The notes below the pieces were generated by a model. That model saw only the letters and a list, made by a program, of their open reading frames with translations. It did no database searches and was not told where the DNA came from. From Ferruginibacter sp. (lineage in GTDB: Bacteria; Bacteroidota; Bacteroidia; Chitinophagales; Chitinophagaceae): 64,000 bases of DNA. Made by a program: the position numbers and the translations under genes. Positions 1 through 64,000 of this stretch are shown piece after piece. The stretch lies in assembly GCA_025963635.1 (NCBI GenBank), contig JAOQAK010000055.1, forward strand, positions 62,001 through 126,000, written 5' to 3'. Within the stretch, counting starts at the first letter, position 1, and each line of letters begins with the position of its first letter.

Positions 1-948
1 ACCATTAATTATGCAGTGACGGATATACTCGACTTTGCTGTGGAAGACTGTGTAGGTAAAAAGCTGACCGCTTTTTTGAAAAACCCTGCAGACATGGAAG
101 ATTTCTTTACCAAAATAAGGATGGATGGGGAAATCGACAATTTTGAAATGGAATTTATTACTGCAACTGATGAGGTTAAAACCTGTCTGATATCTGCCTC
201 CATTGAAATTGACAGCAATAATGAACACTACCTGCAGGGCATCATACATGACATTACGGATTTAAAAAAGGCTGAAAAAGCAAGCCTCCAGGCGGAAAAA
301 CTGGCTGCTTCGGGCCGCTTTATCCGTACGCTTGCCCACGAGGTTAGAAATCCCTTAAGCAATATCAAGCTGGCTGTTGAAAACCTGCTGCAAAAAACAG
401 TTGATGAAGACGATCATTTCTACCTGGATATCATTCACCGCAACGGGCAGCGGATCAACGATCTTGTGACGGAGCTATTGCAAAGTTCAAGGCCGGCGGA
501 TATGAATTTCGAAGACATTTCGTTACATGGATTACTCAACCGGGTGATTGCCTCTGTGCAGGATAAAGTGGTGCTTCGTAATATAAAACTGATCACCCAT
601 TTTGATGACGATGACTGTACCATAAAAGCCGATGCCCCTAAACTGGATATGGCTATTCTGAACATCCTGGTAAATGCCATCGAAGCCGTTGCCGACCAAA
701 CAGGGCTTATTGAAGTGGCAACTATTTGCCAGGGCAAGCAGGCGCAGCTCCTGATAATTGACAATGGCTGCGGGATAAGTAAAGAAAATAAGGCCAAGCT
801 TTTTGAGCCCTATTTTACATCCAAGCGAAACGGTATCGGGCTGGGATTAGCCACCACATTAAATATACTGCAAAGTCATAATGCCCGCATTGATGTGCAG
901 TCGCAGGAGGAGAAAGGCACAGTGTTCACAATTTTATTTGGACAGTAA
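1..948 (+). CDS. PAS-domain sensor histidine kinase, 5'-truncated by window edge
   Basis: Cytoplasmic-type two-component kinase; the reading frame is open at base 1, so the true start lies outside the window and the GTG at 16 is only an internal codon. What remains has the end of a PAS sensing domain (about the first 85 residues), then a HisKA dimerisation helix with the H-box HEVRNPLS (phospho-accepting His codon at 337-339), then a HATPase_c domain with N-box NILVNAIEA, G1 box DNGCGI and G2 box GIGLGLA. Family knowledge: such kinases autophosphorylate on the H-box His and pass the phosphate to a response regulator. No receiver domain or regulator gene follows, so the partner is either upstream of the window or elsewhere. 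The next gene is 351 bp away and probably separate. Function of the sensed signal is unknown. Confidence 0.93.
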   Translation, partial: TINYAVTDILDFAVEDCVGKKLTAFLKNPADMEDFFTKIRMDGEIDNFEMEFITATDEVKTCLISASIEIDSNNEHYLQGIIHDITDLKKAEKASLQAEKLAASGRFIRTLAHEVRNPLSNIKLAVENLLQKTVDEDDHFYLDIIHRNGQRINDLVTELLQSSRPADMNFEDISLHGLLNRVIASVQDKVVLRNIKLITHFDDDDCTIKADAPKLDMAILNILVNAIEAVADQTGLIEVATICQGKQAQLLIIDNGCGISKENKAKLFEPYFTSKRNGIGLGLATTLNILQSHNARIDVQSQEEKGTVFTILFGQ

Positions 949-1299
949 AATTGCGATTGACCGCTTAAACAACATTTTGGCTTTTATAAATTATACAATA
1001 CTCATTTCCATATTTCAAAACACTTGTTGCATGCCGGGTTAGCGGTAGGTCATTTACAGCTGGTATGCACAGCCCGCCCTATGCCTAAGCAATTGGGCCG
1101 TTTTTGGACCCCGGCAAATTGGCACAATTTATATTACTGTGAGCGAAAAGGACTCAACGGCAGTCGCCAAAGAGCGGAATCAATGTAGTCAAAACTGACT
1201 GTTGATTACTTTGGCGAATTATTTTGTTACTGGTGAAAACTGTAATTTTACCCATCGAAATCAAAATATCTACCGGGTAAGAAAAACGGAGGCTCAAAA
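949..1299. other. Intergenic region with one long hairpin
   Basis: No credible gene. It separates the kinase from the LacI-type regulator. The only structure I see is the interrupted inverted repeat at 1164-1217, listed separately. Confidence 0.6.
1164..1217 (+). promoter_or_regulatory. Long interrupted inverted repeat upstream of LacI-type gene
   Basis: Outer arms TCGCCAAAG (1164-1172) and CTTTGGCGA (1209-1217) are perfect 9-bp complements. Inside them AATCAA (1178-1183) pairs with TTGATT (1202-1207), and AGTC (1187-1190) pairs with GACT (1197-1200) around a 6-nt loop. An AT-rich stretch with short T runs follows. It lies 215 bp after the kinase stop and 82 bp before the regulator start. 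It could be a terminator, a 5'-leader structure, or an operator for the LacI-type protein; the sequence does not decide. Confidence 0.45.
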
Positions 1300-2343
1300 A
1301 TGAAAATCGAATCAATTACAATAACCGACATTGCTAAAGCGTTAAATTTTTCCTCCTCCACCGTATCGAGGGCTCTGCGGGATAGTTACCAGATAAGTGA
1401 AGAAACAAAGCGAATCGTAAAAGAATATGCCCACAAGAACAATTATCACCCTAACCTGGTAGCCCAAAGCCTAAAGAGCAATAAGAGCAAAAGCATCGGC
1501 CTGCTGCTTTGCTCGGTTCCCAATAATTTTTTTGCGGAAGTGGTCAGTGGCATCGAGTCAATTGCATATAACAGGGGCTATCATATCATCATTACCCAAA
1601 GCCATGAGTCGCAGGAGCGTGAAGAGAGTAACCTCGAACATCTTAGCTGGCGGTCTGTAGACGGGTTGATCGTTTCCCTGGCGAGCGAAACAAAGGATAT
1701 GAGCACACTTCAGCACATACATGAGCAGGGTGTGCCCATTGTGTTCTTTGATAGGGTAAGCGATTGCTTTAACACACACCAGGTAGTAGCTGATAATATC
1801 GGCGGGGCGTACAATTTAACAAAACACCTTATTGAAAGCGGCTGCAGAAACATAGCGCAGGTAACCAGTTCGCAGTCGCTCTCCATCACCCGCGAGAGAA
1901 AAGAAGGCTATCTTAAAGCACTTGCTGAATACGATATCCCGGTAAATGAAGATTACATTAAATATTGTGAGCATGGCGGAATGATGATTGAAGAAATTGA
2001 ATCGGCGGTGCAGGAGTTGTTGGATATGGCTAACCCGCCCGATGCGCTGTTTACCGCCTCTGATCGTATCACCATCGGCTCTTTTGCATTGCTGCATCAA
2101 AAAAACATTCCTATACCGGATAAAATTGCCATAGCCGGGTTCTGCAATTTCAGTTCCCCTGAATTGTTTAATCCCTCTCTTACTACCATCAGGCAGCCTG
2201 CTTTTGAAATGGGGAAAACAGCAGCTGAACTATTGATCAAACTAATTGAAAGCAAAAAGCCGGAAACCAACTTTGAAAAAAGAATATTGCCGACAGAGCT
2301 GTTTGTACGGAAATCTTCTGTTAAGGTAGCGGCTGTGGTTTGA
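1300..2343 (+). CDS. LacI/GalR-family transcriptional regulator
   Basis: DNA-binding repressor/activator that normally responds to a sugar. The N-terminal LacI helix-turn-helix is at about residues 8-30 (ITDIAKALNFSSSTVSRAL), followed by the hinge region (YHPNLVAQSLKSNKSK) and a periplasmic-binding-protein-like effector domain (about 65-335) that starts with KSIGLLL. At 347 residues it has full family length. The ATG at 1300 is preceded by GGAGG about 8 bases upstream, a clear ribosome binding site for this genome. It is convergent with the sugar-porter gene 112 bp away, so an inferred role is control of sugar uptake. The effector cannot be told from sequence alone. Confidence 0.95.
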   Translation: MKIESITITDIAKALNFSSSTVSRALRDSYQISEETKRIVKEYAHKNNYHPNLVAQSLKSNKSKSIGLLLCSVPNNFFAEVVSGIESIAYNRGYHIIITQSHESQEREESNLEHLSWRSVDGLIVSLASETKDMSTLQHIHEQGVPIVFFDRVSDCFNTHQVVADNIGGAYNLTKHLIESGCRNIAQVTSSQSLSITRERKEGYLKALAEYDIPVNEDYIKYCEHGGMMIEEIESAVQELLDMANPPDALFTASDRITIGSFALLHQKNIPIPDKIAIAGFCNFSSPELFNPSLTTIRQPAFEMGKTAAELLIKLIESKKPETNFEKRILPTELFVRKSSVKVAAVV

Positions 2344-2455
2344 TTCGATAAAAAACCAATGGCACAAAGGATTCTTCGGTTCCATTGCGCTCCCTGTCTG
2401 AACCAGCAGCACAACGATGCTGAACATCGTACATGTACCGTTCCAAACAGCTTTC

Positions 2456-3859
2456 TTATTCTTTTATCAGCTTTTTTTCAAGCGCTTCTAAAGATACCCC
2501 TTTCGTTTCAGGCACTTTTGTCAAAACCCATAGAAGTTGCAATGCCATCATGAATGCAAAAAAACCGAAGATCGGCCATGGATTGTCTTTGAATATCCCG
2601 TGATCTTTATCAAGAAAAGCCGGCGTAATTAAGGTGATCAATGCAGCAAATACCCAATGCACACTTGCACCAAATGACTGCCCGGTTGCCCTCACTTTGT
2701 TGGGAAAAATTTCAGAAATAAATACCCAGATTACAGCTCCCTGGCCAACCGCATGTGAGGCGATGAACAGCAGGAGGAACGCCAATAAAAACTCCGCACC
2801 GGCGCCTGAATAAAAAGCCCAGGCTACCATGGAAAGGCTTATGATATACCCGATTGAACCAATGGTCAGTAAAGTTTTTCTGCCGGCCTTATCGATCAAA
2901 TACAAACCGACGAAAGTGAATAAAAGGTTGGTGCCCCCGATAGCAATGGAATTGAATAATGAGTCTTTAGCAGCGAGGCCAGCTCTTTCCAGTATTTCCG
3001 GTGCATAATATAAAATGAAATTGATGCCTGACCATTGGTTGAAAAATGCTACCATAAACGCCAGCCATAGCACGGTTTTATATTTTGAGCTAAAAAATGC
3101 TGAACTATTGCCAACCCTTGACTCATGTTCATTGCTCGCCATAATAGCAGCAATTTCTTCATCAGGATTTGGAACGCCCAGCCTCGTCATAACTGTTTTT
3201 GCGCCGGCCAAATCTTTTTTCATTGACAGTAGCCAACGCGGACTTTCCGGGATACCAAAAACCATTACTGTATAGATCACCGAAGGCAAGGCCATTACAC
3301 CCAGCATCCATCGCCAGTCGTTGGTACCACCCTGCCCCTGCAAAAAATAGTTGGATAAGAATGCAATCAATATCCCGAATACAATATTAAACTGGTACAT
3401 GGCCCCCAGGCGACCTCTTGTTTTTGGAGTAGAAATTTCAGAAATGTAAGTTGGCGCTGCAACCGATGAAACACCAATTCCAAGTCCGCCTATAAAACGG
3501 AAAAATGAAAACATATACGGCCCCTGCGCAAAAGCTGAACCCAGGGCGGAAATGCTAAACAATATACCGATCCACAGCAACACTTTTTTTCTTCCGTATT
3601 TCTGCGTGGGAATACCGCCGAAAACGGAACCAACAACAGTTCCCCATAACGCCATCGACATAATGAAGAAGCCATGAAACCAGGGTGAAGTGTGCCACAG
3701 TTCCTTGATGGGAAGATTTGCACCGGAGATAACAACAGTATCAAAACCGAAAATAAAGCCGGCAAGGGCCGCTATCAAAGAGATACCAAAAAGATTGGAT
3801 GAAGAGGAGTTGCCAAGATCGGTTGGTGCAGCAACTTTTGTATCAAATGGAACTTGCAT
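2456..3859 (-). CDS. Sugar porter family MFS transporter
   Basis: Inner-membrane sugar:proton symporter-like protein of 467 residues, the usual length for the XylE/AraE/GLUT branch of the major facilitator superfamily. Visible family signatures: GFDTVVISGA in the first helix, GRKKVLLW in the loop after helix 2, a PESPRWLL motif before the central loop, RGRLGAMYQ in the N-terminal half, DKAGRKTLL in the C-terminal half, and the PETKG motif near the C-terminus. Twelve hydrophobic segments are expected. The ATG at 3859 fits the family N-terminus. It is convergent with the LacI-type regulator, which is the likely controller. A TAGCTTTG sequence on the minus strand (3918-3911) matches the Bacteroidota -7 consensus TAnnTTTG, but I found no matching -33 element. 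The transported sugar is unknown. Confidence 0.95.
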   Translation of the reverse strand: MQVPFDTKVAAPTDLGNSSSSNLFGISLIAALAGFIFGFDTVVISGANLPIKELWHTSPWFHGFFIMSMALWGTVVGSVFGGIPTQKYGRKKVLLWIGILFSISALGSAFAQGPYMFSFFRFIGGLGIGVSSVAAPTYISEISTPKTRGRLGAMYQFNIVFGILIAFLSNYFLQGQGGTNDWRWMLGVMALPSVIYTVMVFGIPESPRWLLSMKKDLAGAKTVMTRLGVPNPDEEIAAIMASNEHESRVGNSSAFFSSKYKTVLWLAFMVAFFNQWSGINFILYYAPEILERAGLAAKDSLFNSIAIGGTNLLFTFVGLYLIDKAGRKTLLTIGSIGYIISLSMVAWAFYSGAGAEFLLAFLLLFIASHAVGQGAVIWVFISEIFPNKVRATGQSFGASVHWVFAALITLITPAFLDKDHGIFKDNPWPIFGFFAFMMALQLLWVLTKVPETKGVSLEALEKKLIKE

Positions 3860-4261
3860 GTTGGTGGTTTATTATGATAAGGAGATTAAATTGTAAACGA
3901 TATTCTTTTTCAAAGCTATTGGCTGCCCTATTCGTGCAGGTCTTTTCATGTAATGTGACTTTCACAATAAAAGCTTTTTTCCTGTGCATGCAACAGCTAC
4001 TCAGGTTGCTTGATAAAGATTGGAAAGATATTGGAAATATGCTCAATAAATACAATCACCTACAGATAAAATGTTTAAAAAAATAATCAGCACATCAAAA
4101 AAGATTGGCTGTAACTCTGCTTTCTGAAATAGCATTATGGGAACAAGGCAATATTTTAGGAATAATTTGCCCAGGTTGGAAAGAGTTTCTACATTCTGCG
4201 TCAATACTTATTTAAATTCCTTTGGAACAGGGATTGCATATTGAACCATAAAAAAGAGGTT
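3860..4261. other. Divergent intergenic region
   Basis: Separates the divergent transporter gene and the WGxxGxxG protein gene, so it should hold promoters for both. Apart from the minus-strand TAGCTTTG noted with the transporter I see no clear site. Short open frames here have no recognisable features. Confidence 0.5.
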
Positions 4262-4660
4262 ATGAAAAAGTTATCCTTCATTTTATTTGCATTCATTTTA
4301 TCCCTGGTATTCGATTACTCCTCAATAGCACAGAATCATCCTGATTCACCGGCAACAACGCCCAATGCCAGTACCGGGGCAGCGGGAAGTACGGGTGCCG
4401 GAACACAGGGCGCACAAACTGGAAATGCTAATGGCAATACGGCTGGAGTGAATGACACGGGCGGTGTAAATACCACGGGTGCAGGCAATACATCAGATGC
4501 AAATAAAGGCAAAGAAACTGTTCCGGGTGGCAGCAGTGATTATGCAAATCATCCTAACAATAATAACAATTCAGGGAACTGGGGTTTGCTCGGTTTATTA
4601 GGCTTATTCGGATTGATCGGTTATAGAATGAGAGCGGACTTAAGAAAACCCGAGGCGTAG
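4262..4660 (+). CDS. WGxxGxxG-tail exported low-complexity protein
   Basis: A 132-residue protein counted from the ATG at 4262, chosen because AAAGAGGT lies just upstream; an in-frame TTG at 4241 is less likely. It has a signal peptide (KKLSFILFAFILSLVF), then a Gly/Ala/Asn/Thr-rich middle without predicted fold, then the tail NWGLLGLLGLFGLIGYRMR. That tail (Trp-Gly, a glycine-spaced hydrophobic helix, then basic residues) fits the WGxxGxxG C-terminal pattern and resembles the three-part sorting tails of PEP-CTERM or LPXTG systems. The likely location is membrane or cell surface. No protease or sortase partner is recognisable nearby. The role is unknown. Confidence 0.75.
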   Translation: MKKLSFILFAFILSLVFDYSSIAQNHPDSPATTPNASTGAAGSTGAGTQGAQTGNANGNTAGVNDTGGVNTTGAGNTSDANKGKETVPGGSSDYANHPNNNNNSGNWGLLGLLGLFGLIGYRMRADLRKPEA

Positions 4661-4934
4661 GAATTTGGGTGATACCTGGCGGGGGATAAACTCGTGAACT
4701 TTATTTTTATCTCACATAGCTAAGTACTTAATCCCGGGTTTCTAACATAATTATGGACTGTTCACGAGCAGTCTTCCAACCTTAGTACACGACAGTGTGC
4801 CGAATGCAAAAGATCGTAAGATCAACTGTGTTCTCCGTCACCAGGCAGCCAGTCACCCTCTGCCTACAGGTCAATATACAGGCTGATTCCCATTTCTATA
4901 GGGTGAAGACTGAAATAAGGTAGTGTTGACTTTT

Positions 4935-5249
4935 TTATTTTGTTGAATCCTTTGTGACGGTTCCGGCGCCACGCTTTGCCTGGTTCGAATTAGAACTGTC
5001 TTTGCCACGTGAAGTGCCGCCTGTGCTTGCTCCATTTGCTGATACTGTGACAGAGGAATCATGGTTTGCAGATGCGCTGGGACCCGGTCCCTTGTTCGGC
5101 GTTTCGATCGTATCGTTCGTTGTAGACCCGTTAGCGCTCGTGCTATTTACACCAGCTGCGTTTGAACCAGTGCTGCTATTGGTGTCAGATGAATTACTAC
5201 AGGAGGCGAGCGTTAAAACGATTAAAGATGCAATAATTGTTTGCTTCAT
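4935..5249 (-). CDS. Small Ser/Thr/Asn-rich lipoprotein
   Basis: A 104-residue protein with a lipoprotein signal: a short basic start (MKQ), a hydrophobic stretch, and the lipobox LASC with the lipidated Cys at residue 17. The mature part is low complexity, rich in Ser, Thr, Asn and Gly, without a recognisable domain. In Bacteroidota such proteins sit in the outer or inner membrane through the lipid anchor. Its composition resembles the nearby WGxxGxxG protein, which lies convergent to it, but I cannot align the two convincingly. Function unknown. Confidence 0.7.
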   Translation of the reverse strand: MKQTIIASLIVLTLASCSNSSDTNSSTGSNAAGVNSTSANGSTTNDTIETPNKGPGPSASANHDSSVTVSANGASTGGTSRGKDSSNSNQAKRGAGTVTKDSTK

Positions 5250-5465
5250 AGACTAAATTGTTTATTGCACTACTGCGAAATATTTGCCAACTGTTAGCTC
5301 AATATTTTTACACTGATAGATCCTAAAACAAAGGTCAAACAGGAAACGAATGTCCCATTTTTAGAGATCATGCAATTTGTTGTTGATTGCATTCCACAAG
5401 TGGTGAGTTTATCGAAGGTTTTTTTATCCCTATTTTATCTATCCAGGAGACGGTCACCCTCGCAT

Positions 5466-5499
5466 AATACCAGCACACAGTTAATTCTACTGTGGTATT
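5466..5499 (-). terminator. Hairpin at the end of the DUF1003 gene
   Basis: CACAGT (5476-5481) pairs with ACTGTG (5489-5494), and AATAC (5466-5470) pairs with GTATT (5495-5499), leaving a 5-nt bulge on one side. It touches the stop codon of the minus-strand gene. There is no T-run after it, so it is only a possible terminator or RNA-stabilising hairpin. Confidence 0.3.
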
Positions 5500-6046
5500 A
5501 AACAATCCCACCTCTTTCAATTTCAGATTTATGCTTTTCCATCGTATCAAGCACTTTCTCCGGCTGAACGTCTTTCGATAGTTCCTCCAATTCAGGGTGA
5601 TATGCTTCACGAATATCCATCTTCTTTGCCATTTCCTTTACCAGGTTGAGTAACTGGGTAACCTCATGCTCAGTAAGCAGGCTCACCTGTAAATCCAGGT
5701 CCGCACGCTTATCGGCCTGCGCATTCATCCGGTTCTGACTGATTAGTACAATGGTTGATAAAAAAATTGCTTCAACCGACGCAAACATGGCCAGGGTAAC
5801 AAAGGATGGATCAAATGGCCTCAACCCAATCCACCCAAGATTCCATATGATCCACAACCCAAAAAGGACCAGGTGAATATATACAAAGGGCATACTGCCA
5901 GTGAACCGGGCAATACTATCAGCTACCTTGTTTTCTAAAGATTTCCTTTGTTCTTCCTGCTCATGCCTTTTCAACAGGGCGGTAATATTTCGGTCTACAA
6001 TATGTGCCATCTGTTCCATATTCCCGGGGGCTTCTGAATTATTCAT
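5498..6046 (-). CDS. DUF1003 domain membrane protein
   Basis: A 182-residue inner-membrane protein matching the DUF1003 family: a charged N-terminus (NITALLKRHEQEEQ), two transmembrane helices (about residues 52-70, FVYIHLVLFGLWIIWNLG, and 84-105, including MFASVEAIFLSTIVLISQN), then a long charged cytoplasmic tail (NRMNAQADKRADLDLQ onward). The FxxxHLxxFxxWIxxN and EAIFLSxxxLxxQNR patterns are typical of this family. Its biochemical role is not established. The ATG at 6046 begins a normal family N-terminus. It stands alone on the minus strand, divergent from the sugar-nucleotide cluster. Confidence 0.88.
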   Translation of the reverse strand: MNNSEAPGNMEQMAHIVDRNITALLKRHEQEEQRKSLENKVADSIARFTGSMPFVYIHLVLFGLWIIWNLGWIGLRPFDPSFVTLAMFASVEAIFLSTIVLISQNRMNAQADKRADLDLQVSLLTEHEVTQLLNLVKEMAKKMDIREAYHPELEELSKDVQPEKVLDTMEKHKSEIERGGIV

Positions 6047-6550
6047 AGCTGCTGTTTAAATGTACAATCTGCCATATAGCATTATAGTATATAACAAAAA
6101 ACAAACCCTGATTAACCGATTATTCAAAAGCTTTCCACAATGCAACATGGAATAAAACAAAACTCATGAGCAAGCCATAGGGTGATTTGAATTCAAACTG
6201 CCGGCGTTATATACTCTCGTAAACATTTTCGCTAACAAATATGGAAATATTTCCACATAAGTATTTTAAAATCCCCTTTTGAAGTGACCGCAGTGTTGGT
6301 GACTAGCATGGCAACATTATTGCAAGAATTACTAATATCATGATTTGTTGGTAACCCAATAATTAAGAATGAATTACACTAGACTTGAAGTTCATATCGG
6401 GTTACATGGTTGGGTGATACGAACGAAAAACCCAGGTGGCCACACGTAACTTTTAACCAATGTAAGTCGATACCCTGATATATTATCTTATTTATAAATA
6501 TAGGTAAACATCTGTACTGAATTTTCGAGGAGAGTTCAGGTGGTAATATC
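6047..6550. other. Divergent AT-rich intergenic region
   Basis: About 500 bp between DUF1003 and the first epimerase gene. It must hold the promoter of the plus-strand sugar cluster. I could not identify a convincing TAnnTTTG element, operator or RNA structure. Confidence 0.5.
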
Positions 6551-6619
6551 ATGTCGGTGATTACCTGCAACACGATCTTAAAGGGGCGAAAAAAATTATT
6601 AATTGTAAACACTCCATTG

Positions 6620-7738
6620 ATGAACAAAAATGTATTAATAACCGGTGGCGCTGGCTTCATCGGATCGCATTTGGCGGATGAGCTTTTAGAAAACGGGTAT
6701 AATGTAAGAGTGCTCGACAATATGAGTGAACAGGTGCACGGAAAACAATGTAAAAGACCTCAATATCTCAACAGCGCCATAGAGTTGATCAAAGGCGATG
6801 TTCGTGATCCCAAAAAAGTTCAGGAAGTCCTAAAAGGAATGGATGCAGTATACCACTATGCAGCCATGGTGGGCGTAGGACAAAGTATGTACGAAATCAA
6901 AGAATACACTGAGGTAAATAATTTAGGTACCGCTGTTCTATTGGAAGCTCTTAGCAAAAACCCGGTTGAAAAACTGGTGGTAGCATCCAGTATGAGCATC
7001 TATGGAGAAGGACTTTATAGAGACAATAATAATACTATTAAAGCAGGTGTGGAAAGAAGCTTGCGACAACTCAAGGCAGGGGATTGGGAAATGCATGATG
7101 AAGCTGGCAATATTCTAAACCCCTATCCTACTCCTGAAACAAAAACGCCGTCGCTGTCTTCTGTGTATGCACTATCCAAATACGACCAGGAAAGATTGTG
7201 CCTGATGATTGGCAAGGCGTACAATATTCCGACTGTTGCACTGCGCTTTTTCAATGTATATGGCACACGGCAATCACTCTCAAATCCATATACCGGCGTG
7301 TTGGCAATTTTTGCTTCCCGCTTACTGAATGACAATCCTGTTTTAATATTTGAAGATGGTAACCAGAAGAGAGATTTCGTGAGTGTGCTCGATATAGCCC
7401 GGGCGTCTCGCCTCGCGATGGAATCACCGGGTGCAAACAATGAAGTGTTTAATATTGGCAGTGGAAATGCCTATACTATCAATGAGATTGCAGGAAAATT
7501 ATCAGAAATACTTAACAAAGAAGATATCATTCCCGAGATATGTGGAAAGTACCGGGTGGGTGATATCCGCCATTGCTTTTCAGACATCTCAAAAGCAAAA
7601 CAAATACTCGGATATGAGCCCGAGGTGTCTCTTGAGCAGGGCTTAATTGAACTGGCCGAATGGCTCGAAGGCCAGACAGCGGATGATAAAGTAACGATGG
7701 CCAGGCACGAATTGGCAGTAAGAGGACTTACCGTTTAA
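6620..7738 (+). CDS. NAD-dependent nucleotide-sugar epimerase/dehydratase
   Basis: Extended short-chain dehydrogenase (SDR) acting on a nucleotide sugar in the cytoplasm, 372 residues from the ATG at 6620. This start is preferred because the Rossmann motif TGGAGFIGSH then begins at residue 8 as in the family; an in-frame ATG at 6551 would add 23 unrelated residues. Active-site features are the Ser-containing strand SSMSIYGEG and the YALSK form of the YxxxK motif, followed by RFFNVYGTRQSLSNPY, a substrate-loop pattern of UDP-glucose 4-epimerase-like enzymes. The exact sugar is not certain. It heads a same-strand run with another epimerase 25 bp downstream, which points to precursor supply for the glycosyltransferases further on. 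Confidence 0.92.
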   Translation: MNKNVLITGGAGFIGSHLADELLENGYNVRVLDNMSEQVHGKQCKRPQYLNSAIELIKGDVRDPKKVQEVLKGMDAVYHYAAMVGVGQSMYEIKEYTEVNNLGTAVLLEALSKNPVEKLVVASSMSIYGEGLYRDNNNTIKAGVERSLRQLKAGDWEMHDEAGNILNPYPTPETKTPSLSSVYALSKYDQERLCLMIGKAYNIPTVALRFFNVYGTRQSLSNPYTGVLAIFASRLLNDNPVLIFEDGNQKRDFVSVLDIARASRLAMESPGANNEVFNIGSGNAYTINEIAGKLSEILNKEDIIPEICGKYRVGDIRHCFSDISKAKQILGYEPEVSLEQGLIELAEWLEGQTADDKVTMARHELAVRGLTV

Positions 7739-7762
7739 AAAACTTTAAATCGTTTATAAATT

Positions 7763-8857
7763 ATGGTAGTAAAATCTGCAGATCAAAAAGAAGAAAATAT
7801 TTTAATAACAGGCGGTGTTGGTTTTATTGGAGTAAACCTTGCCGACCGGTTATTAACGGAAGGCAAAAAGGTGATTGTATTTGATAATCTTTCAAGGGCG
7901 GGAGTTGAAAAGAATTTAACGTGGCTGAAAGAAAGGCATGGCCACAACCTGCAAGTTATGATCGCAGATATAAGGGATAAAGCTGCTGTTGCCACTGCCG
8001 TTGAAAATGCAGGACGAATATTTCATTTCGCTGCACAGGTAGCAGTTACATCGAGCCTCACAGACCCTTTTTACGATTTTGAAGTAAATGCCCAGGGAAC
8101 GCTTAACCTCCTGGAAGCGATCAGGCAATCTGCACATCAGCCACCGGTAATTTTTGCCTCAACCAATAAAGTATACGGCGACCTGGATGATCTTGGTATC
8201 GTAATGAATGGTACACGGTATCATCCCGAGAACACTATCTTTCGTCAGCAAGGGATCAGTGAAAAACGCAACCTCGATTTTCATAGTCCTTATGGATGTA
8301 CCAAAGGAGTAGCCGATCAGTATATGTTGGATTACGCACGAACCTTTGGTTTAAAGACGGTAGTATTTCGGATGAGTTGCATTTATGGCCTGCACCAGTT
8401 TGGAAATGAAGACCAGGGATGGGTGGCGCATTTCCTGATACAGGCTATAAAAAACAACACCATCACTTTGTATGGAGATGGCAAACAGGTACGCGATATT
8501 TTATACATTGAAGACCTCGTAAATGCTTACCTGCTGGCGATGGAAAATGTGCAGGATCTGTCGGGAAATGCATTCAATATGGGTGGTGGTATCGGCAATA
8601 CCATCAGCCTACTGGAATTATGTGAGATGATCAGCAAAATTTCCGGAAAGAAACCCACGGTAAAGTTTGAAGACTGGCGGCCAAGTGATCAAAAATATTA
8701 TGTTTCTGATTTTGGAAAATTCAATGCGGCCACCGGATGGGCCCCGCAGGTAGCAACCATTGAAGGAATAGAAAGATTATACAACTGGCTCCGCGAAAAC
8801 CAATCCGGCCGAACTATAAAGCCTGTAAAAAAACAAAACGCAATCAATGCCGCCTGA
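7763..8857 (+). CDS. CDP-paratose/tyvelose 2-epimerase-like sugar epimerase
   Basis: Extended SDR of 364 residues. Motifs: ITGGVGFIGVN (NAD binding), STNKVYGD (the active-site strand), SPYGCTKGVADQY (Tyr and Lys of YxxxK), and SCIYGLHQFGNEDQGWVAHF, which is characteristic of the CDP-paratose 2-epimerase (RfbE/TylE-like) branch. Family chemistry is C2 epimerisation through a keto intermediate using bound NAD. The real nucleotide (CDP, UDP or GDP) and sugar cannot be read from sequence, and no CDP-glucose dehydratase gene is visible nearby, so the paratose name is only a relationship. It lies 25 bp after the first epimerase in the probable operon. Confidence 0.9.
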   Translation: MVVKSADQKEENILITGGVGFIGVNLADRLLTEGKKVIVFDNLSRAGVEKNLTWLKERHGHNLQVMIADIRDKAAVATAVENAGRIFHFAAQVAVTSSLTDPFYDFEVNAQGTLNLLEAIRQSAHQPPVIFASTNKVYGDLDDLGIVMNGTRYHPENTIFRQQGISEKRNLDFHSPYGCTKGVADQYMLDYARTFGLKTVVFRMSCIYGLHQFGNEDQGWVAHFLIQAIKNNTITLYGDGKQVRDILYIEDLVNAYLLAMENVQDLSGNAFNMGGGIGNTISLLELCEMISKISGKKPTVKFEDWRPSDQKYYVSDFGKFNAATGWAPQVATIEGIERLYNWLRENQSGRTIKPVKKQNAINAA

Positions 8858-8965
8858 ACAATCAATTATCCAATATGCAAGCCAATCACATGATTACGCA
8901 TGACACGGCCATTCATTAAACCAATGGTTGGTTGATATTTATTTCGTTAAACCCACAATAAGTTG

Positions 8966-9919
8966 ATGATAGCAGCAGTACTGACTAAACCCGGATCCTT
9001 TTCATTAAGGGATGTACCAATCTCCACCGTAAAAGAAGATGAAGTAAAGATAAAAGTGGAAGGATGTGGCATATGCAGTTCCAGCATTCCATTATGGGAG
9101 GGCAGGGAATGGTTTACCTACCCCGCTGACCCCGGATCACCCGGTCACGAAGGCTGGGGAATTGTGGAAGAAACGGGTGAGAAGATAAGCAATGTACAGC
9201 GGGGCGATCGCGTTACCTTTCTCTCCTATCATTCCTACGCTGAATATGATATTGCACGTGAAGGTAGTTTCGTTAAACTTCCCCCGGAGCTGGAAAACAT
9301 GCCTTTTCCCGGTGAGCCACTGGGATGTGCTATGAACATTTTCAACCGCAGTGATATTACAGCAAATGATGTAGTAGCTATTATTGGAATGGGCTTTTTG
9401 GGTACGCTACTTTGCCAGCTCGTAAAAAACCGTGGTGCCAAAATAATCGCTATTTCCCGGAGGCAATACTCGTTGGATATGGCGCAGCGATACGGCGCCG
9501 ATGAAGTGATCCCATTAACCAGCACCTGGGAGGTAAGTAATACAGTAGCTGAGATTACCGGCAATGCATTTTGCACGAGGGTAATAGAAGCCACAGGCAA
9601 ACAGGAGGCAATTGATATTGCCACGGAGATTATTGGAGAAGGTGGAAAGATCATCATTGCCGGTTATCATCAGGATGGTTTACGGCAGGTAAACTTCCAA
9701 AAATGGAATTGGAAAGGAATCGATGTCATCAATGCACATGAGCGTGATCCGGCCAAATACCTCAGCGGTATGCAACATGCAGTGGAAGCCATGACAAATG
9801 GCATTATTCATCCCGATCAATTGTACACTGATATTCTCCCGTTAAACGAAATAGAAAAGGGATTTGAAAGAACAGGGAGGCGCCCCGATGGCTTTATGAA
9901 AGTATTAATTCAACCATAA
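8966..9919 (+). CDS. Zinc-dependent medium-chain alcohol dehydrogenase
   Basis: MDR-family NAD(P)-dependent oxidoreductase, 317 residues from the ATG at 8966 (an overlapping TTG at 8963 adds only one residue). The catalytic zinc site is visible: Cys37 in CGICSSS and His61-Glu62 in GHEGWG. The Rossmann fold has GMGFLG near residue 142. The four-Cys loop that binds structural zinc in classic alcohol dehydrogenases is absent, and the Asp usually found three residues after the catalytic Cys is Ser here. It lies 108 bp after the epimerase and 9 bp before the Gfo/Idh gene, so it probably oxidises or reduces a sugar or cyclitol intermediate of the same pathway. The substrate is unknown. Confidence 0.92.
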   Translation: MIAAVLTKPGSFSLRDVPISTVKEDEVKIKVEGCGICSSSIPLWEGREWFTYPADPGSPGHEGWGIVEETGEKISNVQRGDRVTFLSYHSYAEYDIAREGSFVKLPPELENMPFPGEPLGCAMNIFNRSDITANDVVAIIGMGFLGTLLCQLVKNRGAKIIAISRRQYSLDMAQRYGADEVIPLTSTWEVSNTVAEITGNAFCTRVIEATGKQEAIDIATEIIGEGGKIIIAGYHQDGLRQVNFQKWNWKGIDVINAHERDPAKYLSGMQHAVEAMTNGIIHPDQLYTDILPLNEIEKGFERTGRRPDGFMKVLIQP

Positions 9920-9928
9920 AAATTTTTT

Positions 9929-10936
9929 TTGGAAACACTTATCGCAACAAAACCCCGTTTAGCTTTTGCCGGTGTAGGCTGGATCGGAAGAGCCCGTATG
10001 AAAGCTGTGGCAGATAGCAACCTGGCTGAAATGTCGCTTATTGCGGACCCTTCTGAAGCATGCCTTCAGGAAGCTTTTAAAATTGCACCTGCAACAAAGA
10101 TCACCGGTTCCTTTGATGAACTGTTATCCGATAAAGAGATCGATGGTGTTGTAATTGCCACCCCAAGCGCCTTACACATGCAACAGGCCGTTGCCGCCTT
10201 TAAAGAAAACAAAGCCGTTTTCTGTCAGAAGCCGTTAGGTAGAAACCGTGTGGAAGTATCGGCCGTTGTGAATACCGCAAGACGTAACAACCGGTTATTG
10301 GGTGCCGATTTTTCTTACCGGTATACTAATGCATTTCAAAAGATACTGTCCATTATACGGTCGGGTGAATTGGGGAAGATTTTTGCCGTGGATCTCAAAT
10401 TTCACAATGCTTATGGACCGGATAAACCCTGGTTTTACGATTTTTCGTTGTCCGGCGGAGGTTGCGCATTAGATCTCGGCATTCACCTGGTGGATTTGAT
10501 GTTATATGCACTTGATTTTCCAAAAACAATCAAGATAAACAGCAGCCTGATGGCTAAAGGCATTTCAGTGAAGGGGAAAAAAGAAGTGGAAGATTATGCC
10601 GCAGTTACGATGGACCTGGAAGATGATATTACTGCGCAACTGGCCTGTTCCTGGAACCTGCCCGCCGGATCGGATGCCATCATTGAAGCTGGCTTTTATG
10701 GTACCAAAGGTGCCGTGGCGTTGAAAAATGTGGCGGGTTCGTTTTATGATTTTGTTGCCCTCCGGTATTGGGGAACAAAAACAGAAACCATCGTTGCTTC
10801 TCCTGATGACTGGGGCGGAAAGGCATTGCTAAGATGGATTAAACAACTTTCAACCAACAATCATTTTAACAGGGAAGCAGAACAATATTTACAATCAGCA
10901 GAAGTACTGGACAAAATTTATGGAAGAATGGACTAG
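9929..10936 (+). CDS. Gfo/Idh/MocA family oxidoreductase
   Basis: NAD(P)-dependent sugar or cyclitol oxidoreductase of 335 residues. The N-terminal Rossmann motif FAGVGWIGRARM starts near residue 13; the EKP catalytic motif appears as QKP in CQKPLGRN (Lys kept, Glu replaced by Gln), and the second active-site motif DLGIHLVDL carries the expected His. The start is TTG at 9929: no ATG lies before the Rossmann strand, and the next Met would remove it. It is 9 bp behind the alcohol dehydrogenase, and the next gene overlaps it by 17 bp, so translation is probably coupled. Inferred role: redox step in making an unusual sugar donor or tailoring a glycan. Confidence 0.9.
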   Translation: METLIATKPRLAFAGVGWIGRARMKAVADSNLAEMSLIADPSEACLQEAFKIAPATKITGSFDELLSDKEIDGVVIATPSALHMQQAVAAFKENKAVFCQKPLGRNRVEVSAVVNTARRNNRLLGADFSYRYTNAFQKILSIIRSGELGKIFAVDLKFHNAYGPDKPWFYDFSLSGGGCALDLGIHLVDLMLYALDFPKTIKINSSLMAKGISVKGKKEVEDYAAVTMDLEDDITAQLACSWNLPAGSDAIIEAGFYGTKGAVALKNVAGSFYDFVALRYWGTKTETIVASPDDWGGKALLRWIKQLSTNNHFNREAEQYLQSAEVLDKIYGRMD

Positions 10937-12038
10937 GGATACCCCTTTAAAAGTATTAATGACAACGGACACAATTGGAGGTGTGTGGTCGTATGCGATA
11001 GAGTTGTGCAGATCTTTGAAGGAATTCAATGTACATTTTCACGTCGTTACCACGGGTGCACCGATGCAGTTTTCACAGAAAGAGGAAATCAAAGCACTTG
11101 AAAATGTAACCGTATACGAAACCGATTTCCTGCTGGAATGGATGGATAGCCCGTGGCAAAGTATTGATAATTCGGGCGCATGGTTATTGGAACTTGCGGC
11201 AGAAGTACAACCCAACCTGGTTCATCTAAATTCCTATTCATACGGTTCATTAAACTGGAATGCGCCGGTGATAATGGTTGCTCATTCAGACGTATTTTCA
11301 TGGTGGCTTGCAGTAAAGCAAGGGTATCCCCCGGTGCATTGGAATAAATATTTTAAAAAGGTACACCGCGGATTACAAAAAGCAAACTTGATTATTGCTC
11401 CATCAAAATCATCGCTGAAGGATATCCGGAAAATTTACTTCGGCACTGCCCCGGGCAGGGTCATTTATAATGGAAGAGATGGTGGGCTGTTTTATCCCGC
11501 AGAAAAGCAACCTGTTGTCTGCAGCATGGGCAGAATATGGGATGAAGCAAAAAATATCCGCCTGTTGGTGGAAGCGGCAAAAAAGATCCGTTGCCCAATC
11601 AGGTTAGCCGGCGATACCAGTTTCGGAAACGATTATTGTTCAACCGCAGGTGCAAATATTACAAACCTTGGAAAAATTGCTGTCACCCAAATAGCTGCGG
11701 AGTTATCGGTTGCTTCCATTTATGTACTCCCGGCAAAGTACGAACCATTCGGACTGTCTGTTCTGGAAGCTGCCTTGTCAGGTTGTGCGCTTGTGTTGGG
11801 TAATATTCCTTCGCTGAAAGAGATTTGGGGCGATAGCGCTTTGTATATAAATACAAATGATGCAGCCGGTTTGGCTGACACTGTAAACCATTTATTAGAA
11901 AGTGATGAGCTACGTCAACACTATGCAGCAATGGCGATCGAAAGGGCAAAAAGATACAGTACCGAAGCGATGGCCGGCAACTACATAAACGTTTACCACG
12001 AATTATTAAACACCGGCGAACCCGTTACCTCTACTTAA
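10920..12038 (+). CDS. Glycosyltransferase family 4
   Basis: Retaining GT-B glycosyltransferase of 372 residues in the cytoplasm. The N-terminal acceptor domain begins KVLMTTDTIGGVWSYAIEL, with the glycine-rich loop of GT4 enzymes. The C-terminal donor domain shows the EX7E-type motif EPFGLSVLEAALSG, with the preceding YVLPAKY strand. It overlaps the end of the Gfo/Idh gene by 17 bp and is followed after 10 bp by three CgeB-like glycosyltransferase genes, so it should act in the same chain assembly. Donor and acceptor are unknown. Confidence 0.92.
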   Translation: MEEWTRDTPLKVLMTTDTIGGVWSYAIELCRSLKEFNVHFHVVTTGAPMQFSQKEEIKALENVTVYETDFLLEWMDSPWQSIDNSGAWLLELAAEVQPNLVHLNSYSYGSLNWNAPVIMVAHSDVFSWWLAVKQGYPPVHWNKYFKKVHRGLQKANLIIAPSKSSLKDIRKIYFGTAPGRVIYNGRDGGLFYPAEKQPVVCSMGRIWDEAKNIRLLVEAAKKIRCPIRLAGDTSFGNDYCSTAGANITNLGKIAVTQIAAELSVASIYVLPAKYEPFGLSVLEAALSGCALVLGNIPSLKEIWGDSALYINTNDAAGLADTVNHLLESDELRQHYAAMAIERAKRYSTEAMAGNYINVYHELLNTGEPVTST

Positions 12039-12048
12039 ACTTATCCAC

Positions 12049-13164
12049 ATGAAAATTATCCTTTTCTATCATTCATTACTGTCCGACTGGAATCATGGAA
12101 ATGCACACTTTTTACGCGGCATCGCCACCGAGTTGATTCTTAGAGGCAATGAGGTTGAGATTTACGAATCGGAAAACGCGTGGAGTTTATCAAACCTTGT
12201 TAAAGAACACGGTGTGGGTGCACTGCAAGATTTTTATAATTACTATCCACTGCTGAAATCCATTCAATACAATTTGAATTCGATTGACTTGGAGAAGGTT
12301 TTAAAAGGCGCAGATTTGGTAATCGTTCATGAATGGAACGAGCATCGGCTGGTGAAATGTGTTGGGGAGAAAAGGAGTACAATGAAATTTAAATTATTAT
12401 TTCACGATACACATCACCGGTCCGTTACAGAAAGTGAAAGTATGAAATCCTATGATTTATCGGCATATGATGGCGTGCTGGCCTATGGCGATGTTATCAG
12501 GGATATTTACTTAAAGGAAGGCTGGGCCAAACATGCATGGACCTGGCACGAAGCTGCAGACACAAGGGTTTTTAAACCCATGTCGGCCGGTAATTATGAA
12601 GGCGACCTAGTTTGGATTGGTAACTGGGGCGATGAAGAAAGAACCAAAGAACTTTTAGAGTTTATCATCAAGCCGGTAAAAGAATTAAAGCTGAAAGCAA
12701 AAATATATGGAGTGCGTTATCCGCCGCATGCCCTCAAGGCACTGGCGGATGCAGGCATCGAATACGGCGGTTGGCTTCCAAATTTTAAAGCTCCTGAAGT
12801 TTTTGCAAAATATCGTTTTACGGTTCATGTGCCCCGTGGCCCATACGTCCGTTTTCTGCCCGGCATCCCTACTATTCGCCCTTTTGAAGCACTTGCCTGT
12901 GCCATCCCATTGCTGTCTTCTCCCTGGAAAGACCAGGAACATCTTTTTACACCCGGCAAAGATTTTATCATGGCTCAGAACGGGGAAGAAATGAAAATGT
13001 GGATGCAGAAGATTATTTCCGATGATGCGCTTGCAGCCGATATGATGGCAAACGGGTTAAAAACTATCTGGCGCAATCATACCTGTTCACACCGGGTCGA
13101 CGAATTGTATACGATCTGTGAACAACTGGGTATCAAAAAACGCTCTAAACAAATACAATTATGA
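12049..13164 (+). CDS. CgeB-like glycosyltransferase (first of three)
   Basis: A 371-residue GT-B-fold protein related to Bacillus spore maturation protein CgeB. The N-terminal domain starts MKIILFYHSLLSDWNHGNA, with the family pattern (x)NGxAxxxRGI/L. The C-terminal domain ends with RPFEALACAIPLLSSPW, the nucleotide-sugar-binding helix, followed by the F-x-PGKDF segment. It overlaps the next gene by 4 bp (ATGA), which signals coupled translation. It is the most divergent of the three tandem copies, lacking the DYWEGID motif shared by the other two. Likely adds one sugar of the glycan; specificity unknown. Confidence 0.85.
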   Translation: MKIILFYHSLLSDWNHGNAHFLRGIATELILRGNEVEIYESENAWSLSNLVKEHGVGALQDFYNYYPLLKSIQYNLNSIDLEKVLKGADLVIVHEWNEHRLVKCVGEKRSTMKFKLLFHDTHHRSVTESESMKSYDLSAYDGVLAYGDVIRDIYLKEGWAKHAWTWHEAADTRVFKPMSAGNYEGDLVWIGNWGDEERTKELLEFIIKPVKELKLKAKIYGVRYPPHALKALADAGIEYGGWLPNFKAPEVFAKYRFTVHVPRGPYVRFLPGIPTIRPFEALACAIPLLSSPWKDQEHLFTPGKDFIMAQNGEEMKMWMQKIISDDALAADMMANGLKTIWRNHTCSHRVDELYTICEQLGIKKRSKQIQL

Positions 13165-14249
13165 AATTTGCTTTTTTTGGATCCAGTCTCGTTTCTGCAT
13201 ACTGGAATGGCGCAGCGACTTATTACCGCGGAATCATACGGGCCATGTATGAGAGAGGACATGAAATTACTTTTTATGAACCCGATGCATACGAACGGCA
13301 ACAGCACCGCGACATCCCGGATCCCGGTTGGGCTGTCATAAAAGTATACCAGCCCACCATCACAGAAGTGCGTAATGTATTGGAAGATGCGCTGCATGCG
13401 GATGTGATCATAAAAACCAGCGGCGTTGGCGTATTTGATCAATTGCTGGAGGAAGAAGTGGCGCAACTCAGGCTACGGAATAAATACGTGATATTCTGGG
13501 ATGTAGATGCCCCGGCGACGCTGGACCGTGTGAACAGCAGTGAAGATGATTACTTCAGCAAATTGATTCCGCAATATGATCTCATTCTCACCTACGGTGG
13601 CGGCGAACCAGTTGTAAATGCTTATAAAAAATTAGGTGCTAAAAATTGCCATCCTATCTACAACGCACTGGATCCCTTCACACATCATCCTGTAGAAAAA
13701 CAAACCCATTTTGAAGCCGACCTTGTTTTCCTGGGAAATCGTTTACCCGACAGGGAAAAACGGGTGGAAGAATTCTTTTTACAGGTCGCAGAACAGATGC
13801 CGGGGTGCAACTTTATTTTAGGTGGAAACGGCTGGCAGGATAAACCGATGCCATCAAATATCAAGTATATCGGGCATGTATTTACGAAGGATCACAATGC
13901 TTTAAACTGTTCACCGAAAGCTGTTTTAAACATCAGTCGCGATAGTATGGCGAAGTATGGCTTTTCGCCGGCGACCCGTGTTTTCGAGGCAGCGGGTGCT
14001 GGCGCCTGTATCATTACAGATTATTGGGAAGGCATCGATTCTTTTTTTGAACCCGGAAAAGAGATCCTGGTTGCAAACAGTGGCGATGCGGTAAAAGAAA
14101 TTCTTGTCTCTCTCACAAAAGAAAAGGCAGCGGAAATTGGGAAAGCTGCGCTGCAAAAAGTTTTAACCAAACACACTTACACACATCGTGCAGCAGAACT
14201 GGATAAAATCCTCTTACGTGAATTCAGCGGATCAAAATTAATCGTATGA
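13161..14249 (+). CDS. CgeB-like glycosyltransferase (second of three)
   Basis: A 362-residue paralogue of its neighbours. It opens with KFAFFGSSLVSAYWNGAAT, followed by YYRGIIRAMYERGHEITFYE, the acceptor-domain pattern of the CgeB group. The donor domain carries RVFEAAGAGACIITDYWEGI and the FFEPGKEIL segment. Start and stop both lie in ATGA overlaps with the flanking genes, so the three are one translation unit. Family members have a glycosyltransferase fold; the exact donor sugar has not been established for this type. Confidence 0.87.
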   Translation: MKFAFFGSSLVSAYWNGAATYYRGIIRAMYERGHEITFYEPDAYERQQHRDIPDPGWAVIKVYQPTITEVRNVLEDALHADVIIKTSGVGVFDQLLEEEVAQLRLRNKYVIFWDVDAPATLDRVNSSEDDYFSKLIPQYDLILTYGGGEPVVNAYKKLGAKNCHPIYNALDPFTHHPVEKQTHFEADLVFLGNRLPDREKRVEEFFLQVAEQMPGCNFILGGNGWQDKPMPSNIKYIGHVFTKDHNALNCSPKAVLNISRDSMAKYGFSPATRVFEAAGAGACIITDYWEGIDSFFEPGKEILVANSGDAVKEILVSLTKEKAAEIGKAALQKVLTKHTYTHRAAELDKILLREFSGSKLIV

Positions 14250-15355
14250 AACAACCGCCATTAAATATAGTTATCCTGGGCTTATCTATAACTTCTTCCT
14301 GGGGTAACGGGCATGCGACCACCTTCAGGGGACTTGTGCGTAAATTGTGTAAGAACGGCCACCATGTTACTTTTCTTGAGAGAGACAAGCCCTGGTATGC
14401 GACAAACCGTGACCTTCCGAATCCATCTTTTTGTAAAACTATTTTATACAATAGCGTGGATGAACTTAAAAACCAATATGCCGACCTGATCCGCGAAGCC
14501 AACCTCGTTATTGTGGGTTCCTATGTGCCTGAAGGGGTTGCTGTGGGTGAATTGGTAACAGCCACTGCACAAGGGATTACTGCCTTTTATGACATCGATA
14601 CACCGGTTACACTTGCCAAGATAAAAAAGGGAGATTTTGAATATCTCCATCCGGCGCTGATACCGCAGTATAATCTATATTTGTCTTTCACGGGCGGCCC
14701 AACCCTGCAAAAACTGGAAGAGGAATATGGGTCTCCAATGGCAATGCCGTTCTATTGTTCCTTTGATCCTGAACTCTATTATCCACACGAAGAAACAATT
14801 AAATGGGACCTTGGTTACCTTGGAACTTATAGTGATGACCGGCAGCCCCCGTTACAAAAGCTGGCAGTTGATGCTGCACGATTATTACCGGGGGCGAAGT
14901 TTGTAGTAGCCGGCCCCCAGTACCCAATTAATTTGGATTGGCCCGGTAACGTCGAACGGATTGAACACTTACCGCCATCGGAGCACAGTGCCTTTTATAA
15001 CAGCCAGCGCTTTACAATGAACATAACAAGATCTGACATGATCGAAGCGGGCTTCTCCCCCAGTGTGCGCCTGTTTGAGGCGGCTGCCTGCGGCACACCC
15101 ATCATCAGCGATTATTGGGAAGGCATTGATCATTTTTTTGAGATAAACAGGGAAATTTTAATCTCCTCTTCTGCAGCAGACACGGCTTTTTATATTAAAT
15201 CCATTAGTGAAGAAGAAAGAAAAGCAATCGGTGAATGGGCCCGTCAGAAAGTGCTCCAACATCATACGGCTGCGCATCGGGCAATCGAACTAGAGATGTA
15301 CTACAAGGAAGCAATTACCAGGAAAGCTTCAACCAAATTGGTTATGAAAGAATAG
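14246..15355 (+). CDS. CgeB-like glycosyltransferase (third of three)
   Basis: A 369-residue paralogue closest in motifs to the second copy: GNGHATTFRGLVRKLCKNGH at the N-terminus, and RLFEAAACGTPIISDYWEGI followed by DHFFEINREIL in the donor domain. It overlaps the second gene by 4 bp and is the last gene of the plus-strand run that begins at 6620; a perfect 13-bp inverted repeat 52 bp downstream ends the unit. Three sequential paralogues suggest three linkages in one oligosaccharide rather than redundant copies, but that is inference. Confidence 0.87.
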   Translation: MKQPPLNIVILGLSITSSWGNGHATTFRGLVRKLCKNGHHVTFLERDKPWYATNRDLPNPSFCKTILYNSVDELKNQYADLIREANLVIVGSYVPEGVAVGELVTATAQGITAFYDIDTPVTLAKIKKGDFEYLHPALIPQYNLYLSFTGGPTLQKLEEEYGSPMAMPFYCSFDPELYYPHEETIKWDLGYLGTYSDDRQPPLQKLAVDAARLLPGAKFVVAGPQYPINLDWPGNVERIEHLPPSEHSAFYNSQRFTMNITRSDMIEAGFSPSVRLFEAAACGTPIISDYWEGIDHFFEINREILISSSAADTAFYIKSISEEERKAIGEWARQKVLQHHTAAHRAIELEMYYKEAITRKASTKLVMKE

Positions 15356-15406
15356 TTGCCTGCATTGAATTACTTTTAGGGACAGGTTATTCCAAAGTAA
15401 TATTAA

Positions 15407-15450
15407 ATGAATTGATAAGCACCCCAATACATGGATACTTATCAATTCAT
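15407..15450. terminator. Bidirectional terminator hairpin
   Basis: ATGAATTGATAAG (15407-15419) and CTTATCAATTCAT (15438-15450) are perfect 13-bp complements around an 18-nt loop. It lies between convergent genes ending at 15355 (plus) and 15461 (minus), so it can serve both. Neither side has a long T-run, so termination strength is inferred from the stem alone. Confidence 0.6.
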
Positions 15451-15460
15451 CAGAACTGCC

Positions 15461-15745
15461 TTAGTTATTATTCACCAGTTTAAAAAACCGGCTTTCTTTT
15501 CCATCCGCCGTTTTTTCCTGGTACAGAAACGCAAGATTATTTTCCTGGAAGATCTTATACCATTCTTCCCAGGAGATTTCTTCTAATGAATCTGCGCCGC
15601 TATATCCCGGAAAATCAATCCTGATCAAACCATCCCCCTCACCTTTTCCGACACCCTTCACCTTGGCCGGCTTGCCATCACGCTTTTCTGCCCATTTCTT
15701 AATTTCTTTTAAGTCTGTTGCTGTTTTTGCTTCATGAGATGCCAT
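15461..15745 (-). CDS. Conserved small protein of unknown function
   Basis: A 94-residue soluble protein without signal peptide or membrane segment. I recognise the pattern LRIDFPGYSG/L-EEISWEEW-KIFxxNxLAFLYQ as a conserved bacterial small-protein family that is sometimes mislabelled as a glucan branching enzyme; here the segment is LIRIDFPGYSGADSLEEISW. The N-terminal part has a helical T-DLKEIKKWAEKR-GKPA pattern. No function is established. It is the last of three closely spaced minus-strand genes with the acidic protein and the histidine phosphatase. Confidence 0.75.
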   Translation of the reverse strand: MASHEAKTATDLKEIKKWAEKRDGKPAKVKGVGKGEGDGLIRIDFPGYSGADSLEEISWEEWYKIFQENNLAFLYQEKTADGKESRFFKLVNNN

Positions 15746-15815
15746 ACAAATTCTTTAAGGTTAACAATCGTTTTACATACTATTTCCTGTAGCAAAGCGG
15801 GTAAAATGAGGCGCA

Positions 15816-16040
15816 TTATATATCCTCGTCGTCATCTTCCTCTTCTTCGGCTGGTGTATCTGCATCTTCCCATTCGATATCTTCCGCTTCCTCTACGGTT
15901 AGGTTGTTTTCTTCCAGATCGGCTTCATCCAAAACAGGAGAGCCATCATCCTCCAGGTCATTGTTGTCCAAAGACATATTCTTTACCTGGTCTTGTTGTT
16001 TAGAGTCATTCGACTGTTGACTTTTTTTTGGAGTATTCAT
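15816..16040 (-). CDS. Small acidic hypothetical protein
   Basis: A 74-residue protein from the ATG at 16040 (MNTPKKSQQSNDSK). A longer frame from 16151 would overlap the phosphatase gene and add an unrelated hydrophobic stretch, so I reject it. The product starts with a basic, Gln/Ser-rich segment and becomes strongly acidic, ending in EEEEDDDEDI. No fold or family is recognisable, and it is probably disordered. It lies 46 bp behind the phosphatase and 70 bp before the 94-residue protein. Confidence 0.5.
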   Translation of the reverse strand: MNTPKKSQQSNDSKQQDQVKNMSLDNNDLEDDGSPVLDEADLEENNLTVEEAEDIEWEDADTPAEEEEDDDEDI

Positions 16041-16086
16041 ATAGTTTTTTCTTACTACTAATAAAAAATTCATGCCAATCCACACC

Positions 16087-16689
16087 TTATATCGCAATAT
16101 CCCCGGTGTTGTTAACAACAAGAATGCGGGCCGTTTCATCGTACAATTCAATGACGCTTATGGACGCCGGGCTAATTTCAATCCGGTGAAACATATCGAG
16201 GTGAATGCCGGCATACCAGGCGATGGCTGCTTTAATTAAATCAGCATGACTCACAATTGCAACGGTTTGCTGTTGATGTTGCAAACGAAGATTTTCGATG
16301 CCTGAAATAATGCGGCACTGGGCTTCACTCATCAACTCGCCACCGGGGATTCGGGTGCAACTTCTGAAAGAATTAAATTGCTGAAAAAGGGGCTGGTCTT
16401 TGATATCTTCGACAATACGGTTGGTCCATTCGCCAAAATCAATCTCGTTAAAATCATTGCATGGCACGTTTTGCAGATGTAAACTTTCTGCAATTGGAAT
16501 AGCGGTTTCAACGGCCCTTTCCAATGGGCTGCTATAAATAGCTGCAACAGGTAAAGCAGTAAGTCGTTGCGCCAGGTTGTGGGCCTGTTCAAATCCTTCG
16601 GGATTCAAATGTATGCCCGGCGTTCGCCCGGAAAGACGTTTTCCAACAGCATCGGTGAGCGCATGCCGAATCAAAATAAACTTTGTCAT
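16087..16689 (-). CDS. Histidine phosphatase family protein
   Basis: A 200-residue cytoplasmic enzyme of the phosphoglycerate-mutase-like histidine phosphatase superfamily. The catalytic RHG motif appears as LIRHALTD (Arg and His present, Gly replaced by Ala), followed by GRTPGIHLNPEG, the acid/base region SSPLERAVETA, FNEIDFGEW, and the second catalytic His in IVSHADLIKAA. The start is the ATG at 16689; the 32-residue extension to 16785 runs into repeat DNA and has no family match. It may dephosphorylate a sugar phosphate or cofactor; the substrate cannot be told. It leads a three-gene minus-strand unit. Confidence 0.9.
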   Translation of the reverse strand: MTKFILIRHALTDAVGKRLSGRTPGIHLNPEGFEQAHNLAQRLTALPVAAIYSSPLERAVETAIPIAESLHLQNVPCNDFNEIDFGEWTNRIVEDIKDQPLFQQFNSFRSCTRIPGGELMSEAQCRIISGIENLRLQHQQQTVAIVSHADLIKAAIAWYAGIHLDMFHRIEISPASISVIELYDETARILVVNNTGDIAI

Positions 16690-16756
16690 TAACCTGTTTT
16701 GATGAGATAAAACAACTTTACTGCAAATACCTTTTGAAAATTGAGTGCCACAAATC

Positions 16757-16835
16757 TTACTGCCACGAAAAACACGAATGAGCACGAATGGATTGCACTC
16801 ACCAGTTTTATTCGTGCATTCGTGGCAATAATAAA
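16757..16835. repeat. Palindromic intergenic repeat, copy 1
   Basis: Begins TTACTGCCACGAAAAACACG and ends CGTGCATTCGTGGCAATAAT plus AAA. The ends are inverted repeats (TTacTGCCACGAA against TTCGTGGCAaTAA), so the unit can fold into a long hairpin. Copy 2 follows with a 100-bp period and almost the same sequence at both ends; the central part differs. Confidence 0.8.
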
Positions 16836-16856
16836 TCAGTCAAGCACTTTAAATAC

Positions 16857-16933
16857 TTACTGCCACGAAAAACACAAATGACACGAATGATTAAACCATG
16901 AGTTTTATTCGTGCATTCGTGGCAATAATAAAA
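16857..16933. repeat. Palindromic intergenic repeat, copy 2
   Basis: Near copy of 16757-16835 in the same orientation, with the same ends and a diverged middle (CACAAATGACACGAATG in place of CACGAATGAGCACGAATG). The arms GCCACGAA and TTCGTGGC are conserved. Resembles dispersed intergenic palindromes (REP-like) rather than a CRISPR or an insertion sequence. Confidence 0.8.
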
Positions 16934-17201
16934 TGCTTTCTAAAATCCAGGATTTTGCATGGATATCCCGCAATAAGAAATGGTACAATTTTTATACATA
17001 TTCACAATGATGTTGCTCGGTAAATGCACCGCGTGTTAATCACTATTCATTTAGCTTAAGGCGTTGCGATATACAACAGAACATATGCCATTAAAACTGT
17101 GAAGCGGCCGGCACAAATTTAAAATGAGCAATATGCCAGTACCCGTTTGAATTTCGCATCAGCAACCCGTATCAACTTCCTGGTTGCCTTTAATAAAAAA
17201 A

Positions 17202-18290
17202 ATGAAAGCATTAAAAATTGGTGTTTTAACATTTCATCGTTGTATCAATTACGGCAGTTACTGGCAGGCCCGTTGCCTGGTGGAAGGGTTGATTGCCCGC
17301 GGGCACAACGCAGCTATTCTTGATCATGAATCACCGCAGGTAAATGTTGCCGAATGGAAATGCGCCTACCGGCCGGTATTGCCCACAGCAGTTCCTGAAT
17401 CTGATTATCCACTTTACCGAAAAAAAATAAAAAACTTCTTTCGCTCCTTTGATTCGCTGCCGCTATCACCCAGGTTTGGATTAAATGATCCGGAACAAAT
17501 GGAAGACTATGATATGATCGTAGTGGGTAGTGATGAAGTGTGGAATTTATTTCATCCATGGTATGGCGGATGTCCCCTGTTTTTTGGTGAAGGTCTTCGT
17601 GGGAAGCGCCTGGTTTCTTATGCAGCAAGCTTTGGAAATTATGATGCATCCTGGCAACTGCAACCAAGTTGGAGCGAAAAGCTTCGCAACTTTTCGAGCA
17701 TTTCAGTGCGGGACGAAAACTCACAGCGCATCGTAAAAAACGCGATAGGGATTGAACCTGCATTGGTGTTGGATCCGTGCCTGCAGTTTCCGGTTCATCT
17801 GGAGGAACGCGCTATCGCGGAGCAGCCTTACATCGCCTTATATGGACATAATTTTTCTCCATTTTTCGTAAATCAAATCCTTAGTTGGGCAACCCATAGA
17901 AATCTACCACTAGTCAGCATTGGCTATCGCAACGACTGGGCACATGAACAATGGATTACTGCTGATCCACATGACTTCGCACACTTTATGGCCGGTGCTG
18001 AAGCGGTAGTAACCAATTTCTTTCACGGCTGCGTATTTGCACTGCGGAACGGGAAATCATTTGTTTGTGAAACCACCCCTTATCGCGGTAACAAACTGCA
18101 GGGGCTTTTGTCGAAAACCGGTAGCAACAAACATCTTGTAAATGAAACTACGCCCACTGCCACCTATCATCATTGCCTGAATGATCCTTTGGAAGAGCAG
18201 ATTTTTCGAAACATCCGGCAGCTTCAACAGAACTCCAATGAATACCTTGATCAGTCATTGAGCCTAAACCACATTCATCAATATGGATAA
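17202..18290 (+). CDS. Polysaccharide pyruvyl transferase family protein
   Basis: A 362-residue GT-B-like enzyme of the PS_pyruv_trans family, which typically moves pyruvate from PEP onto a sugar as a ketal. Motifs: IGVLTFHRCINYGSYWQA at the N-terminus, MIVVGSDEVWNL (the family GSDxxWN motif), LVSYAASFG, ISVRDENS, and VVTNFFHGCVFALRNGKSFV near the C-terminus. The ATG at 17202 is chosen over a TTG at 17184 because it directly precedes the conserved strand. It overlaps the FrhB-like gene by 8 bp, a pairing often seen in exopolysaccharide loci. Likely adds an acidic pyruvyl group to the surface glycan. Confidence 0.9.
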   Translation: MKALKIGVLTFHRCINYGSYWQARCLVEGLIARGHNAAILDHESPQVNVAEWKCAYRPVLPTAVPESDYPLYRKKIKNFFRSFDSLPLSPRFGLNDPEQMEDYDMIVVGSDEVWNLFHPWYGGCPLFFGEGLRGKRLVSYAASFGNYDASWQLQPSWSEKLRNFSSISVRDENSQRIVKNAIGIEPALVLDPCLQFPVHLEERAIAEQPYIALYGHNFSPFFVNQILSWATHRNLPLVSIGYRNDWAHEQWITADPHDFAHFMAGAEAVVTNFFHGCVFALRNGKSFVCETTPYRGNKLQGLLSKTGSNKHLVNETTPTATYHHCLNDPLEEQIFRNIRQLQQNSNEYLDQSLSLNHIHQYG

Positions 18291-19668
18291 ATTGCTAAGT
18301 CCAAAGGATATTGTACGTTCGGGCCTATGCATTGGTTGCGGAAGCTGTGTTGCCCGGTCGCATTCACCTGGTGCGCAAATGCAATTTGATCCTTACGGGC
18401 AATTGAAACCGGCACCTGCCCGGAGATGGTACCAATTACGCTCTGAAGAGTTTACCAACACCTGTCCCTTCTCCCCGGCGGCAAAAAATGAAGACCAGTT
18501 GGCATCGCAACTTTTTGCAGCGGTGCAACATGAAACGACTGTAGGGTATTTGCAGGCAGCTTATGTAGGGCATGTGGAGGAAGATACATATCGTGCGCAG
18601 GGAAGTTCAGGTGGAATGGTAACCTGGGTGGCAACAGAACTACTTCGAAAAGGATTAATTGATGGGGTGGCACATGTGGTGGCATCAGAAAACCCACAAG
18701 CCAACGGAAGATTTTTTCATTATCGTATCGCCCGGACCGAAGCTGAAATCCGTGAAGGTGCCAAATCGAGGTATTACCCGGTTGAACTTTCTGAAATCAT
18801 CAGAACAATACAGGCGATCCCCGGCCGCTATGCAGTGGTTGGCATTCCGTGTTTTATCAAGGCGGTGCAATTGCTCCGAATGGAAGACTGGGTTTTGAAG
18901 GAACGCATCGTTTTCACACTCGGCCTTTTTTGTGGCCATATGAAAAGTGCCCGCTTTGTAGAAAGTTTTGCCTGGCAGATGAAGGTTCCCTTTAGGCAAA
19001 TTCAGCAGGTTGATTTTCGTTATAAAGACGCGGGCCGGCCCGCAAACTGGTACAATGCAATGCTTCAATTAAACAATGGTGAAACGGTAAATAAAGATTG
19101 GTGGCATCTTGCTGATGGTGACTGGGGTGCAGGTTTTTTTATGAACAATGCCTGCAATTTTTGTGATGATGTTGTGGCAGAAACGGCCGACATATCTTTT
19201 GGTGATGCATGGGTGGAGCCTTACGCTTCGGATGGAAAAGGCACGAACGTGGTGGTGGTACGATCACCGGTAATTCACCAGGTATTGCTGGATGGCATTG
19301 CAGGAGCCCGGCTGCAGCTCAAAGAAGTTGATGCATCATTTGTAGCACAAACGCAGGCCGCGGGCTTAAGGCAACGGCGCGAAGGATTGGCTTACCGGCT
19401 TACCTGGAATCACCGGGGAGTTAAACCTCTTAAACGGGTAGCGCCGGATTCAACAACGCCAGCTAAACAACGCAAATGGATTTACACGATGAGATATTAT
19501 ATTTCAGCCTGGAGCCATCGTATTTTCCGGCTTGCCCGGAGCATTCAACAACCGCGACTATACATTGCCTGGAGCCGCCTTGCAGGAGCCGTGTATCATG
19601 GCCTTGCATATCACAAAGGAAAAATTGGCGAAATGAGTAAACGATTCAGCCAATTGAAAACCAGATAG
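18283..19668 (+). CDS. FrhB-like iron-sulfur flavoprotein (F420 hydrogenase beta family)
   Basis: A 461-residue protein with a ferredoxin-like CIGCGSC motif (residues 17-23), then the FrhB_FdhB N and C domains: GSSGGMVTWVATELLRKG, GIPCFIKAVQLLR, LFCGHMKS, and NACNFCDDVVAETADISFGD followed by the GKGTNVVVVRS segment. These contain further Cys residues for Fe-S binding. The family was named from coenzyme F420 hydrogenase, but Bacteroidota are not known F420 users; in polysaccharide loci it sits next to pyruvyl transferases and its reaction is not established. It overlaps the pyruvyl-transferase gene by 8 bp, so the two are co-translated. The last 80 residues are a basic extension without a known domain. 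Confidence 0.88.
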   Translation: MDKLLSPKDIVRSGLCIGCGSCVARSHSPGAQMQFDPYGQLKPAPARRWYQLRSEEFTNTCPFSPAAKNEDQLASQLFAAVQHETTVGYLQAAYVGHVEEDTYRAQGSSGGMVTWVATELLRKGLIDGVAHVVASENPQANGRFFHYRIARTEAEIREGAKSRYYPVELSEIIRTIQAIPGRYAVVGIPCFIKAVQLLRMEDWVLKERIVFTLGLFCGHMKSARFVESFAWQMKVPFRQIQQVDFRYKDAGRPANWYNAMLQLNNGETVNKDWWHLADGDWGAGFFMNNACNFCDDVVAETADISFGDAWVEPYASDGKGTNVVVVRSPVIHQVLLDGIAGARLQLKEVDASFVAQTQAAGLRQRREGLAYRLTWNHRGVKPLKRVAPDSTTPAKQRKWIYTMRYYISAWSHRIFRLARSIQQPRLYIAWSRLAGAVYHGLAYHKGKIGEMSKRFSQLKTR

Positions 19669-19838
19669 GTCCGGTTTATAAAACTTCTCAATACATGCTG
19701 TGTAAGTTTTTTAACATGATCTAAAATGTACCGACTTGCTTCGCAGCAGTAAGGTTTTGTTAAGGGCCCTATGGGGAAAATTTATTCGAGGTTGATTTTT
19801 TTGATAAGAGAAGTATTTCCAGTGATGTATCTTAGAGA

Positions 19839-20360
19839 ATGAATCAGCAGGAAATAAATGATCGACTTTCCGAAAACCATAAAAGCTTTGTTGGTTTTGT
19901 GACCTCGCTAAATGAGCAACAATTTGAGTATAGCTTTGATAATAAATGGACAGCGGGGCAGCAGCTTGATCATATCTATCGTGCTCTCCGACCCTTAACA
20001 CAAGGCTTAGCATTGCCGAAATTTTTACTACGATTGATATTCCCCAAAAGCAACCGGGCCTCAATAACTTACGAAAGCTTAGTGCAAAAATACACAGCTA
20101 AATTGGCGGCCGGAGGAAAAGCTACCCGAAGGTTCATACCAGCGCCTGTATCCTTTAACGAAAAAAATGAGCTGTGTAAAAAGATTCTAAAATTAGTAGC
20201 AAGGCTATCCACACAAATTGACAATTTCACAGAGGAAGAACTCGACATCTACATTTTGCCTCATCCACTTTTAGGAAAGTTAACGATAAGGGAAATGATG
20301 TATTTCACGATCTATCATGCAGCACATCATCATGAACAAACAAAAAGAAACTTGATTTAG
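19839..20360 (+). CDS. DinB-like family protein
   Basis: A 173-residue four-helix-bundle protein of the DinB/YfiT type. Candidate metal-binding His residues lie in QQLDHIYRA near residue 46 and in the C-terminal FTIYHAAHHHEQTKR, the typical DinB_2 arrangement. Members bind a divalent metal and some are thiol-dependent transferases; the substrate here is unknown. The ATG at 19839 fits the usual N-terminus. It stands alone on the plus strand, convergent with the glycan genes ending at 20408. Confidence 0.85.
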   Translation: MNQQEINDRLSENHKSFVGFVTSLNEQQFEYSFDNKWTAGQQLDHIYRALRPLTQGLALPKFLLRLIFPKSNRASITYESLVQKYTAKLAAGGKATRRFIPAPVSFNEKNELCKKILKLVARLSTQIDNFTEEELDIYILPHPLLGKLTIREMMYFTIYHAAHHHEQTKRNLI

Positions 20361-20407
20361 AAAGAACAATAGATAGAAATTAAGGTTGCTGCCAATTGTG
20401 CTGATAC

Positions 20408-21352
20408 TTACAAATTTATCCCATATAGTTGCCTCAACTCCCCTGCGATCCGGCCGATCACCGGTTCCCATTCATCACGGTACTGTTGCCTGAAGAGCCG
20501 CATTGTCGGATACCAGGGACTATATTCCAGTTTATCCATCCATCGCCAATCTGCTTCGGCCTGCAACAGGGTCCAAACCGGCACACCTAATGCGCCGGCA
20601 AGATGCACGGGCATGGAATCAATAGAGATCAGGAGATCGAGACCGGCAATATAATGTGCTAATTCATGAACGGGTAGTTGGCCCGGGTATACTCCAAATT
20701 CTCCATCCCAACCTGCATCGGGTGCATCGTGCTGAAGTATATAAAAGTCGAGCCCGGGTATGCTGGCCAAAGGTGAAAGCAGTGAAAAAGGGACAGAACG
20801 GTGTTGGTTCCATTCTCCCGATTTCCAAACCAATCCAACAGCAGGTCGGCCCGTTTGCAATGAATGCGGCTTTGAATCAATATGCAGATAAGGAATTTTG
20901 ATTGGTATGGTTTCCAACTCACTGCGAAAAATATGCGCCAGTTCCATCACTTCCACGTCCACATCAAATGCTATTTCGGGCACTCCGTCATGCAGTGGCA
21001 ATATTTTGTCAATACCTTCAACTGTTTTTAAAAGAGGAATCAATTTTGGCTGCGCCCAAACGATCACTTCACTTGCAACGGCTTTGATCAACGCTACGTA
21101 CCGGATGAATTGGATGGTATCTCCCAGGCCATGATAACAGCGCACCAACACCCGTTTTTCATTAAGCGGTTCGCCGTTCCAGATGTATTGTAAGTGGCGC
21201 GGCAAATGCCAGCAAGGCTTTCCGGCCCTGGATTTCAGTACCTCGTCACAATGTTGCCATGCAGCGCTGAATTGGCCGCGGCGCATAGAATGCATCCAAA
21301 TATCTTCTATATCCTGTTTAACTTGCTGCCACATAATTTTTGAGCTAATCAT
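20408..21352 (-). CDS. Glycosyltransferase family 9-like protein
   Basis: A 314-residue GT-B protein related to LPS heptosyltransferases and to TPR-linked GT9 proteins. A helical N-terminus (about residues 1-60) precedes RVLVRCYHGLGDTIQFIRY, the GT9 glycine-rich acceptor motif, then VGLVWKSGEWNQHRSVP, and the donor motif DLLISIDSMPVHLAGALGVP with PVWTLL. The ATG at 21352 is taken instead of the TTG at 21364. It is 27 bp after the permuted-barrel glycosidase gene and completes a methyltransferase-glycosidase-GT9 operon. Likely transfers a sugar in the same glycan pathway. Confidence 0.88.
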   Translation of the reverse strand: MISSKIMWQQVKQDIEDIWMHSMRRGQFSAAWQHCDEVLKSRAGKPCWHLPRHLQYIWNGEPLNEKRVLVRCYHGLGDTIQFIRYVALIKAVASEVIVWAQPKLIPLLKTVEGIDKILPLHDGVPEIAFDVDVEVMELAHIFRSELETIPIKIPYLHIDSKPHSLQTGRPAVGLVWKSGEWNQHRSVPFSLLSPLASIPGLDFYILQHDAPDAGWDGEFGVYPGQLPVHELAHYIAGLDLLISIDSMPVHLAGALGVPVWTLLQAEADWRWMDKLEYSPWYPTMRLFRQQYRDEWEPVIGRIAGELRQLYGINL

Positions 21353-21379
21353 TCCGCAGACCAATATTGAAAAAGGTGA

Positions 21380-22264
21380 TCAGGCATAGCGCCGCATCAT
21401 TTGCGCACAAAAATCAGCAAACTCTTCGGGGTGAATGGGCGGACTGGTATGATGTGGTTGAATGCCCTTTGATTCGGGGGTGAAACAAAAAGTTACCGTT
21501 AGATCAAATTCCTGCAAGGCATTCATCATTTTATCAAACCATTGTTCCGCATTGGGCCTAAGGTAATCTGCCCAACTCAGGCCCGTACGCAGGTATTTTA
21601 CTCCCAGCCGCCTGAGCCAGTCAACTGCAGCCTCCAGCCGCTGATCTTCAAAATGAAACCACTGGCAAATTCCAAGCTCGGGCGTATAGTCTGCAAAATG
21701 CTTTAGCGCCAGTTTAGGGGTACCATCCTGTTGCAGCAGCCCCATATCAAAATGACGGTAGTAAGAGGAGCCTTCAGCCTCGCGGTGACGTGTGGTGGCC
21801 TCCCACTCCCGCGGCAGGTCGTAAAGGCTGTACCAATGAACCCGGTCTACACGGCCCATTAACAACTCGGCAGTGCGGCGTAACCCAAACTCCTGAACTT
21901 CTTCTGCGCCGAAAGTAGAGATGCCTACTTCTGTAACCCATACGGGCAAATGGGTCACCGCTTCAATCTCCGCTATTTTAGCCGGCCATTCGTGGATCTT
22001 CCATAAATTCCAATCGAGTGGAAAACCGTGAACCGCTACCGCGTTCATATCCTCCAGTGCTCCATATTCTTCCATTTTCCTAATGAAAAAAGGATCGATG
22101 GGCGAAATACCTCCGAGAACACGCAAAATACCCGGCTTTTCAGCCTTAGCTGCCTGTGCTGCCAGTGTAACCATATTTCCGAAAAGTTTCCAATCGGTGT
22201 CAATCTCAAAAGCCCAATGTGATTTATTATTGGGCTCGTTCCAGAATTTTACTGCTTCAATCAT
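21380..22264 (-). CDS. Clan-A glycosidase-like protein with circularly permuted barrel order
   Basis: A 294-residue TIM-barrel protein resembling GH39/beta-xylosidase-type hydrolases, but with its parts in swapped order. The acid/base motif KFWNEPNN (Glu10) lies at the very start, the nucleophile motif PVWVTEVGIS (Glu112) in the middle, and VHWYSLYDLP after it. Residues 196-294 (LGICQWFHFE, YLRTGLSWADY, VTFCFTPE, EEFADFCAQMMRRYA) look like strands 1-3 that should precede the WNEP strand. The start at 22264 overlaps the methyltransferase stop by 4 bp (ATGA), so no N-terminal barrel half is missing upstream in this frame. Both catalytic Glu residues are kept. No signal peptide, so cytoplasmic: it may act in glycan synthesis or trimming. 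Substrate unknown. Confidence 0.75.
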   Translation of the reverse strand: MIEAVKFWNEPNNKSHWAFEIDTDWKLFGNMVTLAAQAAKAEKPGILRVLGGISPIDPFFIRKMEEYGALEDMNAVAVHGFPLDWNLWKIHEWPAKIAEIEAVTHLPVWVTEVGISTFGAEEVQEFGLRRTAELLMGRVDRVHWYSLYDLPREWEATTRHREAEGSSYYRHFDMGLLQQDGTPKLALKHFADYTPELGICQWFHFEDQRLEAAVDWLRRLGVKYLRTGLSWADYLRPNAEQWFDKMMNALQEFDLTVTFCFTPESKGIQPHHTSPPIHPEEFADFCAQMMRRYA

Positions 22265-23016
22265 AATTCAATCTGCTGTTTCCGGGATGGATAAACTGCG
22301 TAGCATTCATTATCGGGCAACTCAGCCTTACGGCAGAGGTATACCTCTTTTTCAGGATGCATGATGATCTCAAAACCTGCGCTGCGAAGCATGGCTTCCA
22401 TACAGGCCTGGTTTGGAATCCACCAATTGGTGGGATCATTCGCATATCGATATTCTATAAAATACATGTGGGGAAACTGGGGACGATCAAAGATGTCGGT
22501 ATTCCAAAAATCGTAGTCGGGTTGAGTTGGTTCAACTTCCGCGCTGCCGCGTTGCATGGATTGAAATATCAGCAAATCCTTTACAACATTTTCGTACAGG
22601 AGATCAAGCGCTAACAAGGGATGGCGTAGATGGTATAAGACTCCCATGAAGATCACCACATCAAACTTTTCACCTAGCCCTGCAACATCGTACACAGACC
22701 TGTTCTGAAAATCAATTTCATAACCTAACACTTTTGCAGCGTAGCGAGCCTGCTCGAGGTATCTTTCATCCGAATCGATTCCCACCACCTTGTCGGCTCC
22801 ACGCCTTTTCATTTCAATTGAATAAAAGCCCCCGTTACAACCAATATCCAAGACCGTTTTTCCATGCAAATCAGCAGGAATGGCATGGGCAAATCTTTGA
22901 AATTTTATATTGGGGTAATCGCCTAAGAAATGATCCGGTGCAGTTTTTATTCCACCTAAATCAATATTGTGAAACCATTTACCCAGTTTATGAACCTCCC
23001 CCTGTATATCATTCAT
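22261..23016 (-). CDS. SAM-dependent methyltransferase, TIGR04290-like
   Basis: A 251-residue class I methyltransferase. Motif I is VLDIGCNGGFYSIEM, motif II VVGIDSDERYLEQA, and the post-motif strand VVIFMGVLYHLRHPLLAL resembles the CmoB/Methyltransf_9 group. The C-terminal segment includes NTDIFDRPQFPHMYFIEYR and PNQACMEAMLRSAGFE. I believe this matches the NCBI family TIGR04290, found with glycosyltransferases, but this is from memory. Its stop overlaps the start of the permuted glycosidase by 4 bp, so the two are co-translated. It probably methylates a sugar or glycan carrier. Confidence 0.87.
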   Translation of the reverse strand: MNDIQGEVHKLGKWFHNIDLGGIKTAPDHFLGDYPNIKFQRFAHAIPADLHGKTVLDIGCNGGFYSIEMKRRGADKVVGIDSDERYLEQARYAAKVLGYEIDFQNRSVYDVAGLGEKFDVVIFMGVLYHLRHPLLALDLLYENVVKDLLIFQSMQRGSAEVEPTQPDYDFWNTDIFDRPQFPHMYFIEYRYANDPTNWWIPNQACMEAMLRSAGFEIIMHPEKEVYLCRKAELPDNECYAVYPSRKQQIEL

Positions 23017-23229
23017 ATGATAAGCATTTTAATGAATCGCCCTTTAAAAATATTGTAAAAAAGGTTTATATAAAAACTAATTCAAGTTCAGTGCCGCAAA
23101 TGAGGCGACCGCAAAATTGATTGGCTCCGGTACCTGGCACCTGGCGAGTTTTTATTTAGTCTGTCTTAGAAGGTGTTCAGTTAAAACGGAGCACACACAT
23201 TCCTCTCCAAGCCAGGTATACCTGCAAAT

Positions 23230-24075
23230 TTATTTACCTACAAAGCGTCCGTGTGATGGAATGGCCAATGTATCAAATTCATCTACCAGTTTCTTCAAAC
23301 CCTGGCGCAGTTCCTCTCCTCCCATTGGAGTACCATGACCCGTAATAGCAATGCCCGGTTTTAATGCGTCTAGTTTTTTTACCGACTCCCATGCCAATTG
23401 CCAGTCTGTAGTCAGGTACCTTGGAGGGCCATTTACTTCTTCTTTTTGCATAAGAACCTTGTACAACGAATCTGCCCGTACTGTAATGAAAGCATCGCCG
23501 GCAATTAATACCTTGTCACTTTCCCTGAAAAAAGACACATGCCCGGGTGAATGGCCGGGTGTGTGAAGCCATTTCCAACCCGGCATAAAGGGCACGGAAC
23601 CATCTGCCGGTAACGGCGACAATGCGGTTGAAATATTAATTGACTTATGGGGGTAAACAGAAGAAATTTTAGCAAGGAGACCGCCTTCAACAGAGGTATC
23701 CGGTTCCGGATAATCCCTTTCACCAGTTAAATACGGAACCTCGAGTGGGTGGGCAAATACAGGCACATCCCATTCTTCGAGTAGTTTCGTGATTCCACCC
23801 ACATGATCAAAATGCCCATGAGTTAAAAGAATCGCCCGTGGCCTGGTAACTGTGAAACGTTTTGCAGCTTCTTCCAGTATTTTGGGTCCCGAATGAGGCA
23901 TCCCTGCGTCAATCAAAACCCAGTCTTCGTTTGTTGTATTTCCAACAAAAACAATATTTACAATCTGGTTGGTATAACAATATAGATCAGGCCATATTTC
24001 CTGCCCCTTCCCCGCAGATACAGAGCTTATCGGAATGAATTTATTATCGTCGCTTTGGCGTAATGGTTCTTCCAT
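23230..24075 (-). CDS. MBL-fold metallo-hydrolase
   Basis: A 281-residue metallo-beta-lactamase-fold hydrolase. The metal-binding motif THGHFDHVGG (HxHxDH) is complete, followed by the third His in HTPGHSPGHVSFF, the bridging Asp in VLIAGDAF, and a late GHG motif (AITGHGTPMGG). The family includes thioesterases, glyoxalase II and lactonases; the substrate is unknown. The ATG at 24075 is chosen: the longer frame would start at a GTG (24099) inside a direct repeat. It is not obviously part of the neighbouring glycan operon, from which it is separated by 213 bp. Confidence 0.92.
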   Translation of the reverse strand: MEEPLRQSDDNKFIPISSVSAGKGQEIWPDLYCYTNQIVNIVFVGNTTNEDWVLIDAGMPHSGPKILEEAAKRFTVTRPRAILLTHGHFDHVGGITKLLEEWDVPVFAHPLEVPYLTGERDYPEPDTSVEGGLLAKISSVYPHKSINISTALSPLPADGSVPFMPGWKWLHTPGHSPGHVSFFRESDKVLIAGDAFITVRADSLYKVLMQKEEVNGPPRYLTTDWQLAWESVKKLDALKPGIAITGHGTPMGGEELRQGLKKLVDEFDTLAIPSHGRFVGK

Positions 24076-24088
24076 ACTTATTTTTTTC

Positions 24089-24125
24089 AGATTGAACACA
24101 GATTTTTTTTAGATTGAACACAGAT
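24089..24125. repeat. Short direct repeat upstream of MBL hydrolase gene
   Basis: AGATTGAACACAGAT occurs at 24089-24103 and again at 24111-24125 with a 22-bp period, separated by a T tract. It sits just upstream of the chosen start at 24075. Confidence 0.7.
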
Positions 24126-24360
24126 GTGGTGACAAAGGATATGCCGTCCCCATGCGACCTGTTCCAATTTCAAAAAATTGGCTGCAAAAAAGTGAATATT
24201 TGGAAAACCGTTAAAAGGATCGCCGACTCTCTTAGTTGAGAATGCAATGGCTTAACAAATGACTACAACCCTTAACCAGCAAGGTACTTATGGCTATTTA
24301 TGTTTTAATAGGTTAGGTATTATTATTTAATTTTTTTATTATTTATTGTAACTTAGTAGA

Positions 24361-24690
24361 ATGAAACCCACTTCTATAGCGATGTCTCATTTTATTGAGG
24401 ATTTCAATTTAATGAATGCACAGGGTATTGTAAATTTTATGGCAGATGTAGAAATAAAATTCCAAAACACCATTTCCAAAATCAAAAGCGAAGTCTTTAT
24501 TTTAAGTGTAAATCCCAAAAGCGTCGATTCAGTCAATTTGCTTAACACAGAAATTTCTGATTTGGATTTCCCTGTGATGTTTCAAAGCGGGAGAGAAGTT
24601 TTCTCCTATATCGACAATGTATGCCTGATGATCATTGGGAATAATGCGGAGAACGGAAGATATGTCGTTTCTCTGTTTCCTGAAAAATGA
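24361..24690 (+). CDS. Hypothetical small protein
   Basis: A 109-residue protein with no signal peptide, membrane helix or recognisable family. It has an alternating hydrophobic pattern (FILSVNPKSVDSVNLL, SYIDNVCLMIIGN, GRYVVSLFPEK) that suggests a compact alpha/beta fold. The ATG follows a very AT-rich stretch typical of a promoter region. It is isolated, with large gaps on both sides. Function unknown; the coding call rests on length, composition and a clean start. Confidence 0.55.
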   Translation: MKPTSIAMSHFIEDFNLMNAQGIVNFMADVEIKFQNTISKIKSEVFILSVNPKSVDSVNLLNTEISDLDFPVMFQSGREVFSYIDNVCLMIIGNNAENGRYVVSLFPEK

Positions 24691-25206
24691 GGGCGCCCAT
24701 TCCGGGATTTAAACGGTGTTTTAATCTGCTATTGAATTTAAAACTGTCCATACAGGCAGGATAATGTCACCTGCTCATTTTAGCTATCGGCTGTCTTTTC
24801 AATCACGTAGTTTCACGGTTTGCTCCGGGTGCCTGTTCATAGGCTGAGGTACGCACAAACTGCTGTACTGTAGTTTTGAAGGGTATGGCCTTCCTCCCGC
24901 AGACCACTTTAAAAACGTAAGTGAAATATTACTACTCTTTCTCTACTCATTTTGGCTAAATAATTCTACAATCCTTTTCTAAATTGGGGTGAATAATCAG
25001 TATTATCAGAACACTGATAAAAACTTTCAATAATGAATTCGGAAAACTGTTGGCATGGATTTTTTATAATATATGTTTACGGGCCCTTCTAAGCGACAAC
25101 CGTTATATGTATGTTGTACGTTATTTGTAAGGTGGTCTGTACTAATAATATACAGTAGTGAACATCCGTACATTAACAATATTTGTCATTCTTCCATTGC
25201 AGGTAT
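24691..25206. other. AT-rich intergenic region, nothing recognised
   Basis: No gene, RNA structure or repeat that I can support. A 6-bp inverted repeat (ATCAGT 24996-25001, ACTGAT 25013-25018) is too short to interpret. Confidence 0.5.
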
Positions 25207-25416
25207 ATGAGTTCAATAATGGCTATCGTACTAAAAACTACAGGTTGGATATCTGTATCAATTCTTACGGCGACCGTAATCTTAATGTGCATTCGGCGGT
25301 ACAGGAAAAAGAGAGGTTCCGACCTTGACACCGTGCGGAAAATCAGGAAAGACCGAATTTATTACGCCCGGATACACAAGTATAAAAAGCGTGGTAAGTA
25401 CAAGTATGTTCCTTGA
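25207..25416 (+). CDS. Putative small membrane protein
   Basis: A 69-residue frame from the ATG at 25207 (a TTG at 25183 would add eight residues). It has one hydrophobic helix (MAIVLKTTGWISVSILTATV, continuing ILMCI) followed by a very basic tail (RRYRKKRG and KYKKRGKYKYVP). No family is recognised. It could anchor to the inner membrane with the basic tail in the cytoplasm. It might also be a chance frame, since no conservation data are available here. Confidence 0.4.
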   Translation: MSSIMAIVLKTTGWISVSILTATVILMCIRRYRKKRGSDLDTVRKIRKDRIYYARIHKYKKRGKYKYVP

Positions 25417-25559
25417 ATAGCAATACGGGACACCGCATGTTGATTGCAGTGCGGGTGGGCATTTATGAATTGTATGGGTGCAATATTTGCACCACGTGGC
25501 CAAACAATTATTTGCCAGCGGCCATGGTGATAATTCAATGGCACTGTTTTAATATATGA

Positions 25560-27719
25560 ATGGATATGATAAGATCAACAAACACCATTGTGTATCCTGC
25601 TATCTGGGGTGGAGTGGAATGTACCATCAACAGGCGGCACAATGTATTTAAGGATCAGTTGCACCTTTCAAATCATTATGAAAGAAAGGACGATCTTGAA
25701 GCTTTTGCTCAACTGGGCATAAAAGCAATCCGGTACCCGGTTTTATGGGAAAAACACTGCGCAGATCAAAATGGTGTAATTGACTGGACCTGGGCTGATC
25801 AACAGCTAACCACCTTACGTGAGTTGCAGGTTGAGCCAATCGTGGGACTGATTCACCATGGAAGCGGTCCTGCTTTTACTTCCCTGTTAGATGACAAATT
25901 CCCCATCAAATTGGCCGCCTACGCAAAGGAAGTTGCTACCAGGTTTCCGTGGGTAGAGTATTATACACCTGTGAACGAACCACTAACAACCGCACGTTTT
26001 TCAGGCCTCTATGGATTTTGGTACCCACATAGCAAAAATGAACATGACTTTTTAACGATGTTGCTCAACCAGGTGGAGGCAATCGTGCTCTCGATGAGGG
26101 CGATCAGGGAAATCAACCCGGCGGCAAAACTGGTGCAGACGGAGGACATCGGTAAAACACATAGCACGCCTCTTTTAGCTTACCAGGCGGATTTTGAGAA
26201 TAGCCGCCGTTGGCTCACCTATGATTTGCTATGTGGCAAAGTGACTCCTGATCATCCGTTGTGGAACTACTTTATAGTAAATGGAATTGAGAAGGCCCGA
26301 CTTGATTTTTTTTCTGAAAACCTTTGCTTGCCCGACATTGCCGGATTTAATTATTATGTAACTTCTGAACGTTACCTTGATGAAAAAGTGGAGAACTTTC
26401 CCACCTGTGTGAGAGGAAGCAACCACTTCCACGAGTATGCGGATATTGATGCAGCCAGGGCGATACGGCCGGCGGGAATTGGTAAGATATTAACTGAAGC
26501 CTGGAACAGGTACCATCTTCCAATGGCCATCACTGAAGCCCACCTGCATTGCAGCCGTGAAGACCAGCTTCGATGGTTTAAAGAGATATGGGACAACTGC
26601 TGCAATCTTGTAAAAAAAGGCATCAATATCAAAGCGGTAACTGCATGGTCACTATTGGGGGCATACGATTGGAATAGCCTGCTCGTTCAGGATGCAGGGA
26701 TGTATGAAACCGGGGTATTTGATTTAACTACCCATTCCAGGCGGCCCACCGCCATGGTTAAACTTATCCGCTCGTTAAGTACAGAAGGTGAATTTAATCA
26801 TCCGCTTTTAACTAATAAAGGATGGTGGTATCGGCACAACCCCGCAATTAAGCGTGAAATGAATGTTCTAAGTGCTCTCAATACTCCACCCCTTCTCATT
26901 ATCGGGAGCGGCACACTTGGCAGTGCTTTTACCAAAGTTTGTGAAGACAGGGGAATATCTTATAAAATATTGGCAAGGCCTGATATCGATATCACCGACC
27001 AGGCGTCGGTTGAATACGTGATGAACATTTACAAGCCCTGGGCGGTGATCAACGCCGCGGGGTATGTTAAAGTGGATGATGCTGAATCAGCCATTGCCGA
27101 ATGCTTTGCCGTTAATGCAAAAGCACCGGCTTTGCTGGCAGCGGAATGCAAAAGATATGGCATACCGTTTATGACTTTTTCTTCCGACATGGTTTTTAAT
27201 GGCATCAAGCGCTCTCCCTACATGGAGAGCGATAAGATGGTTCCGATAAACATTTACGGGAAAAGTAAGGCTGAGGGCGAGGCCGGAGTTGTAGCTGCCT
27301 ACCCGGAAGCGCTGATTATAAGAACGAGTGCTTTCTTCGGGCCATGGGATAAAAACAATTTTGTATACAACGTAATTAATTCGCTACAACAAAAAAATTC
27401 TTATAAAGCGGTGAACGATGTGATTGTATCCCCCACGTATGTGCCTGACCTGGTAAACGCCTCACTTGATCTCTTAATTGATGAAGCAAATGGCATATGG
27501 CACTTATCGAATACCGGAAGTGTAACCTGGGCAGATTTCGCCCAGGAAATCGCTCAACGAAGCGGCTATTCTAAAAATAAAATTGTCTCTAAGATGGCTG
27601 CAGAGATGAGTTGGAAAGCACAGCGCCCTTTCTATAGCGTACTGGAGAGTGAAAAGGGCATAAAGCTACCCTGTCTTGACAACGCCATGGACCGCTTTTT
27701 TTTAAGTAAATCCAATTAG
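25560..27719 (+). CDS. GH1-like domain fused to RmlD-like sugar reductase
   Basis: A 719-residue two-domain protein. Residues 1-430 resemble family 1 glycoside hydrolases: KAIRYPVLWEKH, the acid/base motif YYTPVNEPLT (Glu near 140), and the nucleophile region MAITEAHLH (Glu near 325, where classic GH1 has ITENG). Residues 440-719 are an RmlD/dTDP-4-dehydrorhamnose reductase-like SDR: LLIIGSGTLGSAF, VINAAGYVKVDDAE, FSSDMVFNG and the YGKSK active-site motif, then RTSAFFGPWD. There is no signal peptide, so a hydrolase fold sits in the cytoplasm with a sugar reductase. An inferred role is sugar-nucleotide or glycan synthesis rather than digestion of food glycans. The gene is followed 83 bp later by a stand-alone GH1-like gene. 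Confidence 0.88.
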   Translation: MDMIRSTNTIVYPAIWGGVECTINRRHNVFKDQLHLSNHYERKDDLEAFAQLGIKAIRYPVLWEKHCADQNGVIDWTWADQQLTTLRELQVEPIVGLIHHGSGPAFTSLLDDKFPIKLAAYAKEVATRFPWVEYYTPVNEPLTTARFSGLYGFWYPHSKNEHDFLTMLLNQVEAIVLSMRAIREINPAAKLVQTEDIGKTHSTPLLAYQADFENSRRWLTYDLLCGKVTPDHPLWNYFIVNGIEKARLDFFSENLCLPDIAGFNYYVTSERYLDEKVENFPTCVRGSNHFHEYADIDAARAIRPAGIGKILTEAWNRYHLPMAITEAHLHCSREDQLRWFKEIWDNCCNLVKKGINIKAVTAWSLLGAYDWNSLLVQDAGMYETGVFDLTTHSRRPTAMVKLIRSLSTEGEFNHPLLTNKGWWYRHNPAIKREMNVLSALNTPPLLIIGSGTLGSAFTKVCEDRGISYKILARPDIDITDQASVEYVMNIYKPWAVINAAGYVKVDDAESAIAECFAVNAKAPALLAAECKRYGIPFMTFSSDMVFNGIKRSPYMESDKMVPINIYGKSKAEGEAGVVAAYPEALIIRTSAFFGPWDKNNFVYNVINSLQQKNSYKAVNDVIVSPTYVPDLVNASLDLLIDEANGIWHLSNTGSVTWADFAQEIAQRSGYSKNKIVSKMAAEMSWKAQRPFYSVLESEKGIKLPCLDNAMDRFFLSKSN

Positions 27720-27802
27720 AACCATAAGTTTAAAAATTTCCTGGCATTATAAAAATACCAGGTGCTACAAAAACGTTCCTGAAATAAAAAAGTTTGTATT
27801 CT

Positions 27803-29005
27803 ATGACAAACAATAGCTTCATGTTTTGCACCGGCATTGAAAACAGTTATCCAACGATAAGGTGGGGAAAAGGCAGAAAGAGGGTGGATGAAATGGAAAA
27901 GACCTGCCACTATAAAGTGTGGAAAACAGACTTTAACCTGGTGAAAGAAATGGGCATTCAATATTTGCGCTATGGCCCTCCCTATTATCGCACCCATACT
28001 GCCCCCGGAAAATACGACTGGTCCTTCACTGATGATACCTTTAATACACTCAGGGAGCTGGACATTATTCCAATTGTAGATTTATGCCATTTTGGTGTAC
28101 CGGATTGGATGGGGAATTTCCAAAACCCGGATTTTCCCCGGTATTTTGCCGAATATGCCACTGAATTCGCGAAAAGATTCCCTTACTTAAAGCTTTATAC
28201 ACCGATCAATGAAATATTCATAACGGCAATGTTTTCTGCCCAATATGGATGGTGGAATGAATGTCTGCAATCTGACCGTGCTTTTGTGAATGCATTAAAA
28301 AATATTTGTAAAGCAAATACCCTTGCAATGCAGGCCATTCTAAAAGTACAAGGCGAAGCAACTTTCATTCAGAGTGAATCTTCGGAATACTTTCATGCTA
28401 TCGAACCGCTGGCGGTACCGCTCGCAAGATTCCTGAACCAAAAACGATTTCTCTCATTGGATCTTACCTATGGCTATCCCTTAAATGTGGATATGTACGA
28501 ATACCTGATGGCCAATGGCATGTCCAAAAAAGAATATCACTGGTTTAGGGTTAGCCAGGTAAAAACCCGTTGCATTATGGGCAATGATTATTATGTTACG
28601 AACGAACACATTGTGCACCCGGATGGCTCAACCCAGGCTTCAGGAGAAATATTTGGCTATTATGTGATTACCAATCAATATTATAAGAGGTATAAATTAC
28701 CTATCATGCATACCGAAACCAATATTAAGATGCCTGCGTGTAAGGAGTGGTTGCTAAAGCAATGGGCCAATGTGCACCGGCTGAAACATGATGGCGTACC
28801 CATTGTGGGCTTTACCTGGTATAGCCTCTGCCACCAGGTGGATTGGGATTCTGCATTGAGAAATGATGCTGGTAATGTGAATGAATTAGGACTGTTCGAT
28901 TTGGACAGAAATATTATGCCTGTTGGCGAGGCCTATAAACAATTGATCACTGGATGGAAAGATATTGTTGAAGAAGAGAACTATGGCTTTTTATATCATA
29001 CCTGA
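27803..29005 (+). CDS. GH1-like glycoside hydrolase-fold protein
   Basis: A 400-residue (beta/alpha)8-type protein distantly related to GH1 and to the N-terminal half of its upstream neighbour. It starts MTNNSFMFCTGIENSYPTI from the ATG at 27803; a TTG at 27794 adds three residues. The acid/base region reads YTPINEIF (classic NEP has become NEI), and the nucleophile region is IMHTETNIKM (TET instead of TENG), so both Glu residues are kept near 136 and 305. C-terminal GFTWYSLCHQVDWD matches the GH1 barrel end. No signal peptide. Probably works with the GH1-RmlD fusion; substrate unknown. Confidence 0.87.
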   Translation: MTNNSFMFCTGIENSYPTIRWGKGRKRVDEMEKTCHYKVWKTDFNLVKEMGIQYLRYGPPYYRTHTAPGKYDWSFTDDTFNTLRELDIIPIVDLCHFGVPDWMGNFQNPDFPRYFAEYATEFAKRFPYLKLYTPINEIFITAMFSAQYGWWNECLQSDRAFVNALKNICKANTLAMQAILKVQGEATFIQSESSEYFHAIEPLAVPLARFLNQKRFLSLDLTYGYPLNVDMYEYLMANGMSKKEYHWFRVSQVKTRCIMGNDYYVTNEHIVHPDGSTQASGEIFGYYVITNQYYKRYKLPIMHTETNIKMPACKEWLLKQWANVHRLKHDGVPIVGFTWYSLCHQVDWDSALRNDAGNVNELGLFDLDRNIMPVGEAYKQLITGWKDIVEEENYGFLYHT

Positions 29006-29667
29006 TAAATCATGGCGGGTTAATACCTCTTTTGATCTGTGCTATACTGATAAATTACTCTTTGATGGTATTTCCTGGCTACCTTGTAAAAACAGCATCC
29101 TCCTTAATGATGTCTGCTGTAAAACTATTAAAAAGATCGTGGGCATTCATGTGCTTTTCATCCCTATTTCTTGGCGACCTGGTGCGACCTGAAAACTTTT
29201 CGCGGTACGGCAAAATAAAATGATCCGTCAGCGAATCAATTTTATTCTTTGTTCCCCTTTTCAGCATCCGTTTCAGTAATCTGTATTTTGAATACATTGT
29301 AAACATATGAGTGTCTTAAGATATGGCAAATATTTTGTTTCTCCAACAAATCCAGTGAATAATTTCCTCTCAGGCAGCACTCGAACAACATTATTTTAGT
29401 GTATAGGCCGAAAGGTCAATGTTTTAAATAGGCGTTAAAAATAATGCCATACCCATAAGCCTTGTAACACAACAGGTTGTATTCAAAGGCGGTAAAAAGG
29501 TGTGGAACGAAAGCCACAATTGAGTTTTACCCATTGTAGATTATCCCGCGAATTGCTGCGTTTTCGAATCGCAATACATGTAATTGGTTGGAACAAGATT
29601 TGGTGGATTATCCCGGGCAATATACCCCAATAATAACCGGCATACGCCGGAACATCAAACAATAAAT
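29006..29667. other. Intergenic region, nothing recognised
   Basis: About 660 bp between the GH1-like gene and a small conserved gene. Short frames exist on both strands but show no start signal, domain or composition that I can support. Confidence 0.5.
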
Positions 29668-30006
29668 ATGAATGCACCAACACCCCCTTATCTCAAATCC
29701 CTTGTAGAGTGTCACAAAAAAATGATGGAGGACGGATATACAGAAAACTTTAAAGTTGAAGGCGGCCGGTTGAAATGTTTAAGCTGCGATAAATGGTATT
29801 CCCCTGATGAAATTACCATTTGCAATTTCTTCCGGTTTGAAGGAATTTCTGATCCTGAGGATAACAGCATCATGTATGTAATAGAAACCGTGGACGGTAA
29901 AAAAGGAACGATTGTAGATGCTTATGGCGCCTACGCAGATCCTGATGTGAGCGCTTTTATCACAGAAGTTGAGAACATTCATAAGAAAATTCCGGGAGCT
30001 AAATAA
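29668..30006 (+). CDS. Conserved small protein of unknown function
   Basis: A 112-residue soluble protein from the ATG at 29668; the longer frame from 29584 adds an unrelated N-terminus. It has a CLSCDKWY segment (two Cys in a CxxC) and the patterns FFRFEGISDPEDNSIMYVI and KGTIVDAYGAYADPDVSAF. I recognise this as a Bacteroidota family of about 100 residues that databases sometimes call phosphoribosylpyrophosphate synthetase without evidence; the length rules out that enzyme. Function unknown. It is convergent with the CheB-CheR kinase gene, 45 bp apart. Confidence 0.82.
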   Translation: MNAPTPPYLKSLVECHKKMMEDGYTENFKVEGGRLKCLSCDKWYSPDEITICNFFRFEGISDPEDNSIMYVIETVDGKKGTIVDAYGAYADPDVSAFITEVENIHKKIPGAK

Positions 30007-30051
30007 ATTGAATTCTGGAGTGGGTAATCTTTAAGAGATATTCTTCTGCAA

Positions 30052-33000
30052 TTATTCCGGCAGATAAATATTGAAAGTGGCACCCACCCCGGGTTCTCCT
30101 GTGGCATCAATATAGCCGTTATAGCTTTCCACAATCTTCTTGCAAATAGCGAGGCCCATCCCCGTGCCCTTGTACTCCGTTTTAGCATGTAGCCGTTGAA
30201 ACATTTCAAAAATCCTTTGTCCATAAATTTGCTCAAAACCAATTCCGTTATCCGCAACACTTATTTTCCAATAATTTTTATCTTTTTTATTTTCTGCCAT
30301 TGCAATTTCGGAAGATGATACAATCGCCGCGTTAATCTTTACACGCGGATTTACCCCTTGCCTGCTATACTTCAGGGCATTTACAACCAGGTTGGTAAAC
30401 AGTTGGATGAACTGGATTTGAATCACCTTTAGAGTGGGCAGGGCGCCTACTTCGATAATAGCATTCTTTTCTTCCAACATATTATTCAGGCCCGAAATAA
30501 CATTATCCATGATCGTATTTAAACTGACTAATTCGGCCTTATTGGGAGCGTAGCTTACCTTGGAGTAATTAAGAATATCATCCATAAGCTGCTGCATTTC
30601 TTTGGCTGCATTATTCATCCTGGTAAAATAATCTCTCGACACCGCTGATAGGTTGTCCTTCTCATTTCCCAATATCCGCTGCGAAAAGGTTTGTATTTTT
30701 CTAAGTGGCTCCTGCAGGTCGTGGCTCGCCACATAACTAAAGGAAGCAAGCTCACTGTTACTTCGCTCCAGTTCTTTGTTTTTTTCTTTTAATAATTCAT
30801 GGGATTGCTGCAACTCCTTTGTACGCTGTTGAACCTGGTTAGACAGTGTGATAGCAAAATTTTTCTGATCAGTGATATCCACCCCACCACCTATATACCC
30901 CTCAAACACCTGGCCCGCAGAAAGCCTGGGAATGCCATGCATCGAAATCCAACGGTATTTGCCATCCTGCCGCTTTAAACGGAATTCCATGAAAAACTCT
31001 TTCCGGTTTTGAAAAGAATAATCAATATTTTCTGTAATGGCCTCTCTGTCTTCCTCATGAACGCCTCTCATCCATCCATTACCAGATTCCTGGCCAATCG
31101 TTTTCCCGGTAAAGTCGAGCCACCCCTTGTTAAAGAAATAAAATCTTTTGTCACTACCCGCCAGCCAGATTAATACGGGCGCTGCATCGGCAATGGCTTT
31201 AAACAACCGCTCGCTTTCCTGCAGTTCGGTGAGATATTTCTTTTGATCAGTAATATCCATCACTGTTCCCAACAACCTTGAAGAATAATTTCGCTGCTCC
31301 GGTAAAAGATTTCCATTTACCCTGATCCATCGCTGCGTGCCGTTATTTCCTATAATCCTCACTTCAAAAAAAAGATGCCGTTTTGCCACGGCGCTGTCAA
31401 ATGCCTCCCGCGCCCTGTCGATATCCTGCGGATGCACTGCCTGCAAGAATTCATCCATCGTGCATTCGCTACTTTCTACTCCCATGATTTCGTTGATCTT
31501 TATCGAATTCACCATACGTTTTGTCGATAAATTCAGTTCCCAGGTTCCCAAGCCCGTCAATTCAGACGCAAGCCGGAAACGTTCTTCACTTTCTCTTAAC
31601 TGCGCTGCCATTCTTGTGTCGGTTATATCCCGGAAGATCAGTAAGATCAATAATTCGCCGGAAGGTTCGTTGATAAGCTGGCGGCCGCTCAATAACAAAA
31701 CCCTTTGTTCATGGGAAGAAATAGGAACAGTCATTTCATAATTTTTCAGTTCCTTTTTTTCGGCGATAACGTTTTCGAGCAGTGCTCGCAATTCAGGATT
31801 ATTCCATTCCCCGAAAGCAAGGTCGAAAAAGGATTTACCTTCTACGGAAGTTTCATTTGTTTGGAAAAAAGAATAAAAAAAAGCATTTGCATTTTTTATA
31901 AAAAAATACCTATCAAGAATTATAATGGGTTCATTAATTGAACTTACAATAGCCTGTGCATACGTACGGGCACTCAGCAGTTGTTCATGCTGCTCACTCA
32001 GTTCCCGGTTCAATACCAATAGCTCTTCATTACCGGCCTCTAATTCTTCTTTGGAGGTTTCCAACTCTTCATTGATACTCTGCAATTCTTCACTACTGCT
32101 TAAAAGTTCTTCATTAGCGCTTTTGAGCTCTTCGCTGAAAATTTCCTGGTCGTCACTAATGGCACGAAAATCTTCCCTCATTTGGTTCAGCTCATTTTCC
32201 AGCTTTTGAATTCTCAGCTGTGCCGTAGTTTCTGAGGTTGTTTTATTAGTTTTTGGGGGGATTTTTCTTTCGGCCGGCGCATCTATACCCGCCCGGTTAA
32301 AGATCACCAGGTAATGAACGTCCGCTGTGTTTTGCAAAGGAATGATTTCAACGGAGAATGCATATTGCTCCTCATTGAGCATGTACATTATTTTTTCACT
32401 GCGTACAATTGATGTTTCTTTTTTAGCACACTGTAAAATTTTACGGAGTTCAAACACAAATTCTGGTCTTACCATTTTCAAAATGTGCAGGCTCGGCTTC
32501 CCTTGCTGGGGCATCAAAATGAGGCTTAGATTACCCAAAAAATGGATAATTTCCATTTGCGCATTCACAATTACGGCCGGCGGAGTATATTTTGGAAATA
32601 GCACCTTTTCCGCCATCTTCAAAGGTTCATCCTTTGTATCGGGCTTTACAATAAGATCATTTGACGGTACAATCTCCTTTTCTTCTCTTGTTGCACTTAT
32701 CCCCAAAAGGCCGGTCGACACATTCTTGCGGGTATATATTTTATGCTCCCGCGACATAACGGTAAACAAATCAGGAGCCGCGCCTGTGGACTCTGCTTTT
32801 CCCAGCAATAAAATGCCATCGGCGTTGAGTGCGTAATGAAAAACCGATAAAGCTTTTTTCTGAAACACTGTATCCATATAAATAAATACATTGCGGCAAC
32901 TAACCATATCCATTCTTGAAAAAGGCGGATTTCTCAAAAAATTATGCACGGCAAACACGCACATCTCCCGGATAGTTTTTCCCACCTGGTAATCGTTTCC

Positions 33001-34149
33001 GTTCTTTACAAAGTAACGGCTTAGCCTTGAATGCGAGATTTCCTTTACTGCCTGTTTGGAATAGATCCCGTTTCTTGCCTTTTCAATAACATGTTCAGAA
33101 ATATCAGAAGCAAAAATTTGGATTTTTGATCCCGGCAACCTGCTCTCAAAAAATTCATGCAGGCAGATGGCCACCGAGTACGCTTCCTCGCCCGTAGCGC
33201 AACCGGCTACCCATACACGGATAGGGTCCAGTGGATTTTTATTTTTCAAAATCAGGGGGAATATGCCTGCAATCAATTCCCTGTAAGTTTTTGGATCCCG
33301 GAAAAAGTGAGTAACAGGGATAAGCAAGTCATTAAACAAGGCATGCTGTTCGTCTTTATTATGTTTTATAAAATTCAGGTATTCAGCCAGTTCATTTTTT
33401 TCAGTTGCCGCCATTCTCCGGGCAATGCGTCGCCGCATTGTTGGCTGTTTGTAATTAGAAAAATCATGACCCGTTCTTTTGAGCAGCAGCGATAAAATGT
33501 TTTTATAAATCGCCTCGTCTTCCCGTGGTACAATCTCTTTCTCCCCTGCATGGTTAACCATATAGGACTCCTTTATTTTAACCAGTTGGCCTGGTATCTT
33601 TTCTGCTGGTAAAATGAAATCCACCACTTCGGCATTGATGGCACTCAACGGCATATTGGTAAATTCTGCGGTACCCGGATTTTGTGCAACGGTCACTCCG
33701 CCGTTTTCAATGATGGCCTTCAAACCATCTGTGCCATCAAGTGCATTACCTGACAGCACCACACCTACTGCAAAACTTTGATGTACATCCGCAAGAGACT
33801 TAAAAAACCGGTCGATCGGTAAATTGGAGCCATTCATCTCCTGGGAAGGAGTAAGTACCAGTGTACCACTGCCAGTGGCAGTTACTTCTTTATTTTCCGG
33901 TGTGATATAAATATTATCAGGGGCGAGGGTTATTTTATCGGTAATGGTGTGGATAGGAATCTTGCTCTCTTTTGAAAGTAATTCGGGTAAGACACTCTCC
34001 CCCGTATCACCCACATGTTGAACAAATACGTAGGCCATACCCGAATTTTCAGGAATTGCACTGACCAACTGCTTAAAAGCATTGAGACCTCCGGCAGATG
34101 CCCCTATCCCAACCACGGGGAAGTTTTGAATATGGACAGGTAACTCCAT
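30052..34149 (-). CDS. CheB-CheR-PAS hybrid histidine kinase
   Basis: A 1365-residue signalling protein from the ATG at 34149 (a GTG at 34170 adds seven residues). Domains in order: CheB methylesterase (1-185; Ser18 in GASAGG, His45 in VQHVGD, Asp141 in GTDGL), CheR methyltransferase (about 205-480; SAM motif VAGCATGEEAYS, CRNVFIYMD), a PAS-like segment, a long coiled coil of EEL repeats (about 640-740), three more PAS/PAC units, then HisKA (SYVASHDLQEPLRKI, near 1145) and HATPase_c (NLVVNALKYS, VADNGIGFE, GTGMGLAICKK). There is no CheB receiver and no C-terminal receiver. Family role: sensing coupled to protein methylation chemistry; the actual partner is unknown and no chemotaxis genes lie nearby. 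Confidence 0.95.
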   Translation of the reverse strand: MELPVHIQNFPVVGIGASAGGLNAFKQLVSAIPENSGMAYVFVQHVGDTGESVLPELLSKESKIPIHTITDKITLAPDNIYITPENKEVTATGSGTLVLTPSQEMNGSNLPIDRFFKSLADVHQSFAVGVVLSGNALDGTDGLKAIIENGGVTVAQNPGTAEFTNMPLSAINAEVVDFILPAEKIPGQLVKIKESYMVNHAGEKEIVPREDEAIYKNILSLLLKRTGHDFSNYKQPTMRRRIARRMAATEKNELAEYLNFIKHNKDEQHALFNDLLIPVTHFFRDPKTYRELIAGIFPLILKNKNPLDPIRVWVAGCATGEEAYSVAICLHEFFESRLPGSKIQIFASDISEHVIEKARNGIYSKQAVKEISHSRLSRYFVKNGNDYQVGKTIREMCVFAVHNFLRNPPFSRMDMVSCRNVFIYMDTVFQKKALSVFHYALNADGILLLGKAESTGAAPDLFTVMSREHKIYTRKNVSTGLLGISATREEKEIVPSNDLIVKPDTKDEPLKMAEKVLFPKYTPPAVIVNAQMEIIHFLGNLSLILMPQQGKPSLHILKMVRPEFVFELRKILQCAKKETSIVRSEKIMYMLNEEQYAFSVEIIPLQNTADVHYLVIFNRAGIDAPAERKIPPKTNKTTSETTAQLRIQKLENELNQMREDFRAISDDQEIFSEELKSANEELLSSSEELQSINEELETSKEELEAGNEELLVLNRELSEQHEQLLSARTYAQAIVSSINEPIIILDRYFFIKNANAFFYSFFQTNETSVEGKSFFDLAFGEWNNPELRALLENVIAEKKELKNYEMTVPISSHEQRVLLLSGRQLINEPSGELLILLIFRDITDTRMAAQLRESEERFRLASELTGLGTWELNLSTKRMVNSIKINEIMGVESSECTMDEFLQAVHPQDIDRAREAFDSAVAKRHLFFEVRIIGNNGTQRWIRVNGNLLPEQRNYSSRLLGTVMDITDQKKYLTELQESERLFKAIADAAPVLIWLAGSDKRFYFFNKGWLDFTGKTIGQESGNGWMRGVHEEDREAITENIDYSFQNRKEFFMEFRLKRQDGKYRWISMHGIPRLSAGQVFEGYIGGGVDITDQKNFAITLSNQVQQRTKELQQSHELLKEKNKELERSNSELASFSYVASHDLQEPLRKIQTFSQRILGNEKDNLSAVSRDYFTRMNNAAKEMQQLMDDILNYSKVSYAPNKAELVSLNTIMDNVISGLNNMLEEKNAIIEVGALPTLKVIQIQFIQLFTNLVVNALKYSRQGVNPRVKINAAIVSSSEIAMAENKKDKNYWKISVADNGIGFEQIYGQRIFEMFQRLHAKTEYKGTGMGLAICKKIVESYNGYIDATGEPGVGATFNIYLPE

Positions 34150-34766
34150 TCTATCTAAAAGCGTTGTCACGATACGATTCTTTAATAAGAAATTAGATCC
34201 GGCATGCTAACTAAGACTTTATTCCTCTTGTTTAATAAAACACCTTATTGCCGACAATTTTCCCCAACAAATATTTAAGCTGATTCTTTATATCGGCAGA
34301 TTCGAAGCAGAAAAGCCAGCCAATAAACATGTAGTTAGATATGCCTCAAAATAATGCCAATTCTACATGTTGCCGTATTATCGACCCGTGAAATATTAAC
34401 CACTCCTTAGGTTGATTTGCCGGCTCTCCGGGTGGGTACTTTATTTTTATTCATTTAAAACTGAAATTTTGATCGCACAAACAGCAATATCATTTTGATC
34501 ATTGCCGGTGTGATCAAGATACCATGAAAGAAAATCAATAGCAGGTAAGTTGTTTGGGAATCTTCCAGAAAACTGCTAATTGAAGCTGTATGACCTGAGA
34601 GGAAGTGTGACTAAGGGACGGTCTCTTTTTTTATATGCAGGATTTAAAGATGTATACCTTTTTTTATTTTGCGAAATCCTATGCATATTATTAAATATAT
34701 TTGGGGGCCACCGATCAAGTGGAGCAACCAAAACACCGGCACGATGAAAGTTTTTAAACAATAAAT
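34150..34766. other. Divergent intergenic region upstream of ABC exporter genes
   Basis: About 600 bp between the CheB-CheR kinase gene and the exporter genes. Contains one candidate Bacteroidota promoter (listed separately); otherwise nothing recognised. Confidence 0.5.
34668..34703 (+). promoter_or_regulatory. Candidate Bacteroidota promoter for the exporter operon
   Basis: TATATTTG at 34696-34703 matches the -7 consensus TAnnTTTG. A TTTG at 34668-34671 could be the -33 element, though the 24-bp gap is slightly long. It lies 63 bp before the permease ATG. Confidence 0.3.
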
Positions 34767-35624
34767 ATGGTACCTGCAGAGAAGAAACTGACCTGGCAAA
34801 TTGATGCCAAAAGCAGTTATTTTGATTTTAATCTACCCGAAATAATATCTTACCGTCACCTGCTTTTCAGATTAGTAAGAAAAGAATTTCTTGTCAATTA
34901 CCAGCAAACACTTTTGGGCCCGTTATGGATTTTATTTCAGCCCCTACTTACAATGGTCACATATGTTTTTGTGTTTAACAAAATAATAGGCGTTCCTATT
35001 GGGGGCAAAACACCTCCTGTTTTGTTTTATTTTACGGGCATCGTTCTTTGGAATTTTTTTAATGACAGTTTTTCCGCTACTTCTAAAACTTTCCGCGACA
35101 ATATTCACATTTTTAGTAAAGTCTATTTCCCGAGGCTCATTGTTCCCTTTGCGTCCATCATCACTCAATTTCTGCGCTTTCTCATTCAAGTTGCTTTTTT
35201 AATCGTAATCCTGGCCTATTTCATGGTTTTCAAAAACCTGAAGTTTACGGTCAATGCGTACATTTTTGCAATGCCCCTGGTAATTCTTGTTGTTGCGATG
35301 ATAAGTCTTAGCGTAGGACTTATTTTTTCTGTGATTACCGCAAAATACCGGGACCTGGGAAACTTCATAGACATATTAGTACGTGTGTTATTGTTTGTTA
35401 CGCCGGTGATTTACCCTTTATCAGCAGTAAAGGAGCACATTCGTTGGATTGTGCAATTAAACCCTTTAGCTCCTTTATTTGAGTTGTTTCGACTTGGGTT
35501 ATTAGGAGAAGGTACGGTTTCCCCGTTTTACCTTTTATACAGTATTATTTTTATGATTTTTTCTTTATTTACTGCTTTACTATTATTTAATAAGCAAAGC
35601 AGTAAATTGATAGATGTAATTTAA
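34767..35624 (+). CDS. Polysaccharide ABC exporter, permease subunit (Wzm type)
   Basis: A 285-residue ABC-2 type integral membrane protein with about six transmembrane helices. Family features: the N-terminal amphipathic stretch HLLFRLVRKEFLVNYQQTLLG, with GPLWILFQPLLTMVTYVFVF following, then YFTGIVLWNFFNDSF, KVYFPRLIVP, AKYRDLGNFIDILVR and FVTPVIYPLS, all typical of O-antigen/teichoic acid exporters. It pairs with the ATP-binding subunit 8 bp downstream. Together they move a completed lipid-linked polysaccharide across the inner membrane. This sets the whole right half of the window as an ABC-dependent polysaccharide locus. Confidence 0.94.
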   Translation: MVPAEKKLTWQIDAKSSYFDFNLPEIISYRHLLFRLVRKEFLVNYQQTLLGPLWILFQPLLTMVTYVFVFNKIIGVPIGGKTPPVLFYFTGIVLWNFFNDSFSATSKTFRDNIHIFSKVYFPRLIVPFASIITQFLRFLIQVAFLIVILAYFMVFKNLKFTVNAYIFAMPLVILVVAMISLSVGLIFSVITAKYRDLGNFIDILVRVLLFVTPVIYPLSAVKEHIRWIVQLNPLAPLFELFRLGLLGEGTVSPFYLLYSIIFMIFSLFTALLLFNKQSSKLIDVI

Positions 35625-35632
35625 ACAAGCCT

Positions 35633-36892
35633 ATGTCAGAAACAGTTATTGAGGTGGAAAATATTTCGAAGTTGTATAAACTTGGAAAAATTGGTTCCGG
35701 ATCTCTTAGAAAAGATTTGCAATATTGGTGGAAAAGCTCGGTTTTAAAAAAGGAAGATCCTTACTTTACCGCAAAAGAAATCCAACCGACCGATAACGAA
35801 TATTTATGGGCATTAAAAGATGTTTCATTCGAGGTAAAGGAGGGGGAAGCCCTGGGTATTATTGGAAGTAACGGCTCAGGAAAATCTACCCTGCTCAAAA
35901 TAATTTCAAGAATTGTGCAGCCGACACAAGGGCAGGTAAGAGGCCGGGGCAAAATCAGCAGTATCCTGGAAGTGGGTACCGGCTTTCATTTCGAGCTTAC
36001 CGGCAGGGAAAATATATATATAAGCGGTTATACCCTGGGAATGAATAAAGCCGAAATACTCAGAAAATTTGATGAGATCGTTGCATTTTCGGGCATTGAA
36101 AAATTTTTGGATACTCCCGTAAAAAGATATTCTTCCGGGATGTATGTAAGATTGGCTTTTGCCGTTGCCGCACATCTTGAGCCTGACATTTTAATCGTTG
36201 ATGAAGTACTGGCTGTTGGTGATGCCGATTTTCAAAGAAAGTGTATGGGTAAAATGCAGGATATATCGGGTAAAAATGGTCGTACCATTCTTTTTGTAAG
36301 TCATAATATGCAGGCCATTACCAACCTGTGCCACAACGCCATTTGGCTGCAGGAAGGAGTAATAAAGGGACAGGGCCTTGCTTCAGATGTGGTTGAAAGT
36401 TATTTATCTAGCGTTAAGCAGGATAAAAACGAAATCCGCTGGGATTCTGAAGCAGATGCCCCGGGGAATGAATGGGTCAGGATGAAAAGCTTCCTGGTAC
36501 AGCCTTTATCTGATAAAAACAACGCCTTTATTACAGTGCGTACACCCATCCAGATAGAGGTTGAATTCTGGTGTTATATCGATGATTGTGACATCAATGT
36601 GAATGTGATCCTTTTAACCGATACCGGCGAGTGTGTCTTTAATATGGGCTCCCCTTCAGTCGAAGCAGAAAAGGGGGTATTGTCCTTAAAAAGCATTATC
36701 CCGGGTAACCTGCTGAATAACGGCATCTATACGCTTTCCCTTGACGTTATAAGGAATGTTTCTACCGCTATTTACGAATTTTCTAAGTTCACTACCATTG
36801 AGGTCGAAGATGTTCGTGAAAACATGTCTTATTTTGGGAAATGGCCCGGTATCATCCGGCCAGAGGTTAAAAGCTATTTAAATTTTAAATAA
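35633..36892 (+). CDS. Polysaccharide ABC exporter, ATPase with C-terminal domain (Wzt type)
   Basis: A 419-residue ATPase subunit. The nucleotide-binding domain (1-255) has Walker A IIGSNGSGKSTLLK, the signature YSSGMYVRLAFA and Walker B DILIVDEVLAVGD, with the switch His in FVSHNM. Residues 265-419 form an extra beta-rich domain like Wzt_C, which in known exporters binds the capped non-reducing end of the O-antigen and so gives substrate selectivity. A capping methyl or other group is therefore expected on the exported chain; methyltransferase genes follow downstream. The gene is 8 bp after the permease and 6 bp before the double glycosyltransferase. Confidence 0.94.
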   Translation: MSETVIEVENISKLYKLGKIGSGSLRKDLQYWWKSSVLKKEDPYFTAKEIQPTDNEYLWALKDVSFEVKEGEALGIIGSNGSGKSTLLKIISRIVQPTQGQVRGRGKISSILEVGTGFHFELTGRENIYISGYTLGMNKAEILRKFDEIVAFSGIEKFLDTPVKRYSSGMYVRLAFAVAAHLEPDILIVDEVLAVGDADFQRKCMGKMQDISGKNGRTILFVSHNMQAITNLCHNAIWLQEGVIKGQGLASDVVESYLSSVKQDKNEIRWDSEADAPGNEWVRMKSFLVQPLSDKNNAFITVRTPIQIEVEFWCYIDDCDINVNVILLTDTGECVFNMGSPSVEAEKGVLSLKSIIPGNLLNNGIYTLSLDVIRNVSTAIYEFSKFTTIEVEDVRENMSYFGKWPGIIRPEVKSYLNFK

Positions 36893-36898
36893 TCACGA

Positions 36899-39574
36899 AT
36901 GCTTTACCCTATTAAGGTAACAGATATAGAATTAGCCCATCCAATTACAACAATTACGGGATTAGAAAAGTACATGAGGCTTCAAGGGTTGGTTCGTCTT
37001 CACGGCCTGCCAATTGGCTATATCCATATGCCGGTGATCTCCGGGCAGGTACATGCGCAACCACTGGTTGAAGCGATCGTTGAAAAATACAACGCTGAAA
37101 TCATTCACCGGCTTTTACAAAATTGGCTGGCATCATCCAATAAGGCAAAAGAGCCTGAGCTGAAAGATTTATTTAAAGCTGCGCCCCCACCACCGGTAAG
37201 TGCATTGCCACTCGTAACTGTTGCTGTATGTACACGAGACCGCACAAACGATCTTAGCTTATGCCTGGCAGCGCTTTGCAGAATTGATTATCCTTATCTC
37301 GAACTGTTGGTGATAGACAATGCACCCACTAATAATGCAACGGAGCAGTTGGTAAAGACTGATTTTCCAGGGGTTCGTTATATAATGGAACCCCGGCCAG
37401 GACTGGATTGGGCAAGGAACAGGGCCATAACGGAAGCTAAAGGTGAGATTATCGCTTATACAGATGATGATGTAATCGTTGATCCGAAATGGGTGCAAGC
37501 GCTGGCTACCTTATTCTCAGAGAATGTTGAAGTGATGGCGGTAACTGGTCTCGTGATGCCGTTCGAACTGGAAACAGAAGCACAGGTATTATTTGAACAA
37601 TATGGCGGATTTGGGAGAGGATTTGAAAGGAGATTTCACAATTACAGAGGAGGTAAATTGCCTTGGGGAACCTTGGGAACAGGACAATTTGGAACAGGGG
37701 CAAACATGGCATTCCGCCTCAGCATATTTGACAGAATCGGTTATTTTGATCCTGCACTGGATGTAGGAACCCTCACCAATGGTGGGGGTGATCTTGAAAT
37801 GTTTTTCCGGGTATTGAGAGAAGGATATACACTTGTTTACGAGCCTGCCGCAATCGTACGCCACCGTCACCGGCGCGAATATGAACGGTTAAAGGTCCAG
37901 ATGGCTTATAATAGTAAAGGTTTGTGGGCATATTTTCTCCGGAGTATTGCTGCATATCCCGATCAACGGGGTTCCTTTAGGCGCCTTTGGTTTTGGTGGC
38001 TGACCAATTGGAATTTGAATCGCCTGGTGGAGAGTTATTTACGGCCAACGAGTCTGCCGCGTGAATTAATTCTTTCAGAACTCCAGGGATGTTTTAACGG
38101 ATTCAACTTATATAAAAAAGCCCGCAACCGTGCCATTGAAATAGCAAAACAATTCGGAGATGCGGGTGATGTATTGGTAGATCAGCCTAAGCCAAAAACA
38201 GTTGAAGAGAAATTGGCTAAAAAAGAAGGAATCGGCATATGTTCCATTGATCTGAGTGAGCGATTAAAACCGTTGACAGAAATAATGGAGTATGCAAAAG
38301 TGAGGTATTTCCTGAACTGGAATGGATTGCACCTTGAATCCCTTGACCTATCGGGTAATAAGCCCGTCAGTGTCAGCCGTTTTATTGAACTGATTACAAA
38401 AATTCAAAGTATCAAACTGTTGCGGCCTTTTGGTATAATCGATGAACCACTCCGCGAAAGCAAACTGATCGCATCACTTTATGAATGGTATTATCCGGAC
38501 GGTGATAAGAAAATTTTCCCTGCACAACTCCCCAATGAAATAGGTGTTTCCGTTGTAATTGCCACTTATGACCGGCCTGCCGACCTGGATCAATGTTTAC
38601 AATCTGTACTTAAGCAAAAGTCGGAACGACTTATCGAAGTTGTTGTTGTAGATAATAATCCTGAATCCGGGCTCACAGCACCTGTTGTTGAACGGTTCCC
38701 GGGTGTTATATTGATCAATGAAACAAAAAAGGGATTATCTTATGCACGCAATACGGGGATATCTGCAAGCACAGGGGAAATCATTTTAAGTACGGACGAT
38801 GATGTGATTGTACCACCTGACTGGGTAGAAAACCTCGTGGCGCCATTTACAAGACAGGATGTAATGGTAGTAACCGGGAATGTGTTGCCCGTGGAATTGA
38901 GCACCCCTTCGCAGCAACTCTTTGAACAATATGGAGGACTGGGACGAGGTTATGAAGGAAAGATAGTGGATGAAGAGTGGTTCCAAACTTATAAGCGTGC
39001 CGCTGTGCCCACCTGGAAACTGGGAGCCTGCGCCAATGCAGCTTTCCGAACCAGTATTTTCTCCAATCCTTTAATAGGCATGATCAATGAAAAATTAGGG
39101 GCAGGAACGCCTACAGGATGCAGCGAAGATACCTACCTGTTTTATAAAGTGCTTAAACTCGGCTATACCCTTATTTATGAACCAAGGGCCTTTGTGTGGC
39201 ACAACCACCGAAAAACGATGGAGTCTTTCAACAAACAATTATATAATTACAGCAAAGGCCATGTGGCATATCATTTGGAAACATGGCTGGCAGACAACGA
39301 CTGGCGCGCCATATCCAGGATATGCATTCAAGTTCCTGAAAGCCTGGCCAGGAAACTTTGGAAAAGCCTTACCAGGCGTAGTCATTTTCCACCAGGTATG
39401 ATTCTAAAAGAGATTGCCGGCACATTGGCTGGACCATGGGCCTTATTTCAATCTTCGCGGCGCGTTAAAAAGCTTGGCAAAAGCGCACCTCATTCCCCTT
39501 TCAATGCTGACACTCCCAAAGAAGCAGGTGCAGATCTATTTATCACTAAAGCCGCCACCGGAAAAACACTTTAG
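36899..39574 (+). CDS. Double GT2 glycosyltransferase
   Basis: An 891-residue protein with two GT-A domains that look like an internal duplication. Domain 1 (about 100-330) has VTVAVCTRDR, LLVIDNAP and the metal-binding TDDDVIVD; domain 2 (about 548-790) has VSVVIATYDRP, VVVVDNNPE and STDDDVIVP. Both continue with a nearly identical segment, LFEQYGGFGRGFE and LFEQYGGLGRGYE. Residues 1-100 and the linker carry no recognised fold. Two active sites in one chain suggest alternating addition of two sugars, as in chain-building synthases, but one site may instead prime the chain. It follows the ATPase gene after 6 bp. Confidence 0.92.
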   Translation: MLYPIKVTDIELAHPITTITGLEKYMRLQGLVRLHGLPIGYIHMPVISGQVHAQPLVEAIVEKYNAEIIHRLLQNWLASSNKAKEPELKDLFKAAPPPPVSALPLVTVAVCTRDRTNDLSLCLAALCRIDYPYLELLVIDNAPTNNATEQLVKTDFPGVRYIMEPRPGLDWARNRAITEAKGEIIAYTDDDVIVDPKWVQALATLFSENVEVMAVTGLVMPFELETEAQVLFEQYGGFGRGFERRFHNYRGGKLPWGTLGTGQFGTGANMAFRLSIFDRIGYFDPALDVGTLTNGGGDLEMFFRVLREGYTLVYEPAAIVRHRHRREYERLKVQMAYNSKGLWAYFLRSIAAYPDQRGSFRRLWFWWLTNWNLNRLVESYLRPTSLPRELILSELQGCFNGFNLYKKARNRAIEIAKQFGDAGDVLVDQPKPKTVEEKLAKKEGIGICSIDLSERLKPLTEIMEYAKVRYFLNWNGLHLESLDLSGNKPVSVSRFIELITKIQSIKLLRPFGIIDEPLRESKLIASLYEWYYPDGDKKIFPAQLPNEIGVSVVIATYDRPADLDQCLQSVLKQKSERLIEVVVVDNNPESGLTAPVVERFPGVILINETKKGLSYARNTGISASTGEIILSTDDDVIVPPDWVENLVAPFTRQDVMVVTGNVLPVELSTPSQQLFEQYGGLGRGYEGKIVDEEWFQTYKRAAVPTWKLGACANAAFRTSIFSNPLIGMINEKLGAGTPTGCSEDTYLFYKVLKLGYTLIYEPRAFVWHNHRKTMESFNKQLYNYSKGHVAYHLETWLADNDWRAISRICIQVPESLARKLWKSLTRRSHFPPGMILKEIAGTLAGPWALFQSSRRVKKLGKSAPHSPFNADTPKEAGADLFITKAATGKTL

Positions 39575-39774
39575 AGATCAGCTATGTGCTGGATTTCCTT
39601 CTATTGCAATTATTCTAAATTCTCTCTTACAAAAAAGAATTTCTCTTTAAATATATTAAATCATAATACCTATATTAGCTTTTTAAACCATAAAATCGCT
39701 CAGAGTAGCGCATTTGTTTAAGAAATCAACCACGCAACCTTGCATTTAATTTTTATTCATATAAAACAAAAATT

Positions 39775-40593
39775 ATGCTCTACAAATGGAAGATTCAATT
39801 TCTTAAAACCCATTATGGAATTTCATTATGGCGTAAATGGAAACATTGGCAAAAAAAGGAAGAAGTTGGCAACTATGGCCACCTGTCTAAATACATAAAA
39901 CAATACGTATCGCCGGGAGACAGCTTCACAGACATCGGTTGTATGTGGGGCGTTAATGGTGACTTTTCCTTTTTGGCGGAGCAATGTGGCGCTTCTGTGG
40001 TTAAAGGCGTGGATGTATTTGGGCCCACACCTGAATTTAAGGCCAAAAAAAATGAATTGAATTCATCTGTAGAATTCATCCTGGGAGATGTGGGCGATGC
40101 CAGAACAATTGCACGGATAGGAGTAATGGATGTAGTTTTCTGCGCCGGCGTATTATATCATCACCCTTCTCCATTTGACCTCATAGTTGCTCTACGTCAA
40201 CTATGTAAAAAGACATTGATTCTACGGACATCCGCTATACCGGAAGTTGAAGGACTGCCCAATGCAGCGGTATTTTATCCTATGCTAAAGCCAAAAGACA
40301 GGCAGTTGTGGAACTTAAAATCTTTAGGCTTAATGAAACAGGTGGGTATAACAGAAGGCTTTGAATCCGACCAGGGATATGGGAACTGGTTTTGGGGGTT
40401 AACGCCCAGTTGTATTACATCTCTTTTAGAGACAGCAGGATTCGAAGTTGAAAAGCGTTTTACCGAGCCATTTGCTCAAACTTTTATCTGCAAACCAGTT
40501 GCAGTAACCTTTGCCCACAAGCTTCCTAACGAAACCGAGGCGAGGGAAATGGCGAGGGGAATTTCCTCAGCTGGAATTGCCCGCCCTGCTTAA
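39775..40593 (+). CDS. Class I SAM-dependent methyltransferase
   Basis: A 272-residue protein with an amphipathic, basic N-terminus and a methyltransferase core: motif I SFTDIGCMWGVNGDFSFL, acidic residue in VKGVDVFG, GDVGDARTI, and the strand DVVFCAGVLYHHPSPFDLI. The YHHPSPF segment recalls the CmoB-like group seen in glycan loci. C-terminal TPSCITSLLETAGFEVEKR closes the fold. Inferred role: methylating a sugar or chain end for recognition by the Wzt C-terminal domain. It is separated by 200 bp from the GT2 gene and is convergent with the membrane protein gene. Confidence 0.85.
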   Translation: MLYKWKIQFLKTHYGISLWRKWKHWQKKEEVGNYGHLSKYIKQYVSPGDSFTDIGCMWGVNGDFSFLAEQCGASVVKGVDVFGPTPEFKAKKNELNSSVEFILGDVGDARTIARIGVMDVVFCAGVLYHHPSPFDLIVALRQLCKKTLILRTSAIPEVEGLPNAAVFYPMLKPKDRQLWNLKSLGLMKQVGITEGFESDQGYGNWFWGLTPSCITSLLETAGFEVEKRFTEPFAQTFICKPVAVTFAHKLPNETEAREMARGISSAGIARPA

Positions 40594-40608
40594 GGTATTT
40601 GACATAAT

Positions 40609-42024
40609 TTATTTAATATCAGTGGAAACTGGTAAAGAAGGGAGGCTACTAATAACAGTGTCTGATTTCATATTTTTAAACGGCCCCATTCGAGCCTCTT
40701 TAAGTTGCTGCATGCCTTTGGCTAGCATATTCTTATCCCAATGCAACAAAAAATTCACATGCCGCTCAACAAGAGCGGAACGGGGAACTCCATAATTTAT
40801 ATCATGGATAACACTATCAGCGCCTTGAACACAATAGTCTCGCCAATTGAACCCTTTTCGGGTGTTGGGAACTATTAATATTAGCATTGTAATGAATAGG
40901 CCCCATTGAATCATTTTCCGGGAAAGCGGTAATCCGTAAAATTGCCAGGTGCTGTAACAAATTATAAGGAGAGGCATTGAAAGAAACACATACCGAATCG
41001 GTAGACCAACTGACGCAACCTGGGCAGCGCGTCCATATCCCATCGCGAGTGCAAACAGTACATTTCCGCCTAAAAAAAGAAATAGTCCGCCAGCTCTGCG
41101 AAACTCCGGGCCACGGTATCTGGATTTTATTATCGTACTTATAAGCAGGATGGCTGTAGCAAGGGTTAAAGCAAAGGCAAACAATCCAGAGACGCCCCAT
41201 GCCCTGCTAACAGCGGGCCCAAAGCTAAGGGCCATGAATTTCACAGCTGTTTTTAAAGTTGCGAATATTCCCGGGCTGGGAGGATACCAGGTTGGATGTT
41301 GGTATCCGACGAAATAAACGATCACAAGTAAAAGGGTCAATGCCAACGAAATTATTAAACTGATACCAATCCGCCGGCTCGCTGCTGCTTCTTTTGAACT
41401 AACGTGAAAGTACGCTTGCAGCGCTAACCACGGCATTACAGGTAATAGATACAGTAAGCCGTTTGCTCCGGATAATGGCAGAAGCATCATGCAAAAAGAA
41501 CTTACTATCGCGTGAGGCATCGATATCAGGTTTTTTAATTGTAGCACGGTAGATATCAGGATACAAGTCAATATGGTTGCAGTCACAAAGGTCAATTCCC
41601 ACGCCCAGAAAAAGTTCTCCCAATTACCCAGATGAAGCAATAGAAGAGGAAAGAATGCATCCGTATAATACAATTTGGAGCCGCGGAGATTATAAAAAAC
41701 TTTGATAAAGTAAGCAGCAAGCAGGGATACACATATGATAGTAAATGCCATGCCTACACGAAAATCGCCGTTGGATATCTTTAATAAAAATAAAAGCATC
41801 AGCTTTGGAAAGGGGATACGGTGCTCATTGTTTTGAAGCCACAGCCAGTTTGAAATTTTTGGTTCATTTCCGGTTACGGCGCTCACCAGGTGCCAATCTT
41901 CAGCGAGAGGAATATTTCTGCCATATATAAAAACACATAACAGTGCAACGAGGACCATGATTGCCCATATGGTCCATACAAAAACGGTTGGGCGCTTATT
42001 ATCTAATAATGGGAGATGTTGCAT
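40609..42024 (-). CDS. Polytopic membrane protein, GT-C-like
   Basis: A 471-residue membrane protein with about ten to twelve hydrophobic helices. After the first helix it has a periplasmic loop with AEDWHLVSAV and NNEHRIPFPKL, the acidic and polar pattern expected in GT-C glycosyltransferases that use polyprenyl-phosphate sugars, but no family can be assigned with confidence. The last 80 residues are a soluble tail. It is transcribed against its neighbours in a locus with a DPM1-like GT2 fusion next door, which could supply its lipid-linked donor. An alternative is an O-antigen modifying or polymerising protein. Confidence 0.7.
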   Translation of the reverse strand: MQHLPLLDNKRPTVFVWTIWAIMVLVALLCVFIYGRNIPLAEDWHLVSAVTGNEPKISNWLWLQNNEHRIPFPKLMLLFLLKISNGDFRVGMAFTIICVSLLAAYFIKVFYNLRGSKLYYTDAFFPLLLLHLGNWENFFWAWELTFVTATILTCILISTVLQLKNLISMPHAIVSSFCMMLLPLSGANGLLYLLPVMPWLALQAYFHVSSKEAAASRRIGISLIISLALTLLLVIVYFVGYQHPTWYPPSPGIFATLKTAVKFMALSFGPAVSRAWGVSGLFAFALTLATAILLISTIIKSRYRGPEFRRAGGLFLFLGGNVLFALAMGYGRAAQVASVGLPIRYVFLSMPLLIICYSTWQFYGLPLSRKMIQWGLFITMLILIVPNTRKGFNWRDYCVQGADSVIHDINYGVPRSALVERHVNFLLHWDKNMLAKGMQQLKEARMGPFKNMKSDTVISSLPSLPVSTDIK

Positions 42025-42057
42025 CGGTACTATTTAATGAAAGCATTTATATTTCAA

Positions 42058-42065
42058 TATATTTG
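42058..42065 (+). promoter_or_regulatory. Candidate -7 promoter element
   Basis: TATATTTG matches the Bacteroidota TAnnTTTG consensus 61 bp upstream of the ATG at 42126. No -33 element is visible at normal spacing. Confidence 0.25.
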
Positions 42066-42125
42066 GTTACTGATAATCGAATGCATGATAGTCAAAAATA
42101 ATTAGAATAAAATTAATAACCCGAT

Positions 42126-43661
42126 ATGACGAAGGCAGTAAAAGAAAAGAATGAATATATGCAGATCCTTTCACGGCGGGAGCAGTTTAGAGATAAATAC
42201 TGGCATGAAAGAGACCCAATCATAAAAGAGAGATTACTTTGGAGAGCACAAACATTTCGCCACCTGGTTCATCTGTTACCACAACAAACTATATTGGAAT
42301 TAGGCTGTGGCACAGGGCTTTTCACAGAACAACTCCACCGGGTTACCCGTGGAGAAAACCCAATCACTTCCATAACATTCCAGGAAGATATTAAAGTTTT
42401 GGAAAAGGAAAACTTATCGGTAAGTTTTTCAAACCTTTCGGCATTACCAGGCCCGTTGGAAGGAAAGTCGTTCGATTTCATAATCGCCATGGATTTATTA
42501 GATAAGTCAAATCATTCATGGTTTTTGAAGAAGGTTTTTGATTTGCTTAAGCCGGGAGGCCAGATCATTTTTTATGAAAGCAACCCATGGAATGTAATGC
42601 TGCAGCTGAACCGGTTCTTCCGCAAAATGTTTGGACAAGTTGATCAAAGAAAGCTTGATAACCGGTCAGAATTGTATGAGCACATTTCACAGCTGGGATT
42701 CACCAGAATATTCGCTTTATACAATGATTTCGTTTACGCACCACTGACTTACAAAGGTGTTTGGGTGCTTAGAAATCTTTCCATCCTTCTTGAAAACTTA
42801 CCATTTATCCGAACATTGGCAGGATCCATTCTTATTCATGCTCAAAAGCCATCGCAGCATTTCAATTCCCCCGAAGTTTCTCTCTGCTATCATGAGGAAT
42901 TGAAAGGAAAAATATCAGTCGTGGTTCCCTGCCACAATGAGGAAATGAATGTTATTCCACTTGTAACACAACTGATGAAGTTATATGGAGAATATATTTA
43001 TGAAATTATACTTGTAGACGATAACAGTACAGACGATACCAAAGCCGTAATCACAAATTTGGCAACAGAGTTTCCTGTAATACGCCCTTTTTTCAGGACC
43101 CCTCCTAATGGCGTTGGCAGGGCTATCATTGATGGCTACAAATTCGCAAAAGGTGAATATATATTATCAATGGATTGTGATTTCCAACATCTCCTTCCTG
43201 AATTCAGAGACTTATTTGATGCCGCGGTAAAAGGCTATGATGTAGTTGTTGGAAGCCGTTTTTCACGGTTTAGCGTATTACTTAATTATCCCTTTCAGAA
43301 AATCGTTGCTAACCGTGCATTTCATTTTATTGCAAGGGTAATTTTCTTCAGAAGAATCAGGGATTTAACCAATAACCTTAAACTGATTCGCCGCGAGATT
43401 GTGGAAAGCCTTGAACTATCGCAACCAGGTTTTGCCATAAATGCTGAAACAGGCCTTATACCGCTATTGATGGGTTATAAAGTGTTGGAAGTGCCCATTT
43501 CGTGGATTAACCGCACACCCGAAATGGGCGTATCCTCTTTCAAACTCATTAAGGTTGGTGGAGGATACTGGCAGGTATTACGAAGAGCGTGGGTAAAATT
43601 TGTATTCAAAAGAAAGGCAACCCAAAAGTTGAGTGCTGATAAATTATTGAAGGATGTGTAG
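42126..43661 (+). CDS. Methyltransferase-DPM1-like GT2 fusion protein
   Basis: A 511-residue two-domain protein. Residues 40-200 are a class I methyltransferase (motif I ILELGCGTGLFTEQL; FIIAMDLLDKSNHSWFLKKV; LLKPGGQIIFYE). Residues 260-490 are a GT2 domain of the dolichol-phosphate mannosyltransferase type: ISVVVPCHNEEMNV, IILVDDNSTDDT, SMDCDFQHL, VVGSRFSR and VPISWINRTPEMGVSSFK. It lacks the C-terminal membrane helices found in some DPM1-like proteins. Family role of the GT2 part: load a sugar onto a polyprenyl phosphate. A methylated sugar-lipid product is an inference from the fusion. Confidence 0.88.
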   Translation: MTKAVKEKNEYMQILSRREQFRDKYWHERDPIIKERLLWRAQTFRHLVHLLPQQTILELGCGTGLFTEQLHRVTRGENPITSITFQEDIKVLEKENLSVSFSNLSALPGPLEGKSFDFIIAMDLLDKSNHSWFLKKVFDLLKPGGQIIFYESNPWNVMLQLNRFFRKMFGQVDQRKLDNRSELYEHISQLGFTRIFALYNDFVYAPLTYKGVWVLRNLSILLENLPFIRTLAGSILIHAQKPSQHFNSPEVSLCYHEELKGKISVVVPCHNEEMNVIPLVTQLMKLYGEYIYEIILVDDNSTDDTKAVITNLATEFPVIRPFFRTPPNGVGRAIIDGYKFAKGEYILSMDCDFQHLLPEFRDLFDAAVKGYDVVVGSRFSRFSVLLNYPFQKIVANRAFHFIARVIFFRRIRDLTNNLKLIRREIVESLELSQPGFAINAETGLIPLLMGYKVLEVPISWINRTPEMGVSSFKLIKVGGGYWQVLRRAWVKFVFKRKATQKLSADKLLKDV

Positions 43662-43975
43662 TAGCTTTATTAAAAAATCCTCGGTGAAATAAGAATTAAA
43701 GCACGCAGAAACTACTTCACGGTGCACGGTCCGGATCGGTATGTTCAACGCAATTACATCTGAAAACAAAACGTGCACAAATGCAAAATTACCCTCCGTA
43801 GTGCCATAAAATAAACTGGAGTACTGCCAAACCAGCGCAAAATTAAACCGACGGCGTAAATGGGTATAAAAACGGATGGCTCGTTTTAACGTGCGTGGGT
43901 ACTGTACCTAATCTGAGTTTTTTTATTGCTCACTGATGACGGGTCCTGATATGAATCTATCACAGCTATATGTCC
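43662..43975. other. Intergenic region between convergent genes
   Basis: Should hold termination signals for both flanking genes. I see only a weak 6-bp stem (AAAACG 43869-43874, CGTTTT 43882-43887). Nothing else recognised. Confidence 0.4.
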
Positions 43976-46369
43976 CTACTTTAAAAAAGGTTTTACATAT
44001 TGAACCTGGTACTGTATCCAGGTATTCAGATGTTTTTTCAATTCCTCAACGTATTTCGGGTTTTTGTCAGCAATATTGTGGGATTCGTAGGGATCGGTCT
44101 TGAGGTCATATAAATAGGATAAATTGGCATTGGCATCGTAAATTAATTTATAATCTCCTTCCCTGCAGCCAAATCGCCAGCAGAATGGAGAAAAGAAATA
44201 TACTTTATTCCTTCTGTGAATGCTAAATAAGTCCTCACCCTGCCATTGATTGGGGATGGGCTTATTTAAGATGGAAAAGATAGTAGGCGCAATATCGCTC
44301 ATGCCCGCTACTTCAGTATTGTGCCCGCCGTTAAAAAGCAGGGGATTAATAAGGATCAAAGGAATATGAAGATTCTCCTCATACGCTCCGTCGGCATGGC
44401 CGTTTTGTCCATGCCGGCCAAAAGCCTCGCCATGATCACCAAAAACAACAATAAGGGTTGAATTTAGAAGGTCTCTTGCTTTCAAGCCTTCCACTAATTG
44501 CCTCAGCGCTTTGTCTGCGTCGTGCAAACCATTCAGGTATCTTTCTAATGATTCATTATTTGAATGAAAATCTATCGGCTTACCGGTTGTATAATAAGGG
44601 TAGTGGGTTTGGTAGGTCCACATCATTGAAAAAAAGGGCGTGGAGCGGTCATTCTTTATCCAGTTAAAAAACTTCACTGGCAGGCATGCATCATTGATAC
44701 CTTCCATATTTTCGTATGGATATCGGGGATCTCCTGTAAAAACAGGCGCTCTACAGGTATTTTCTTTGAAATCCGCTATTTCATCAAATCCCCTTTGTTG
44801 CAAAAACAAATCTGCGCCCATGTAACGGTTATCTCCCGAATTAAAAAAAGACGTTCTGTATCCATTTTTCTTTAGTTCGGAAGATATTGACGGCCACCTG
44901 ATATCCGGTCTTTCTTTAGTAATAAATTTATAGGAAAGGTAAGGGTAACTGCCGCACAGAAAAGACACCATCGACATATTAGTGGTAGGGGCATGCGCAT
45001 AAGCAGCATCAAAATATAGCGAGGAAGACTTGAGTGAATCAAGGAATGGCGTAGCTTGATATTTGGAATTATAGGGCGTAATATATTCTGCAGACGTTGA
45101 TTCCAACACAAAAATGATTACATTTTTTATATTAGCGGCCCCAAACTTTGCAGCGTCTTGTGGTTGTAAAACGTTTTTATTTTTCTTTGTGAATTCATTT
45201 ATATCAACGCCGTTTTTTTCAGCTAATATGGACAGGCCGTTTCGCTGCAGCAAAGAAGATACAAAATAAATAACCGGGTTCTCTGTTTTTCCCTTATCAA
45301 CAGACGCGTCATTCTTTGCAAAAAAACCGAAACCGAAACATACAGCCAAAATTGCTGATGTTATACCAGGACTTTTAAAAAACGACTGATACATGAGCCA
45401 TCCTAAGGGTACAACAGTCAGAATCATTATCAAGTAAGCTAACAGCGAACGTTTATCGATATTATTGCCAATTGCGTTTGAAGCATCCGAACTCATTAAA
45501 AAATCAGAATAGTACAGCCATTGGTAATTAAATGGCCTCCCAAGCATTGAGGTTACTTTAATATTGATGATGCAAATTGCTATCGATAAAATGGCGGATA
45601 AGGCAAATACGGAGAGTATTAAAGTCCGGTTGTTCTTTCTTATAAAAAACAACAAGCCAAACAGGGATGCCAGGATGCCCGTATATAAAAAGTCCTGGAA
45701 AGAAGTTTTAAATATTAAAGGCAGGGCACGCAAGGGATCAATTAAAAACTGTACCGATTCGTTAGTAATGACGGCACGGACTATAACCAGGGTAATCAGG
45801 AGCGTGACAGCAACCGAAAAAAATAAAACCGTCGGTTTAAAAGGTGCGAAAGGTGTTTTAAAAATAAACTTTTTACCTAAATATAATAATATTGCCAGCG
45901 CAGTAAATATAAAAAAGAATACTGCAGCATATTTTAAAACCGAGATTGTTTTGGTAGTTCCTAATTTCTTCAGATCAGGGTTTATCCTGATTACCGCATT
46001 TCCCTTTACTTTAAAGTAGTAATATTTTTTATCAGGTTGTTCATTAACATCCAAATAATTAAATCTTTCTTTAAATGGCCCGGTTATTTTTGTAAAAAAA
46101 AACATGCAATCAATCGTACTGCTGTCCGGCACTGCGATCTTTATTACGTAATCTTCGCCTTCCCTTACCATAGGCGAGTTCATTACACCATCCTTTATTG
46201 TAGTTCCGGCTGGCCCGTTCGTTGTAGTGGCCCAATCATTTATCCCCCATATCATTGTTACCTCGGTGGCACCCGGGGCATGGTACCTGATCTCAGTGAT
46301 ACTCCCGCGAGCCGAAAGAGCGCCTAATAATAATCCAACGAATACTAAATATTTCAAAGGATTTTTCAA
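43976..46369 (-). CDS. LTA-synthase-like sulfatase/phosphoglycerol transferase with extra N-terminal domain
   Basis: A 797-residue membrane enzyme of the alkaline phosphatase superfamily. A signal peptide leads into a beta-sandwich-like region (about 25-130, EIRYHAPGATEVTMIWGIND) outside the usual family plan. After that come five or more transmembrane helices (about 145-345), then the catalytic domain from about 410: metal ligand in VLESTSAEYI, nucleophile Thr in APTTNMSMVSF, and metal ligands in VVFGDHGEAFGRHG and NGHADGAYEE. Family members transfer phosphoglycerol or phosphoethanolamine, or cleave sulfate. Start codon is TTG at 46369; an in-frame stop lies 15 bp upstream and no ATG is available before the signal peptide. 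Inferred to decorate the surface glycan. Confidence 0.87.
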   Translation of the reverse strand: MKNPLKYLVFVGLLLGALSARGSITEIRYHAPGATEVTMIWGINDWATTTNGPAGTTIKDGVMNSPMVREGEDYVIKIAVPDSSTIDCMFFFTKITGPFKERFNYLDVNEQPDKKYYYFKVKGNAVIRINPDLKKLGTTKTISVLKYAAVFFFIFTALAILLYLGKKFIFKTPFAPFKPTVLFFSVAVTLLITLVIVRAVITNESVQFLIDPLRALPLIFKTSFQDFLYTGILASLFGLLFFIRKNNRTLILSVFALSAILSIAICIINIKVTSMLGRPFNYQWLYYSDFLMSSDASNAIGNNIDKRSLLAYLIMILTVVPLGWLMYQSFFKSPGITSAILAVCFGFGFFAKNDASVDKGKTENPVIYFVSSLLQRNGLSILAEKNGVDINEFTKKNKNVLQPQDAAKFGAANIKNVIIFVLESTSAEYITPYNSKYQATPFLDSLKSSSLYFDAAYAHAPTTNMSMVSFLCGSYPYLSYKFITKERPDIRWPSISSELKKNGYRTSFFNSGDNRYMGADLFLQQRGFDEIADFKENTCRAPVFTGDPRYPYENMEGINDACLPVKFFNWIKNDRSTPFFSMMWTYQTHYPYYTTGKPIDFHSNNESLERYLNGLHDADKALRQLVEGLKARDLLNSTLIVVFGDHGEAFGRHGQNGHADGAYEENLHIPLILINPLLFNGGHNTEVAGMSDIAPTIFSILNKPIPNQWQGEDLFSIHRRNKVYFFSPFCWRFGCREGDYKLIYDANANLSYLYDLKTDPYESHNIADKNPKYVEELKKHLNTWIQYQVQYVKPFLK

Positions 46370-46693
46370 CGCAATGTTAATTTAATGTTACTTTAATGTT
46401 AAATCTAACGCAATTGCTAAACAATCGCAAATCAAATTACTGCGCCGGCAGGTATTGAAAAAAATAAAGAGGTTTTGTGCAAAGCACCCTATGAAGGGGT
46501 ACCATCAGCTGTATTTACGGCATTCTTTACACGGGAGATCTGTGAATGTTAATGGGCTTTACAAAACGACGCATTGGCGCTTCTACGGAGCCCCGGACTT
46601 GCTTAAGGCAGATCCAATTTTCGCCACCTAATACTTTGATAAAAGTTTAGAGCATTCCTTTTCAGAATCCAAAATCTGGCAGGAAATTCAAAA
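46370..46693. other. Intergenic region with phased 7-bp repeats
   Basis: Upstream region of the LTA-synthase-like gene and downstream region of the acyltransferase-like gene, both on the minus strand. Contains the three phased AATGTTA repeats listed separately; otherwise nothing recognised. Confidence 0.5.
46373..46401. repeat. Three AATGTTA repeats spaced exactly 11 bp
   Basis: AATGTTA occurs at 46373-46379, 46384-46390 and 46395-46401, one helical turn apart, directly upstream of the TTG start at 46369. Such phasing suits a cooperative protein-binding site or a leader element, but could be chance in AT-rich DNA. Confidence 0.6.
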
Positions 46694-47899
46694 TCACAGA
46701 TAGCTCAGCCACCACTGGTTGTGGTTTTTTTTATAGCTGCTAAACCAGCGGCAGGGAAAATACAATATGAAGATAACAAACAGCCATACCCCGTAAACGC
46801 CGCCTAAATTAAAACCAAAATCCGGCGTGCTAAACCAGAAGGAATGATTGGGACTGTTGATCTGGCGGATACTATATCCTTGCGCAAAGAAAAGAATCAC
46901 ATTGATTGCCCGCAAAATATAAAAGTGCAGTATATAAAAAAAGAAAGGAACATTGCCATAAATTATAAGTATGCCGGTAACCCTGGTTTTAATATTTTCT
47001 GTTAGGGCAAGCACAATTAACCCTGTTCCTAACGTCAGACAAGCAAACAGTAGGGATGGCCGGGGTTTACTAACGTTCAAAAACGACATAAAGGTGTATG
47101 TCCCATTATGCTGTATTACCCATGGCGAAGGGTTGCCATAAATATTGAAGTACCTTAAGACCACGAAAAGTGCCAGTAGGGAGACTCCAGTATAAAGCAA
47201 TATCTTCCTTCTTTTTTGCGGATTATACTCCTTTGTATAAATTGAGCCGAAAACATAACCAAGCAGCATTATGCTTGTCCATGGTATGAGGGCATACATA
47301 TTAAATATAACATGGGTTTTGCTGAGGGGTGTAATAGAAAGGCGACCAGTACCGCCGGTAAATAACTGGTGTAATATTCTCGCTGGAATGCCGTGGTCAG
47401 GAATATTAATGTAGTCAAATATATCATGACCAAAGAAGATCAATGCTCCAATGACGGCAATTACTTTCAGCGGGGCCCATACCAGCAGGCCAAGGATAAC
47501 CATACTCCAGCCTATCAGCCATAAAACCTGCAGGGTGATAAAATTGTAAAACGGGTTTAATGAAAAAGCAAACGAAAGAACTACCACTTCAATGAAAACA
47601 AGCCACAGCCCCCTTTTGATGAGAAAGGTGCTTAACTCGCTTTTGGTTCGCCGGGTTCCGGCAAGATAAGCTGACACGCCAGTGAGGAAAACAAAATTCG
47701 GTGCACAGAAATGGGTGATCCAGCGGGTAAAAAATAGTAACGGAGTGGTGTGGGCCATATCGGTAGGATCAATGAACGCAGGGTCATAATGAAAAAAATG
47801 CCTCGCATGATCGAGCACCATTATTAGCATAATGATACCACGCAAAATATCAATCGACCGGATGCGTTGCTTTGCCGAAGGTTCGTAAAGATTTGGCAT
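46694..47899 (-). CDS. DUF1624/YeiB-like membrane acyltransferase-type protein
   Basis: A 401-residue inner-membrane protein with about ten helices. The N-terminal RIRSIDILRGIIMLIMVLDH motif, followed by HFCAPNFVFLTGVSAYL, is typical of the DUF1624 / heparan-alpha-glucosaminide N-acetyltransferase-like group, related to acyltransferase 3 proteins. Family members are thought to move acyl groups across the membrane onto sugars. Here it probably O- or N-acylates the exported glycan. The ATG at 47899 fits. It is transcribed in the same direction as the LTA-synthase-like gene. Confidence 0.88.
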   Translation of the reverse strand: MPNLYEPSAKQRIRSIDILRGIIMLIMVLDHARHFFHYDPAFIDPTDMAHTTPLLFFTRWITHFCAPNFVFLTGVSAYLAGTRRTKSELSTFLIKRGLWLVFIEVVVLSFAFSLNPFYNFITLQVLWLIGWSMVILGLLVWAPLKVIAVIGALIFFGHDIFDYINIPDHGIPARILHQLFTGGTGRLSITPLSKTHVIFNMYALIPWTSIMLLGYVFGSIYTKEYNPQKRRKILLYTGVSLLALFVVLRYFNIYGNPSPWVIQHNGTYTFMSFLNVSKPRPSLLFACLTLGTGLIVLALTENIKTRVTGILIIYGNVPFFFYILHFYILRAINVILFFAQGYSIRQINSPNHSFWFSTPDFGFNLGGVYGVWLFVIFILYFPCRWFSSYKKNHNQWWLSYL

Positions 47900-48035
47900 A
47901 TTGCAAAAGGTAATTTTTTCTATTGCGTAAACTACTCAAACATCAGCCCCCTGTTTCGACGGTTTTGGAGGGCAATAAACATAATTACCCGTTGAAACCG
48001 GATTTGTGATTAAAACACGATGTCTTTATAATAAG

Positions 48036-49106
48036 CTAAATGACAGCGGATCGTTTAGTAAAAGCTGAAAACATTTCCTTTAGCGTATCTTCTATATTAT
48101 AAGTATACTCCCATGCAGGAAAATGCGCTTTAAATTTTGAAACATCGCTTATATACCAAATGTGATCCCCGATACGACTATCATCGGAATAAGAAAAGTT
48201 CAACTTATTACCGGTAATAGTTTCGCAATACCGTATGCCTTCCAGCATTGAGCAGTTTGCAAAACGGCCTCCCCCGGCGTTGTATACTTCACCGCTTTTC
48301 GGATTATTATAGAAGTGCCAGAACATGTTTACAAGGTCAAAACTGTGGATGTTATCCCTTACCTGCTTTCCCTTGTAACCAAATATTGTATAATGCTGAT
48401 GATTAATGGTACATTTCATCAGGTATGCAAGAAACCCATGCAGTTGTGCGCCCGAATGGTTTGGGCCTGTTAAACAACCGCCGCGAAACACAGCCGTCTT
48501 CATACCAAAATAACGCCCATATTCCTGAACCATTACATCAGCTGCTACCTTTGATGCTCCAAAAACAGAATGTTTGCAATTGTCTATGCTCATGGATTCA
48601 TCGATGCCGTGTGCATGATACGGGTGAGTTTCGTCGATTTCCCAACGGAATTCTTTTTCAATAAGCGGTAAGAAATTGGGATTGTCACCATACACTTTAT
48701 TGGTTGATGTAAAGATGAACACCGCATCCGGGCTATGGAGACGCGTAAGTTCAAGCATATTCATTGTGCCATTGGCATTAATCGTAAAATCAGTCAATGG
48801 TTCTTTGGCCGCCCAGTCGTGGCTAGGCTGAGCAGCAGTATGTATGATCAGGGAAATATCATTGTTATATTCCTTAAAAATATTACCTAATTGTTCATAA
48901 TCCCTGATGTCAACGTTATAATGCCTGTAGTTCGGAAATTGTTCCTGTAACCGGGAAACGTTCCAGTTGGTGGAAGCACCGTCGCCAAAAAAATAGGCCC
49001 GCAGATTATTGTCGATTCCAATGATCACATCAAATTTATCATGAAGAAAAGATACGGACTCACTCCCGATCAAACCACCAGATCCTGTAATAAGCGCTGT
49101 TTTCAT
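48036..49106 (-). CDS. NAD-dependent sugar epimerase with Phe in the YxxxK position
   Basis: A 356-residue extended SDR related to CDP-paratose 2-epimerase-like enzymes and to the gene at 7763. Motifs: [14 protein letters not shown] (nucleotide binding), [13 protein letters not shown], and [14 protein letters not shown]. The catalytic YxxxK motif reads FGASK (codon TTT for Phe), so the usual Tyr is missing while Lys is kept. Later [17 protein letters not shown] replaces the CIYG loop. It may use another acid/base residue or have a changed reaction. It sits among minus-strand genes of the polysaccharide locus and probably makes a donor sugar. Confidence 0.88.
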
Positions 49107-49133
49107 ATTGTTAGTTGAATCGTCTTTTAAATG

Positions 49134-49148
49134 CTAAGATTATCTTAG
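49134..49148. promoter_or_regulatory. Perfect short palindrome upstream of epimerase gene
   Basis: CTAAGAT-T-ATCTTAG, 7-bp arms with a one-base centre, 27 bp upstream of the start at 49106. Size and position suit a dimeric regulator site, but there is no other support. Confidence 0.3.
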
Positions 49149-49344
49149 ATGAATGTAAGCTTTATTTAAATGCATTTCCAAATGACTATGAAAGTTGATC
49201 ATCTCTCTTGTTTTAATCTTTCAATTTGAGCCTACACCTCTCATAACCAGTCACAAAGTGCTACGCTGCGGAAGTACATGCATCAAAAGAACTGTACACA
49301 ACGGCCTAATCGAGTTAAGCACTTACTGTTTTGAAGTTGCACTA

Positions 49345-50463
49345 TCAAACCGTCGCTATAGATTCAAATTTCTTCTTTCTCTTTTCTTTCAATTTTAAAA
49401 ACGGGTTTTCGACAAGGTGCCAACTGCAAAATGCCACGACTAAGGTAACGCACAATGTAATAATAAAAAGGTTGAATGGCCCCACGACATGGTCTCTAAA
49501 AAAATACATTATCATTTGCTGTACGGGCCATCCATACAGGTACATGCCGTAAGAAAAGTCACCAAACTTTGCAAAACCACCACATTTTACAGCAGGGTGA
49601 AAAGCGACGTAAAATAACAGGTAAGTTCCGGCAACCGGCAATATGAGTTCGAAATACCTGATCCATAGAAAAGATGACACGAGTGCAATCATTGCCAAAA
49701 CGGCAAGCACTCTGCTGCGTACAACAATATTCCTGTAATAATAAAAACAGGCACCTGCCAAAAAGTACGTGATAAATCTTGGGTGGTGGTAAGGGTTACC
49801 GAAAAGCAAATTGGGGAATTCTCTATATCGAATGTACCCGTTGTACTGAACGAAAAAAACGATGTACATCAAAAAAAAACCGGCAATGAACCGCCATTTC
49901 TTCGAAAAAAAACCGATACCTGCAAAAAAAAGCACCAACAGGTAGCAAACAAATTCAAACTGTATAGTCCACAATGATTCATTGATGCCTTGTTGCGGCA
50001 AGCCTTTGAAAATATTATAATGATAAGGGGCCTGGAGACCAACAAGATGAAGCATTTCTCTTCGTAAATTCAGCATTTGAAGGTATTGCGTATAACCGTT
50101 CCAATTGCTAATTAGTCCACTGCCGAGGAAACCAGCTAACAGCAAACTCACCAGGTAGGCGACTATAAAACCAGGGTAAATCCTCAAAACCCGCTTGCTA
50201 AGGTACTCGAATGTACCGCTGGACGATTGAAAGCTTTTTACCACCAGGAAGCCACTGATTACAAAAAACAGGTTAACCGCCACACTGCCAATACTTATTT
50301 GCCGCCCACTCCATACCATGAATGGCTCAGTTACAGAAAATTTAGCGTTGCCATTAAAAACGGCATAACTATGACATAACAAAACAGACGCAGCCAATAC
50401 AAACCGGATAACGTCAAAGTTATTCGGGAAGCTTTTGGAATTGATTAATAGCGATCGGTTCAT
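49345..50463 (-). CDS. Acyltransferase 3 family protein
   Basis: A 372-residue membrane O-acyltransferase with about ten helices. N-terminal FDVIRFVLAASVLLCHSYAV holds the RxxxAxxVxxxH-type catalytic His; other family signs are VAVNLFFVISGFLVVKSF, and the late FGDFSYGMYLYGWPVQQ segment followed by HLVENPFLKL. The start is taken as ATG 50463; a TTG at 50502 would add 13 residues. Family members (OafA-like) acetylate O-antigen and capsule sugars at the membrane. It is next to three glycosyltransferase genes on the same strand. Confidence 0.92.
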   Translation of the reverse strand: MNRSLLINSKSFPNNFDVIRFVLAASVLLCHSYAVFNGNAKFSVTEPFMVWSGRQISIGSVAVNLFFVISGFLVVKSFQSSSGTFEYLSKRVLRIYPGFIVAYLVSLLLAGFLGSGLISNWNGYTQYLQMLNLRREMLHLVGLQAPYHYNIFKGLPQQGINESLWTIQFEFVCYLLVLFFAGIGFFSKKWRFIAGFFLMYIVFFVQYNGYIRYREFPNLLFGNPYHHPRFITYFLAGACFYYYRNIVVRSRVLAVLAMIALVSSFLWIRYFELILPVAGTYLLFYVAFHPAVKCGGFAKFGDFSYGMYLYGWPVQQMIMYFFRDHVVGPFNLFIITLCVTLVVAFCSWHLVENPFLKLKEKRKKKFESIATV

Positions 50464-50612
50464 TAGCTTTTTTGGATAACAACGCGGATAAAACGCATTC
50501 AATCTCTACAGCACAACAAAAAACTTTTGGGCTTCTGATTAATCATAAACAGTGCGGGCCATGAGGAGGAAAACCACTTTTGTAATACAAGGCGTAATTA
50601 GCACTTCCGTAC

Positions 50613-51608
50613 TTAATTAGCACCTTTATACCTGATAAGTACTTTGATGTACAGCTTTAATAACGACATAAGCGTTGTTTGATTAAAATGCAACCGCAAT
50701 GCCCCATGGGCTTGTTTTAGGGCAACTTGCCCATTACGTTCCTTTTTATAAATGCCCTGAGCTTTTTTTGTAAAATAGATAGAAAAGTATCTTTTTGAGA
50801 TTCGTTTAATTTCTCTTCTTTTCTCCGCTGGTAAATAGCTTTGTATAATTTCGATCACGCTTCTGATATCTTTTATATTTTGACCAGAAGCTAAAAACCT
50901 TGAACTTATATTGCTACTATGGTGCCTGTATAAAGCAAGATTTTCCGGGGAGTAAGCAACCGGAAAGTGAGCTGCAATCCTTACCCACATTTCCCAATCT
51001 TCTCCATAATGTACACCAAAAAAACCACCCAATTGTTCATACACGCTTCTTTTAACCACCATTGCACAAGCCTGTAGTGATTGCTGTTTCGATATTTTTA
51101 ATAACCAATCTTCGATTATTCCGGGATACCCCTGTATATAATTGCTGTGGTATATCAAATTACCATTTTCATCTATTCCTGATAACCCTGTAAAAGCAGC
51201 GCCGGCAGAAGGATATTGGTTGAACAAGTTTTCAACTTCTTTATAAAAGCCTGGCTTCACTTTATCGTCGCCATGCAATATATGGATCCATTTTCCCCGG
51301 GATCTTTGTATACAGGTCTCGAAATTTCTTAGACTGCCTACATTTCTTTCCTGGCCAAAGAATTCAATTCGGCCCTTCCCAATTTCGGTTACGATCGCTT
51401 TAACATCGTTATCTGTACTGCAATCATCAATTACCTCTATTTGCATATTACTTTCTCCAACCTGCTGTATTAGAACGCTTTCGAGGGTCTCGTTGAGATA
51501 ATCGCTACAGTTATAGGTGGGGATCATTACAGACCACAAAGGGCGGTTCAGTTCATCAGTTACCGGTGCAATCCGGGGAGGAGAGGAAGGAATTCTATGG
51601 GACTTCAT
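50613..51608 (-). CDS. GT2 glycosyltransferase
   Basis: A 331-residue GT-A inverting glycosyltransferase. Motifs: WSVMIPTYNCSDYLNETLES, MQIEVIDDCSTDND, the metal-binding region WIHILHGDDKVKPGFY, and HYGEDWEMWVRIA with the catalytic ED. The C-terminal RYFSIYFTKKAQG is a family-like helix. It lies 15 bp from the next upstream gene (51624), so the two are an operon. Acceptor and donor unknown. Confidence 0.92.
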   Translation of the reverse strand: MKSHRIPSSPPRIAPVTDELNRPLWSVMIPTYNCSDYLNETLESVLIQQVGESNMQIEVIDDCSTDNDVKAIVTEIGKGRIEFFGQERNVGSLRNFETCIQRSRGKWIHILHGDDKVKPGFYKEVENLFNQYPSAGAAFTGLSGIDENGNLIYHSNYIQGYPGIIEDWLLKISKQQSLQACAMVVKRSVYEQLGGFFGVHYGEDWEMWVRIAAHFPVAYSPENLALYRHHSSNISSRFLASGQNIKDIRSVIEIIQSYLPAEKRREIKRISKRYFSIYFTKKAQGIYKKERNGQVALKQAHGALRLHFNQTTLMSLLKLYIKVLIRYKGAN

Positions 51609-51623
51609 GCTTGAAAGAATGGT

Positions 51624-52556
51624 TTAACCTATGAACCTGCCCAACACAGATGCACTAAGCAAATCGATTTTTTTCATCTTGTATGTGAAAGGGGAAAAGA
51701 TGTTTATGGGCGATTTACAAAAATAAAAAAAAGTTTGTTCGGCTTTATTGGGTTTGTGGCCTGACTTAATTAGTTGATTAAAGAATCTTGTATTCCACGG
51801 TTTATTATCTCCAATGGCATGCATCATGATAGTTGCGGGTTGTGTAAATCCCATTCCTTCTTTGCCGACGATGCTTATTTCAATACCATTAGAAGTTGTA
51901 ATTGCGGCATTTAACAGGTCTTGGTCGCCTTTAAAAGAACTGTATGCGTCCTTAACGAAAACATTTATATTTCCCCCCATCTGTATGTATATCTCGGTAA
52001 AGTATATCCATTTGTCTATCAGGGAAATACTTTCTCTTTCCAGGCCTATAAAGCCACTGTTGAAATAATAATTTGTGTCATTGAACTGTTTCTCGGGGGA
52101 CTTGTCCAAACTTCTCCAATCCTTCCTCCAGGGATGGTTGTAGTGAAGAAAATGAAAGGCATTGTCAAGGCAAAGACAGACACCTTTCTCCAGCCACTTC
52201 GAATACAAAGTCCATGGTGCATATACAATGATGTCAGCATCAAAAAAATAAAATTTTTGAGTAGCTGTGTATTCGTCCATTGTTTGCTTGATGAAATATG
52301 GCTTATAGTAACCGAGGTGCATTTCTGTATACACCTTTTCAAATTTTATCACAATTTCTTTTGCGAGCAAGAAACTATCATTTTCTATAGACTCCAACTG
52401 CTCTACCCAGAACGGAAGATCGCCCCTGTAACCAACATTAATCAAACCTTTAAACTGGGATTTTACTAATGAATTCGCTAGCGCGGCTACACCTAACTTA
52501 TAATCGCCGTCAAAAAGGCAAATTACGATTTCAGCGTAAGATATTTCATGGGCCAT
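51624..52556 (-). CDS. GT8-like nucleotide-diphospho-sugar transferase
   Basis: A 310-residue GT-A-like protein. It begins YAEIVICLFDGDYKLGVAAL, as in GT8-like and putative nucleotide-diphospho-sugar transferases, and has the metal-binding DxD in KFYFFDADIIVYAPW. Later NYYFNSGFIGLERES and DQDLLNAAI match the family core. No signal peptide or membrane helix. It is immediately upstream of the GT2 gene ending at 50613 and follows the GT2 gene at 52657-53682 by 100 bp. Probably adds a sugar during chain assembly. Confidence 0.8.
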   Translation of the reverse strand: MAHEISYAEIVICLFDGDYKLGVAALANSLVKSQFKGLINVGYRGDLPFWVEQLESIENDSFLLAKEIVIKFEKVYTEMHLGYYKPYFIKQTMDEYTATQKFYFFDADIIVYAPWTLYSKWLEKGVCLCLDNAFHFLHYNHPWRKDWRSLDKSPEKQFNDTNYYFNSGFIGLERESISLIDKWIYFTEIYIQMGGNINVFVKDAYSSFKGDQDLLNAAITTSNGIEISIVGKEGMGFTQPATIMMHAIGDNKPWNTRFFNQLIKSGHKPNKAEQTFFYFCKSPINIFSPFTYKMKKIDLLSASVLGRFIG

Positions 52557-52656
52557 ATATAGCTTCTAAATTTTTATTTGTGCAATGCTTATATCAGGTT
52601 ATCGTACATATTGGAAGAAGCACCGCAACAAATGTTGTCATGAGAACAGGTGATTC

Positions 52657-53682
52657 CTACGAATTCGGACTAAATATAAGCTGGCTGTTAAATTGATCTT
52701 TGAACCTGTTTTTAGTCAGTATAAATGTTCTAAGTATACCAATATCATTATACAAGTGATGAAGTTCATCAAGACATTTATACTGGTCAAAGCCAAAATA
52801 ATATCCTTTTACCAGAAGCTTAATCCTGGTGAACATAATATTTTTTAGCGACCTAAGACAGATATACCTGTAATCATTTTTTAAAGAATGCAAATTATCC
52901 CTATTCACCCGATATGCATGCAATAAAGCATAGGAAATTCCAAAACCAAGGAATAATTGCTTGTAATATTGAATGGTAGTACGATGTTTGGGTATAAAAT
53001 GTTGAAACTTCATTTTTTTTGAATAATATATTCTGTATCCGGCTTTCTTTAACGCCAAACAGAGTTCGTGATCACCGCTGCTTGCAAGGCTGGTCCCGAT
53101 TCTATCGGTTAGTTGGAACTTAAATCGAAACTTCTCCTTTAATACGTTAAATGCTGATTTATTCAAAAGCATTCCGGCACCATACAGCACTCCCCTTCCA
53201 TTGGTAATGTCGCCTTCAACTTCTGATTGCATGCCTACGGCCAGTACATGAAACTGGTTAGCCCAAAAATATGGCGGCTCTTTATCTTCAAAAACGGGCC
53301 TCCCAGTGCCGCCCAGCGCACCGATACCGGGGAAGGTTTGCATAATACCCAAACCAATGCTTAAGTAATTATCGTCAAGCCAATTATCATCATCACAAAA
53401 TAAAATGTAATCAAAGAATGCTTTCTCTATTCCCTTTCTTCTTGCAGCGGACAGGCCCGGTTCCAATTCCGTCACTATCTTAAATGGCGGTTTTTTTTCA
53501 TTGAATGAATTCCAGATTTGTAATGCCGTTTCAGCAGTATTGTCTTTAGATCCGTTATCTACAAGAATCACTTCCCAGGAAGATGACAAAATATTCTTTT
53601 GAGCCACAAGGTGTTGAAGAGTGGGGGCTATTCTCAAGGAACTATTAAAACAACAAATAATTACGCTAATTCCCGAAGGCAT
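52657..53682 (-). CDS. GT2 glycosyltransferase
   Basis: A 341-residue GT-A enzyme from the ATG at 53682 (MPSGISVIICCFNSSLRI), the normal family start; a longer frame from a TTG at 53757 adds 25 unlikely residues. Motifs: VILVDNGSKDNT, GLSAARRKGIEKA, LFCDDDNWLDDNY (metal-binding acidic cluster), GGTGRPVFEDKEPPYFW, and GDHELCLALKKAGYR. The C-terminal part is long and basic, and may contact the membrane. It is the first gene of the final glycosyltransferase group. Confidence 0.9.
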   Translation of the reverse strand: MPSGISVIICCFNSSLRIAPTLQHLVAQKNILSSSWEVILVDNGSKDNTAETALQIWNSFNEKKPPFKIVTELEPGLSAARRKGIEKAFFDYILFCDDDNWLDDNYLSIGLGIMQTFPGIGALGGTGRPVFEDKEPPYFWANQFHVLAVGMQSEVEGDITNGRGVLYGAGMLLNKSAFNVLKEKFRFKFQLTDRIGTSLASSGDHELCLALKKAGYRIYYSKKMKFQHFIPKHRTTIQYYKQLFLGFGISYALLHAYRVNRDNLHSLKNDYRYICLRSLKNIMFTRIKLLVKGYYFGFDQYKCLDELHHLYNDIGILRTFILTKNRFKDQFNSQLIFSPNS

Positions 53683-53987
53683 ATTATTGATTTTTATACT
53701 AGCAATCCCCGGCTTGTCTCTAAAACGTTCCGAGATAGCTGGCGGCAAATGCCACAAAATTAGGGTACGACTTACAAAAAATGAGGCAGAATGAAACTCA
53801 TTTTAGCCGACGACAAGATAAGGTTATATTTTAATATAATAAATAATTTATGTTCATTCAATTAAAAATAGCCTGCACTGTATCTTAATAAAGCGACTGA
53901 CCGATTCCTATAATGAAATCTGCGCATGGGTAACAGAGGTAATCTGCATCTACCCGGTATGCCCTTTACTTGTTATTATTTCCAGAA

Positions 53988-54025
53988 AAATAAACGGCTG
54001 CCTTTACTACGGCAGTCGTTTATTT
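53988..54025 (-). terminator. Intrinsic terminator of the giant adhesin gene
   Basis: AAATAAACGGCTGCC (53988-54002) pairs with GGCAGTCGTTTATTT (54011-54025), one mismatch, 8-nt loop. It starts 14 bp after the adhesin stop codon on the minus strand and ends in a T-rich stretch (TTTATTTTTC). Stem, position and tail agree with a rho-independent terminator. Confidence 0.8.
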
Positions 54026-54038
54026 AAAAACTATTTGT

Positions 54039-57000
54039 TCATTTCACAATCACTTTTATCCTTGTTTCTTTTTTGTCCGGGGCAGTTATTATCAATTGGT
54101 AAGTGCCGGAAGCTAATCTGTATCCCGGCTGAATTCTTTCAGTTGAAGTGCCCGGTGCGTGATTGATAGATTGATTCCATATTACCTGGCCCACACCGTT
54201 GATCAATCGTGCTTTGTAAATGCCCGCTGCCATGTTTTTGAACTCGGTAACTATTAGGCCGTCCTCTACCGGGTTAGGATATATTCTGATCCCAGCAGTA
54301 ATATTTCCCATTTTCACCACTACAATATCGCTGTATTTGAAACTACCATCGGCACTGATAACTTTAATACGATAGAAATTATTATTTTTTTGCGGGTTTA
54401 CATCCAACCAATTATACTGGATAATACCGCTGCTGCCGGTCCCATTGGACGCCGTGCTACTTATTTTTGCAAAGTTTACCCCGTCCGTACTCCTCTCTAC
54501 TTCATAGCTGCTGATGTTTATTTCATTTTCTACGGTCCATTCTACGGTGATATTGCCGGTTTGCTGATAGGCCCTAACGCTTTTAATGGTTACCGGCAAT
54601 GGCCCTGAACCACCCTGTTTGAACACAACCCTGAACCTGTCTGAAGCTACACTCGCTACATCGCCATTGATGTCAAAATCATAGAATGTACTGGCGGCGA
54701 TATTCAAGGGGGTTCTTAAACCGGTATAGCTGTCTTCAAGGAACGCTGTAAGCAAAGGATCAAAGTCGGACGATGCAAATTCAAAACGATACCTGCGCTG
54801 GGTTGTTTTCGTGAGTTGTAGGAACAATGTATCGTCAGAGATGATAGTGGGTCTTCTCTCAATGGCTAATGAAATTTTATTTCTTAGAAAGGAAACTGTT
54901 TCATTTATATTAGTAAACTTCAATGCGTCTTCCAAGCCAACTCCTGCATCTGCCTTGTCATAAAATTCAGCAAGCGTTCCGTCTAGTAAACCTACATTAG
55001 GTGCAACAAGGGTAATCCTGAAAGATGACGTTGCCTGGTTTCCAGGCAATGGACGGAAAACACCAAGATTGTTTTTAGCATCCTTGTCACTTTCGTCAAA
55101 TCTGACAGAAGAAGGCACGGTAAGGACATCAGTCTCTACAAAGATTGCCTGGCTCGACTGTATGATACTATCCTGGCCACCAGGAGGATTTAATACCGAA
55201 TATGAGTAGGTACCTGTGTTGTTATAATCATCTAACAAAACATAAGCTCCTGCGCCGTTTATCCCTCCGATATGTGGATCCCAGGCGTAAAATCTTTTTG
55301 AAACATTGTTCCTCGTTATTTTGGAGAAGTTTACAGGAGAAGCATATGGATTTCCGATCAAAGAAAAAGTACGGGGAATTGCCGGAACCGGGAACGTTTG
55401 TGGACCTGTTTGTAAGTCCCCCTTGCTGCTAATGGTAGTGATATTGGTGTTGGGAAAAATCGTATTGTTCGGATCTCTGTCTCCCCTGACAAAAAGAAAA
55501 TAGCCGATGTTTGCAGCGTTGCTGGTATTGTTGGATAAATTCATTGCCCTTGTGTCTATAACAGGGTCACTATTACTACCGTATTTTAACGAGTAATTAT
55601 TTTGAAAGCTCGGATCTAATCCATTCCCTGTTGGTCCTGTCGGATTCAACCCGGTAACCAACACGCCTCTACCAGCGGTGTAAGTGCCCCCATTTTGCCA
55701 GTTGCTGAGAATACTGCCTGTGTTGGAAACCGGGGCAGTAACCAGGCGCCACGACCGAAGGGCCGGATAAAAGCGTTCTACCGTAACCTTCCCGTTAAAA
55801 CGGTTGCCCAAATTGGCACCACCATTTGTTATGTCAGCCACCCTCGCAGTGCTGTTTACAGTAGACAACAGCACGATATTATTACCGGTGGTAAGGGTGG
55901 CATTGTTTACATTTCCAAAAGCAAGCTCACCCTTTATATTTAAAGGAACTCCCGCACTGGATACTGAAAGGCCATTAGGATTACTTAATATTAGGTCCTT
56001 CATGGTATTGCCAAGAAAGTAACTACCAGCAATGGATTGCGCAGAGGTTCCATTAAAATCAAGGCTACCATTACCAACATCAAAAGTGCCGTTGTTTGTG
56101 ATGGTGCCCGCAATTCTCATGGTTGCGTTGGTTACAGTTAGTACTGCGTTTGTATAAATTAGTAAATCTGTAATAACCGGTATCGTTGCCTGTGTCGTTG
56201 CACTCAAAGTAGGCTGATTTGTCCTTGAGGGTATATGAACTACCTGGCAGGCTGTGGACGGAAGATTTCCGTCTGACCAGTTTGAGGCGGTATTCCAGTT
56301 GTTATCAGTAGTTCCCATCCACACATTGCTGTATTTTAAGGCAATAGGATTTGAATTTTTAGCTCCACAACTGGTTGCACCGGTTAGCACTACCTTATAA
56401 TAATTAGAACTTAAAGCTATTGCTGGCGTGTTCAAATTTAATGTAGTCGAAGTAGTCGTTGAAGTCACCGAGTAAGGAGCAGCGATTGTGAAAGGTGCAT
56501 ATGTGCCGTTAATTCCGGTTGTGCTTAACTGCCACTGATAAGTCAGCGAACTTCCTGTTGCGTTAACTGTGATAGAAGCGTTGCTGCCAACACAAAACGG
56601 TAAAGTCGAGGGTTGAGCTGTAATCTTTACGGAGTCGTTAACATTTACAATTACCGTGGTATTTGTAAGACTACAACCACCTGTTGTAGTTTGAATTGAA
56701 TATGAAATAGAACCAGCTGATGGCGGGGTAACAGTCACTGATGATCCAGTTCCTGAAAAGCCTGGACCACTTACGGAATAAGTAACAGGCTGGTAGGGTC
56801 CAACGACGTTTACCTCATCTATTGCCCATGCGCTGCCCACGCTGCCGCTGGCGTAATTAAATCTTACCTTCACTGTCGGCTGACCTAAATATGAATTAAG
56901 ATCAATTTGCTGTTTTGGATTATTCGTAAAGGGGTTAGTAAGTGCAGTTGAACCAGTAGTATACGACCTTAAAACAGTCCAACTAGTTCCTCCATTTATC

Positions 57001-60000
57001 GAAATCTCCACAGTGCCTATCGTACTATTCAAAAAATTATAACCCTGGTACCATTCAAGTAATAAAGAAGTGCGGCCCACAGTGCTAAAAGAAGGAGTGG
57101 TAAGTATGCTTCCACTTGTTCCGCTAACAATAAAATATGCGTTGATAGCCGAGCTATACGTTTTGCCACCGATATTGTTGCCATTTGACTTGCCCCAAAT
57201 AAACTGACCAGAATTGTTATTATTAGAAGCATCACCATTTCCTCCTGTCCAATTCAGCGGCTTAGGATTGCTGAAATCACCGTCTATTAATGTATCAGCA
57301 GTACTAAATCCTAAGGTCGATAGAGTTGTGGATTGCCCTAAACATATCGTTGCAGGCGTAGCAGTAAAAATTGGTGTAAATGGGGGGTTAACTGCTACAT
57401 ATGCAACACTTGAAAAAACACTAACACAAGCCCCACTTTGAATTAATGCCCTGTAGTAGGTGGTTGTTGCCAATGAAGAGCCAGTTAAAATTGTTGTTAT
57501 ATTAGGTATGTGAGTTATAGTAGTGGTAAAATTAGGATCTGCTGCACTTTGCCATTCCAAAACATTTCCAGTATTTCCGCCTAAGGTAAGATCCGAGAAT
57601 GTAGCATTCTTACATATCACTTGACTTGAAGAAATAGTGCCGCCCACTGGCGCTGGACTTATTGTGATAGTTCCTGAAACGTTCGTTTGTGCACAAGTAC
57701 CGGTAGAAGTAACTGTATAAGTAAAAGGTCCTGAAACGTTTGGTGTTCCGCTTATTGTTACGGTTGTTCCGCTAAGGCTACCGGTAACACCTCCAGGTAA
57801 TCCTGAATAAATGACAGCCGTTGCGCCGCCGCCAAGTGTATAAGTGATTGCCGTGATGGGTGTATTTATGCAAGGCGTTTGTGAAGTAGTGGCTGCTGCA
57901 GAGGTTAAAGTAATTGTTGCATCCGGTTTCACATTAATGGTCCCGCCTAAAGATGTATTTACACAAGGCCCGGTAGTTGTAACTGTATACGCAAAGTTTC
58001 CTAAAACCGTTGGTGTACCGCTTATTGTAACAGTATTTCCACTAACAGTACCGGAAACACCAGTTGGAAAAGCTGAGAAAGTTGCGCCGGTTGCACCACC
58101 GCCCAGCGTGTAAGTTATCGCCGTCATAGCTGTATTGATACAAGGCGCCTGGGAAGTAGTAACTGCCGCAGAAGATAATGTGATTGTCGAGTTCGCATTC
58201 ACATTCATTGTACCGCTGAGAGAATTATTTGTGCAGGGGCCTGCGGTTGTTATCGTGTAACTGAAGTTACCGGAAACAGATGGACTTCCTGAGATAGTAA
58301 ACACCTTTGTGCCTGCATTATATGAGCCGTTGACACCAGCTGGTAACAACCCCGCTGTTATGGATGCACCCGTAGCATTACCGCCAACTGCATAAGTAAT
58401 ATTTAATATAGGAGTACTTATACAATTAATTTGAGCGTCCGTTCCTGCTGCTGACGTTAACGTAATGGTTCCGTTAGGTGTAACATTAACAGTTCTGGTC
58501 ACTGTTATAGGGCTACAATTACCAGTGGCATTAGAAGTTAATGCCAAAGACACACTTCCACTGAAATTTACATCAGGCGTAAAGGTTACTGCTGCCGGAT
58601 TATTTGTTTGATCCGTTGAGCTTAAAGTGCCTAGGCCAGAAACTATTGACCATGCTCCCGTTGTAGCACCACCGCCTATGCTTGCTCCAGTTAAAGCAAA
58701 TGCCACAGGTGTTGCAGATTGACATACATTATCTGGCCCACCTGCTATCACAGTTGATGCAAGCGTTACATCTATAACTCTTTCAGAGGTTACCGCACCA
58801 CATCCGCCTGAAGCATCGGAAGTAAGCGTCAACTTTACTGTACCAAAAAAATTGTTATCTGGTTTGAAAGTGACTGCCGATGGATTAGCTGTTGGTGCAG
58901 TACTGCTAAGTGTTCCTGTACCATCAGTAATGGACCATGCTGCTGTACCTGCACCACCGCTAATACTGGCTCCGGTTAATGGAAATGCAGTAGCTGCTGC
59001 AGATTGGCAAATTGAATTTTGACTACCTGCATTTACTACAGGAGTTGCCGTAACAGTGATTGTTCTATCTGCAGTAGTAACACCACAGATACCAAACGCA
59101 TTGGTGGTAAGGCGCAAGGTGACTGTACCGCTAAAATTTGCCGCAGGCGTATAAGTAACGCTAGCTGGATCTGAAACCTGAGTATCGTCGCTCAGCAATC
59201 CTCCACCAGTTATAATTGACCATGCGCCTGTTGATGCACTGCCACCAACAGAAGCGCCGACTAATGTGATAGGAGAAGGAGACGCATTTTGACACACCGG
59301 AATTGTGCTACCGGGAATTGCAATTGGCTTTTCGGTAATATTTATAGTTCTGAATGCAGTTGCTGCACCACAAGTACCAAGTGAGTTTGTGGCTAGTTTC
59401 AAAGTAATAATTCCATAAAAATTTGCGGCCGGAGTATACTTAACATTCTGTGGATTATTGCCAGCCCCCTGTGAACTAAGAGATCCACTTCCTCCATTTT
59501 CAATAGACCATAATGCAGAAGTTGCTCCACCGCTGTAAGACGCTCCACTTAATGTTATATCAATAGGAGATGAAGATTGACAGGCTTCCAAATCGGTACC
59601 CGCTGTAACTGCCGGATCTGCATTAACACTTACTGTCACTGCAGTTGCATTAGTGCATCCCGCTGCATTAGCCTGTGTTGTAAAGGTTATTACTGTTGAA
59701 CCAATTGACAAAGCCGAAACTTCACCTGTAATATTATCTATTGTTGCAACCGCAGTATTGCTGCTGCTCCATGTTCCATTAGCGGTGGGATCGTCGAGGT
59801 CCGAAATAGTTCCAACACAAAGCGCTGTTTGTCCTGTGATTGCCTCTACAATCGGAAGGACTTTTACTGTTATAGTCTTTGTAGAATTATTAGTACAGCC
59901 ATTACTTAGGGCAGTTGTATAAGTAATTATGGTAGATCCGTTCATTAAACCAGTTACTATGCCGTTATTATCTACAGAGGCAACAGACGGTTCAGAAGAT

Positions 60001-62420
60001 GTCCAAATTCCACCAGTTGTATTTACATCCAGGTCAATGGTGGCATCAACGCAAACTTCGTCCGGGCCAGAAAAAATCGCTGCTGCTGGCAATGCATTTA
60101 TTGTGAAAGATGCAGTATTGCCTGAATTAATAGGTGTTGGACAGCCACCGCTGAGAGAGACTTCCGTAATGGTAATATTTGTTATACCAGCATTAAAAGC
60201 CTCTGCTGTAAAAGTGCCGCTATTACCGTTGAACACCAAGGTCGAAGTAGTAGCTGTCGAGGTATTAGCACCGCTTAAATCATATTTAATCACATAGGTG
60301 CCATCACCTATAGAGGTAGAATTAACTGTAATTACAGCGCCTAACCCTGCGCAACCATTAGCAGCCGCAATACTGAAATTGGTTACATTAGGTGATAAGG
60401 TTACACGTACTATAAACGGTTTAGAAGAACTCTGGCAACCATTTGCATTTTTTACAGTAAGCGTTCCTCCATAAGTATTGGTCGGAGCGTTTGCGGGTAC
60501 TGTAAGAGTGATGGGGGTTGACGGTAAATTCACATCTGCGACGTTTATAAATCCTGCAGTTATTGCCGCAGCACTCCAGGTAACAGTGTAAGTAATAGGA
60601 GAATTATTTGTATTGGTATATTCAAGTTCACTCACTTGTGAAGATGTGCTAGAACATAGACTTGAAGCTTCCGGGGCGATAGTGATATCAGGCAATGGAT
60701 TATTTGTTACAACTTTGGCCAAAGACGTAGCCGTACAACCTGATGCATTAGTAATACGCACTACATAAGATCCACTTGAACTGGCAGTGAAATTTCGTCC
60801 CGTAGCGCCGGTTATAATTCCGTTATCGTCATACCACTGATAAGTTGTGGCAAGGTCAGAAGTAAGTGTAACACTGCCACCCAAACAAAATGTTGTAGGG
60901 CCACTAGTAGTGATGACCGGACTAGGTGGTAAAGGATTTACAATTACCGCGGTGCCTAGGGAAGCCGCCGATGAACAACCTGATGCATTTTTAACGATTA
61001 CCGTATAAGTACCACTTGTTGTTGGTAAATATGTTTGGCTAATTTCACCCGTTATAATAACCCCACCTTTATACCACTGGTAAGATGCTGCTGGAGAAGA
61101 TGTAAGTGTTAAACTTCCGTCAGCGCAAAAAGTTGTTGGACCGCTTGCTGAAATTGATGGTGTGGCTGGTAAGGCATTTACAACTACGGTTCTTACTGAA
61201 GACGAAGTTGACACACAAGATCCTGATTTTCCTTCTACGGTATAATCTCCACTTGCATTAGCTGTATATGTTTGGTTTGTTGCGCCGCCGATAACAGCTC
61301 CATCTTTATACCATTGATATGAAATAGCACCGGAAGCTGTAGCTGTAAGAATAACACTACCACCACTACAAAAAACCGTTGGACCGCCGGCTGAAATCGT
61401 AGGCTGAGTCACGCTACTAACAGTAAAAGTTGACGTGTTAGAAGCCCCTATTGAACTGCTATAAAAGCCAGCAGCCAAATTTGTAATTGTAATAGTTGTC
61501 GCTCCCCCGTTGGGAAGAACTGCTGTTGTGAAAGTACCTGTTCCTTGAGTTGAAACAGTCATAGCAGCAGTATTTCCTGTGGCAGTATTCGCCCCACTTA
61601 GATTATAAGTAACCGTGTAACTGCCTGTTGGTAACAGCGAAGTCGTTGAATTACTGATAGTAACCGACGTTGCTGAACCTGAACACACAGGGCTTATTGA
61701 AGTAGTACTTGTTAAAGAATAGTAAGAAATTTTTACCTGACCAGCTGCGCCAGCTCCCAAAGCTCCACCAACACCTTGTCTCGAGCCTCCACTTCCGCCA
61801 CCACCTGGAGTATTTCCTGTTCCACCATTGTTGCCACTTGATACACCATTTGCACCTGCCCCCCCTCCTACAGGAGCTACTCCCCCGGTACTTCCAGATG
61901 CATTATTGCCATTAGCCGAATTTCCTGCAGAAGATCCGCCTCCGCCTGAATTCGTTGCTATAGTACCACCGTTACCACCACTATAAGTTTGATCACCAAC
62001 GCTTGAAGCTGCTGATCCTCCTGCTGCTCCGGTTGTTGCAGCTCCTACTACACTAAGTCCTCCCTTTGCCGAAACTGTTGCAGTCGAGCCAAACCAAGAA
62101 TCTCCGGCGGCTCCACCAACGGTGAAATTATAAGCGGTACTTGGTGTAACTGTCACAACTTTCCTTGCATATGCGCCGCCGCCGCCGCCCCCAGTTTTTG
62201 TACCATTATTTCCTGTTGAACCTCCGTTGCCACCGCCACCCCAACATTCTACAGTAATTTTAGTTACTCCGGGTGGTACGGTATAAGTGGAAGCACCAGC
62301 AGTACTAAATGTTGTTTGTGTTTGCCCGAAGATTTCATTGCTTATTAATAAGCTATAGAAAAAGCTTAATGTAAGAAGCAGAGATTTGCAATTTAAATCG
62401 GCCAAGTAAATTTTGATCAT
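54039..62420 (-). CDS. Giant Ig-repeat T9SS surface protein
   Basis: A 2793-residue secreted adhesin-like protein. In order: signal peptide (1-33, cleaved near IFGQ), a Gly-rich domain with GGGGGGAYARK (about 35-235), three Ig-like repeats with SYQWYKDG / QTYTANASGDYTV patterns (about 335-580), two Big_2-like segments (VASVDNNGIVTGL, VATIDNITGEVSAL; about 790-930), four 110-residue repeats with GAWSI and YTPAANFSGTVTL (about 935-1315), three 85-residue repeats with ITYTLGGGAT and VTISGTP (about 1315-1590), a jelly-roll/MAM-like domain (about 1707-1880), a beta-helix-like region with SNWSDGNLPS (about 2045 on), and the type A sorting tail from RIYPNPVEDG (about 2712) to KVIVK. The tail directs export by the type IX system and surface attachment. 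Strong intrinsic terminator downstream. Confidence 0.93.
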   Translation of the reverse strand: MIKIYLADLNCKSLLLTLSFFYSLLISNEIFGQTQTTFSTAGASTYTVPPGVTKITVECWGGGGNGGSTGNNGTKTGGGGGGAYARKVVTVTPSTAYNFTVGGAAGDSWFGSTATVSAKGGLSVVGAATTGAAGGSAASSVGDQTYSGGNGGTIATNSGGGGSSAGNSANGNNASGSTGGVAPVGGGAGANGVSSGNNGGTGNTPGGGGSGGSRQGVGGALGAGAAGQVKISYYSLTSTTSISPVCSGSATSVTISNSTTSLLPTGSYTVTYNLSGANTATGNTAAMTVSTQGTGTFTTAVLPNGGATTITITNLAAGFYSSSIGASNTSTFTVSSVTQPTISAGGPTVFCSGGSVILTATASGAISYQWYKDGAVIGGATNQTYTANASGDYTVEGKSGSCVSTSSSVRTVVVNALPATPSISASGPTTFCADGSLTLTSSPAASYQWYKGGVIITGEISQTYLPTTSGTYTVIVKNASGCSSAASLGTAVIVNPLPPSPVITTSGPTTFCLGGSVTLTSDLATTYQWYDDNGIITGATGRNFTASSSGSYVVRITNASGCTATSLAKVVTNNPLPDITIAPEASSLCSSTSSQVSELEYTNTNNSPITYTVTWSAAAITAGFINVADVNLPSTPITLTVPANAPTNTYGGTLTVKNANGCQSSSKPFIVRVTLSPNVTNFSIAAANGCAGLGAVITVNSTSIGDGTYVIKYDLSGANTSTATTSTLVFNGNSGTFTAEAFNAGITNITITEVSLSGGCPTPINSGNTASFTINALPAAAIFSGPDEVCVDATIDLDVNTTGGIWTSSEPSVASVDNNGIVTGLMNGSTIITYTTALSNGCTNNSTKTITVKVLPIVEAITGQTALCVGTISDLDDPTANGTWSSSNTAVATIDNITGEVSALSIGSTVITFTTQANAAGCTNATAVTVSVNADPAVTAGTDLEACQSSSPIDITLSGASYSGGATSALWSIENGGSGSLSSQGAGNNPQNVKYTPAANFYGIITLKLATNSLGTCGAATAFRTINITEKPIAIPGSTIPVCQNASPSPITLVGASVGGSASTGAWSIITGGGLLSDDTQVSDPASVTYTPAANFSGTVTLRLTTNAFGICGVTTADRTITVTATPVVNAGSQNSICQSAAATAFPLTGASISGGAGTAAWSITDGTGTLSSTAPTANPSAVTFKPDNNFFGTVKLTLTSDASGGCGAVTSERVIDVTLASTVIAGGPDNVCQSATPVAFALTGASIGGGATTGAWSIVSGLGTLSSTDQTNNPAAVTFTPDVNFSGSVSLALTSNATGNCSPITVTRTVNVTPNGTITLTSAAGTDAQINCISTPILNITYAVGGNATGASITAGLLPAGVNGSYNAGTKVFTISGSPSVSGNFSYTITTAGPCTNNSLSGTMNVNANSTITLSSAAVTTSQAPCINTAMTAITYTLGGGATGATFSAFPTGVSGTVSGNTVTISGTPTVLGNFAYTVTTTGPCVNTSLGGTINVKPDATITLTSAAATTSQTPCINTPITAITYTLGGGATAVIYSGLPGGVTGSLSGTTVTISGTPNVSGPFTYTVTSTGTCAQTNVSGTITISPAPVGGTISSSQVICKNATFSDLTLGGNTGNVLEWQSAADPNFTTTITHIPNITTILTGSSLATTTYYRALIQSGACVSVFSSVAYVAVNPPFTPIFTATPATICLGQSTTLSTLGFSTADTLIDGDFSNPKPLNWTGGNGDASNNNNSGQFIWGKSNGNNIGGKTYSSAINAYFIVSGTSGSILTTPSFSTVGRTSLLLEWYQGYNFLNSTIGTVEISINGGTSWTVLRSYTTGSTALTNPFTNNPKQQIDLNSYLGQPTVKVRFNYASGSVGSAWAIDEVNVVGPYQPVTYSVSGPGFSGTGSSVTVTPPSAGSISYSIQTTTGGCSLTNTTVIVNVNDSVKITAQPSTLPFCVGSNASITVNATGSSLTYQWQLSTTGINGTYAPFTIAAPYSVTSTTTSTTLNLNTPAIALSSNYYKVVLTGATSCGAKNSNPIALKYSNVWMGTTDNNWNTASNWSDGNLPSTACQVVHIPSRTNQPTLSATTQATIPVITDLLIYTNAVLTVTNATMRIAGTITNNGTFDVGNGSLDFNGTSAQSIAGSYFLGNTMKDLILSNPNGLSVSSAGVPLNIKGELAFGNVNNATLTTGNNIVLLSTVNSTARVADITNGGANLGNRFNGKVTVERFYPALRSWRLVTAPVSNTGSILSNWQNGGTYTAGRGVLVTGLNPTGPTGNGLDPSFQNNYSLKYGSNSDPVIDTRAMNLSNNTSNAANIGYFLFVRGDRDPNNTIFPNTNITTISSKGDLQTGPQTFPVPAIPRTFSLIGNPYASPVNFSKITRNNVSKRFYAWDPHIGGINGAGAYVLLDDYNNTGTYSYSVLNPPGGQDSIIQSSQAIFVETDVLTVPSSVRFDESDKDAKNNLGVFRPLPGNQATSSFRITLVAPNVGLLDGTLAEFYDKADAGVGLEDALKFTNINETVSFLRNKISLAIERRPTIISDDTLFLQLTKTTQRRYRFEFASSDFDPLLTAFLEDSYTGLRTPLNIAASTFYDFDINGDVASVASDRFRVVFKQGGSGPLPVTIKSVRAYQQTGNITVEWTVENEINISSYEVERSTDGVNFAKISSTASNGTGSSGIIQYNWLDVNPQKNNNFYRIKVISADGSFKYSDIVVVKMGNITAGIRIYPNPVEDGLIVTEFKNMAAGIYKARLINGVGQVIWNQSINHAPGTSTERIQPGYRLASGTYQLIITAPDKKETRIKVIVK

Positions 62421-63108
62421 AAAAATGTTTTAAAACGTGGGGTAATAGCACGGTTTTTATTTATTATGATTTAGAGGAATAGGGGTTAAGAAATGAAGAA
62501 GCTGTCATTTAACCTTTGCTGCAAGAAAAAGAAAACAACATCCTTTCAAAACTTAAAAATGATTTTTTGTGGGATATTAAACAACCGTAAATCTTTATGG
62601 CACAGCGCAATCAATTAAAAATTACGCATGTCAATAAACGTGCAATGGTTGGATTAATTATAAGAAATTGAAGTTGAGAGGTAACTAAATCTTACACTAA
62701 TTAAAGAAGGATCGTTCTTTCGAGTGGTTAAAAAATAGCCCGGGAAGGTCATCGGTAGTATTGGAGTCTTTGGATGGATCAAAAACAAAAATATAGCAAA
62801 TAACCTCGTCTACAAATTATTTTGATTGATTTCTTTTCAGATAAAGATGTGGCCCGGATAATTAAATCGCAAGCTATTTGATGGCTATGATTCTGCGCCC
62901 TGCACTCCTCGCAATTCCTCATTTATAAAGATCTTGTTCAAATAAAATCAGCGATTTTCCTTTGAATGGAGGTAATAAAAGTCTCTACAGCATTTAACGG
63001 TTAAAGAGCATTGCAGATATCCCTGCAAATTAATTTAAACTAAAAAAAGAGTAGCAACAAACTTAATGACTGATTTGGAACATCTGTTCTTTATCGTATG
63101 AACAACTG
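62421..63108. other. Intergenic region upstream of the giant adhesin
   Basis: About 690 bp, AT-rich. Minus-strand matches to TAnnTTTG occur at 62793-62786 (TATTTTTG) and 63065-63058 (TAAGTTTG), but they are far from the adhesin start and have no clear partner elements. No gene seen. Confidence 0.5.
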
Positions 63109-63910
63109 CTATCTCACTATTACTTTAGTCACAATGATCTCTTTACCGGGTGTGGTAACTTTTAATTTGGTAAGTCCCGGGCGCCATCTTATTGGCCGGC
63201 TCAATGTATTCCCTTGAAGCACCCGGAGCGTGGAGGAGTGTTTTACTAAGCATGGTTTGACCTGCACTATTGACCAGGTTTATATTGTAAACCCCTGCCA
63301 GCATGTTTTTAAATTCTGCACCGACGATACCGTTTTCAACGGGGTTCGGAAATATCCTGATGCCGGAAGCCATCTCCCCCATTTTTAGCACTACAAAACT
63401 GCTATACTCAACACTTCCATCTAAACTTACATTGCGAATGCCGTAAAAATTATTTCCGCCTACGGGGTTTGCATCCACCCACCTGTAGACAGTACTATTT
63501 CGGTTTGCACAAATTGCAGCAGCAGTATTCGCCTTCATGAAATTTATGCCGTCTGTATTTTTTTCTACCTCTTAACGATTGATATTTATTTCGTTTTCAA
63601 CCGTCCATTCTACTGCTACATTTTCTGACTACTTGTACGCTTTTACGTTTTTATAGGTTACTGGCAAGGGGCCGGACCCTTGCTTAAATACAATCCTGAA
63701 CCTGCCTGCTGCGGCACTGCGGGCATCTCCATTGATCACAAAATCAAAAACAGAGGTTGCATTTACATTCACGGGGCTTTTCAAATTTGTATAGCTGTCT
63801 TCAAGCCATGCTGTCAATAATGGATCTAAACCAAGTGGCTTAAAATTCCCAGCGGTAACTGCGTGGGGTTGCCCTTGAAAGCTGAACAAATAAAGTGTCG
63901 TCTATTATAT
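63109..63910 (-). pseudogene. Decayed C-terminal fragment of a paralogous T9SS adhesin
   Basis: Translates to a sequence matching the last 270 residues of the intact adhesin: DPLLTAWLEDSYTNLKSPVN, VFKQGSGPLPVTYKNVKAY, VEWTVENEINI, RIFPNPVENG and GTYQ. It is broken by a frameshift near 63840, an in-frame TAG at 63631-63629, an in-frame TAA at 63574-63572, and a frameshift near 63165 after which the other frame reads KVTTPGKEIIVTKVIVR and then stops at 63109. Upstream of about 63910 homology ends, so the N-terminal part is lost or outside the window. It is a relic of a duplication of the neighbouring adhesin. Confidence 0.85.
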
Positions 63911-64000
63911 TCAACAAATAATAACATTGACAAGATGTTGCATAAGGCTGCAGACTACCTGCATGTAAACGATGACAAAAGTAGAAATGGATAAAAAATA

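Follow-up and report, generated by a model that had tools for sequence, protein, structure and literature searches.

A predicted clan-A-like glycosidase with a circularly permuted barrel in Ferruginibacter and bacteria of other phyla

The locus and its genes

The window analysed here is a 64,000-nt stretch of a Ferruginibacter sp. contig (GCA_025963635.1, JAOQAK010000055.1, positions 62,001–126,000), whose glycosidase frame, read on the minus strand from 22264 to 21380, begins with MIEAVKFWNEPN and carries WNEPN at residues 8–12 and VTEVG at residues 110–114. The ATG of this frame shares an ATGA with the stop codon of the upstream methyltransferase gene, and an in-frame TGA (22270–22268) lies two codons 5′ of it, so that no N-terminal piece is missing from the protein. 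The preliminary description had taken the overlap to fix the start and had discounted a lost upstream piece; both the overlap and the in-frame stop, which rules such a piece out, were found. No signal peptide was seen on reading of the sequence, as the chain starts directly with β4.

The same description placed the gene between a methyltransferase and a GT9-like gene. The former was firmly recognised by TIGR04290, whereas the GT9 likeness of the latter was weak and fell just under the Pfam cut-off (Table 1). Elsewhere in the window, the minus strand at 54039–62420 holds an open frame of 2793 aa with a hydrophobic stretch at its N-terminal start.

Table 1. Features of the glycosidase locus, followed by examples of normal-order fusions at other loci; homologue counts refer to flanks of up to 8 kb around 80 permuted genes
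Feature	Position	Strand	Evidence	Loci with homologue
Permuted clan-A-like glycosidase, order β4–β8 then β1–β3	21380..22264	minus	294-aa ORF	
Residues 1–195, β4 to β8, C-terminal two thirds of a normal barrel	21680..22264	minus	PslG alignment, model strands	
Residues 196–294, β1 to α3, N-terminal third of a normal barrel	21383..21679	minus	PslG alignment, model strands	
E10, candidate catalytic acid/base (WNEPN) after β4	22235..22237	minus	E in 92/92; codon checked	
E112, candidate nucleophile (VTEVG) on β7	21929..21931	minus	E in 92/92; codon checked	
TIGR04290 family methyltransferase	22261..23016	minus	386 bits, cut-off 300	37/80
Weakly GT9-like gene, just downstream	20408..21364	minus	PF01075, 21.1 bits, cut-off 22	39/80
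FrhB-like protein (coenzyme F420 hydrogenase beta subunit family)	18283..19668	plus	PF04432, PF04422	28/80
Polysaccharide pyruvyl transferase family protein	17184..18290	plus	PF04230, 121.9 bits	28/80
Histidine phosphatase, near TIGR03848	16087..16785	minus	186 bits, cut-off 204	58/80
Four glycosyltransferase genes (one GT4-type, three Glyco_trans_1_2)	10920..15355	plus		28, 28, 26 and 16 of 80
Zinc-binding dehydrogenase and Gfo/Idh/MocA oxidoreductase	8963..10936	plus		23/80 each
Two SDR sugar-nucleotide epimerase/dehydratase genes	6551..8857	plus		32 and 30 of 80
Normal-order glycosidase-SDR fusions (also on a Rhizobium sp. N1314 plasmid)	L014 15667-16881; L067 2731-4923			

Strand order in alignments and in the structure model

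Members of clan GH-A are retaining hydrolases with a (β/α)8 barrel that runs from β1 to β8, an Asn-Glu acid/base at the end of β4 and a Glu nucleophile at β7. For the window protein, the preliminary description had predicted that putting the C-terminal ~99 residues first would restore this order. A phmmer search of the PDB with the unrotated query gave PslG (5bx9/4zn2) as best match in two reordered pieces (18.2 bits, E 0.011), residues 198–293 lying on PslG 22–128 and residues 4–193 on PslG 133–331. Rotation at residue 195 yielded a match in one piece, query 5–289 on PslG 25–328, with 37.8 bits and E 1.2e-8. A control rotation at residue 130 also scored well (32.5 bits over PslG 22–178), since part of the order is recovered whenever the two ends are brought together, and full rotation curves are therefore a better test than single PDB rotations. 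In a scan over six normal-order relatives, local alignment scores of the query were highest at rotation 186–195 in every case, with peaks of 318–461 compared to 215–289 for the natural order; the chance level, taken from 200 shuffled targets each with the unrotated query, was at most 69. The predicted rearrangement thus gave a one-piece match both to PslG and to the normal-order relatives.

An AlphaFold2 model of the window protein, for which 26 family members served as input, had a pLDDT of 81.9, a pTM of 0.84 and eight strands alternating with helices, at residues 2–7, 47–50, 75–80, 108–115, 142–146, 198–200, 224–230 and 254–260. Model confidence was low (pLDDT < 50) at residues 11–15, 82–86 and 154–169, which form loops on the presumed catalytic side. 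The strands followed the permuted order, and a normal β1–β8 order from residue 1, named beforehand as an outcome that would overturn the proposal, did not appear. The earlier assignment of strands 1–3 to the C-terminus held in the model, although its exact segments were slightly off: β1 comprised residues 198–200, YLRTGLSWADY covered β2 and its loop, VTFCFTPE corresponded to β3, and EEFADFCAQMMRRYA was modelled as helix α3, not a strand. The top Foldseek matches of the model were TIM barrels, mostly designed and non-glycosidase ones (best E 5.9e-5), with two GH10 xylanase rows lower; PslG was not among the 50 matches listed, as expected of a permuted barrel with a sequential aligner. Alignment and model together confirmed that the glycosidase reads as a complete clan-A-like (β/α)8 barrel in the order β4–β8, β1–β3, and they make it almost certain that the barrel is naturally circularly permuted. 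The enzyme was filed as clan-A-like and permuted because its strand order differs from that of clan GH-A.

Profile searches gave little by comparison. The only Pfam match, PF11790 (cut-off 21), scored 19.3 bits in natural order, where it covered β4–β8, and under five rotations it gave 16.0–20.5 bits in four and was absent in one; the naming of the family rests on the similarity to PslG, since PF11790 stayed below cut-off in every order tried. A Pfam rotation scan, considered as a test of permutation, was dropped as uninformative, with PF11790 as its single match. No GH39 model was among the Pfam hits of the natural order and five rotations, a search in which HMMER filters drop most weak matches, and no GH13 or GH70 model was among the Pfam hits either. 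NCBIfam contained no match up to E 1 and PHROGs none up to E 0.1. Permuted genes of this kind can slip through classification, by family profiles as well as by structural matching.

Among (β/α)8 glycosidases, a catalytic domain that is circularly permuted by nature is known from the GH70 glucansucrases of clan H as compared with GH13. These large, secreted, multidomain enzymes share with the window enzyme a permuted barrel fixed across a family, and differ from it in clan, catalytic residues and cut point. For clan A, no permuted glycosidase was found in the open-access literature searched, and none was described among the titles and openings of abstracts listed there. In PMC10485009 the phrase appears a single time, where work on a carbohydrate esterase is cited. 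PslG of Pseudomonas aeruginosa is, by the same paper, a GH39 member and a periplasmic hydrolase of the polysaccharide made by the operon that encodes it (PMC10485009). The window enzyme resembles it as its best PDB sequence match, and PslG differs in its normal strand order, its periplasmic location and a chain of 416 residues that runs about 88 residues past the match to the rotated permuted enzyme.

Spread of the permuted gene and its normal-order relative

A scan of genome contigs gave 477 relatives, and the counts below rest on the best 80 of them, many of which are metagenome assemblies. All 80 loci matched the window protein in one piece and in permuted order, over at least residues 1–293 in 78, residues 1–290 in one and residues 2–290 in one. 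The start fell at the window's residue 1 in 79 (71 ATG, 8 GTG), and the remaining locus, L088, has an ATG one residue earlier, two codons before its residue 2; in 46 of the 80, no in-frame start occurred upstream before a stop. By their record titles, the loci are from Pseudomonadota (33), Bacteroidota (25), Verrucomicrobiota (8), Myxococcota (6) and Acidobacteriota (2), with one each from Actinomycetota, Gemmatimonadota, Chloroflexota, Armatimonadota and Nitrospirota; a single locus has no assignment. Members from these about ten phyla are 61–84% identical to the window protein. The actinomycetotal locus (L025, a Williamsia sp. MAG) encodes a protein that groups with Bacteroidota rows in a gene order matching theirs, so that its contig is probably mis-binned.

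Plasmid records with a match numbered 146, of which 97 were at 60–80% identity and 49 below 60%. Among 40 rows drawn evenly from them, 26 matched in one piece (65.6–69.4%), 13 in two pieces (33–35%) and one in part (32%), and every one of the 26 rows at about 65–70% identity kept the permuted order. The gene is also carried by complete plasmids such as Sinorhizobium pSymB. Records from S. meliloti pSymB and Azospirillum plasmids that carry the name 'beta-xylosidase', a deposited product name only, belong to the same family, being 68.7–69.4% identical in one piece. Alignments and modelled strands show the order to be fixed in the family members examined, as the preliminary description had wanted to see. 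No relative fell between about 38% and 61% identity among those examined, which makes the permuted family look sharply set off from its normal-order kin.

Full-length permuted members were rare. They occurred in 1 of 395 evenly drawn genomes of the window's own phylum (the window genome itself), in 12 of 398 genomes from the phylum of a Methylobacterium member and in 2 of 194 from the phylum of a Verrucomicrobiota member, the reference member being counted in each of the latter two. This sporadic occurrence and the plasmid copies suggest that the permuted gene spread horizontally. The permutation is old or mobile enough to have become fixed in family members of about ten phyla with the clan-A catalytic residues kept. 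It probably goes back to an ancestral gene of normal order that was duplicated in tandem and then trimmed; a duplication intermediate was not seen among the relatives examined, nor was a β4 remnant (WNEP) seen by eye in the variable C-terminal tails of the 32 of 80 members longer than 300 aa. A Sorangium genome with a full permuted copy contains, in addition, a 167-aa frame in which a stretch of 30 residues (L103 1501-1587) is 67% identical to window residues 139–168; too short for a firm placement, it may be what remains of a second copy or a second copy that was cut.

A glycosidase domain in normal order accompanied the permuted gene at a minimum of 6 of the 80 loci (L014, L015, L031, L032, L067 and L080), a lower bound because the flanks were 8 kb or less; an initial count of 80/80 was dropped, as the query also matches the permuted gene itself. 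This domain was 29–36% identical to the permuted protein in most tblastn pieces and 33–36% where both pieces were found; at L067 and L080 the β4–β8 piece alone passed tblastn, with the rest visible in alignments. It is fused in front of the second of the two SDRs, as recognised by Pfam for L014 and L067 and by an SDR motif in the other four. The Rhizobium sp. N1314 plasmid has its two-piece match inside a gene named epimerase, with neighbours that include Gfo/Idh, zinc dehydrogenase, SDR, four glycosyltransferase and UDP-glucuronate decarboxylase genes; inositol-phosphate synthase was not annotated within 12 kb, in a gene table that is incomplete.

The normal-order relative was modelled with strands β1–β8 at residues 17–21, 46–52, 77–84, 122–127, 163–166, 191–196, 227–233 and 259–263 (pLDDT 77.7, pTM 0.81). 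The first three Foldseek matches of this model were PslG (best E 2e-13), at 18% identity in the Foldseek alignment, and Pfam gave only a 12-bit GH1 match. The SDR-fused domain shares clusters with the permuted enzyme and can be aligned with it along the domain after rotation, and it differs in its own β1–β8 order, in the epimerase fusion and in the loss of the nucleophile at two loci. There, in L067 2836-3783 and L080 1018-1968, the position of the nucleophile is A and not E, SAT or TAT being read where others read TEA. The permuted paralogue in the L067 and L080 clusters keeps both Glu. The permutation offers a natural test case for the tolerance of a barrel to being cut anew, and the normal-order paralogue found in some of the clusters can serve for comparison.

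In a tree of 51 rows, two of which (L120 and L106) were very long, a starred branch of length 3.53 with 100/100 support lay between the ten fused domains and the permuted ones. The six GH39-like rows set as outgroup formed one side at 87/83, not starred, and a branch setting the permuted rows apart occurred in only 24% of bootstrap trees; the tree is compatible with a single origin of the permutation as well as with several.

The window itself holds a further, distinct case in which a clan-A glycosidase fold is coupled to a sugar-nucleotide SDR: a 719-aa protein (25560–27719, plus strand) consists of a GH1-like domain (PF00232, 46.8 bits) and an RmlD-like reductase (215.7 bits). The next gene, at 27794–29005, is GH1-like too, over 150 residues.

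Catalytic residues, gene context and proposed role

We compared 92 family members (the 80 loci and 12 members from genome surveys), in which 69 residues were invariant. These include E10, E112, N9, H79, R226 and W144, which we take to occupy the clan-A positions. In the model, N9 and the candidate acid/base E10 follow the strand 2–7 (β4) and the candidate nucleophile E112 lies in the strand 108–115 (β7), in line with the roles proposed for the WNEPN and VTEVG motifs in the preliminary description; H79 is placed on β6, R226 on β2 and W144 on β8. In the proposed arrangement, the break in the chain would lie between α3 and β4, and a short turn would connect the former termini (α8 and β1). The barrel would then close as usual, so that E10 and E112 should meet in one active site lined by R226, H79 and W144, with a double-displacement, retaining mechanism. 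From clan-A relatives we infer this geometry and chemistry, and an active retaining enzyme is likely.

The genes around the permuted one suggest synthesis of a glycoside that contains inositol. Within flanks of up to 8 kb, which were full at 58 loci, an inositol-phosphate synthase gene was found near 55 of the 80 permuted genes (43 of the 58 with full flanks) and was missing from the flanks of the other 25; in the window genome, its single match sits on another contig. In S. meliloti pSymB, genes for inositol-3-phosphate synthase, a histidine phosphatase and the permuted enzyme stand in a row. On an Azospirillum plasmid, the TIGR04290 gene extends to position 15004 of the locus, whereas 'beta-xylosidase', which follows it, already starts at 15001; this is the arrangement of the window. 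Direct search of the flanks also found a nucleotidyltransferase near 20 of the 80 genes and PIG-L near 9, the latter replacing a count of 43/80 from ORF clustering that was dropped. A glucosaminyl-inositol (mycothiol-like) product, which a PIG-L deacetylase would fit, was considered and set aside.

Given this synthesis-type cluster and the absence of a visible signal peptide, the most likely role, judged from context, lies in the cytoplasm, where a retaining glycosidase or transglycosylase would act on an intermediate of an inositol-containing glycoside. Such an enzyme might trim a β-glycoside on the way to an inositol-containing oligosaccharide or glycolipid, or transfer a sugar. The suggestion of a synthesis-side enzyme in the preliminary description agrees with the company of inositol-phosphate synthase, phosphatase, methyltransferase and glycosyltransferase genes. 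As a whole, the protein is probably a naturally permuted, PslG/GH39-like, retaining clan-A glycosidase that acts on an inositol-glycoside intermediate; taken separately, the inositol-glycoside pathway, read from gene context, has a slightly better than even chance of being right.

Transfer in place of hydrolysis is a less likely alternative, in which the enzyme, as a transglycosylase or glycoside synthase, would chiefly form glycosidic bonds and not break them. The lack of a visible signal peptide, the glycosyltransferase, SDR and inositol-phosphate synthase genes of the biosynthesis-type cluster and the paralogue fused to an SDR would all fit; however, sequence does not separate transfer from hydrolysis, and PslG, the nearest solved relative, is a hydrolase (PMC10485009). 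The more specific picture, a fixed permuted clan-A enzyme serving about ten phyla as a cytoplasmic transglycosylase that makes a glycosyl-inositol product, is rather unlikely. Loss of catalysis may occur in this fold, since the nucleophile position is A in two of the six normal-order paralogues, and the window protein itself could by analogy be a non-catalytic binding or scaffold protein of the cluster with a glycosidase fold. We consider this improbable, because the six key residues, like the 69 overall, are invariant in 92 of 92 sequences and fit a constrained active site. Still less probable is a domain swap in which one chain would supply β1–β3 to the barrel of a second, so that no closed monomer forms and the order within a single chain is of less weight than it looks: the joined α8–β1 turn is short, and sequence and single-chain model are compatible with such a swapped dimer, but AlphaFold obtained all eight strands from a single chain with a pTM of 0.84, and the gene would be permuted either way. 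An assembly error, chimera or gene fragment, conceivable in a 106-contig draft and in part named beforehand as a refutation, is ruled out for practical purposes by eight strands in one frame and by the same order in 80 of 80 loci, about ten phyla and complete plasmids such as pSymB.

The permuted enzyme, here preferred as a retaining glycosidase, and its product are directly testable, as S. meliloti 1021 (NC_003078.1:257009-257890, on pSymB) and S. meliloti 2011 both carry the gene. Neither TIGR04290 nor the term 'rhizo-twelve' was found in the open-access literature searched; the latter reportedly denotes, for NCBI's curators, a conserved cluster of which TIGR04295 is part. On an Azospirillum plasmid (L157 9693-11021), a TIGR04295 B12-binding radical SAM protein is encoded in the cluster shared with the permuted gene. 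The conserved inositol-linked cluster spans many phyla, and its inositol-phosphate synthase genes are of two types, as seen in L072 6805-7962 and L019 13571-14896 (both Pfam-checked) and in L071 3607-4689 (by reading).
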